Shown here: in pieces, positions 1 through 42,207 of the stretch
Position numbering within the stretch: position 1 is the first letter of the stretch
How the letters are laid out: each line of letters opens with the position of its first letter
Source: a virus
Virus record (IMG/VR): IMGVR_UViG_3300009553_000803
Location: 1 to 42,207 of that record
Strand: one strand, 5' to 3'
DNA: 42,207 nucleotides
Program-made: the position numbers and the translations under genes
The notes under the pieces: generated by a model
Database searches by the model: none
Seen by the model: only the letters and a program-made list of their open reading frames with translations
Told to the model about the DNA's origin: nothing

Positions 1-303
1 ATGGCGCACCCCTCCAGCTCCGACTGGTTCCCGTCCTGGGTGCAGACGGTGGGCGCGATGGCCGACAAGCGCGCGACCGGGTGGACCGGCTATGGCGTCA
101 AGGGGTGGTGCTCGGAGTGCGGGCTGTCGCGCGAGGTCGACGTCGAGCGCCTGGTGCGCGTGAAGGGCCGCGACTACAGCCTGATCGGCCGGCGCTCACC
201 GTGTCCGCGGTGCGGCGGGTGGGTGCGGTTCCACTTCAGGTCAGGCGTCTACCGCCCGCTGTGGCGCGATCGCGACATCGAACGCTGGCTCACCAGCAAA
301 TAA
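1..303 (+). CDS. Small zinc-ribbon protein of unknown function
   Basis: The reading frame encodes 100 residues from an ATG at the first base of the window, so an upstream extension cannot be excluded. Two cysteine pairs, C37-X2-C40 and C68-X2-C71, form a zinc-ribbon pattern, and the rest is basic and rich in aromatic residues. Such knuckles usually bind nucleic acid or protein, but no specific function can be assigned. It converges on the methyltransferase gene, with a perfect hairpin between the two stop codons. If the molecule is circular, it would lie just downstream of the integrase. Confidence 0.6.
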   Translation: MAHPSSSDWFPSWVQTVGAMADKRATGWTGYGVKGWCSECGLSREVDVERLVRVKGRDYSLIGRRSPCPRCGGWVRFHFRSGVYRPLWRDRDIERWLTSK

Positions 304-324
304 GGCCGCGTCGCACGCGCGGCC
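304..324. terminator. Bidirectional terminator hairpin between convergent genes
   Basis: A perfect 7-bp stem (GGCCGCG/CGCGGCC) with a 7-nt loop starts directly after the stop codon of the zinc-ribbon gene and ends 9 bp before the 3' end of the convergent methyltransferase gene. There is no strong T tract on either side, so the call rests on stem strength and position. Confidence 0.5.
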
Positions 325-333
325 CCGCCCTGG

Positions 334-1152
334 TCAGCCCAGCGGCATGTTGGAGATCAGCACCTCGCCGACGCGCTTGGCGCCGGTGCCGTTGATGGTG
401 GCGATGCTGTAGCTGGTCTCGACCGCGAGCAGGTGGAAGCCCGCGAACGTCTGCCGCACCCCCGCCACGTCGTTCAACGACATCACGAACCGTCCGCGGA
501 TCCCGAGCAGCTGCCCGGCCAGGCGCTCGAAGTCGGCCCGGGCGAAGACGTCCTGGCCATAGTCGGTCTCGCACCCCCAATAGGGCGGGTCGAGGTAGAA
601 CAACATTCCGTCGCGGTCATAGCGCGCAATGAAGTCCGCGAACGGCAGCCGCTCGATCGTCACGCCGGCCAGGCGCTCATGGATGTCGGCCAGCATCGGC
701 TCGAGCTTGGCAATGTTGAACCGCGCGCCCTGCCGCGAATCGACGCCGAACGTCCGCCCGTCGACCTTCCCCCCGAACGCCAGCTTCTGCAAATAAAGGA
801 ACCGCGCCGCCCGCTGCAGGTCGGTCAGCCGATCGGGATCCATGCCCGCCAGGCGCTGGAACTCATGCCGGCTCGCCACGCGGAAGCGGAGCATGTCGAT
901 GAAATAGGCATAATGCTCCTGGAGCACGCGGAAGAAGGTCACGACGTCCCCCGATATGTCGTTGATCGTCTCGATCTTCGGCCGCCGGCGCCGGCGGAAG
1001 AAAATCCCGCCCATGCCGACGAACGGCTCGGCATAGGCATCGTGCTCGAGGCCGTCGATGATCGCGCAGATCCGGCGCGCGAGGTTGCGCTTGCCGCCCT
1101 GATAGCCGGCTGCAGGCGCCACCGGCGCCACGGGAGTGATGGAGGGGTTCAT
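334..1152 (-). CDS. D12-class DNA adenine methyltransferase (Dam-like)
   Basis: The 272-residue protein has the signature of D12-class N6-adenine methyltransferases. An N-terminal GYQGGK block (residues 16-21) and EPFVGMGG (43-50) form the AdoMet site, and the catalytic motif DPPY is at 188-191. It should transfer methyl groups from S-adenosylmethionine to adenine in double-stranded DNA. GATC is the commonest target of the family, but specificity cannot be read from the sequence. It lies downstream of the portal gene on the same strand, separated from it by a strong hairpin, so it may have its own promoter or depend on read-through. Phage enzymes of this type protect phage DNA from restriction or shift regulation. 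The full family length and intact motifs suggest an active enzyme. Confidence 0.9.
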   Translation of the reverse strand: MNPSITPVAPVAPAAGYQGGKRNLARRICAIIDGLEHDAYAEPFVGMGGIFFRRRRRPKIETINDISGDVVTFFRVLQEHYAYFIDMLRFRVASRHEFQRLAGMDPDRLTDLQRAARFLYLQKLAFGGKVDGRTFGVDSRQGARFNIAKLEPMLADIHERLAGVTIERLPFADFIARYDRDGMLFYLDPPYWGCETDYGQDVFARADFERLAGQLLGIRGRFVMSLNDVAGVRQTFAGFHLLAVETSYSIATINGTGAKRVGEVLISNMPLG

Positions 1153-1173
1153 ATCTGTCTCTCGCTGGAATAA

Positions 1174-1199
1174 GCCCCGCGCTGGTCACAGTGCGGGGC
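1174..1199 (-). terminator. Terminator downstream of the portal/terminase operon
   Basis: An 11-bp stem with one G-T wobble (1174-1184 with 1189-1199) closes on a GTCA tetraloop. Read on the - strand it is followed by TTATT. It lies between the portal stop (1278) and the methyltransferase start (1152). A second, weaker hairpin (6-bp stem, 1248-1265) lies nearer the portal stop. Confidence 0.55.
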
Positions 1200-1277
1200 G
1201 GCCAAGGTGGCCTGTTCAGGTCGCGGCGAGTGACAGCTCGTCGGTTGGCCGGGTGGCAGCCCGGCTTCCCCCGCCGG

Positions 1278-2318
1278 CTATTGCCGGCCGGATGAAGGTG
1301 AAGGCGTCGCGATCGGCTGGTACGGATCGAACGCCACCGCTGGCAGCCCGAGCCAATCGTTCAGCTCGAGGAAACGCGCCATCAGCGGCTCGATCTCGTT
1401 CGGGAAGAACACGTCCGCCGCCTTGCCATAGTCGCCGAATCCGCCGGCGTTCTGCGGCACGACGCCGATCAGCTGCGGCGGCACGCGGTGCGCGGCCAGC
1501 ACGTCGTCGCGCGTCACGTTCTTGATCCCGAGAAACTCGTCCTTCGCCGCCACCTCGGCGATCGGGATGATTTTGACGCCATGCTCCTTGCCGCCGGGGG
1601 CGTGGATGAAGAGGTTGCGGAAATTGCCGACTCCCTTGGCCTCCTTCAGCGCGGTCCGGATCGCGTCGGCATCCTCATTACTGACGATCGCCTCGTTCAG
1701 ATAGAAAACGAAGCCGGCATGCGACCCATTGAGATAATAGCGGCGCCGGAACAGGGTCGCATTTTCATTCAGGAACGCGCTCTGCAGGCAGGCCAGATAT
1801 TCCGGCAGCCCATAGATTTCCTGCTCGAGGTCGGGCTCCCACAAATGGAATACGCGCCCCGGCCGATAGGCGGTCTCCTGCTTGAACCCCGGCACCCACC
1901 AATAGACATCGTCCTCGACCCCGCGCCGCGTATATTTGGCCAGCGAATTGACCAGCTTCAGCGGCCGCCCGGCGAGATTGTCGCGCTGCTCGAGATAGCC
2001 GTTCCCCATCACGAGGAAATTGAGCACCCATTCGCCGAAGTTCCGACGATCGAGCCACTGGCTCGGCCGGAAATGCCGCAGCAGTTGGTTGCGCTTGTAG
2101 AGGATCGCGCTCGAATGATGCGGCGACACCCGATAGGCGCGCGCCAGGTGCGATGGTGCGATCGGCGGCTCATACCAGCGTCCGTTATGCTGGCATTCCA
2201 GCCCCATCAGCAGATCCCGGCGTGACAGCACCGGCTCCGGATCGCCAAACGCGAACGCCTGGATGGTGGCGCCCGCCGGCGCGCCGGCCTCGGCCGAATC
2301 CACAAGAGTATCGGTCAT
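1278..2318 (-). CDS. Q: Phage portal protein, P2 gpQ family
   Basis: This 346-residue protein is the portal of the capsid vertex, the dodecameric ring through which DNA is packaged and leaves. It is recognised as the PBSX/P2 gpQ portal family from its length, from blocks such as HHSSAILYKRNQLL, NGYLEQRDN and DEFLGIKNVTRDDVL, and from the HRVPPQLIGVVPQNAGGF stretch near the C-terminus. I chose the ATG at 2318 because upstream codons in this frame are an arginine-rich shadow of the terminase gene, and because this start overlaps the terminase stop by 4 bp (ATGA), as in P2. It is the last gene of the leftward P-Q operon. Confidence 0.93.
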   Translation of the reverse strand: MTDTLVDSAEAGAPAGATIQAFAFGDPEPVLSRRDLLMGLECQHNGRWYEPPIAPSHLARAYRVSPHHSSAILYKRNQLLRHFRPSQWLDRRNFGEWVLNFLVMGNGYLEQRDNLAGRPLKLVNSLAKYTRRGVEDDVYWWVPGFKQETAYRPGRVFHLWEPDLEQEIYGLPEYLACLQSAFLNENATLFRRRYYLNGSHAGFVFYLNEAIVSNEDADAIRTALKEAKGVGNFRNLFIHAPGGKEHGVKIIPIAEVAAKDEFLGIKNVTRDDVLAAHRVPPQLIGVVPQNAGGFGDYGKAADVFFPNEIEPLMARFLELNDWLGLPAVAFDPYQPIATPSPSSGRQ

Positions 2319-4105
2319 CCAAACATCTCCACTTTGGCTTTGCGTTCGGCCGGATCGCCGGCGTCGAGGGGTTCGTTGTCGATCGCGTGCATGATCGCCC
2401 AGGCCACGTCGGCATGGCCCGTGTCGCCGGCGCGGCTCGCGGTGTAGGTCAGCATCCGCTGGCCGGGCGTCAGCTCGGCGCGAATCGACATGAAGCTGGC
2501 GATGATGTCCTTGTCGCCGGCGTCGAATTCGAAGCGGCTGGCCATGATGACCTGCTTCGCCTTCAACACCATCCGCACCTTGACCGGGACCGAATAGTCG
2601 ATCCGCTTCGCCATCGGGAAGCGCTTGACGACGATGTCCCACACCGCCTTGCCGACGCCGGTGGTATCGATGCCGATATAGGTGACGTTGTAGCGCTCGA
2701 GCTGCCGAATGATCAGCGCAGCCTGGCCGTCGAAGCCGAGCCCCTTGATCCGGATCTTCTCGAGCACGCGCAATTTGTCGCCGGCCTTCACCGGCGCCGC
2801 CAGGATCGCCAGCGCCGCACTGTCGCCGGCGGCGCTCTCGTCCGGATCATAGCCGATCCACACTTCGCGATCGCCGAACGGCCGCAGCGCGAACGCGTCG
2901 AAATCGCGCCATTTGTCGAACGCATCGACGGCGCACGGCCGCATCACGGCGAACGGGAACATCGACGTCGCATCGTCGACGAAATTGCACATGTAGAGGT
3001 TGTCGAAGACCGCGGGCGCATTGCGCCGGCGCAGGCGATCGATGTCGAACAGGTCGCAGCCGCCGGCGGCCGCATCCTCGATCGTGACGATCTGCCGCCA
3101 GATACCATCGCCGCCGCGCACGCCGCCCTTCAGCGCGGCGTGATACGTCTCGATCTTGGTCCAGTCCGCCTTGGGCCGGCCCTCGTTAAATTCCTCGCCG
3201 GTCCACTTCTTGTGCGCCTCATGCGCAACCGTCGACGGCGTCGAGAAATAGGTCTCACGATAGCGCTTCTGGCTGGCGACGGCGCTCGCGACGCTGTCGA
3301 TCTTCTTGAAGCCGTGGACCCAGAAGCATTCGTCGAAGTAAAAATTGCCGTGATAGCCCTGCGCTGTCCGGTAATTGGTGCCGAGAAAATAGATCGTCGG
3401 CTGTTCCTCGCCCTCGCCGCGATCCAATACCAGATGCTCGCCGGTCAGCTGCACGCCGGTCACGCGATACACCCACTCGACGATGTAGCCCCTGAAGATG
3501 TTCGCCTGGTTGCGCGAGGCCGACAGGAAGATCTGGTTGCGCCCGGTCTCGAGCGCGTCGAGCAGCGCCTCGCGCGCAAAATACCATGTCGCCCCGATCT
3601 GGCGCGATTTCAGGATGAAGCGCGTCCGTTCGTCGCGGGCATTCCACCACGTCCGCTGATAATCGAAGATCTCAGCGTCGAACGCCTTCTGCAGCTGCTC
3701 GACCTGATCCTCGGTCAGATGATTGCGCTTCGGCTTCTTGCGCGGCCCCTCGTTGCGCGCCTCGATGTTCGGATTGAGGTCGGCCTCGTTCCCGCTCTGG
3801 CGATATTTCTGGCAGCGGTGGAAGCGCTCGATCTGGCGGCCGAGCAGGTCGATTTCCTTGAAATCCTGCCCGGTCTTCTTGTCCTTCGCGATCAACGTCT
3901 GGAACCGGACCTCGACGATCTCCTCACAGCGCCGGATCATCGGCGCGTCGTCCCACTTCTCGCGCTGCTTCCACGATTCGACGGTCGCGCGCTTGAGCTT
4001 CAGCTCCTCGGCGATCTCGGTGATGCCCCACCCGCGCCAATAGAGGCTGCGCGCCTCGCGACGCGCATCGAAGAAGATCACATTATCGTCGGGGCTCCGG
4101 CGCAT
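2315..4105 (-). CDS. P: Terminase large (ATPase) subunit, P2 gpP family
   Basis: The 596-residue motor protein cuts and translocates phage DNA into the prohead. An N-terminal HTH (about 24-48, WGITEIAEELKLKRATVESW) is typical of gpP. The Walker A-like SRQIGATW is at 167-174, and the Walker B region FYFDEC at 255-260. The C-terminal nuclease has acidic residues in GYDPDES and IGIDTTGVG. The ATG at 4105 fits the gpP N-terminus, and upstream codons run through the intergenic palindrome. It is divergent from the scaffold gene O and co-transcribed with the portal gene, the P2 arrangement. The partner small subunit is gene M at 6.2 kb. Confidence 0.95.
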   Translation of the reverse strand: MRRSPDDNVIFFDARREARSLYWRGWGITEIAEELKLKRATVESWKQREKWDDAPMIRRCEEIVEVRFQTLIAKDKKTGQDFKEIDLLGRQIERFHRCQKYRQSGNEADLNPNIEARNEGPRKKPKRNHLTEDQVEQLQKAFDAEIFDYQRTWWNARDERTRFILKSRQIGATWYFAREALLDALETGRNQIFLSASRNQANIFRGYIVEWVYRVTGVQLTGEHLVLDRGEGEEQPTIYFLGTNYRTAQGYHGNFYFDECFWVHGFKKIDSVASAVASQKRYRETYFSTPSTVAHEAHKKWTGEEFNEGRPKADWTKIETYHAALKGGVRGGDGIWRQIVTIEDAAAGGCDLFDIDRLRRRNAPAVFDNLYMCNFVDDATSMFPFAVMRPCAVDAFDKWRDFDAFALRPFGDREVWIGYDPDESAAGDSAALAILAAPVKAGDKLRVLEKIRIKGLGFDGQAALIIRQLERYNVTYIGIDTTGVGKAVWDIVVKRFPMAKRIDYSVPVKVRMVLKAKQVIMASRFEFDAGDKDIIASFMSIRAELTPGQRMLTYTASRAGDTGHADVAWAIMHAIDNEPLDAGDPAERKAKVEMFG

Positions 4106-4150
4106 GGGCCGGCACGCTAACCGCCGCCCGCGGCCGAGCGCGGCCCGTCC

Positions 4151-4177
4151 ATGTTGTGTCGCGTGCCGACACAACAT
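4151..4177. promoter_or_regulatory. 27-bp palindrome, copy 1 (putative late-operon activator site)
   Basis: Perfect 11-bp arms (ATGTTGTGTCG, CGACACAACAT) flank the spacer CGTGC. It sits between the divergent terminase P and scaffold O genes, 46 bp from the P start and 89 bp from the O start. The same arms occur at 12297 and 19213. In P2 the divergent P and O promoters are driven from sites of dyad symmetry bound by Ogr. Here TGT/ACA half-elements are present, but with N11 or N13 spacing instead of the P2 TGT-N12-ACA. Confidence 0.75.
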
Positions 4178-4265
4178 CGCCGCGTTGATCGCCGGCGCCC
4201 TCCCGGTCCCTTTTACGCCGCGAACGGCGCGCCGGCGCCACCGATCAACTGGAGCCGCCCTGGTC

Positions 4266-5147
4266 ATGCCCAAGCTGTCGAAATTCTTCCGCGTCGCCGT
4301 CGAGGGCGCCACCGTCGACGGTCGCACGATCGACCGCAGCTGGATCGCCGACATGGCGGCCAACTATAACCGCGCCACTTATTCGGCGCGCGTCAACATG
4401 GAGCACATCCGCGGCTTCACCCCCGATCCGCCGTTCAACGCCTATGGCGATGTTGCCGCGGTCAAGGCCGAGGACGTCGACATCGTCCTGGCCGGAAAGA
4501 CCGTCAAGCGCCTGGCGCTGTTCGCCCAGCTCGAGCCGACCGAGCAGCTGGTCGCCATCGTCGGAAAGCGCCAGAAACTGTTCACCTCGATCGAGATCGC
4601 GCCCGATTTCGCCGGCACCGGCAAGGCCGGCTTGGTCGGCCTCGCGGTGACCGACAGCCCGGCGTCGCTCGGCACCGAGATGCTCGAATTCTCGGCGAAG
4701 CTCGGCGACAAGTCGCCGCTCGCCGCGCGCAAGCAGGCGCCGGGCAATTATTTCTCGGTCGCCGAGGAAGCGTCGATCGAGATCGAGGACGTCGCCCCGC
4801 CGGCGGCGCCTGAACATGCCGGCTTGTTTGCGGCTGCGACCGCCTTCTTCAAGCAGTTCACCGACGGCAAGGCGCCGCCCGCGCCGGTCGTGCCGCCGGT
4901 CACCCCGCCGGCTGATGCGCCGCCGGCCAACGACAACGACGTTCGCTTCGGCGCGATCGGCCAGGGCCTCGCCAAGATGACCGAAGGTTTCGAATCCTTC
5001 GCGAAGAAGATCGAGGGCGAGGTCGCCGGCTTCCGCACCGAGGTCGCGACCCTGAAGGCCACGATCGAATCGACGCCGGAGAAGGGCGGCACCCCGCCCC
5101 GCAAGCCCGCCACCGGCGGCCGCAACTACGCCGTCACCGACTGCTGA
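4266..5147 (+). CDS. O: Capsid scaffolding protein and maturation protease, P2 gpO family
   Basis: The 293-residue protein has an N-terminal serine protease domain and a C-terminal scaffold. The start of the protein (KLSKFFRVAVEGATVDGR) matches gpO closely. By alignment with P2 gpO (Asp19, His48, Ser107) the catalytic residues are Asp18, His47 in NMEHIRG, and Ser108 in FTSIEI. A proline/alanine-rich linker (about 205-235) precedes a helical scaffold segment, and the protein ends in Asn-Tyr-Ala-Val-Thr-Asp-Cys. gpO guides capsid assembly, then cleaves itself, capsid and portal. Gene order O-N-M-L follows P2. Confidence 0.93.
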   Translation: MPKLSKFFRVAVEGATVDGRTIDRSWIADMAANYNRATYSARVNMEHIRGFTPDPPFNAYGDVAAVKAEDVDIVLAGKTVKRLALFAQLEPTEQLVAIVGKRQKLFTSIEIAPDFAGTGKAGLVGLAVTDSPASLGTEMLEFSAKLGDKSPLAARKQAPGNYFSVAEEASIEIEDVAPPAAPEHAGLFAAATAFFKQFTDGKAPPAPVVPPVTPPADAPPANDNDVRFGAIGQGLAKMTEGFESFAKKIEGEVAGFRTEVATLKATIESTPEKGGTPPRKPATGGRNYAVTDC

Positions 5148-5182
5148 TCGGCCACCACTGACCCCCTGCCGGAGACGCCCCG

Positions 5183-6202
5183 ATGCGTAACGAAACCCGC
5201 CTTCTCTTCAACGCCTACATGGCCCAGATCGCCGAGCTCAACGGCGTCGACGACGTCAGCGTCAAGTTCACCGTCGATCCCAGCGTCGAGCAGACCCTGT
5301 TCGAACGCATGCAGGAATCGTCGGCCTTCCTCGGCATGATCAACATGTTCGGCGTGCCCGAACTGATCGGAGAGAAGATCGGTCTCGGCGTCACCGGCAC
5401 GATCGCCGGCCGCACCAACACCGATACCACCGATCGCCCGACCCAGGACCCGACCGGCCTCACCGGCTTCGACTATCTGCTCGCCCAGACCAACTTCGAC
5501 ACGCATCTCAAATATTCGCGCATCGATGCCTGGGCGAAATTCCCCAACTTCCAGACCATGATCCGCGACGCGATCCTCAAGCGCCAGGCGCTCGACCGGC
5601 TGCTGATCGGCTGGAACGGCACGTCGATCGCCGCCACCACCGATCGCGTCACCAACACGCTGCTGCAGGACGTCAACAAGGGCTGGCTGCACCACATGCG
5701 CACCGACAACGCGGCGCGGGTGATGGACGAAGTCGTTGCCGCCAGCGGCGTGATCAATGTCGGCGAGGGCGGCGACTATGTCACGCTCGACGCCTTGGTC
5801 TACGACATGACCCATTCGTTGCTGCCCACCTGGGCCCGCCGCGACACCGAACTCGTCGCGATCGTCGGCGGCGATCTCCTTCACGACAAATATTTTCCGC
5901 TCATCAACGATGACAAGGATCCGAGCGAGCAGCTCGCCCGCGACATCATCATGTCGACCAAGCGCCTGGGCGGCCTGCAGGCGGTCGAGGTCTACGGCTT
6001 TCCCGGGGATGCGGTCATGGTCACCCGCCTCGACAACCTCTCGATCTACTATCAGGAGGGCAAGCTCCGCCGCGCGATCATCGACAATCCCAAACGCGAC
6101 CGGATCGAGAACTATGAATCGACCAACGAAGGCTATGTGATCGAAGACTTCGACTATGCTTGCATGGCCGAAAACGTCACCGTTCTGCAGCCCGACAACT
6201 GA
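5183..6202 (+). CDS. N: Major capsid protein, P2 gpN family
   Basis: The 339-residue HK97-fold capsid subunit is recognised by its N-terminal block (MRNETRLLFNAYMAQIAEL), by the run of conserved capsid residues around FDTHLKYSRIDAWAKFP, and by its length, close to the 357 residues of P2 gpN. The first 30 or so residues are expected to be removed by the gpO protease. It follows O after 35 bp, with a GGAG ribosome-binding site, and overlaps M by one base (TGATG), so capsid and small terminase are translationally coupled. Confidence 0.95.
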   Translation: MRNETRLLFNAYMAQIAELNGVDDVSVKFTVDPSVEQTLFERMQESSAFLGMINMFGVPELIGEKIGLGVTGTIAGRTNTDTTDRPTQDPTGLTGFDYLLAQTNFDTHLKYSRIDAWAKFPNFQTMIRDAILKRQALDRLLIGWNGTSIAATTDRVTNTLLQDVNKGWLHHMRTDNAARVMDEVVAASGVINVGEGGDYVTLDALVYDMTHSLLPTWARRDTELVAIVGGDLLHDKYFPLINDDKDPSEQLARDIIMSTKRLGGLQAVEVYGFPGDAVMVTRLDNLSIYYQEGKLRRAIIDNPKRDRIENYESTNEGYVIEDFDYACMAENVTVLQPDN

Positions 6203-6936
6203 TGAGCCCGGCGCGCCGACATCGTCTGCGCACGGTCGCGGCGCATCACGCGGCCGCCGTCGCCGATCCGATCGGCGCGGCGGTCGCCGAGGGCGCGACC
6301 GAATATGAGTTGCTGCGCGCCGCGCTCGGCGTCGACCTTCGCCGGCTGCGCGAGATCCAGTCGGTCGAGGCCAAGATCGCGCTCAAGCCGGCACTGATCG
6401 AGAAATTCGAGCCGTGGCTCGCCGGCATCGTCGCTGCGAACGCCGGCGGCCATGACGACATCCTCGTCCAGGTCATGATCTGGAAGATCGACGTCGGCGA
6501 TTTCATCGGCGCGATGCCGCTGATCGATTATGTGCTCAGGCACCGCCTGCAACTGCCCGAGCGCTTCAACCGCACCGCGCCGACGCTGATCGTCGAGGAG
6601 ATCGCCGACGCCGCCCTGAAGGCGCTCGGCGCGCACCAGGACTATGACCTGCAGCTGCTGCAGACGATCGAGCCGATCGCCAACGACTATGACATGCCGG
6701 ACCAGGTCAGGTCGAAGCTGCACAAGGCGATTGGTCTGCAGATCGTCCGGATCACCGAAGCCACGCCGCCCGAGCAGCTGCCCGCCGGCGGCCGCCGCGC
6801 CGGCGTCCAGGCCGCGCTCAATTACCTCCGCCGCGCCTACGGCCTCAGCCACACCGCCGGCGTCAAGAAAGACATCGACCGCCTCGAACGCGAACTGAAG
6901 AAGCTCGAGACGGAAACGGAACAGCCGGCGGTCTGA
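6202..6936 (+). CDS. M: Terminase small subunit (endonuclease), P2 gpM family
   Basis: The 244-residue protein has the gpM pattern: a basic N-terminus (SPARRHRLRTVAA), a helical middle with MIWKIDVGDFIGAMPLIDYVL and LPERFNRTAPTLIVEEIAD, and a charged C-terminal coiled coil (DIDRLERELKKLETETE). In P2 gpM cooperates with gpP to cut at cos. I chose the ATG at 6202, which overlaps the capsid stop, and not the in-frame ATG at 6160 inside N. A perfect hairpin covers its stop codon. Confidence 0.9.
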   Translation: MSPARRHRLRTVAAHHAAAVADPIGAAVAEGATEYELLRAALGVDLRRLREIQSVEAKIALKPALIEKFEPWLAGIVAANAGGHDDILVQVMIWKIDVGDFIGAMPLIDYVLRHRLQLPERFNRTAPTLIVEEIADAALKALGAHQDYDLQLLQTIEPIANDYDMPDQVRSKLHKAIGLQIVRITEATPPEQLPAGGRRAGVQAALNYLRRAYGLSHTAGVKKDIDRLERELKKLETETEQPAV

Positions 6937-6944
6937 CCGCCGGC
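6924..6944 (+). terminator. Strong hairpin over the M stop codon
   Basis: A perfect 9-bp stem (GCCGGCGGT/ACCGCCGGC) with a 3-nt loop overlaps the stop codon of M. It has no T tract, so it may act as a partial terminator, a processing site or a 3' stabiliser. Confidence 0.4.
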
Positions 6945-6951
6945 GCAATGC

Positions 6952-7049
6952 TCGCCCCGCGGCGCTCGGGGGGCGGAACGATCGAGGCCGGTTTGCCGAA
7001 CCTTGCCGGGTCTCGGATCGCTCCCCACCCCCCGTTTGCCGCGGGGCGA
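6952..7049. repeat. Long-range inverted repeat in the M-to-7066 gap
   Basis: Perfect 12-bp arms (TCGCCCCGCGGC at 6952-6963 and GCCGCGGGGCGA at 7038-7049) are separated by 74 bp. They occupy most of the 129-bp gap between M and the small gene at 7066. Folded in the transcript, they would bring the ribosome-binding site (ACGGAG, 7055-7060) close to a long stem. Confidence 0.5.
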
Positions 7050-7065
7050 ACCAACGGAGTGACGC

Positions 7066-7284
7066 ATGCCTGATTTCGACCTGAAGCAGCTGCGCCTCCA
7101 GCCCGGCGACGTGATCGTCGGCCACGTCCCCGATCACGTCGACGCGGATCAAGCATCGGAGATCCTCGCCGATCTGAAGCGCGCGTTCGCCGGGTGCGGA
7201 CATGCCGACGTCAAAATCATCATGCTCAGCGGCGGCATCCGCCTCGAGGTCGAGCCGGTGCCCGTCGACCAGGCGCAACCATGA
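7066..7284 (+). CDS. Small protein between terminase M and head completion L, unknown function
   Basis: A 72-residue acidic protein starts after ACGGAG (about 5 bp upstream) and overlaps the L start by 4 bp (ATGA). It contains an alternating helix/strand pattern (QASEILADLKRAF, then DVKIIMLSGGIRLEV) that could form a small alpha/beta fold. P2 has no gene at this position. The position hints at a head or packaging accessory, but I recognise no family. Confidence 0.65.
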   Translation: MPDFDLKQLRLQPGDVIVGHVPDHVDADQASEILADLKRAFAGCGHADVKIIMLSGGIRLEVEPVPVDQAQP

Positions 7285-7775
7285 GCGGCTTCGTCGCCTC
7301 GCCCCCACCCGCCGAGCCGGACCCCGAGGCGCCCGAGGTGCCGCCGTTCGACCTGGTCGCCGGCGATGACTGGTATCCCGGCATCACCCTCACCCAGATC
7401 CGCGACGCGGTCCGCGTGCCGACCGCGGTCACCGACCAGCGCCTGCGCGACGCGGTCCGCAACGCGATGTTGTCGGTTCGCCGTGAACTCCGCACGTGGA
7501 AGACCGCCTGGGTCGCCGCCGGCACCGCCGCCCTGGTCGACGTCGACGACGAAACCATCGACGGCGAGAGCGCGCTCGAATTGCTCTATCGCCGCGCGGT
7601 CTGCAGCTATGCGGCGGCCGACCTCGCCGAGACCCATGGCGACATCGCCGCCACCGGCGACGGCCGCGATCGCAATGCCGAGCGCGCGATTCCCGCCGAC
7701 GAACATCGCCGCAACGCCACCCATGCCTGCCGCGACATCCTCGGCGTCACCCGCACGTCGGTCGAGCTGATCTGA
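7281..7775 (+). CDS. L: Head completion/stabilisation protein, P2 gpL family
   Basis: The 164-residue protein has the gpL core: DDWYPGITLTQIRDAVRVP, then RRELRTWK, and the C-terminal RDNAERAIPADEH-like region with DILGVTRTSVELI at the end. gpL completes the DNA-filled head at the neck. A proline-rich N-terminus (residues 6-25) precedes the core. The ATG at 7281 overlaps the preceding stop, and its own stop overlaps the X start. Confidence 0.88.
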   Translation: MSGFVASPPPAEPDPEAPEVPPFDLVAGDDWYPGITLTQIRDAVRVPTAVTDQRLRDAVRNAMLSVRRELRTWKTAWVAAGTAALVDVDDETIDGESALELLYRRAVCSYAAADLAETHGDIAATGDGRDRNAERAIPADEHRRNATHACRDILGVTRTSVELI

Positions 7776-8005
7776 TGGCCGCGGCGCCCAGCCCGGCCGT
7801 CACGGTCACCGCCTTCGCCGGCGAATCGCTCGACGCGCTCGTCTGGCGGACGATCGGTCTCGGCGCCAACGCGGTCGAGCTCGTGCTCGAGGCGAACCGC
7901 GATCTCGCCCCGCTCGCCGCGGCGCTGCCGGAAGGCCATGTCGTCGCGATCCCGGCGATCGCCAGCCCCGCGCCGGAGACGGCGCTGATCCAGCTCTGGG
8001 ACTGA
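7775..8005 (+). CDS. X: Tail protein X, P2 gpX family (LysM-like)
   Basis: The 76-residue protein matches gpX: ESLDALVWRTIGLGANAVELVLEANRDLA forms a LysM-like fold, followed by LPEGHVVAIPAI. It contributes to tail assembly in P2. The start overlaps the L stop by one base (TGATG), and the holin follows after 2 bp. Confidence 0.88.
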   Translation: MAAAPSPAVTVTAFAGESLDALVWRTIGLGANAVELVLEANRDLAPLAAALPEGHVVAIPAIASPAPETALIQLWD

Positions 8006-8007
8006 CC

Positions 8008-8361
8008 ATGGACAGCGACAAATTCATTCACGAGATCATGGCCGCGCTCGGCGCCGTCTGCCAGGCGCTGGCGCCGGCCGCGCTCGGCGCGGCGGTCGCC
8101 CAGGCGTGGAAGACCGGCCTCAGCTGGACACAGCGCATCGTCCAGTGGCTGGTCGGCATCTGCGTCAGTTACTACGTCACGCTCGCCTTGGGCGCGACGT
8201 TCCGGCTCGATCCCTTCGTTGCCCAGGCCGTCGGCTTCGTGCTGGCCATGGTCGCGTTCGAGGCCACGCCCAAATTCATCGCCAGCTGCTCGAACGTCGT
8301 CGGCACCCTGCCGGGTGATCTCTACGCGCGCTGGTTCGGCCGCAAGGAGGATGTTGAATGA
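8008..8361 (+). CDS. Putative holin
   Basis: The 117-residue membrane protein has two clear hydrophobic segments, about 44-66 (VQWLVGICVSYYVTLALG) and 70-90 (VAQAVGFVLAMVAFEA), and a weaker one at 18-33. The C-terminus is charged (RWFGRKEDVE). Location between tail X and the lysis enzyme is where P2-like phages carry holin Y. It should permeabilise the inner membrane to time lysis. The assignment rests on topology and position, not on a diagnostic motif. Confidence 0.75.
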   Translation: MDSDKFIHEIMAALGAVCQALAPAALGAAVAQAWKTGLSWTQRIVQWLVGICVSYYVTLALGATFRLDPFVAQAVGFVLAMVAFEATPKFIASCSNVVGTLPGDLYARWFGRKEDVE

Positions 8362-8723
8362 GCTGGATGTGGGATCAGAGCGCCGGAACCCTGTCACGCG
8401 ATGGCGTGCTCGTCTCGCGCGGCTATGCCGGCAGCGGCCGCGGCAGGAATAACCCGGCCCTGCAGGCCGTGCCCTCGGTCGGCCCCATCCCCCGCGGCCG
8501 CTGGCGCATCGCCGGCGTCAAGGACAGCGCCAACACCGGCCCCTTCACGATCGTGCTCGAACCGGCGCCGGGCACCGATGCGCTCGGCCGCAGCGCGTTC
8601 CGGATCCACGGCGACAGCATGCGGGCCCCGGGCACCGCCAGCCGCGGCTGCATCATCCTCCCGCGCGCGATTCGCGAGCGCATCTGGCGCAGCGGCGATC
8701 GCGACCTGATCGTGATCGAGTGA
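8358..8723 (+). CDS. DUF2778 (L,D-transpeptidase-like) protein in the endolysin slot
   Basis: The 121-residue protein carries the DUF2778/Tlde1-type signature: a PIPRGRW motif (44-50), FRIHGDS with His84, and SRGCI with Cys98 as the presumed nucleophile. Proteins of this fold act on peptidoglycan peptides as L,D-transpeptidases or carboxypeptidases, and Tlde1 is a type VI toxin. The gene overlaps the holin by 4 bp and sits where P2 has lysozyme K, and no conventional muramidase or amidase is visible elsewhere. I infer it is the lytic enzyme. It has no signal peptide, consistent with holin-dependent export. Confidence 0.8.
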   Translation: MSWMWDQSAGTLSRDGVLVSRGYAGSGRGRNNPALQAVPSVGPIPRGRWRIAGVKDSANTGPFTIVLEPAPGTDALGRSAFRIHGDSMRAPGTASRGCIILPRAIRERIWRSGDRDLIVIE

Positions 8724-8727
8724 TGCC

Positions 8728-8883
8728 ATGACAGCGATCGTCACCTGGTTCGGCCGGCACCGCGGCATCATCACCTTGCTGCTACTCGCCTCGGCGGTCG
8801 GCGCACTATACGTCGCGTGGCAGCACGTCGCCAGCGAGCGCGATCGCCTCCGCAGCGCGGTCGTTTTCTGCAGGCGATACTGA
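8728..8883 (+). CDS. Small membrane protein, possible spanin remnant
   Basis: A 51-residue frame encodes a basic N-terminus, one transmembrane segment (about 14-31, IITLLLLASAVGALYVAW) and a short charged tail (ASERDRLR). It follows the lysis gene by 4 bp and overlaps tail gene R by one base (TGATG). N-in, C-out topology with a charged tail is the layout of Rz/LysB inner-membrane spanins, but the periplasmic part is far shorter than usual. Confidence 0.6.
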   Translation: MTAIVTWFGRHRGIITLLLLASAVGALYVAWQHVASERDRLRSAVVFCRRY

Positions 8884-9395
8884 TGCGCAAGCCCGCCTCC
8901 CTGCGCGCGGCGATCGCCGCGGTCTTCCCCGCGCTGGCGCGCGATCCCGATCGGCTGCGCATCTGGATCGACAGCGGCCGCATCGCCGCGCGCTATGGCC
9001 CGACGCCGGGCTGGGAATATCGTTACAAGCTCAGCGTCCTGCTGCTCGACTGGAAGGATTCGACCGATCCTTTGCTGCTGGCGATCGTCGGATGGTTGCA
9101 AACCGAACAGCCCGATCTCTTGCAGAATCACGAGCGCGGCAATGAGGCGGTCAAGTTCCGCGCCGACATCCTCGACGACGCGACGATCGACCTGCAGTTC
9201 GATCTCGAGCTCACCGAAACGGTCGGCTGCACCCCGCGCGAGGGCGGCGGCTTCGACCTGATCAACCAGCCCGAACCCAGCCCCGAGGATCCCGGCTTCC
9301 TCGGCCTCGATCCGATCGTCCCGCTCTCGTCGATCTGGATCGACGGCGAGCAGCTGGTGCCCGCGCCTGATCTCGATCCTCCACTGGGTGATTGA
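8883..9395 (+). CDS. R: Tail completion protein, P2 gpR family
   Basis: The 170-residue protein resembles gpR: MRKPASLRAAI at the N-terminus, DPDRLRIWIDSG, the EYRYKLSVLLLDW block, and LLAIVGWLQTEQPDLL. gpR acts at the head-proximal end of the tail. The acidic, proline-containing C-terminus is longer than in P2. The ATG at 8883 overlaps the upstream small gene's stop codon. Confidence 0.88.
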   Translation: MRKPASLRAAIAAVFPALARDPDRLRIWIDSGRIAARYGPTPGWEYRYKLSVLLLDWKDSTDPLLLAIVGWLQTEQPDLLQNHERGNEAVKFRADILDDATIDLQFDLELTETVGCTPREGGGFDLINQPEPSPEDPGFLGLDPIVPLSSIWIDGEQLVPAPDLDPPLGD

Positions 9396-9400
9396 TCGCG

Positions 9401-9868
9401 ATGGCCGACGAACTCGATCAGCTGCAGAATTGGATCGACGGCATCATGGCCCGCGTCGACCAGGGCGAACGCCGCGCACTCGCCCGCCGCATCGCCATGG
9501 AGCTGCGCAAGCGCAACGCGCAGCGCATCCGCGGGCAGGTCGATCCCGAAGGCAAGGCGTTCGCCCCGCGCAAGTTGCGCCTGGGCGGCGCCGGCGTGAA
9601 AGCCACCTCGCGGCGGCGCGGCAAGATGTTCCTGCGCGCGGCGGGGCCCCGCCACCTGACGGCGAAGGCCACCGCCGATCACGCCGAGATCGGCTTCATG
9701 GGCAACGCCGGCCGGATCATGTCCGTCCACCAATATGGCGATCGCGATCGCGTGAGCCGTGCGCCAGGCGCGCCATACACGGTCTATCCGGAGCGCCAGG
9801 CCCTGGGCCTGCCACAAGGCGACGTCGATGCCGTGCTCGAGATGTTGCTCGCACAGCTCGAGGTCTAG
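9401..9868 (+). CDS. S: Tail completion/virion morphogenesis protein, P2 gpS family
   Basis: The 155-residue protein has gpS features: a helical N-terminus (DELDQLQNWIDGIMARV), the RRIAMELRKRNAQRI segment, DPEGKAFAPRK, and MSVHQYGDRDRVSR near the C-terminus. gpS is needed for tail completion and joining in P2. A TTG at 9392 is an alternative start, but the ATG at 9401 gives the usual N-terminus. It is the last gene of the first rightward late operon. Confidence 0.87.
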   Translation: MADELDQLQNWIDGIMARVDQGERRALARRIAMELRKRNAQRIRGQVDPEGKAFAPRKLRLGGAGVKATSRRRGKMFLRAAGPRHLTAKATADHAEIGFMGNAGRIMSVHQYGDRDRVSRAPGAPYTVYPERQALGLPQGDVDAVLEMLLAQLEV

Positions 9869-9881
9869 CCCCGAAAGGGCT
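9867..9881 (+). terminator. Weak hairpin at the end of the O-to-S operon
   Basis: AGCCC and GGGCT form a 5-bp stem with a CGAAA loop, overlapping the S stop codon. There is no T tract. It lies immediately before the -35 box of the PadR-type gene and may insulate that gene from the late operon. Confidence 0.3.
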
Positions 9882-9912
9882 GGACATATACAATGTAGAC
9901 CTCTACATTGTA
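9881..9912 (+). promoter_or_regulatory. PadR-type promoter with overlapping operator
   Basis: A -35 box TGGACA (9881-9886) and a -10 box TACATT (9904-9909) are separated by exactly 17 bp. A perfect 11-bp inverted repeat with a 2-bp centre (9889-9912) covers the spacer and the -10 box. It contains ATGT-N8-ACAT (9893-9908), the known PadR-family operator form. The ribosome-binding site GGAGG (9923-9927) and ATG (9934) follow. The layout implies autorepression. Confidence 0.8.
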
Positions 9913-9933
9913 GACCGACATCGGAGGACGAGC

Positions 9934-10239
9934 ATGTTGGGAAAATTGGAAGAGGAAGTGTTGCTCGCAACGCTTCAGGCCGGGCAGAATTCGCTCCCGA
10001 GCGAGATTTATATCCGGTTCGGTGCGGCTGCGAGCGGCCGGAAGGCGCTGGCCTTCGGAGCAGTCTATACGACGCTCACCCGAATGGTTGCCAAGGGGCT
10101 ATTAACCGAGGATTCGCGCGTTGATGACTCCGGCCGGCAACGTCGCACGTTCACCGTGAATGCAGCAGGTCGGAGCGCGCTCCACAACTCGATCGATCGC
10201 CTTCGTAACTTGGGCGCCTTTGCGTTGGCAGGTGGATGA
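9934..10239 (+). CDS. PadR-family transcriptional regulator
   Basis: The 101-residue protein has the PadR winged-helix pattern: an N-terminal GKLEEEVLLATLQ helix, LPSEIYIRF, the recognition region AFGAVYTTLTRMVAKGLL, and the wing TEDSRVDDSGRQRRTFTV. The C-terminus is short (VNAAGRSALHNSIDRL), without the long dimerisation helix of large PadR proteins. Family members are repressors that release DNA on binding small ligands or stress signals. The gene starts a cargo cassette and is followed after one base by an unknown gene. Its own promoter carries a canonical PadR operator. Confidence 0.88.
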   Translation: MLGKLEEEVLLATLQAGQNSLPSEIYIRFGAAASGRKALAFGAVYTTLTRMVAKGLLTEDSRVDDSGRQRRTFTVNAAGRSALHNSIDRLRNLGAFALAGG

Positions 10240-10240
10240 C

Positions 10241-10702
10241 ATGGGCGATCGAGACCAAAATCGCTTAAAGATGCAGCGTCTTTACTCCCTGCCCCCCGAA
10301 GAGCTGTACGCTGTTCTTTGGAGGGCGTCGCGTCGGGCGTGCGGCATTGACCTAAATGCGGATCCTAGCTCATTCAATACCGGGCAACGTCTTCGGTACG
10401 TTTCTAGTATCGTTCTTCTCAAATTCGTCATATTGATCGAGTTTCCAAATGCATTGGCAAGGCGAGGAACTCGCCCATCCCGGTCGCTTCTCATAGATTT
10501 GCTGGTGCCGCCGAAGCTCGCTCAAGACATGCAGGCGAACCTGCACGAGGTTCTTCCGATATGGGAGAACGCCTACGGTCAACGAAAGGCCCGCTGGGCA
10601 TACCGCACGGAGGTTTTCCGCCTCGTAATAGGGCATTGGGGAAATAATATTTTAAAATTGGCGGAGCGTGTGATGAAGATGCTGCCGTTGAGCAGCGGCT
10701 GA
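10241..10702 (+). CDS. Unrecognised protein co-transcribed with the PadR-type regulator
   Basis: The 153-residue basic protein starts one base after the PadR stop. It contains a hydrophobic stretch (about 55-70, YVSSIVLLKFVILIEF) that could be a buried helix or one membrane segment. It also has a predominantly helical middle and an aromatic C-terminal part (RWAYRTEVFRLVIGHWGNN). Codons are clearly less G/C-biased at the third position than in the surrounding virion genes, which suggests recent acquisition. I recognise no family. Its tight link to a PadR regulator suggests it is the regulated effector. Confidence 0.7.
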   Translation: MGDRDQNRLKMQRLYSLPPEELYAVLWRASRRACGIDLNADPSSFNTGQRLRYVSSIVLLKFVILIEFPNALARRGTRPSRSLLIDLLVPPKLAQDMQANLHEVLPIWENAYGQRKARWAYRTEVFRLVIGHWGNNILKLAERVMKMLPLSSG

Positions 10703-10765
10703 CGAAGATCCAGACCTTGCTACGTGGCGCCCGGACTTAACATCGCGACCAAGCGGTCAATCCAA

Positions 10766-10785
10766 TAGGCCAAGACGTCGGCCTA
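10766..10785. terminator. Hairpin between convergent cargo genes
   Basis: TAGGCC and GGCCTA form a 6-bp stem with an 8-nt loop in the 134-bp gap between the convergent genes ending at 10702 and 10837. It is the only clear hairpin I found in the gap and may serve both strands, although neither side has a long T tract. Confidence 0.35.
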
Positions 10786-10836
10786 ACCCAGCGTCACGTT
10801 AATGTCGTGCTTGAGATACTGATGGCGTGGTTAGAG

Positions 10837-11538
10837 TTATGATCGACTTAAGTCCTCGAGGTGCAAGGCGTTTGCCGACCAATAATGGTCCCGCAGAAAT
10901 TGCTCGAGCACTTTTCGTCGTTCCATGCCTTCCTGCCGAAACGTCTCGGAAGGATTATCAGACAGTGGCTGGTCCCCGTCGCGGATTCGTTTGAAATCAA
11001 TAAGCGCCTTTTCAACAAACCGAATAAAATCCTCAAGCCGCTCAAAAATCTCGGGTCGAATTAAAATTCCGTGCTGGTAAAGAAATCCTACTGCTTCCGC
11101 GATTTTGTCGCTGGCCACATAATGCTCATGATGCACCGACCGTTCATGGTAGAACGCCGTTCTTTGGCCCGTCGGCAGTTGCCGCAGAACTACTTTTTCC
11201 CATTCCGAGAGCGGACTATTTTCTAGCTGCTCCTCCATCATGACCTCGGTGTATTGGTCGAGATTTGGACGCGCCCTGATGCGGGACAGCAAATCGTGGA
11301 CGTGGGCGAAGGCCATATGCACCTTCGCCCATGCTTCCGGCAATGCCTCGAACTCGCGCTGGTTCAACGTCGTCGTGCGATCGAGCGTCTGGCTCACCCG
11401 CGCCTTGAGCAGCTCCAGCCGGCTCGCGAATCGATCCTCGATCCACTTCTCGCCGAACAGCTTGGCAAAACCCCACGCGCCGGCGCCGCCGGCAACGATC
11501 GCCGTGCCCGCCAGCGCGACCCAGTCAACTCCCTGCAT
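10837..11538 (-). CDS. Unrecognised cargo protein with N-terminal membrane anchor
   Basis: The 233-residue protein starts with one hydrophobic segment (about 7-27, ALAGTAIVAGGAGAWGFAKLF), followed by a long, charged, mainly helical cytoplasmic part with coiled-coil character (RFASRLELLKARVSQTLDRT). It lies 19 bp downstream of the 11558 gene on the same strand, so the two probably form one operon. Neither is a P2 core gene. Codon use is less GC-biased than in the virion genes. A membrane-tethered helical protein in a cargo slot suggests superinfection exclusion or host defence, but there is no motif to support this. Confidence 0.7.
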   Translation of the reverse strand: MQGVDWVALAGTAIVAGGAGAWGFAKLFGEKWIEDRFASRLELLKARVSQTLDRTTTLNQREFEALPEAWAKVHMAFAHVHDLLSRIRARPNLDQYTEVMMEEQLENSPLSEWEKVVLRQLPTGQRTAFYHERSVHHEHYVASDKIAEAVGFLYQHGILIRPEIFERLEDFIRFVEKALIDFKRIRDGDQPLSDNPSETFRQEGMERRKVLEQFLRDHYWSANALHLEDLSRS

Positions 11539-11557
11539 TTGCCCTCACGAGAAATCC

Positions 11558-12259
11558 TCAGTCAAAAATCTGAACGATGGCCTCTACACTATCCTGAAAG
11601 CCGGTGAGGCAGCGAAGCACATTTTCACCTTGGATCGAACTAGGATCGACATAGATCAGCTGAATGTTGACGCCGATTTCGCCAAATCCAAGGTACCTAG
11701 CCAGCTTTTCCTCACGCCCGATGGCTTCGAAAACCAGAGCATGGGAGACCAACTGCATCCCCCTTCCGTCCCTTGGAGATGCGTCGCCGGTGAACTGCCA
11801 TCCTAGCAGCTTTTGATGTTTGCGCGTTCTATCCGCGTCGTGAAGTAGGTACAGAAAATCATGACCATCCTGCCAGGGTTCAAGCGCCTCGATCGCGTCC
11901 TGGTGCGCTGCAGATAGCTTTCGGATCTTCTTCCGCCCGTCGCCGGCAAAAACAACCGAATCCTTGGATATCGGAAAATAAACGTCCTTGATGTTGTTGG
12001 CACCGTTGCGGGTAGCCAGCGTGCACGCGAGCGCGTCAAGGATCGCCCGTTGCTCGTGGGCAACCAACCCCACCTCAATTCTAAAACGCGTCGGCGGCTC
12101 AGCTAGCATCTTGCCCATCACGAACCCCATGCCATGCTCAGGATCCGTCATACGAATTTCGAACGACCTCTTTCGAGCGACGCTGATCTCCGGCTTCAGC
12201 GCGTCCATCTTCGCCCGACACCAGGCCAGTCGTTCACGAAGCTCATCGAGATCCCGCAC
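11558..12259 (-). CDS. Unrecognised soluble cargo protein
   Basis: About 233 residues from a GTG at 12259, which lies 8 bp after an AGGAGG ribosome-binding site. A GTG at 12265 is possible but only 2 bp from that site. The N-terminus is helical (LDELRERLAWCRAKM), followed by mixed alpha/beta sequence including FRIEVGLVAHEQRAILDAL, AIEALEPWQDGHDFLYLLHDADR and a C-terminal VLRCLTGFQDSV. No catalytic signature is obvious. It heads a two-gene leftward operon whose -35 region lies inside palindrome copy 2. Confidence 0.7.
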   Translation of the reverse strand: MRDLDELRERLAWCRAKMDALKPEISVARKRSFEIRMTDPEHGMGFVMGKMLAEPPTRFRIEVGLVAHEQRAILDALACTLATRNGANNIKDVYFPISKDSVVFAGDGRKKIRKLSAAHQDAIEALEPWQDGHDFLYLLHDADRTRKHQKLLGWQFTGDASPRDGRGMQLVSHALVFEAIGREEKLARYLGFGEIGVNIQLIYVDPSSIQGENVLRCLTGFQDSVEAIVQIFD

Positions 12260-12279
12260 CGCCACGCCCTCCTGGAACG

Positions 12280-12308
12280 ACTATAGCCGCCCCGCCATGT
12301 TGTGTCGC
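12280..12308 (-). promoter_or_regulatory. Putative promoter of the leftward cargo operon
   Basis: Read on the - strand, GCGACA (12303-12308) and TATAGT (12280-12285) are separated by 17 bp and resemble -35 and -10 boxes. The -35 box falls within the left arm and spacer of palindrome copy 2. A protein bound to the palindrome would therefore contact or occlude this promoter. Confidence 0.45.
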
Positions 12309-12323
12309 GCCCCGACACAACAT
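12297..12323. promoter_or_regulatory. 27-bp palindrome, copy 2
   Basis: The same perfect 11-bp arms as copies 1 and 3 flank the spacer CGCCC. It lies between the leftward cargo operon (start 12259) and baseplate gene J (start 12368), 45 bp from the J start. That is close for an activator site of the P2 Ogr type, which is centred near -55 relative to the transcription start. Confidence 0.75.
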
Positions 12324-12367
12324 GCCCCGGTGGCGGCCCGCCGCACCACGCGGCGACATGCCGCGCC

Positions 12368-13360
12368 ATGGCCACCAGCTCAACCGCCGTCGATCTGTCG
12401 CGCCTGCCGCCGCCCGTCGTCGTCGAGCAGCTCAGCTTCGAGACGATCGTCGCCGAAATGATCGCCGATCTCACCGGGCGAGACGTCGGCTTCGACGCCA
12501 ACGTCGAATCCGATCCGGTCTACAAGCTGGTCCAGGTCTTCGCCTATCGCGAGCTGCTGCAGCGCCAGCGCTTCAACGATCGCGCGCGCGGCCTGATGCT
12601 CGCCTTCGCCGCCGGCGCGGATCTCGATCAGCTCGCCATCCTCGTCGGCGTCCAGCGCCTGGTCCTCGAGGAGGCCGATCCGCTCGCCGGCACGCCGGCG
12701 GTGCTCGAGTCCGATGACGCGCTGCGGGCACGCGTCGTGCTCGCCCCGGAGAGCTTCAGCGTCGCAGGTCCCGAGCTCGCTTACGTCTTCCATGCGAAAT
12801 CCGCCGCCGGCGACGTGCTCGATGCCAGCGCGATCAGCCCGGTGCCCGACGATATCACCGCCCTCGTCCTGCAGGTCCTCGCCGATCACGATGCCGATCC
12901 CGAGATCGTCGCCGCCGTCACCGCAGCGCTCGGCGCCGCGATCTGGCCCGGCCAGGTTCATGTCACCGTGCTGTCGCGCGATGGTGACGGCACCGCCCCG
13001 CCCGAATTGCTCGAGGCGGTCGAGGCCGTCGTCAACGGCCGCCCCGTCCGCCCGCTGACCGATCATGTCATCGTCCAGTCGGCGGCGATCGTCGAATATG
13101 CGATCGCGGCCAGGCTCTACGTTTACGACGGTCCCGACCCGTCGATCGTCGAGGCGGCCGCCCTCGCCAAGCTCCAGGCCTATCGCGATGCCGCGCACAT
13201 GCTCGGCCGCCCACCGACCTTGTCGGGCATCTATGCCGCCCTCCACGTCGAGGGCGTCCAGCGCGTCGTCATCGACGATCCGCTCGCCGACATCATCGCC
13301 GATGCCACGCAAAGCGCCTGGTGCACCGGCATCACATTGACGGTCTTGCCCATTGGCTGA
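12368..13360 (+). CDS. J: Baseplate wedge protein J, P2 gpJ family
   Basis: The 330-residue protein has the gpJ pattern: a VDLSRLPPPVVVEQLSFETI start, DPVYKLVQVFAYRELLQRQR, and FAAGADLDQLAILVGVQR. The middle and C-terminal parts contain WPGQVHVTVLSRDGDG and a conserved end. It builds baseplate wedges with W and I. The ATG at 12368 gives the canonical N-terminus, and longer frames read back into the palindrome. It overlaps I by 8 bp. Confidence 0.92.
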   Translation: MATSSTAVDLSRLPPPVVVEQLSFETIVAEMIADLTGRDVGFDANVESDPVYKLVQVFAYRELLQRQRFNDRARGLMLAFAAGADLDQLAILVGVQRLVLEEADPLAGTPAVLESDDALRARVVLAPESFSVAGPELAYVFHAKSAAGDVLDASAISPVPDDITALVLQVLADHDADPEIVAAVTAALGAAIWPGQVHVTVLSRDGDGTAPPELLEAVEAVVNGRPVRPLTDHVIVQSAAIVEYAIAARLYVYDGPDPSIVEAAALAKLQAYRDAAHMLGRPPTLSGIYAALHVEGVQRVVIDDPLADIIADATQSAWCTGITLTVLPIG

Positions 13361-13991
13361 TCTCCTGCCCCCTAACGCCACGGCGTACGAGCGCGCGGTC
13401 GACGCTGTCGGCGCGCGCATCGACGATGTGCCCGTCCCGCTCCAGACGATTCTCAACCCCGCCACCTGCGCGGCCGAGCTGCTGCCCTGGCTGGCCTGGT
13501 CGCTGTCGATCGACCGCTGGAACGCCGACTGGACCGAGGAACAGAAGCGCTTCGAAGTCGCTCGCGCGATCGACCTCCAGCGCAAGAAGGGCACACCCGC
13601 CTCGGTCGAGGCGGTGCTCGCCAGCTTCGACGAGCTGCTGACGATTACCGAATGGTTCGAACAGCAGCCGCCGGGCCCGATCCACAGCTTCGTGATCGAC
13701 CTCCCGCTCGACGATCAGGGCGGCCCGCGTGCGACCGCCGCCTTCACCGCCGCCGTCGTGCGTGACGTGATCCGGATCAAGCCGCTGCGCTCGCATTTCG
13801 AGATGCGCCAGTCGCTCGCCACCTTCGCCCGGATCTACCTCGTCGGCGCCGCGCGCGCCGCCGGCGAGACCCGGCTCCGCGGCGACCTGACCGACATCAC
13901 CGGCGGCACGGCCTGGGAGGACCTGCTCCAGGACGAAAATGGCGAACCGCTCCAGGAAGATTCCGGCGCCTTCATCGAGAACGACACATGA
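13353..13991 (+). CDS. I: Baseplate/tail protein I, P2 gpI family
   Basis: The 212-residue protein is recognised from LLPPNATAYERAVDAVGARI, VPVPLQTILNP and LLPWLAWSLSIDRWNADW, all typical of gpI, followed by the KKGTPASVEAVL helix. It completes the baseplate wedge and attaches tail fibres. The best start is a TTG at 13353 overlapping the J stop, because no ATG or GTG precedes the conserved region. It overlaps H by 4 bp. Confidence 0.9.
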   Translation: MADLLPPNATAYERAVDAVGARIDDVPVPLQTILNPATCAAELLPWLAWSLSIDRWNADWTEEQKRFEVARAIDLQRKKGTPASVEAVLASFDELLTITEWFEQQPPGPIHSFVIDLPLDDQGGPRATAAFTAAVVRDVIRIKPLRSHFEMRQSLATFARIYLVGAARAAGETRLRGDLTDITGGTAWEDLLQDENGEPLQEDSGAFIENDT

Positions 13992-15466
13992 CCAGCCCTC
14001 TCACCGTCACGTTCACCTATGAGGGCATCGCCGCGATCGCCGATGCCGAGGGCGGCGGCACGTCGACGATCACCATCGCCGAGGTCGGCCTGACCGCGGA
14101 AGATTTCGTCGAAGCGCCCACCCTCACCGCCTTGCCCGGTGAATTCGGCCGCCTCGCATCGGTATCGGGCGAAGCTGTCGACGACGCCACCATCCACCTG
14201 GTCGCGCGCGACGGCGGCGCCGGCAGCTACACCGTGCGCGGCATCGGCATCTATCTCGACGACGGCACCCTCTTCGCGACCTACAGCCAGGCCGACCCGA
14301 TCTTCGAAAAGGCCAGCGTCGCGAGCTTTTTCCTCGCCTTCGATTTGCGGCTCGAGCCGGGCCAGGCGGACTTGATCGAGTTCGGCGACGCCAACTTCCT
14401 CAACCCGCCGGCCACCGAAGAGCGCGCCGGCGTCGCGCGCATCGCCACTGCGCTCGAGGCGGCCGCCGGCACCGATCACGACATCATCATCACGCCGGCC
14501 ACGCTCAAGACCCTGCTCGATCTGCTGATCCCGCTCGCGCAGAAAGCCGCGGCCAACGGCGTCGCCTCGCTCGGCGCCGATGGCAAGGTCCCGCCGGCGC
14601 AGCTCCCCGTGTTCAACGCGATCGACATCTTCGTCGTCGCCAGCCAGGCCGCCATGTTGGCGCTCGCCGCCGGCGTCGCCGACTTCGCGATCCGCACCGA
14701 CGAGAGCAAGACCTACATCCTCACCGCCCTGCCGGCGACGACACTCGGCAACTGGGTGGAATTCTTGGCCCCGGGCGCCCCGGTCATCTCGGTCAACGGC
14801 CTGACCGGCGCCGTCACCCTTTCCCCGGCTGACATCGGCGCCCCACCCGTCGCGCGCACGATCACCGCCGCCGGTCTCGCCAGCGGTGGTGGCAATCTGT
14901 CCGCCGACCGCACGATCACTGTCACCAAGGCCAGCCAGGCCGAAGCGGACGCCGGCCTCAACGACACCAAGGCAGTCACCCCGCTCGCGCTCGCCGGGAT
15001 CCTCGCCGCGATCGCGGCCAAGGCGGCGGCCGCCATCACGATCACTGGCGGCGGCCTCGCCACCGGCGGGGGCAACCTCGGCGCGAATCGTGTCATCACC
15101 GTCGCGAAGGCGAGCGGCGCCGAGACCGTCGCCGGCCTGCTCGACGATCGCGCCGTCACCCCGCTGTCGCTCGCCAGCTACCCTCGCGTGCTCTCGACCA
15201 ATGGCTATTGCCTGCTGCCCAGCGGCCTGATGCTGCAATGGGGCCGCTTCACCGCGAACCCCAACGGCACGACGACGATCAACCTGCCGACAACATTTCC
15301 CAACGCCTTTTTCTCGGTCGTCGCCAACGGCACCAGCGATCACAACCTCGGCGCTCAGGACAACTGGCCGGCCCCGCTCAACCCGCCGCCGAACTTGGGG
15401 CAATTCCAGGTGATCAGCCCCAATGGCTCACCCGACTCCATGTATTTCATCGCAGTGGGAATGTGA
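13988..15466 (+). CDS. H: Tail fibre protein, P2 gpH-like
   Basis: The 492-residue fibre has the standard N-terminal attachment domain (about 1-140, with IGIYLDDGTLFATYSQ and FDLRLEPGQAD) used by P2-like phages to bind the baseplate. A helical/linker section is followed by two copies of a roughly 55-residue unit. The C-terminal domain (about 405-492: LPSGLMLQWGRFT, LPTTFPNAFFSVVAN) resembles the gp53-type receptor-binding tip. It should mediate host-surface recognition. A second, enzymatic spike lies downstream. Confidence 0.88.
   Translation: MTSPLTVTFTYEGIAAIADAEGGGTSTITIAEVGLTAEDFVEAPTLTALPGEFGRLASVSGEAVDDATIHLVARDGGAGSYTVRGIGIYLDDGTLFATYSQADPIFEKASVASFFLAFDLRLEPGQADLIEFGDANFLNPPATEERAGVARIATALEAAAGTDHDIIITPATLKTLLDLLIPLAQKAAANGVASLGADGKVPPAQLPVFNAIDIFVVASQAAMLALAAGVADFAIRTDESKTYILTALPATTLGNWVEFLAPGAPVISVNGLTGAVTLSPADIGAPPVARTITAAGLASGGGNLSADRTITVTKASQAEADAGLNDTKAVTPLALAGILAAIAAKAAAAITITGGGLATGGGNLGANRVITVAKASGAETVAGLLDDRAVTPLSLASYPRVLSTNGYCLLPSGLMLQWGRFTANPNGTTTINLPTTFPNAFFSVVANGTSDHNLGAQDNWPAPLNPPPNLGQFQVISPNGSPDSMYFIAVGM
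14842..15181 (+). repeat. Tandem protein-level repeat in the tail fibre shaft
   Basis: Two adjacent units encode closely related peptides. The first includes GLASGGGNLSADRTITV and ends KAVTPLALA. The second includes GLATGGGNLGANRVITV and ends RAVTPLSLA. Each is about 55 codons, and the DNA has diverged. The duplication probably sets shaft length. Confidence 0.75.
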
Positions 15467-15467
15467 G

Positions 15468-15956
15468 ATGAGCAAGCTTTACAGCCCCTCGACCGGCCTG
15501 TTCTACGCTCCCGAACTGTTCGTCGGTCGCGTCCTGCCCGACGATGTCGTCAACGTGAGCGACAAGCGCCACGCCGAGCTGCTCGACCTGCAGGCCCAGG
15601 GCCGCACGATCGCAGCCTCGCGTGATGGTCGACCCACCGCCACGGCGCCGCGCGCGCCGACACTCGAGGAACGCCGTGAGGCCGCGCATCGCGCCGTCGC
15701 CACCGAGGCCGGCCGCAGGATCCTGGCGATCGCCTCGTTCGCACGCCAGAGCAACGACAACGCGCTGATGGTCACGGCCTGGATCACCGCCGCAGACATC
15801 TCCTCGCCCGAGATGCAGGCCGCCTTGGCGCGCCGCGCCGCGATCGACGCGATCCGCACCGCCTCCAACCGCCTCGACGCCGCGATCGCGCTCATGAGCG
15901 CACGCCAGCTCGCCGCGCTCGAGATCGGCGCCGACCTCCACTGGCCCAAGGACTGA
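15468..15956 (+). CDS. Tail-fibre accessory/assembly protein (gpG position)
   Basis: The 162-residue protein follows the fibre gene by one base and occupies the position of the P2 tail-fibre assembly chaperone G. The N-terminus ([15 protein letters not shown]) resembles the start of many tail-fibre assembly and spike-associated proteins. A helical, alanine-rich C-terminal part follows ([40 protein letters not shown]). The functional assignment is by position and general look. It could equally be a small structural protein. Confidence 0.6.
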
Positions 15957-15958
15957 CG

Positions 15959-18943
15959 ATGTCGAAGATCTCTCTTTTGCCGGATGCAGAGGTCGGCGAC
16001 TTTGTCGTCGTGCTCGAGGACGGTATCGCGAAGAAGCGCGCCGTGCCGAGCTTGGTGGGAGACGCTGCTGCAACCGCGATCGGGGCAGCGTCGTCATACG
16101 CGGATGCAGCGGCAGTGTCGGCCGCGCAGGCCGACGTGGCTGTTTCAACCGTCAACGGTCCGCTCCTTACTGCGCGCATGAATGCGATCCTCGCCACCGC
16201 TGATCAGTTCGATTCGATGTCGGGCGCCTCCAGCGAAGCTACGGTCACCACGCGCGCCTACATCGCGGTTGCCGCGGATGCCGGCGTCGACCTCGTCGTC
16301 GGCAAGGCGATCGATGCGATCCGGTGGGACATCAAGCTCCCGGTCGGCGCCCAGAATCTCCGCATGGAGATCTACATTGTTGATACGTCTCATTCGGCGG
16401 TGGATAGCGCCGCGCCTGGCACGGCGCCTTACACCGCTCCGGTACAGACAATCGACATCGCACCGGCGGCGGCAGGCATCACCCCCGGTGCCGCGTCCAT
16501 CGCCGAGGCCTCGATCCCTCTCACCACGCCGATCGTCGTCGCTGCCGGCAAGACCTACATGGTCACGCTGGACAGCAATGACGGTCTTCTTGGGGTCGGC
16601 TCGCGTACGACGATCGATTACGGCTATCGCGCGACGATCAACAACGCAGTTGTGACCGGGTCGATCAGCGGCACGACATTCACAGTGACCGCGGTGACAT
16701 CGGGCGCGCTCGCCGCTGGCATGACGTTGACGGGGACGGGGTTTTCCACCGGCACACAAATTCTTGCGCAGCTCACCGGCACTCCGGGCGGCGTCGGCAC
16801 GTATCAGGTCAGCGTGTCGCAAACGCGCGCCAGCACGACCGTCACCGCACTCTACCAGAGGCTGCGCGGGCGCTATCATGGAACCACGGTCACTGCGACG
16901 TGGAGCAATGCAACAGTGGCTCAGCAAATCGTATTCCGCGCGGCGACCAAGCGCACGGGCGATCTCCTGAATTTGGAAGGCGTGCAGGCTGCCAACGTCG
17001 CTGCGCAGCTTCGTTATGAGCGCGATCTCGAAATCACGACCCTTATGGAAGTCCAGCGCATTAACGACGCGGCGCTGGCGATGTCGCGTCAGCTTTACCC
17101 TCTGAGCATTGCCCCGTGGCCCGCAGCTACGCTGACTGCAGTTGGTGAGGCGTATGCCGCGCTGCTTCCCTACAATCCGGCTACCAACTACAGCGCCGGC
17201 GCTGACGGCATCGCGACTGTCAATCAGGGCTGCACCGATCAAGGCTATGTATGGCTTTACCGGAACGGTACCGGCGGCGCGGGCCATGCTCCACCCATCT
17301 ATCCGATACTCGGTGACGCATATTGGGTCGTCGTTGGACGCGTGAATCTAACGGGCGACAGCACCACACAGGAAACCCAAATCGGGCCACTGGTCGGCGT
17401 GCAGGGCGATGCAGACCTCGTCTATGACCGCACGAGCGACTTGATGCAGCCTTGGCTACAAACTGTCGTGAACCAGAAGGGGCATAGCGGCCAGACCGCG
17501 CAGCAGATCCGTGATCGCATTATCGCTTGGTCCACGGTGCAAAAGCAGGAAACGAGCGTCGTCGGACTGACCACGAACAATTACGACGAAATCGGCCAGC
17601 CCGGCGTTACGACTTCCGATCAGACGGCCGCGATCATGGCCGTGGTACAGGCGGGTTTCGATGCAATTCCTCATTCCCGCAAGATGTTTTGGGGTGGTCA
17701 GACCGGCCTGGCTGGCACGCGCACGTTCGGCACGGTGAGCAAGCTCGCCTCGTTGATGAGGGCGGCGTTCGGCGTCAATTTTTGGGATCACTATGCCGCG
17801 TTACATCCTTATGTGAGCTCGAGGAGCAAAGCAGACCTCGACAGCTTGAAAGCGGGCGGCATGCCGCTGTCCGTGATGGCCGACAGTACGCATTATGACG
17901 ATCCCATCGCCGAGCCTGGAGCGCGCGAAAAAGCACGCCTGGTCCGCACGATGGAAATCGGCCAGCCTTACGTCCAGCCGGAGCGCAAACTATTCGTAAT
18001 TCGCACGGGCGATGCAGCCGACGCTACGATCGTACCGGCACGCATCGCCGGTTCTCCCAAGCATTGCGCTCTGTTCCGTGCGCAGGCTGATGACGTCGTG
18101 CGAATCGATCCAGTTACGGGCGCGCTAAAGCGTGGCGCCGGCCCCATCCCTTTTGAGTTGCGGGATTATTATATCGAAGCAAGGCACCATTTCGGCCATC
18201 ACATCGGTCGGCGGACATTGGTGCGCGGCATGGACGGCACCAATCCGGCGATCGGAGGTATCCGGTTCAATGGCACCGGCATGCAACTGCTGGGTACGCC
18301 GGGATGGGGAAATGCCGCAGACGGCAAAAAATTCACGCTCGTTGTCTGCGCTCGCTTCCTTACCGGAGCTTCGGGCGGACTGATGGGACCGGGGGCTTGG
18401 TGCAATGTGCTCAATAAGTCGTTCCGATTCATCCCACGAACCTCGGCTGGCACGTCGATCGCCTCGGCCACGGCGCCGCAGGCGGACCATCCAGAGCAAT
18501 ACAATATGTATTTCTTCACGGTCGACACCACGACTGGGACTCAACGGTGCCAGGCGGCAGTCAACGATAAGGCGGTCGCGACGGCGGTTCCTACGGCCGA
18601 TGCAATTGTTGGTATTCAGTCAATCCTAAATTTGTTCGGGTCGAACGGCTTGCCCCTTGCCAACATGGACATAAAAACCATGTGGATGATCGACGACACT
18701 TTCGATTTTTCAGATCAGGCAAACCGAAACTTGTTCTGCGCAACGTCGACCGTCAACGTCCCGAAGGACCTCGGCGCTACCGGTGCGGTCAGCGGTCTCA
18801 CGCCATTTTACTATAATGTCGGCTATTGGGGCGATTGGGCCAGCGGCCGCAATCTGGGCGACGGCGGCGACGTCTACTTGCCCACTTGGATCGATTCGAG
18901 CCTGTGCAGCATGGCGTCGCCAAGCGATCTCGTGATGGTTTGA
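15959..18943 (+). CDS. Large tailspike with SGNH-hydrolase signature and lectin-like C-terminus
   Basis: The 994-residue virion protein is modular. Residues 1-70 are an alanine-rich attachment region. About 85-225 is beta-rich. Residues 228-297 carry a glycine/threonine-rich insert of the [13 protein letters not shown] type, common in phage tail proteins. The SGNH hydrolase blocks are GDS (466-468, Ser468), the glycine block GHSG (508-511), TTNN (538-541) and the DSTH pair Asp642/His645. The C-terminal part (about 755-950) looks like a LamG/concanavalin-type jelly roll. SGNH spikes usually deacetylate or de-esterify surface polysaccharide. Third codon positions are clearly less GC-rich than in neighbouring genes, which suggests the gene was acquired as a unit. 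Confidence 0.8.
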
Positions 18944-18948
18944 GAGTG

Positions 18949-19140
18949 CTATAGCTGGGTGGCTGAATAGCAATCCTTGCACCGCTCTTCCCAGTCGCCG
19001 AGCGGCCCGCCGCAATCGCCGCAGACCCCGGCAGCTATCCGGTCGGCCTTCCGCTGTTCCGCCTCCTGATCCTGTTGACGCATCCACCGAAAGAAATTCA
19101 GCGGTGCGTGCAGCACCCAAAGCAGGAAGTCTCTGATCAT
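18949..19140 (-). CDS. Small membrane-associated zinc-ribbon protein
   Basis: The 63-residue protein begins with an amphipathic/hydrophobic stretch (IRDFLLWVLHAPLNFFRWM), then a charged helix, then a zinc ribbon CGDCGG...CKDC near the C-terminus. The ATG at 19140 has a good AAGGAG site just upstream. It is transcribed against the late genes and lies only 5 bp from the tailspike stop, facing it. Palindrome copy 3 lies upstream. Function unknown; a leftward gene between two late operons is a typical cargo position. Confidence 0.65.
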   Translation of the reverse strand: MIRDFLLWVLHAPLNFFRWMRQQDQEAEQRKADRIAAGVCGDCGGPLGDWEERCKDCYSATQL

Positions 19141-19212
19141 CGGCGGCGCTCCTTTCGGCGCCACATAACCCTGCCGCGCCGCAGCAGCAACACCACCAGC
19201 CCCCGCCCGCCG

Positions 19213-19239
19213 ATGTTGTGTCGGCACGCGACACAACAT
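19213..19239. promoter_or_regulatory. 27-bp palindrome, copy 3
   Basis: The same arms as copies 1 and 2 flank the spacer GCACG, and the symmetry extends to 13-bp arms here (19211-19241). Including its spacer it is the exact reverse complement of copy 1. It lies between the leftward zinc-ribbon gene (start 19140) and the rightward operon starting at 19319. On the - strand side a TTATGT about 60 bp from the centre could be a -10 box. Confidence 0.75.
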
Positions 19240-19318
19240 CGGCCCCGCGCGCGTCGCCGCGCCTCTCGCCACCATGCCGCCGCTCCCTGCCCGCTGGGCG
19301 ACATGATGAGGCGACACG

Positions 19319-19798
19319 ATGAATCTCAAGCTCGCGGCCGGCAGCGTCACGCGCCTGGCCAACACCACCGCCTACGCGGCCAACGATCTGCTCGCGAATC
19401 ACGCCACTGCCGGCAGCGTCGTCCCGATCGCGATCGCCGTCGCGCGCGTCATGGGCGGCAGGGGCCGCATCACCCGCGCCGCACTGCTCAAATCGAACGC
19501 GGTCCTCACCAACGCCCAGTTCCGCATCCACCTCTTCAACCAGGCGCCTGCTGTTACCAACGGCGATAACGGCGCCTTCGCCGTCACCAACGGCCGCGCC
19601 AAGGGCTATCTCGGCTCGGTTGACGTCACGGTCGACGTCGCGATCGGCGACGGCGCGCAGGGCGACGCGGCCTGCGACATCATCTTCGATGCGGCCGCTG
19701 GCTCGTTGAATGTCTACGCGCTGATCGAAGTGCTCGCCGCCTACGGGCCTGCCAGCGCCGAAATCTTCACCATCCAGCTCGACGTCGAGCGCCCCTGA
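19319..19798 (+). CDS. Putative virion-associated protein at the head of the V-W-FI operon
   Basis: The 159-residue protein has no charged catalytic motifs and is rich in alternating beta strands. It contains VTRLANTTAYAANDLLAN, RITRAALLKSN, FRIHLFNQAPAVTNGDNGAF, AKGYLGSVDVTV and EIFTIQLDVERP. Similar proteins occur in many siphophages and myophages as small structural or decoration proteins of unknown role. It sits first in the rightward baseplate/tail operon, 2 bp ahead of V, so a baseplate or tail decoration role is inferred. Confidence 0.65.
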   Translation: MNLKLAAGSVTRLANTTAYAANDLLANHATAGSVVPIAIAVARVMGGRGRITRAALLKSNAVLTNAQFRIHLFNQAPAVTNGDNGAFAVTNGRAKGYLGSVDVTVDVAIGDGAQGDAACDIIFDAAAGSLNVYALIEVLAAYGPASAEIFTIQLDVERP

Positions 19799-19800
19799 CG

Positions 19801-20361
19801 ATGCGCGGCCGCGAGGATCCCGACAGCAACGATCGCGAGACCGGAGAGATGATCCGGTTCGGCGCGGTCGCGTCCGTCGACCTCGCGGCCCGCCGAATCA
19901 CTGTCGACACCGGCGACGTGGTCACCGCCCCGATCCGCTGGGCCGGCGGCCGCGCCGGCGCTACGCGCACCTGGTCGCCGCCCACGGTCGGCGAACAGGT
20001 CATGCTGCTCTGTCCCGAGGGCGACATCGCCGCCGGCATCGCACTCCTGGGCGTTAGCTGCACCGCCTATCCCGAGGCCGGCGACAGCCTCCGCGAGCTG
20101 ATCCAGTTCGGCGACGGCGCCGTCATCGCCTACGACCCCGAATCGCACGCGCTCGAGGCCGTGCTGCCAGCCGGCGCCACCGTCCGCATCGTCGCGCCCG
20201 GCGGCGTCACGCTCGAGGCCGACGTCACGATCCAGGGCAATCTCACCGTCGACGGCGACATCGAGGCGAGCGGCGACGTCAAGGCCGGCGACATCAGCCT
20301 GACCGACCATGTCCACGGCGGCGTCAGCGCCGGCGGCGCGACCACTGGTGCGCCGCAATGA
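19801..20361 (+). CDS. V: Baseplate spike protein, P2 gpV family
   Basis: The 186-residue spike has an N-terminal OB-fold (about 15-95, with GAVASVDLAARRITVDTGDV and WSPPTVGEQVMLLCPEGD). A beta-helical shaft (TVRIVAPGGVTLEADVTIQG) carries the repeating pattern of trimeric needles. Near the C-terminus His170-Val-His172 matches the HxH motif that binds iron at the needle tip in P2 gpV. It punctures the outer membrane on contraction. It overlaps W by 4 bp. Confidence 0.92.
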   Translation: MRGREDPDSNDRETGEMIRFGAVASVDLAARRITVDTGDVVTAPIRWAGGRAGATRTWSPPTVGEQVMLLCPEGDIAAGIALLGVSCTAYPEAGDSLRELIQFGDGAVIAYDPESHALEAVLPAGATVRIVAPGGVTLEADVTIQGNLTVDGDIEASGDVKAGDISLTDHVHGGVSAGGATTGAPQ

Positions 20362-20714
20362 GGGGCATGAACGCCGCCACCGGCGCGCCGCTCGAGGGCA
20401 CCGCGCACCTGGTGCAGTCGATCGCCGATATCCTGTCGACGCCGATCGGCAGCCGCGTGATGCGCCGCGACTATGGCTCGCTGCTGTTTGAGCTGATCGA
20501 CCAGCCTTTCAATCCCGCCACGCGGATCCGCATGTTCGCCGCCACCGCGATCGCGCTCAAGCGCTGGGAGCCGCGGCTGCGACTCACTCGCGTCGGCGTC
20601 AAGCAGATCGAGCCCGGCAGCGTCGAAGTCGACCTGGAGGGCGAGCGCACTGACGTGCCCGCACCGAACAGCTTCACCCGCCTCACCGTCCCGCTGCGTC
20701 CCGCAGCCGCATAG
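20358..20714 (+). CDS. W: Baseplate wedge protein W, GPW/gp25 family
   Basis: The 118-residue protein has the GPW/gp25 core: HLVQSIADILSTPIGSRVMRRDYGS, then LLFELIDQPFNP and RIRMFAATAIALKRWEPRL. It resembles T4 gp25 and T6SS TssE and nucleates sheath polymerisation at the baseplate. The ATG at 20358 overlaps the V stop; an internal ATG at residue 4 is an alternative. Confidence 0.92.
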   Translation: MRGMNAATGAPLEGTAHLVQSIADILSTPIGSRVMRRDYGSLLFELIDQPFNPATRIRMFAATAIALKRWEPRLRLTRVGVKQIEPGSVEVDLEGERTDVPAPNSFTRLTVPLRPAAA

Positions 20715-20723
20715 GAGCCCGCC

Positions 20724-21857
20724 ATGCCCGTCCGCCACGGTATTTTCGTCAACGAACCGGTCACCGGCGCCCGCGCGATCAACCTCGTCGCAACGGCCGT
20801 CATCGGTATCGTCGCCACCGCCAGCGACGCCGACGTCGACTCGTTCCCGCTCAACAAGCCGGTCCTGGTCACCGACGTCCGCGCCGCGATCGGCGATGCC
20901 GGCGTCAACGGCACGCTCGCCAAGGCGCTGTCGGCGATCGCCGATCAGTGCAGCCCGATCGTCATCGTCGTCCGCGTTACGGCCGGCGTCGACGCGGCCG
21001 CGACCAACACCGCCGTGATCGGCGCCACCACCGGCGGCAACTATACCGGCATCCAGGCGCTGCTGGCGGCCGAGGCCCAGCTCGGCGTGCGGCCGCGCAT
21101 CCTCGGCTGTCCCGGCCTCGACACCCAGGACGTCACCACCGCGCTCGTCGTCGCGGCGAAAAAGCTCAACGGCTTCGTCTATGCCAGCTGCGACGCGGCC
21201 GACACCATCGCCGAGGCCGTGACCTACCGCGGCGAATTTGGCGATCGCGAGCTGATGCTGATCTATCCGGACTTCACCGGCTGGAGCGGCCACGCCGTCG
21301 CGGTCGCGCTCGGCACCCGCGCGCGCATCGATGAGGAGACCGGCTGGCACAAGACGCTCAGCAACGTTGCGGTCGCCGGCGTCACTGGCCTGTCGCGCGA
21401 CATCTTCTTCGACCTGCAGGACTCGAGCACCGACGCCGGCGTGCTCAACGCCGCTCCCGTCACCACGCTCGTCCGGATGAACGGCCATCGCTTTTGGGGC
21501 AACCGAACCACCAGCGACGAACCCGTCTTCGCCTTCGAGTCCGCGGTCCGCACCGCCCAGGCCTTGCGTGACTCGATCGCGCTCGGCCTCGTCTGGGCGG
21601 TCGATAAGCCCGTCACCGCCGGCCTCGCGCGCGACATCCTCGAAACCATCAACGGCGAATTCCGGCTGCTCAAGGCGCAGGGCCGCATCATCGGCGGCAA
21701 TGCCTGGATCGATCCCAGCCTGAACCCGTCGCTCAGCCTCGCTGCCGGCAAGATCGTCTTCGATTATGATTTCACCCCCTGCGCCCCGGCCGAGGACATC
21801 GGCCTCAACCAGCGCATGACCGACAAATATTACGCCGATCTGGCGTCGCTCGTCTGA
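20724..21857 (+). CDS. FI: Contractile tail sheath protein, P2 gpFI family
   Basis: The 377-residue sheath subunit begins with VRHGIFVNEPVTGARAI, includes LNKPVLVTDVRAAIGDAG, ALRDSIALGLVWAVDKPV and NGEFRLLKAQGRIIGG, and ends close to QRMTDKYYADLASLV. These are hallmarks of the P2-type sheath. It polymerises around the tube and contracts during DNA injection. The family length is normal, and no insertion is seen. Confidence 0.95.
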   Translation: MPVRHGIFVNEPVTGARAINLVATAVIGIVATASDADVDSFPLNKPVLVTDVRAAIGDAGVNGTLAKALSAIADQCSPIVIVVRVTAGVDAAATNTAVIGATTGGNYTGIQALLAAEAQLGVRPRILGCPGLDTQDVTTALVVAAKKLNGFVYASCDAADTIAEAVTYRGEFGDRELMLIYPDFTGWSGHAVAVALGTRARIDEETGWHKTLSNVAVAGVTGLSRDIFFDLQDSSTDAGVLNAAPVTTLVRMNGHRFWGNRTTSDEPVFAFESAVRTAQALRDSIALGLVWAVDKPVTAGLARDILETINGEFRLLKAQGRIIGGNAWIDPSLNPSLSLAAGKIVFDYDFTPCAPAEDIGLNQRMTDKYYADLASLV

Positions 21858-21880
21858 TCCGTCACTTTAGGAGTTAAGTC

Positions 21881-22390
21881 ATGGGACTCCCCCGCAAGCT
21901 CAAGAACATGAACGTCTTCAACGACGGCATCAGCTACATCGGCCAGGCTGCGAGCGTCACTCTGCCTACGCTCACCCGCATCCTCGAGGAGTGGCGCGGC
22001 GGCGGCATGGACGGTGCCGTCAAGATCGACATGGGCCAGGAGCCGATCGAGCTCGAGCACAGCTATGGCGGCTTCATGCGCGGCATCTATGCGCAATATG
22101 GCGTGGTCGGCGTCGCCGGCGTGATGATCCGCTTCGCCGGCGCCTACCAGCGTGACGACACCGGCGCCGTCGACTCGATCGAGATCGTCATCCGCGGCCG
22201 CCACGAGGAGATCGAGGGCGGCGAGGCCAAGCCCGGCGAGGACACCGAGTTCAACGTCAAGACCGCCTGCGCCTATTACCGGCTCAGCGTCAACGGCGTG
22301 CCGCAGATCGAGATCGATCTGCTCAACATGATCATGATCGTCAACGGCGTCGATCGCCTCGCCACCCAGCGCGCCGCAATCGGCCTCTGA
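21881..22390 (+). CDS. FII: Tail tube protein, P2 gpFII family
   Basis: The 169-residue tube subunit begins with GLPRKLKNMNVFNDGISYIGQA and contains GGMDGAVKIDMGQEPIE, LEHSYGGFMRG and the C-terminal CAYYRLSVNGVPQIEIDLLN. These are diagnostic of FII. It forms the hexameric rings of the inner tube. It follows FI after 23 bp with an AGGAG site. Confidence 0.95.
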   Translation: MGLPRKLKNMNVFNDGISYIGQAASVTLPTLTRILEEWRGGGMDGAVKIDMGQEPIELEHSYGGFMRGIYAQYGVVGVAGVMIRFAGAYQRDDTGAVDSIEIVIRGRHEEIEGGEAKPGEDTEFNVKTACAYYRLSVNGVPQIEIDLLNMIMIVNGVDRLATQRAAIGL

Positions 22391-22422
22391 ACTCCCTTTC
22401 CGACCCAGCCAGGATCTGACCC

Positions 22423-22734
22423 ATGACCGATAAAGCCGCCGGCCCCAATTTCCGCACCGTTACGCTCGACGAACCGATCATGCAGGGCGAAACCTCGATC
22501 TCGACGCTGCAGCTGCGCCGGCCGGGCTCGGGCGAACTGCGCGGCCTATCGCTCGTCCGGCTGGGGCAGATGGAGGTCGACGAGATCCGCAAGCTGCTGC
22601 CCCGCATCGCCATGCCCACCATCACCGAGGTCGACGTCGACAAGATCGACCCGGCCGACATGATGGAGATCGCCGGGGAGCTGGGGGATTTTTTGCTTTC
22701 GAAGCGGCGCAGGGCGGACTTCCAGACGTCGTAG
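22423..22734 (+). CDS. E: Tail assembly chaperone E, P2 gpE family
   Basis: The 103-residue zero-frame product lies between tube FII and tape measure T, the position of the P2 tail chaperones. It includes VTLDEPIMQGETSISTLQLR, ELRGLSLVRLG and IAMPTITEVDVDKIDPADMM, which match gpE. The frame carries the slippery heptamer T TTT TTG at 22689-22695, in the phase needed for -1 slippage. A fraction of ribosomes should therefore make the longer E+E' product. Confidence 0.92.
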   Translation: MTDKAAGPNFRTVTLDEPIMQGETSISTLQLRRPGSGELRGLSLVRLGQMEVDEIRKLLPRIAMPTITEVDVDKIDPADMMEIAGELGDFLLSKRRRADFQTS

Positions 22735-22859
22735 AGGAGGCGATGGCGAACATCGTCGCCATCCTCCCCGGCATCTCGCTCACCGAAATGTACGCGATGA
22801 GTCTCAGCGAATTGATGGCCTGGCATCGGCGAGCCCGGGCCCGGTCGGAGAAGAAGTGA
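22689..22859 (+). CDS. E': E' extension made by programmed -1 frameshift at T TTT TTG
   Basis: The heptamer TTTTTTG (22689-22695) is in the X XXY YYZ phase of E. Slippage joins 91 residues of E to 54 residues read from 22695 to the stop at 22857-22859, giving a 145-residue E+E' protein. The P2 fusion is about 142 residues and uses the same heptamer. The new C-terminus contains ISLTEMYAMSLSELMAWHRRAR, the GpE+E' signature. An ATG at 22743 could also start E' independently. The tape measure starts at the base after the E' stop. Confidence 0.9.
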   Translation, partial: FFAFEAAQGGLPDVVEEAMANIVAILPGISLTEMYAMSLSELMAWHRRARARSEKK

Positions 22860-25439
22860 GTGGACCGCCGCCTTTCCCTGTTGGTGAAATTCGCGGCGCT
22901 CGACAAGCTGACCGGCCCGATGCGCGCTATGGGCGCCGGCGTCCGCAAGACCGGCGCCGATATCGGCGACACCCGCCGCGAGCTTGCCATGCTCCAGCGC
23001 ACGTCGGGCAACCTCAAGGGATTTCGCGACCTCGAGGCGCGGCTGAAGGCGACGTCCGACAAGCTCGCCGAGGTCCGCGAGCGCCAGGAGCGACTGCGCA
23101 AGGCCAGCGAATCGACCGAAGGCGTGACGAAGAAGCTCGGCCGCGCCATGGCCGCGGCCGATAAGACCGCGGGCGAGTTGCAGCGCGAATATGACGAACA
23201 GGGCCGCGCGCTGCAGGCGTTGTCGCGCAAGCTTGAATCCGCCGGCGTCGACGTCGCCGATCTCGGCCGCCACGAACTGCAGCTCGACAAGCGCATCGGC
23301 GATACCACCGCCGCGCTAAAGGCGCAGCGTGACGAACTGGCGCGCACCGCCCGTACCCAGCAGAATTTGAGTTCGATGCAGCAGACCGGCTCATCGATGA
23401 CGACGACTGGTCTCGGCCTGCTCGGCACCGGCTTCGCGATCGGCGCCCCGCTCAAGGACGCCACCGAGGAAGCCGGAAAATATCGCAGCACGATGACCGA
23501 CATCGCGCTCAAGACCGGACTGACCGAACAGGCGACCGACAAGCTCGGCAAGACGATCGCCAAGATCGGGCCGCGTGTCGCGCAATTGCCGTCCGATCTG
23601 CGTCAGGGCCTCGATACGCTCGCCGGCCTCGGCCTCGATCCGCAGGCCGGCGTCAAGATGCTCGAGCCCATCGGCAAGGCGGCCAGCGCCTACAAGGCGG
23701 AGATCGACGATCTCGCCAACGCCACGTTCAGCGGCATCGACAATCTCAAGGTCCCGATCGGCCAGACCGCCAAAATGCTCGACGTGATGGCGTCGGCCGG
23801 CAAGGCCGGCGCGTTCGAGCTCAAGGACATGGCCAAATATTTCCCGTCGCTGACCGCGTCGGCCGCGGGCCTGGGGCAGAAGGGCGTCGGCGCCGTCGCC
23901 GATCTCGCCGCGGCGCTGCAGATCGCGCGCAAGGGCGCCGGCGATGCCGCGACCGCGGCCAACAACGTCCAGAACCTGCTCAACAAGATCAACGCCACCG
24001 ATACGATCACCAATTTCAAGAAGCTCGGCATCGATCTGCCGAAGGCGATGCAAAAGGCCTATAAGGACGGCAAAACCCCGATCGAGGCGATCGCCGAGCT
24101 GACCAAGAAGGCCACCGGCGGCGACATGGCGAAGCTCAGCCAATTGTTCGGCGACGCCCAAGTGCAGGCCGCGCTCCGTCCGCTGATCGCCAACCTCGAT
24201 CAATACAAGCAGATCCGCGCCAGCGCCGAGGCCGCGGTCGGCACCGTCGGCACCGATTTCGAACGGCGCGGCCGATCGGGCGAGCTGGTCGGTCAGCAAT
24301 GGGCGGCGACGTTCGAAACGCTCAAGGTCGTCGCCGGCACCATCCTGCTGCCAACGCTCAATGTGCTGCTCCAGAAGCTGCTGGTGATCACCGAAGAAAT
24401 GAGCGCGTGGATCGACAAGAACCCGGAAGCGGCGTCGACCATCCTGCACATCGTCGCCGGCGTCGCCGCGCTCAGTTTCGGGCTCGGCGCGCTTTACACG
24501 GTCTTCGGGCCGATCATCTCCGCGCTCGCCAGTTTCGGCAAGGCGTTGACCTGGCTGCGCCCGTTCCTGCCCGTCATTGGCCGGGTCTTTTCTTTTTTCG
24601 GGCGGCAGCTCTGGTGGCTGGCGACCAAGATTTTCCCGATCTTCCGTTTCGCGATTATGTTCCTGGCGCGCGGCATGATGCAGGCCGGCATGATGATGAT
24701 GGCGAATCCGATCATCCTGATCATCGTCGCGATCATCGCCGTGATCGCGCTCGCCGCCTATTTGATCTACACCTACTGGGACGAGATCAAGGCGGCATTC
24801 TGGATGGCCGTCGCTGCGATCGGCGCGGCCTGGGAGGCGATCAAGGCCTTTTTCAACGCCGGCCTGCAGACACTCAGCAATTGGTGGAACACCATCAAAC
24901 AGCTTTTCTTCGCCGGCCTCGCCTGGCTGGGCGCGCTGCCCGGTAAATTGTTCGGGATCGGCGAGAACATCATCATGGGCCTGGTCGACGGCTTCATGAG
25001 CAAGGTGACCTGGTTGCGCGACAAGGTGCTCGGCGTCGCGAAGGACATAGCGGGGTGGTTTTCGAGCGCGCTCGGCATCAAGTCGCCCTCTCGAGTCTTC
25101 ATGGCCCTCGGCGGCTATGTGGGGGACGGCCTCGCGATCGGGCTCGACAAGGGCGCCGCGGCGCCGGTCCAGCGCATCACGCGCATTGCCGGTGACATGA
25201 AGGCAGCCTTCGCCGCCGGCGCGATGGCGATGCCGGCGGCCGCCGGCGCGGCGACCGGTGGCGCCGGCGCCGCCGGCGGCGCGCGCGGCGGCATGATCCA
25301 TGTCGGCCAGGTCGTGATCCAGATTCAGCAGCAGCCGGGGCAGGACGCCAACGCGCTCGCGCTCGCCGTCCGCCAGCAGTTCGAGAAATTGATGCGCGAT
25401 CAGCAGGCCGCGGCCGGCTCCAGCTACGAGGACGACTGA
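22860..25439 (+). CDS. T: Tail tape measure protein, P2 gpT family
   Basis: The 859-residue protein starts with a GTG directly after the E' stop. The first 170 residues form a long coiled coil (LKATSDKLAEVRERQERLRK and onward). A TMP core follows (KYRSTMTDIALKTGL, ATFSGIDNLKVPIGQ). The middle carries hydrophobic segments, about 520-560 and 613-642 (NPIILIIVAIIAVIALAAYL), which probably insert into the host membrane. The C-terminus has the GFMSKVTWLRDKV and ALGIKSPSRVFMALGGYVG repeats of phage tape measures. It sets tail length and helps DNA cross the inner membrane. Confidence 0.93.
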   Translation: MDRRLSLLVKFAALDKLTGPMRAMGAGVRKTGADIGDTRRELAMLQRTSGNLKGFRDLEARLKATSDKLAEVRERQERLRKASESTEGVTKKLGRAMAAADKTAGELQREYDEQGRALQALSRKLESAGVDVADLGRHELQLDKRIGDTTAALKAQRDELARTARTQQNLSSMQQTGSSMTTTGLGLLGTGFAIGAPLKDATEEAGKYRSTMTDIALKTGLTEQATDKLGKTIAKIGPRVAQLPSDLRQGLDTLAGLGLDPQAGVKMLEPIGKAASAYKAEIDDLANATFSGIDNLKVPIGQTAKMLDVMASAGKAGAFELKDMAKYFPSLTASAAGLGQKGVGAVADLAAALQIARKGAGDAATAANNVQNLLNKINATDTITNFKKLGIDLPKAMQKAYKDGKTPIEAIAELTKKATGGDMAKLSQLFGDAQVQAALRPLIANLDQYKQIRASAEAAVGTVGTDFERRGRSGELVGQQWAATFETLKVVAGTILLPTLNVLLQKLLVITEEMSAWIDKNPEAASTILHIVAGVAALSFGLGALYTVFGPIISALASFGKALTWLRPFLPVIGRVFSFFGRQLWWLATKIFPIFRFAIMFLARGMMQAGMMMMANPIILIIVAIIAVIALAAYLIYTYWDEIKAAFWMAVAAIGAAWEAIKAFFNAGLQTLSNWWNTIKQLFFAGLAWLGALPGKLFGIGENIIMGLVDGFMSKVTWLRDKVLGVAKDIAGWFSSALGIKSPSRVFMALGGYVGDGLAIGLDKGAAAPVQRITRIAGDMKAAFAAGAMAMPAAAGAATGGAGAAGGARGGMIHVGQVVIQIQQQPGQDANALALAVRQQFEKLMRDQQAAAGSSYEDD

Positions 25440-31246: not shown

Positions 31247-34033
31247 GTGTCCGTAGACGCAGATCTCAATCGCAAAATCGTCGAGCGTCTGAAGGCAGAC
31301 TATAAGCTGCAGGATCGCGGCAAATGGCTGCGCGACGGCAACTGCCCGCGCTGCGGCGATCGCCACAAGCGGACCCTGTTCGCCGCCGCCGACAAGCCCC
31401 GTGTCGTCACCTGCGGCCGCAAGGACAATTGCGGCTGGGAAGAGCACGTCAAGGATCTCTATGAGGATCTGTTCAACGACTGGTCGAAGCGCTTCCCGCC
31501 GACCAAGGAATCGCCGACCGCCAGCGCCGACGCCTATCTGCTCAATCAGCGCGGCTTCGACCTGCTCGGCCTGCGCGAGGCCTATACCCAGGAATATTAC
31601 AAGGATCACGCGCGCGACATCGGCTCGGCCACCGTCCGCTTCCAGCTGCCTGGCGGCAGTTGGTGGGAACGGATCATCGATCAGCCCGGCCGCTTCGACA
31701 AGAAGGCCAATTTCGCGCCGAAGTCCGAATATGCCGGCCAGGCATGGCTCTACCCGGGCACGACATTCGAGCAGCTCGCCGGCGCCGAGGAAATCTGGTT
31801 CGACGAAGGCATTTTCGACACGATCGCGCTCGAGCAGGGCGCCTTCCGCACCGAGCGCGCCAAACTCCCCGAGCCGCTCGCCCCCAACCTCCCCCGCGGC
31901 GGCCGCTACGCCGCGTCTTTGATGTCCTGCTACAATTATCCGGCGAAGTTCCTCGAGCAATTGCGCGCGGCCGTGCTCGCCGGGCCCAGCCCCACCCGCT
32001 TCCCGCGCCTCGTCTTCGCGCTCGATACCGGCGGCGCCGGCGCCACCTATACCCGCAAGCATGTCGAGCAGGCGCGCGACGAAGGCTGGACCGACGTGTC
32101 GGCCGCCCAGGTCCGCCTCGACGACGACGCATCCGCCAAGCTCGACTGGAACGATCTCCACCTGCGCGGCGATCGGCTCACCCCCACCCACCTCGCCGAC
32201 TATCGCTGGCACGGCGAGGTCCTGATCGCGCCCAGCGCAGAGGAAAAGGCCTTCCTGCTCTGGGATCGCAAGCGCTGGTCCAGCTTTTCGTTTGTCTTCC
32301 GCAACCGCACCTGGTGGGCGCATTTCGGCAAGCAACGCATCCAGGAACGGATCGCCGAGGGCTGGCCCGACGATCCCACCATGTCGATCGCCGACATCGC
32401 CACCAAGGAACGCGCCGCCGCCCGCCAGATCTGCTCGGTCACCGAGATCGCCAACTGCGCCTTCCGCGCGCTCTACAAGCAGCGCGACGAGGCGACCGAC
32501 GAAACCGCCTACTTCTTCCGGATCGATTTCCCCACCGATCGCGCTTCGTCCAAGGGACCCTTCTCGGCCTCGGCCTGCAGCTCCGGCCAGGAATTCGCCA
32601 AGCGGCTGCTCGCGATCGGCACCGGCGCCTACTGGACCGGCGAGACCGGCCAGCTCGTGCGAATCCTGCAGCGTCAGATGGCGCCGATCAAGGATGTCGA
32701 GCCGATCGTCTTCACCGGCTATTCGCGCGATCACGGCGCCTGGTTGCTGGGCGACATCGCGGTCAAGGACGGCCGCATCATCAAGCTCAATCCGGACGGC
32801 TATTTCGATCTCGGCAAGCAGGCCGTGAAGCTGCGCACCAACGAGCGGATCCTCGACCGGATCGAATATGATCCGGAGAAGCTCGACACGAGCTGGCTCG
32901 CCGATTTCTGGACCGCCTATCGCGAACGCGGGATGGTGGTGCTCGCCTTCTGGTTCGGCAGCCTGTTCGCCGAACAGATCCGCGCCGAACAGGCCTCGCT
33001 CGGCTTCGTCGAGATGATCGGGCCGCCTGGTACTGGCAAATCGTCGCTCCTGGTCTTCCTCTGGAAGCTGCTCGGGCGCGTCAATTATGAGGGCATCGAT
33101 CCCGCCAAGGCCACAGCGGCCGCGCTCGCCCGCACCCTCGGCAAAGTCGCCAACCTCCCCGTCGTGCTGATGGAGGGCCACCGCCGCGACGAAGCCGCGC
33201 GCTCGACCAAGTTCGAGTGGGACGAGCTGCTGACCGCTTACAACGGCCGCGCGGTCCGCTCGCGCGGCGTTGCAAACGGCGGCATGGAGACCTTCGATCC
33301 GCTGTTCCGCGGCGCGATCGTAATCGAGCAGAACGCGTCGGTCGATGCGTCGCCGGCTTTGCTCGAGCGGATTATGCACGTGACCTTCGACAAGGCCGGC
33401 TGGAGCGACACCACTCGCGCCGCCGCCAAGAAGATCGATGGCGTGCCCGTCGGCCAGGTCTCCGGCTTCATACTCCACGCGCTGCGCGCCGAGGCGAAGA
33501 TCCTCGAACGCTATCGCGCGGCCTTCGCGCGGCACGAGCGCGACCTCAAGATGTTGGACGGCGTGATCAACCAGCGCCTCGAACTCAACCACGCGCAGCT
33601 GCTCGCTTTGCTCGATGCGCTGACCATCATCCTCCCGATCGGCGACGATCGCTACCAGAAGACGCGGTCGTTCATCCACGACATGGCGCTCGAGCGCCAT
33701 CGCGCGATCGACAGCGAGCACCCGCACGTGACGGAATTCTGGGAGCGGGTCGAGGCGATCGTCGCCGACGAGAACAGCAACCCGACGCACCCGCTCAACC
33801 ACAGCCGCAACTGGGAGCGCGGCGAGTGGGCGATCAGCCTGGTCGAATATGAGCAGCGCGCGTCGCAGCGCTGGCGCAACCACCCGACCGGCGCCGAGCT
33901 CCGCGCCCAGCTCAAGACCTCCCGCCTCCGCCGCTTCGTCGAATCGAAGCCCGTCAATTCGCGCGCCACCGGGGCGCCGCGGACCGTCCACTGCTGGGTG
34001 TTTCAAGGCCCGGCACCCTCCACCGCCAACTGA
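31247..34033 (+). CDS. Primase-helicase replication protein
   Basis: The 928-residue protein starts with GTG. An N-terminal zinc finger (C33-X2-C36 and C56-X5-C62) resembles DNA primases, followed by a toprim-like region with EEIWFDEGIFDT. The C-terminal half is an SF3/DnaB-like ATPase with Walker A GPPGTGKS at 592-599. A likely Walker B region follows (LPVVLMEG), along with a sensor (DPLFRGAIVIEQN). It should prime and unwind DNA at the phage origin, as P4 alpha does. P2 replicates with the rolling-circle protein A, for which I see no homologue here. Confidence 0.88.
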   Translation: MSVDADLNRKIVERLKADYKLQDRGKWLRDGNCPRCGDRHKRTLFAAADKPRVVTCGRKDNCGWEEHVKDLYEDLFNDWSKRFPPTKESPTASADAYLLNQRGFDLLGLREAYTQEYYKDHARDIGSATVRFQLPGGSWWERIIDQPGRFDKKANFAPKSEYAGQAWLYPGTTFEQLAGAEEIWFDEGIFDTIALEQGAFRTERAKLPEPLAPNLPRGGRYAASLMSCYNYPAKFLEQLRAAVLAGPSPTRFPRLVFALDTGGAGATYTRKHVEQARDEGWTDVSAAQVRLDDDASAKLDWNDLHLRGDRLTPTHLADYRWHGEVLIAPSAEEKAFLLWDRKRWSSFSFVFRNRTWWAHFGKQRIQERIAEGWPDDPTMSIADIATKERAAARQICSVTEIANCAFRALYKQRDEATDETAYFFRIDFPTDRASSKGPFSASACSSGQEFAKRLLAIGTGAYWTGETGQLVRILQRQMAPIKDVEPIVFTGYSRDHGAWLLGDIAVKDGRIIKLNPDGYFDLGKQAVKLRTNERILDRIEYDPEKLDTSWLADFWTAYRERGMVVLAFWFGSLFAEQIRAEQASLGFVEMIGPPGTGKSSLLVFLWKLLGRVNYEGIDPAKATAAALARTLGKVANLPVVLMEGHRRDEAARSTKFEWDELLTAYNGRAVRSRGVANGGMETFDPLFRGAIVIEQNASVDASPALLERIMHVTFDKAGWSDTTRAAAKKIDGVPVGQVSGFILHALRAEAKILERYRAAFARHERDLKMLDGVINQRLELNHAQLLALLDALTIILPIGDDRYQKTRSFIHDMALERHRAIDSEHPHVTEFWERVEAIVADENSNPTHPLNHSRNWERGEWAISLVEYEQRASQRWRNHPTGAELRAQLKTSRLRRFVESKPVNSRATGAPRTVHCWVFQGPAPSTAN

Positions 34034-34050
34034 ACCCGAGAGGAACCGCC

Positions 34051-34464
34051 ATGACCGACCTCACCGAATTCGAAGCGCCGACCACGCTCGGCGACTATCT
34101 GAAGCGCCGGCGCGAATTCTGCCGGATTTCGATCGGCGAGGTCGCGCATTTGATGGCCGGCCTCGCCTCAAGTCCACAACTCGCGCGCGGGTTCGCCGAA
34201 CAGATCGAGCAGCTCGAAACCAGCGGGCAGTGCCGCGTCAATCTCGCAAGCCTGTTGCACGGCCTGCGAATCGCGTTTCGCTTCGACCCGGCGATCGCAC
34301 TCCAGTTCGCCCAGCGCGACCCCGATAACCCCGACCTGCCGATGCCGGCGATCTGCCGCGTCTGCGCCTGCAGCTGGGCCGATCCCTGCACCGATCGCAG
34401 CGGCAGCCCCTGCGGTTGGGCCACCGCAGATCTCTGCACGTCCTGCGCCGAGCAACGGTCATGA
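34051..34464 (+). CDS. HTH-like plus cysteine-cluster protein
   Basis: The 137-residue protein has a helical N-terminus that could be an HTH (TLGDYLKRRREFCRISIGEVAHLM). A C-terminal cluster of cysteines (102, 105, 107, 113, 121, 129 and 132, starting CRVCACSW) is probably zinc-binding. Similar cysteine clusters occur in alphaproteobacterial phage early genes, but the role is unknown. It follows the primase gene after 17 bp. Confidence 0.65.
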   Translation: MTDLTEFEAPTTLGDYLKRRREFCRISIGEVAHLMAGLASSPQLARGFAEQIEQLETSGQCRVNLASLLHGLRIAFRFDPAIALQFAQRDPDNPDLPMPAICRVCACSWADPCTDRSGSPCGWATADLCTSCAEQRS

Positions 34465-34655
34465 TCCACGACCCGATCCACCCGCCGATTCACGACCAGG
34501 CGTGCACCTGCGGCCGCTGCCGCCACGCCGCCGAGACCGAGGTCCGCGCCGACGTCGTCGTCATCATCGCCGGCGCCGCGATCGGCACCGTCGCCGCCAT
34601 CGGCCTCCTGATCGCCAAGCACGGCCCGGCGATCGCCAGCTTCATCGGCCTCTAG
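34461..34655 (+). CDS. Small membrane protein
   Basis: The 64-residue protein has a soluble N-terminus with CTCGRC (about 16-21) and one hydrophobic segment (about 34-53, DVVVIIAGAAIGTVAAIGLL), then a short tail. It overlaps the preceding stop by 4 bp. Confidence 0.6.
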   Translation: MIHDPIHPPIHDQACTCGRCRHAAETEVRADVVVIIAGAAIGTVAAIGLLIAKHGPAIASFIGL

Positions 34656-34677
34656 GCCACAACCAGGGAGACTATCC

Positions 34678-34917
34678 ATGTCCGAGAACGTCGCCGCCGA
34701 ACAGATGCGGCTTTTCGTCGAGCGTATCGAGCGCCTTGAGGAAGAAAAGAAGGGCATCGCCGACGACATCCGCGACGTCTACGCCGAGGCGAAATCCAAC
34801 GGCTACGACACCAAGACCCTCCGCGCGATCGTCAAGCTGCGCCGGATGGAGAAGAACGCCCGCGATGAAGCCGACGCGCTGCTTGAGACCTACCGCGACG
34901 CGCTGGGGATCGCGTGA
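34678..34917 (+). CDS. gapR: GapR-family (DUF2312) nucleoid-associated protein
   Basis: The 79-residue protein matches GapR/DUF2312 over its full length: MRLFVERIERLEEEKKGIAD, then DIRDVYAEAKSNGYDTKTLR and IVKLRRMEKNARDEADALLE. Caulobacter GapR binds overtwisted DNA ahead of forks and polymerases and stimulates topoisomerases. A phage-encoded copy in the replication region could support fork movement or interfere with the host nucleoid. It ends by overlapping the next gene. Confidence 0.92.
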   Translation: MSENVAAEQMRLFVERIERLEEEKKGIADDIRDVYAEAKSNGYDTKTLRAIVKLRRMEKNARDEADALLETYRDALGIA

Positions 34918-35243
34918 TGGCCACCGCCGTACCCGCGCAGGACGGCCGCGACTATATGTCGCTGGCCGCCGGAAACCCGCCGCTCGTCATTGACGGCAAG
35001 GGCACCGGCTGGATCGCCCAGGCCGATGGCGAGGTCCACGGCTGGTTCGTCTACCAGGGCTGTCGCCTCACCCACTGGCCGATGCCCGAGCTCGGCGGCG
35101 TCGCGCTGCACATGCTCGGCGGGATCGAGGACCAGCACGGCTGGATCACCGACGCCGTCCTGGTCTCGCTCACCCGTCCTGGCCTGCAGGCGCTGATCCG
35201 CGACCTGCAGGCGATCGACGCCAGCCTGGGAGACCCGGCATGA
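34917..35243 (+). CDS. Small early protein, unknown function
   Basis: The 108-residue protein contains KGTGWIAQADGEVHGWFVYQ, LTHWPMPELGG and RDLQAIDASLGDPA, an alpha/beta pattern with no known motif. It overlaps GapR by one base (TGATG) and the next gene by 4 bp. A GTG at 34914 is an alternative start. Confidence 0.6.
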   Translation: MATAVPAQDGRDYMSLAAGNPPLVIDGKGTGWIAQADGEVHGWFVYQGCRLTHWPMPELGGVALHMLGGIEDQHGWITDAVLVSLTRPGLQALIRDLQAIDASLGDPA

Positions 35244-35548
35244 CCGCGCCCTGGACCAAATCCGAGATCGCGATCCTCGAGCGCGACTATGTCCGCCTCG
35301 GCGCCGTCGCCCTCGCCGAGCAGCTGCCCGGCCGTTCGCCACAGGCGATCGTCAACAAGGCGTCGAAGTGCGGCATCGCCAACCGCAACAACAAGTGGAA
35401 GACCTCGCACGTCCAGGCCCTGCGCCGCCATTATCCCACCGGCGGCATGCAGGCATGCCGGCAAGTCCTCGCCGATCGCACCGAGCATCAGATCGAATCG
35501 GCGGTGCGCCGCTTCGGCATCCGCTCCAGCCGGAGCGCGGCGCTGTGA
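35240..35548 (+). CDS. SANT/Myb-like HTH protein
   Basis: The 102-residue protein begins WTKSEIAILERDYVRLGAV and AEQLPGRSPQAIVNKASKCG, a SANT/Myb-like HTH that recurs as the first unit of the multi-HTH protein at 38.5 kb. A second, similar unit follows (SHVQALRRHYPTGGMQACRQ). It probably binds DNA. Confidence 0.7.
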   Translation: MTAPWTKSEIAILERDYVRLGAVALAEQLPGRSPQAIVNKASKCGIANRNNKWKTSHVQALRRHYPTGGMQACRQVLADRTEHQIESAVRRFGIRSSRSAAL

Positions 35549-36087
35549 GCGGCCGCTACATCAAGGCGCTGACCGTCTGGCAGCCCTGGGCGTCGCTGAT
35601 CATCATCGGCGCCAAGCCGATCGAATGGCGCAAATGGCGCCTGTCCCAGTCGATGGTGGGCGAGCGCTTCGTCAACCACGCCGGCTCGCGGCCGATCCGC
35701 CGCGACGAAGTCGAGGGCCTGCTCGCCATGTGCCTGCGCGAGCGGCGGCAGCGCGATCGTGGCCAGCCCATCACCCACCCGACGACGCTCGACGTCGACA
35801 AGGCGATCAAGCTGCTCGACCGTATCGTCGCCGGCGACACCCTGCCGATCGGCGCCGCGCTCGGTACCGGCGTCTTCGGCGAACCGAGGCTGGCCAGCGA
35901 TCTCGGCTTCCCGGTCGATTCCGATCGACTCGAGATGCAGAATTGGGGCTGGCCGATCAGCGAGATCGAACGCTGGGAAGAGCCCATCGCGATCGCCGGC
36001 GCGCAGGGCCTCTGGCGCTGGCCCGAACCCGATCCAGCCTGGCTGCTGGCCGAGGGCGAGGATCGCGCCCGGGATCAGGCAGCGTGA
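35545..36087 (+). CDS. ASCH/PUA-like domain protein
   Basis: The 180-residue protein starts with a GTG that overlaps the preceding stop. IKALTVWQPWASLIIIGAKP and IEWRKWRL carry the conserved ASCH pattern (hydrophobic strand, GxKxxExR-like), with GERFVNHAGSRP after it. ASCH domains bind RNA or modified nucleotides. Phage ASCH proteins of this kind are common in alphaproteobacteria, but the substrate here is unknown. Confidence 0.75.
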   Translation: MSGRYIKALTVWQPWASLIIIGAKPIEWRKWRLSQSMVGERFVNHAGSRPIRRDEVEGLLAMCLRERRQRDRGQPITHPTTLDVDKAIKLLDRIVAGDTLPIGAALGTGVFGEPRLASDLGFPVDSDRLEMQNWGWPISEIERWEEPIAIAGAQGLWRWPEPDPAWLLAEGEDRARDQAA

Positions 36088-36341
36088 CCGTCCGCCGCGT
36101 CCCCGCCATCGCCGGCGAGCTGCTGCCCTACGGCGCGCCGGCGATCGATCGCGACGGTGCGGTCTTCACGGCCACGCCGCCCTTCATGACCGGCATCGTC
36201 GTCCGCCGCGGCGGCAATGCCGGCGAACATGTCGAGCCCGGCCAGATTTTCGACCTGCAGACCGACGGCGGGATCCTCGCGGTCCTGCCCGAGGGCCAAC
36301 GCTGGGTCACCCTCCACCGTGGAAGGATCTCCGATGCCTGA
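36084..36341 (+). CDS. Small early protein, unknown function
   Basis: The 85-residue beta-rich protein starts with a GTG overlapping the ASCH stop and contains DGAVFTATPPFMTGIVVRRG and FDLQTDGGILAVLPEGQRWV. No motif is recognised. The same region on other frames is arginine- and alanine-rich shadow. Confidence 0.55.
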   Translation: MTVRRVPAIAGELLPYGAPAIDRDGAVFTATPPFMTGIVVRRGGNAGEHVEPGQIFDLQTDGGILAVLPEGQRWVTLHRGRISDA

Positions 36342-36615
36342 CACACGCTGCGATGCCCCCGGCTGCCGCGAGAAAGTGCGCCGCGGCCATTTGATGTGCC
36401 TCCACCACTGGCGCCGCCTTCCGCGCCCGCTGAAACAGGCGATCCGCGAAGGCTGGATCAACCGCCGCGGCGACCTCGGCCTGCAGCCCTGGTTCGAGGC
36501 GCGCAACGCGGCGCGCCAGTGGCTCACCGACAACCCCGAACCAGCCACCACCGCCGCCGCCGATCACGCGGCCTACGTCGATCGCGTCCAGCAGGGAGCC
36601 TATTGGCATGACTGA
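36334..36615 (+). CDS. Small protein with Cys/His zinc-binding pattern
   Basis: The 93-residue protein begins MPDTRCDAPGCREKV and RRGHLMCLHHWRRLPRP, with Cys and His spaced as in small phage zinc proteins. A helical body follows (WFEARNAARQWLTDNP). Function unknown. Confidence 0.6.
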   Translation: MPDTRCDAPGCREKVRRGHLMCLHHWRRLPRPLKQAIREGWINRRGDLGLQPWFEARNAARQWLTDNPEPATTAAADHAAYVDRVQQGAYWHD

Positions 36616-36982
36616 CCTCAACATCACCACCGTCCGCTACCGCCGCCTCCAGTCGAAGCGCGACGGCAGTTTCGGCCACGACGCGATCGAGGCCGAGGCC
36701 CAGGTCGAACCCGGCCAGGACCCCGACGTCGCGCTGCAGCTGCTGCAGGACTGGGTCGACCAGCAACCGGCGACCATCGGCCAGTGCGAGAAGCTGAATC
36801 GCGATCTTCAAAGGCTCATGGGGGACCATCGCGCTCTCGAGGGCCAGCGTGACAGTCTGCGCAAAGAGCGCGATCGGCTCCGCGAGATCGTTCGCGAAAG
36901 CGACAAGCTGATGGATGCCGCCCGCGCCGCCGGCCTGAACGACGTCGTCGCAGCGCTTTTCGATGACGGAATCCCCTTCTGA
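36608..36982 (+). CDS. Small coiled-coil early protein
   Basis: The 124-residue protein has a soluble N-terminus and a long helical coiled coil (LQRLMGDHRALEGQRDSLRK, ERDRLREIVRESDKLMD). It overlaps the preceding gene by 8 bp. Function unknown. Confidence 0.6.
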   Translation: MTDLNITTVRYRRLQSKRDGSFGHDAIEAEAQVEPGQDPDVALQLLQDWVDQQPATIGQCEKLNRDLQRLMGDHRALEGQRDSLRKERDRLREIVRESDKLMDAARAAGLNDVVAALFDDGIPF

Positions 36983-37098
36983 TGGCCCGCCCCCCTTCGC
37001 TCGACTCGAGCCAGCTCGCCGCCGGCTGCCTGTCGTGGATCCTCACGATCGGCTTCGTCGCCGGCGTCATCGCCTTCGCGCACGCGGGGAGGTGGTGA
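36982..37098 (+). CDS. Very small single-pass membrane protein
   Basis: A 38-residue frame with one transmembrane segment (about 14-33, GCLSWILTIGFVAGVIAFAH) fits between coupled genes with one-base overlaps at both ends (TGATG), which supports that it is translated. Confidence 0.5.
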   Translation: MARPPSLDSSQLAAGCLSWILTIGFVAGVIAFAHAGRW

Positions 37099-37337
37099 TG
37101 GCCTGCGATTGCATCGAAACCGTGAGCGAGAAGCTCGCGCCCGACCACCGCCTGAATACCACCATGGTGTTCGGCGAAGGCGAGATCTCTAAACCGATGA
37201 TCGCGCTCATCCGCCGCGACACCTGGACGCCCGAAAAGCGGCGCGGAAAGCCGGGGCATATCCTGTGCACCTTCTGCCCGTTCTGCGGCGTGCGCTACGA
37301 GCCCGAGCCGCCGGCATTCGTCGTGACGGTGTCATGA
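37098..37337 (+). CDS. Small zinc-ribbon protein
   Basis: The 79-residue protein begins ACDCIETVSEKLAP and ends with a zinc-ribbon-like CTFCPFCGVRY and a short strand. It overlaps neighbours at both ends. Function unknown. Confidence 0.6.
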   Translation: MACDCIETVSEKLAPDHRLNTTMVFGEGEISKPMIALIRRDTWTPEKRRGKPGHILCTFCPFCGVRYEPEPPAFVVTVS

Positions 37338-37570
37338 TGACCGCCTGGACCCACCTCCCGCGCGAGGACCGCATCCTACGCGACGACGGCGCCGGCGTGC
37401 ATCGCCCGAAGGGCCAGAACTGGCTGGCCTACATCCCCCTCCCGGGATCGGTCGCCGTCCGACAGCTCCGCCACGGCAACCGCCTCGCGACCTTCGCCAC
37501 CGCCGAGGCCGCCATGGCCTCGGTCGACCGCCTCTATCCGCTCAAAAGCCCGGAGACCGCGCATGGTTGA
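37334..37570 (+). CDS. Small early protein, unknown function
   Basis: The 78-residue protein contains RILRDDGAGVHRPKGQNWLA and RQLRHGNRLATFATAEAAMA. Two adjacent ATGs (37334, 37337) are possible starts. It overlaps the DUF5131 gene by 8 bp. Confidence 0.55.
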   Translation: MMTAWTHLPREDRILRDDGAGVHRPKGQNWLAYIPLPGSVAVRQLRHGNRLATFATAEAAMASVDRLYPLKSPETAHG

Positions 37571-38540
37571 GAACACCGCCATCAGCTGGGCCCAGCATAC
37601 CTTCAACCCGTGGATCGGCTGCACCAAGATCAGCCCGGCATGCGACTTTTGCTATGCCGAGGTGCTCGCCTCCACCCGCATGAAGTCGCCCGAACTCTGG
37701 CAGGGCGAGCTGCGCCGGACCGCCCCGTCGACATGGGGACAAGTCCACCGCTGGAATCGCGCCGCCGCCGCCAAGGGCGAACCCTGCTTCGTCTTCACCG
37801 CCAGCCTCGCCGACATCATGGACAACCAGGCGCCGCAGGAATGGCGCGACGATCTCTGGAGTCTGACGCAACAGACGCCGGCGCTGACCTGGTTGCCGCT
37901 GACCAAGCGCCCGTCGAACATCCCGAAGATGGTCCCGAGCGCCTGGCTGCAGCGGGGAGAATGGCCGCGCAACGTGATTCCCGGCGTCACCTGCGCCGAC
38001 CAGAAAGAGGCCAACCAGAACCTCTGGATCCTCGCGATGCTCGCCGCCCACACCGGCGCCCGCTGGTTCATGTCAGGCGAGCCCCTGCTCGGCGCGATCG
38101 ACCTCACCCGCGTCGCGATTCCCGGCACCCAGCCCGGCCTGTTCAACGCGTTGACCGGCAACGTGCGGCACTATCCGCTGAATGACCACCATGGCGTCGT
38201 CACGATCGACCGGCGCCCGCTCGCGCCGATGTGTCTCGCGATCGGCGGCGGCGAAAGCGGCGCCATGGCCCTGCCGATCCGCCCGAGCCACCCCGACTGG
38301 TTCCGCCAGATGCGCGATCAGTGCGCGGCCGCCGGCGTCCCCTTTCACTTCAAGCAATGGGGCGAGTGGGTCGGCGGTACCTATACCGGCGGCGAGGCGA
38401 TCGGAGACACCGTCCGCTTTCCGGACGGAAAAACATATCCCGCCCACGACTTCGGTGACGGCTACTTCGCCGCCCGGATGGGCAAGAAGGTCACCGGCCG
38501 CCACCTCGACAATGTCGAGCATCTGGCGATGCCGGCATGA
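37563..38540 (+). CDS. DUF5131 (Gp37/Gp68-family) protein
   Basis: The 325-residue protein is recognised from its N-terminus TAISWAQHTFNPWIGCTKIS with three cysteines (C-X6-C-X2-C, ending CDFCYAE), GEPCFVFTASLADIMD and LTKRPSNIPKMVPS, and the C-terminal GGGESGAMALP and FHFKQWGEWV. The cysteine pattern is radical-SAM-like but not the canonical C-X3-C-X2-C. The family is known from phages and mobile elements and its function is not established. Confidence 0.85.
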   Translation: MVENTAISWAQHTFNPWIGCTKISPACDFCYAEVLASTRMKSPELWQGELRRTAPSTWGQVHRWNRAAAAKGEPCFVFTASLADIMDNQAPQEWRDDLWSLTQQTPALTWLPLTKRPSNIPKMVPSAWLQRGEWPRNVIPGVTCADQKEANQNLWILAMLAAHTGARWFMSGEPLLGAIDLTRVAIPGTQPGLFNALTGNVRHYPLNDHHGVVTIDRRPLAPMCLAIGGGESGAMALPIRPSHPDWFRQMRDQCAAAGVPFHFKQWGEWVGGTYTGGEAIGDTVRFPDGKTYPAHDFGDGYFAARMGKKVTGRHLDNVEHLAMPA

Positions 38541-39763
38541 GCGCGCCCCGCGCCCCGCGCATTCGCTGGACCGAAGCCGAACTCGACATCGTCCGCGCCG
38601 TCTTCCCGGTCGATGGTGCCGAAGCTTGCACCGCCCGGCTTCCGGGCCGCAACGTCAACGCGGTCCGCCAGCAGGCGCTCAAACTCGGCGTCACCGATCC
38701 CACTGCGGTACCGGCCGGTCTGCGCGCGCCGCTTGCCGGAGGAAGCCTCGATCGCGCGCTCGAGCTCCGCCGGCAGGGCTGGTCGTATCGTCGAATCGGC
38801 GAAGAATTCGGGATCTGCGAAAGCGCCGCCACCAACGCGGTGCTGGTCGCCGAGTGCATCGCCGCCGGCTTCACGCCGGCGAAGCGCGACAGCAGCGGCG
38901 GCATCGTCTCGCGCGACGCGAAACGGCTGCAGAAAATGCTGCTCGATGGCATGCGGCACGTCGACATCCAGCGCCAGCTCGGCATCAGCGCGAATGCCGT
39001 GTCGCACCACCGGCGGCGGCTTGCCGCCGAACTGAAGGCGAAACGCCAGGGCAAGCTGCTGCCGCCCCATGGCGGCGGCAAGGCCTATAGCGGTCTCAGG
39101 ATCACGGCCGCGCAAAAGCGCGAGGTCGAGGCGCTGTTCCTCGAGGGCTTTGGCGCGAAAAAGATCAACGCGCGGACCGGCATGAGCCACACCTCGATCG
39201 GCCGCATCCGCAATCGGCTGATCAGGCGCTTGCGCCGCAAGGGCGAATGCCTGCCCGGCTGCGACTTCGACGGCAATCGCCTGGTTCAGAAAGGTTCGAA
39301 CCGCTACGTCCCCGACGTCGCGATCGCCGAGCTCCGCCGGCGCCTGCTCGATCGCGAGCCGGTCGCGCGCGCGGCCCGCGATCTCGGCATCGGCGGATCA
39401 TCGGCCTACCGCATTCGCGACGAGCTCGCCGCCGAACTCGCGGCAAAGGGCGAGCAGCTCCCGCCACCGCTCCGCCTGGGCTCGGCACCCGACGCCCGCA
39501 TCGCGGCGCGCAAGGCCGCATGGCTGCCGAAAGGCATGATCTACCGCTATCGTGCTTTGGTCGCCGAGCATGGCCCCGAGGCCGCGAAAGCGATCCTGCT
39601 CGATCAACTCGCCGCCGATCGGCGCGCCGAGGCCGCCCGGCCGAAGACGTTCGAGGATCAACTCCGCCGCGTCCGCGCCGGCGCCGGCCTCACCGCTCGC
39701 CCCATCATCCGCAAAGCCGCCCCCGACATGACGCTCGGCGGTGTCGCCACGGGAGCGCTGTAG
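38537..39763 (+). CDS. Multi-HTH DNA-binding protein (five helix-turn-helix units)
   Basis: The 408-residue protein is a tandem array of HTH units. The first is a SANT/Myb-like domain (about 11-52, WTEAELDIVRAVF). Four resolvase-type HTHs follow at about 70-110 (GWSYRRIGEEFGI), 125-165 (MRHVDIQRQLGISANAVSHH), 185-225 (FGAKKINARTGMSHTSIGR) and 255-295 (EPVARAARDLGIGGSSAYRI). A C-terminal helical region closes it (FEDQLRRVRAGAGL). Several HTHs in a row suggest binding of a long or repeated site. It shares its first unit with the protein at 35240. Unusual and unassigned. Confidence 0.75.
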   Translation: MSAPRAPRIRWTEAELDIVRAVFPVDGAEACTARLPGRNVNAVRQQALKLGVTDPTAVPAGLRAPLAGGSLDRALELRRQGWSYRRIGEEFGICESAATNAVLVAECIAAGFTPAKRDSSGGIVSRDAKRLQKMLLDGMRHVDIQRQLGISANAVSHHRRRLAAELKAKRQGKLLPPHGGGKAYSGLRITAAQKREVEALFLEGFGAKKINARTGMSHTSIGRIRNRLIRRLRRKGECLPGCDFDGNRLVQKGSNRYVPDVAIAELRRRLLDREPVARAARDLGIGGSSAYRIRDELAAELAAKGEQLPPPLRLGSAPDARIAARKAAWLPKGMIYRYRALVAEHGPEAAKAILLDQLAADRRAEAARPKTFEDQLRRVRAGAGLTARPIIRKAAPDMTLGGVATGAL

Positions 39764-39764
39764 A

Positions 39765-39941
39765 ATGGGTATGATACCCGTTCCGTTCGATCGCATCTGG
39801 CACTGGCGCGCCCTGCAGCCCGACCGGAAGGGCCAGCCCTGCAGGATACTCGCCCGCGGTAAGCTCAACTCATGCCTGGTCGAATTCGAAGACGGCCACC
39901 GCGTCATCACCTCCCGCCACGCAATCAGGAAGCCGAAATGA
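39765..39941 (+). CDS. Small early protein, unknown function
   Basis: The 58-residue basic protein contains IWHWRALQPDRKGQPCRILA and VEFEDGHRVITSRHAIRK, perhaps a small beta barrel. It overlaps the next gene by 4 bp. Confidence 0.6.
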   Translation: MGMIPVPFDRIWHWRALQPDRKGQPCRILARGKLNSCLVEFEDGHRVITSRHAIRKPK

Positions 39942-40153
39942 CTGATCAGCCTCCCAATATCATCGACCTTCCAAACATCGAACGCGATCAGATGAAGGGC
40001 AGCTTTGAGGAAATGGCGCGCACGCTGCACATGCTGATGGAGCATGCACCCAGCATCGCGAACGCCAAGCGCGCCTTTTTCGAAGCCTATCTCGCCCAAG
40101 GCTTCAGCGAAGCGCAAGCCGTCGAACTCTGCAAGAACATCGTGTCGATATGA
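39938..40153 (+). CDS. Small early protein, unknown function
   Basis: The 71-residue helical protein contains FEEMARTLHMLMEHAPSIAN and AYLAQGFSEAQAVELCKNIV. It overlaps neighbours by 4 bp at each end. Confidence 0.6.
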   Translation: MTDQPPNIIDLPNIERDQMKGSFEEMARTLHMLMEHAPSIANAKRAFFEAYLAQGFSEAQAVELCKNIVSI

Positions 40154-40398
40154 GTGACGTCCGCGAAGGCATCACGCCGACCCAGCACGCCGTGCTCGAC
40201 ATGCTCGACCGGCGCGCCGCGTCCTGGGGCGATCATCTCGATTTTGAGGGCCAACTTCGCATGGCGCACGCACGCGCGCGCAGTGCTCGCCTCGCCGCCA
40301 AATTGACCGCGAAGCGCAACTTCGCGATCGAGGCCGCCGCCCGCCTGATCGATGCTGCTGATGAGATCGGCCGCATGCTGGCTGCCGGTGACCAATGA
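40150..40398 (+). CDS. Small early protein, unknown function
   Basis: The 82-residue helical protein contains HAVLDMLDRRAASWGDHLDF and AAKLTAKRNFAIEAAARLID. It overlaps the methyltransferase start by 4 bp. Confidence 0.6.
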   Translation: MSDVREGITPTQHAVLDMLDRRAASWGDHLDFEGQLRMAHARARSARLAAKLTAKRNFAIEAAARLIDAADEIGRMLAAGDQ

Positions 40399-41081
40399 GC
40401 GCCGAGCTGTCCGGCAAGGCCAAGGGCGCCGATCGCCACCCCTGGGACTGGTACGTCGAGGAGCAATGGGTCACGCACGCGCTCGCCTCGCACGTCGACC
40501 TCGAGCGCGACGTCACTTATCTCGACCCGACCTGCGGCCTCGGCAACATCCCCGCGGCGCTCGCCACCCTCGGCCTGACGGCGTTCGGCACCGACATCGC
40601 CCAGCGCACCGACGCGCGCCACTTCATGGGCGAGCATGATTTCCTCGGCGACCAGGTGCACATGCTCGAGGCGCTGCCGGCGCTGTCGATCGTCATGAAC
40701 CCGCCATTCTCGTTTCAGAATGGCGTCCTGGTCCGCGGCCTGGCCGAGCAGATCATCCGCCGTGCACTGGCGATCGCCACGCACAAGGTCTGCGCCCTGC
40801 TGCCGCTCAAATGGCTCGCCAGCCAGGGCCGCTACAGCCTCTTCACCGAATGGACCCCGTTCGGCGTCTATGTGTTGATGGAGCGCCCCTCGATGCCGCC
40901 TGGCCACAAGATTGGCGAGCTCGGCGGTCAGGCCCACAAGCATGGCAAGGTCGATTATATGTGGGTGGTCTGGGACCGCCGGCGCGAACCACTGCGCGAT
41001 CGCGACGGCATCCCCTTCGCGCCGACCTACTGGATACCGCCGCGCGCGAAGGCGCAGCGCGAATTGCTGCTCGCGGCATGA
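40395..41081 (+). CDS. Putative DNA adenine methyltransferase (class I, NPPF type)
   Basis: The 228-residue protein has YLDPTCGLGNIPAAL, a motif I AdoMet-binding loop, and IVMNPPFSFQNG, the NPPF catalytic motif IV of amino-methyltransferases. The C-terminus has DYMWVVWDRRREP. Compared with the D12 enzyme at the left end it is of a different class. Target specificity is unknown. It overlaps the excisionase start by 4 bp. Confidence 0.8.
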   Translation: MSAELSGKAKGADRHPWDWYVEEQWVTHALASHVDLERDVTYLDPTCGLGNIPAALATLGLTAFGTDIAQRTDARHFMGEHDFLGDQVHMLEALPALSIVMNPPFSFQNGVLVRGLAEQIIRRALAIATHKVCALLPLKWLASQGRYSLFTEWTPFGVYVLMERPSMPPGHKIGELGGQAHKHGKVDYMWVVWDRRREPLRDRDGIPFAPTYWIPPRAKAQRELLLAA

Positions 41082-41407
41082 CGCACCGCCGGGCCTTCAC
41101 CGTGGCCACGCTGGCCGAGCACTGGGATTGCAGCGCCAGCATGGTTCGCAAATTGATCAGGGACGGTAGACTCGAGACTTTCAGCATCGGGACCGCGATT
41201 CGCATCCGTCCGGAAGAAGTCGAGAAATACGAATGTCAGACTACAGCGTGCAGCGGTTCCGTGACGGATGGGCCATCGTCTGGCGAGACGACGCCGGCAA
41301 GCGGCGGCGGCGTGCCCTTGCCGCGGCCGATCGTATCGGGGCGGAAGCAGAGGCGCGGCAGCGCTGGCGGCTCGGCAACCGTGCTCCCTGGACCGTGGGG
41401 CGGATAG
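41078..41407 (+). CDS. xis: Excisionase-like MerR-type HTH protein
   Basis: The 109-residue protein begins with a MerR/HTH_17-type domain (FTVATLAEHWDCSASMVRK, LIRDGRLETFSIGTAIRIR), the typical recombination directionality factor fold. The HTH ends near residue 52. The frame then continues for about 57 residues through the integrase start in another reading frame, a 175-bp overlap. It should control excision versus integration. Confidence 0.8.
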   Translation: MTHRRAFTVATLAEHWDCSASMVRKLIRDGRLETFSIGTAIRIRPEEVEKYECQTTACSGSVTDGPSSGETTPASGGGVPLPRPIVSGRKQRRGSAGGSATVLPGPWGG

Positions 41408-42207
41408 TCACCGCCTATCGCGAGGACCGCGCGCGCGAGGGGATCGCCACCGTCGATCGGCAGGCCGACGCCTGGAAGGCGATGAAGCCGTTCTGGGACG
41501 AGGTCTCGCCGCAGCTCATCGACGAGGAAATGTGCCAGGGCTATGCGGCGCGCCGGGCCCGATCGGCCGCCACCGTCCGCTACGAACTCGGCATGCTCGC
41601 CGTCGCGCTGCGCTGGGCGAAGGAAAAGAAGATGATCGCCGACGCCCCGACGATCTGGCGGCCGGCGCCACCCGAGCGCCGCGAGCGCCACCTCACGCGC
41701 GCGCAGTTTCGCACCTTCCTCGCCAAGGTCCGCGCGCCGCATGCGCAGCTCTACATGGTGCTGGCGATCGCGACCTGCGCACGGCCGAAGGCGATCCTCG
41801 AGCTGACATGGAATCGCGTCGACTTCGACCGTGGCCTGATCCACCTCAACCCCGAGGGCCGCGCGCAGACCGCCAAGCACAGGCCCGTCGTGCCGATCGC
41901 CGACTATGCGCTCAAGCCGCTCCGCGCCGCCTATGAAGCCCGCCAGTCCGATCACGTGATCGAGCGCGGCGGCAAGGCGATCGCCAACATCAAGAAGGCC
42001 TTCGCCGCTGCGAGCGAAAGGAGCACTGTGCAGGCAACCCCCTACACGCTCCGCCACACCGGCGCCGTCTGGCGCGCCGAGGACGGCGTCTCGATGTCCG
42101 AAATCGCCCAGCTCATGGGCCATGACGACAGCCGCACCACTGAGAAGCACTACGCCCGCTTCAGCCCCACCTACCTCCGCAAGGCAGCCAACGCCGGCGC
42201 CTGGTGA
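41233..42207 (+). CDS. int: Tyrosine integrase
   Basis: The 324-residue recombinase has an SAM-like core-binding N-terminal half (about 55-145) and a catalytic domain with Arg184 (CARPKAIL), Lys215 (AKHRPV), Arg274 and His275 (YTLRHTGA), His297 (LMGHDD) and the nucleophile Tyr307 (EKHYARF). Box II, usually HxLRH, reads YTLRH, so the first catalytic histidine is a tyrosine (residue 271). This departs from the family norm. It should recombine attP with the host attB. The window ends on its stop codon, so attP, usually next to int, is not visible here. Confidence 0.93.
   Translation: MSDYSVQRFRDGWAIVWRDDAGKRRRRALAAADRIGAEAEARQRWRLGNRAPWTVGRIVTAYREDRAREGIATVDRQADAWKAMKPFWDEVSPQLIDEEMCQGYAARRARSAATVRYELGMLAVALRWAKEKKMIADAPTIWRPAPPERRERHLTRAQFRTFLAKVRAPHAQLYMVLAIATCARPKAILELTWNRVDFDRGLIHLNPEGRAQTAKHRPVVPIADYALKPLRAAYEARQSDHVIERGGKAIANIKKAFAAASERSTVQATPYTLRHTGAVWRAEDGVSMSEIAQLMGHDDSRTTEKHYARFSPTYLRKAANAGAW

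Follow-up and report, generated by a model that had tools for sequence, protein, structure and literature searches.

The window, meaning the whole 42,207-nucleotide stretch analysed here (IMG/VR record IMGVR_UViG_3300009553_000803), comes from a P2-like virus whose late region was recognised by Pfam and NCBIfam. Homologues of P, Q, O, N, M, L, R, S, J, I, V, FI, FII, T and D sit in late operons (Table 1). Between S and J, positions 10160-12265 hold lower-GC ORFs (GC3 0.61-0.65) without family matches, which are likely lysogenic-conversion cargo. The tail fibre is followed by a 994-aa ORF (15959-18943) having no Pfam, NCBIfam or PADLOC match. After D, positions 26899-27631 encode a HigB-like toxin, scoring below the Pfam cut-off, and then an HTH protein, together possibly a toxin-antitoxin pair. 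Rfam and tRNA scans of the window returned no matches.

Table 1. Features of the late region and its predicted control elements, in window coordinates.
Feature	Position	Strand	Basis or remark
Late operon 1, left: Q portal and P terminase ATPase	1278-4105	-	PF04860, PF06056, PF03237, PF17289
Predicted -10 of P promoter, TTAGCGT	4114-4120	-	From family-wide AnnnT position; predicted start ~4108, 2-3 nt before P ATG at 4105
Palindrome copy 1 (putative operator)	4151-4177	.	Spacer CGTGC; single site between divergent P (-) and O (+)
Copy 1 core, TGT-N13-ACA	4155-4173
Predicted -35-like element of O promoter, TTGATC	4185-4190	+	TTG invariant in relatives; weak -10, CCCTTT (~4208-4213); predicted start ~4220
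Late operon 1, right: O (scaffold), N, M, L ... R, S (head and tail completion)	4266-9868	+	PF05929, PF05125, PF05944, PF05926, PF06891, PF05069
Palindrome copy 2 (putative operator)	12297-12323	+	Spacer CGCCC; upstream of J-I-H baseplate/fibre operon
Predicted -10 of J promoter, CGACAT	12354-12359	+	Predicted start ~12366; J ATG 12368
Late operon 2: J, I, tail fibre, downstream ORF	12368-15956	+	PF04865, PF09684, PF21882
Palindrome copy 3 (putative operator)	19213-19239	+	Spacer GCACG; upstream of V-W-FI-FII-E-T-D tail operon
Predicted -10 of V-operon promoter, CACCAT	19270-19275	+	Predicted start ~19282; first ATG 19319
Late operon 3: unknown ORF, V, W-position ORF, sheath, tube, tape measure, D	19319-26834	+	TIGR01644, TIGR01611, PF04984, PF10145, PF05954
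Ogr/Delta-type late transcription activator, 103 aa	30832-31143	+	PF04606, phrog_603, motif scan

A preliminary description of this DNA had reported three perfect palindromes with 11-bp arms and a 5-bp spacer, and we found them exactly at 4151, 12297 and 19213. The pattern ATGTTGTGTCG-N5-CGACACAACAT has exactly three matches in the window, the next best match to the arms reaches 14 of 22 arm bases, and the 8-base half-site TGTTGTGT occurs only at the three palindromes. No copy of this pattern with three or fewer mismatches appeared in 100 dinucleotide shuffles of the window. The spacer sequences bear out the reported relationship among the copies: over its 27 bp, copy 1 is the exact reverse complement of copy 3, and copy 2 departs from both in its spacer only. 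There is a ~1% chance for any two of three random GC-rich spacers to match or be reverse complements. The arms were also said to be constant while their surroundings were not; indeed, the 60-bp flanks on each side of the three copies are unrelated, at 30-47% identity. The copies are therefore not duplicated blocks, and their match is confined to the site itself. Among 2.9 million IMG/VR contigs, no other record contained the exact 22 arm bases, although near copies of the window's own record may have been left out.

The placement of the palindromes was as described too, in gaps between divergent genes and ahead of late operons (P/O, J and V), and nowhere else. Each copy has a minus-strand ORF on one side and, on the other, a late operon on the plus strand. 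At copies 2 and 3, the minus-strand neighbors are low-GC or small ORFs without a family, divergent from the J and V operons. The neighbor adjoining copy 3, a 63-aa ORF (18949-19140, minus strand), has a zinc-ribbon pattern of the form CxxC...CxxC and is divergent from the V operon. Reduced to its core, the dyad reads TGTTGT-N13-ACAACA, extended in the window to perfect 11-bp arms, and this TGT...ACA dyad stands upstream of every late operon in the window and in no other place, giving three sites at three positions.

The window also encodes a predicted reader of the palindrome. The ORF at 30832-31143 matched the Ogr/Delta family PF04606 (E 1.1e-9, 38.5 bits against a cut-off of 26.3) and the transcriptional regulators of phrog_603 (E 4e-18). 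A motif scan found a zinc finger with exact CX2CX22CX4C spacing, the signature given for Ogr (PMC3931495). The closest Ogr we found to that of the window is in genome G022 (62%). Ogr ORFs that each contain a tandem pair of Ogr-type zinc-finger domains were seen in L161, L169, L158, L171 and L172 (for L018, L031, L037, L043 and L094). Their layout resembles that of P4 Delta, and many phages with a single domain have operators that look more symmetric than those of these tandem-domain phages.

Sites of this kind have already been described in related phages. The four late promoter regions of phiRSY1 carry TGTTGT-(X)13-ACAACA, a motif that matches phiRSA1 and is related to that of P2 (PMC5694545). 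The window shares with these two phages the core hexamers, the 13-bp spacing, the kinds of operons and an Ogr homologue with a conserved zinc finger. It differs from them in its perfect 11-bp arms and in having one copy for P and O together, hence three sites rather than four regions. The late motif of P2 is TGT-N12-ACA, as is that of Smp131, where one site was proposed to be read both ways for P and O (PMC3931495). In the P2 record, the divergent pO and pP promoters share one annotated activator site, with starts 55-56 bp from the site center, and the V start site coincides with the V start codon. Likewise, the record of phage 186 (NC_001317) has one B-protein site between divergent late promoters.

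Like the P2 Ogr/P4 Delta system, the window has one site between pP and pO, others at tail operons and a CX2CX22CX4C activator, and P2 pO/pP even has the half-site TGTTGTGTC in common with it. Unlike P2, the window has N13 spacing and perfect symmetry, its operons are J-I-H and V...D instead of VWJIHG and FI...D, and ogr lies in the early region rather than after D. Phage 186 resembles the window in its single activator site between divergent late promoters and its homologous zinc-finger activator, but its operators are asymmetric and just one other late site is annotated in it. The sites of both P2 and 186 are less symmetric than the window dyad. Smp131 agrees with the window in using one site in both directions for P and O and in having separate J and V operons, whereas its reported spacing is N12 rather than N13.

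Relatives of the window provided a view of how the site is positioned. Most related loci with an intact P-O gap have a TGT-N13/14-ACA at a near-constant place within it. We anchored 37 dereplicated P sides on the TGT...ACA core. In 25 of them a -10-like AnnnT follows the core at positions 36/40, against 0-7 for other offsets, and 35 of the 37 have their ATG at positions 46-49. With standard spacing from -10 to start, P transcription would begin at position 47, which would put the dyad center at about -55 and the 5' end of the mRNA approximately at the ATG. This geometry suggests that the terminase (P) mRNA is leaderless in most relatives, starting from a start codon at the predicted transcription start (~35 relatives). 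On the O side, all 42 dereplicated P-O gaps carry a -35-like TTG at positions 12-14, 17 bp ahead of the -10-like region. In the literature collection searched, nothing was found on leaderless P2 gene V or on Ogr in Peduoviridae.

The relative in genome G022 has a 72-aa ORF inserted between P and O, and the enlarged gap (L179 9561-9929) contains two operators, one per divergent promoter (G022 29460 and 29810), an arrangement that would follow if every promoter required a separate dyad at a set distance. The rule has exceptions, since relatives such as L004, L047, L065, L116 and L119 lack a TGT-N12-14-ACA in this gap. L116 and L119 nonetheless encode Ogr. The P-O operators of L116, L119, L047 and L065 may be of another type.

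At the P2-like distance from the window dyads, the P, J and V promoters have fair -10-like elements and the O promoter a weak one; the J and V promoters are without a -35 TTG. These elements would place start sites in the window near 4108, 4220, 12366 and 19282.

Late sites within a phage share the P-O arms far better than do sites of other phages: of 14 variable letters, the best own site matched 9.75 and those of others 4.1 (Wilcoxon p 2e-8). Repeated arms were ATGTTGTGTCG three times in the window, GCGTTGTAGAT three times in Salinicola, TGTTGTGTCT three times plus one variant in Sphingomonas sp. R647, and CTGTTGTATCG three times with 14-bp spacing in genome G023, while L105 and L118 had no second site with the same spacing. 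Across 32 phages, operator distance correlated with Ogr distance when structural-gene distance was controlled for (partial Mantel r 0.31, p 0.0002) and did not correlate with structural-gene distance once Ogr was accounted for (r 0.04, p 0.25), with both p-values approximate because the sequences are related. That the operator tracks Ogr rather than the structural genes suggests that it is Ogr that reads the dyad. We regard it as an evenly balanced proposition that P2-like phages in general have private arm codes and spacing (13 or 14) matched to their own Ogr, with largely orthogonal activators, and that their terminase (often also J) operon is leaderless.

The same comparison bears on whether the dyads are instead operators of another phage regulator, such as a CI-like, Cox-like or HTH antitoxin protein, repressing late genes or divergent lysogenic-conversion genes. 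HTH proteins are encoded at 28884-29357 and 27233-27631, and the divergent ORF at copy 2 has a TATAGT-like -10 adjoining the dyad. However, operators of this type would be expected around the repressor or early region, and none of the copies is located there; the TGT...ACA sites of relatives, moreover, fit the published Ogr motif and track Ogr sequence. We consider this alternative improbable.

There is a smaller chance still that the repeats work in RNA, as terminator or attenuator hairpins. As RNA they fold with energies between -19 and -31 kcal/mol and z values as low as -6, yet they stand between divergent genes, upstream of the predicted starts and without a T tract. We rejected this explanation on the basis of relatives, several of which keep the TGT...ACA and its position with poor arm complementarity (5-8 of 13-14), implying that pairing is not the conserved property.

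Scattered copies in host DNA had been named in advance as the result that would speak against late control. We scanned the whole genomes of two relatives' hosts, Sphingomonas sp. R647 and a Salinicola, and did not find them: all four TGTTGTG-N11-CACAACA sites of R647 and all three operator sites of Salinicola fell inside the prophage. A window-type operator (two or fewer mismatches) was present in one of 101 genomes around R647, namely in the R647 prophage. The fourth Ogr-type operator of R647 (L182 8338; G030:C8:248335) lies upstream of a D12 DNA methyltransferase, whose relative in the window (334-1152) has no such site. That the repeats are a mobile or recombinogenic palindrome, either REP-like or a replication or packaging signal, is scarcely credible given unrelated flanks, exact placement at late operons in many phages and confinement to the prophage in both hosts, even though there are three near-identical copies with copies 1 and 3 in opposite orientation.

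Taken together, the palindromes of the window are very probably operators for the phage's own Ogr/Delta-type activator, forming a late switch of the P2 type. The preliminary description had also read them as Ogr late-control sites, which is supported by the PF04606 protein, the placement of the sites, the phiRSA1/phiRSY1 motif, the relatives and the covariation with Ogr. From sequence, we infer Ogr binding, dimerization, polymerase recruitment, the start sites and leaderless initiation of P and J. After induction, Ogr would bind the dyad, in the simplest case as a symmetric dimer that places one zinc finger on each TGT/ACA half-site. With the dyad center ~55 bp upstream of each late transcription start, bound Ogr would recruit host RNA polymerase to promoters with poor -10 and -35 elements. 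The single P-O site would serve both divergent promoters, and copies 2 and 3 would switch on the J-I-H and V...D operons.

Such a switch is ordinary in kind, and the form in the window is unusually symmetric. What is new is of modest value, comprising the covariation between operator and Ogr and the leaderless geometry. For the phage of the window, the late-gene switch can be assigned at the strength given above, and its symmetric operator would be a clean system in which to study DNA recognition by the small Ogr zinc finger. More broadly, the paired Ogr and operator sequences from 32 phages provide a testable map from residue to base.
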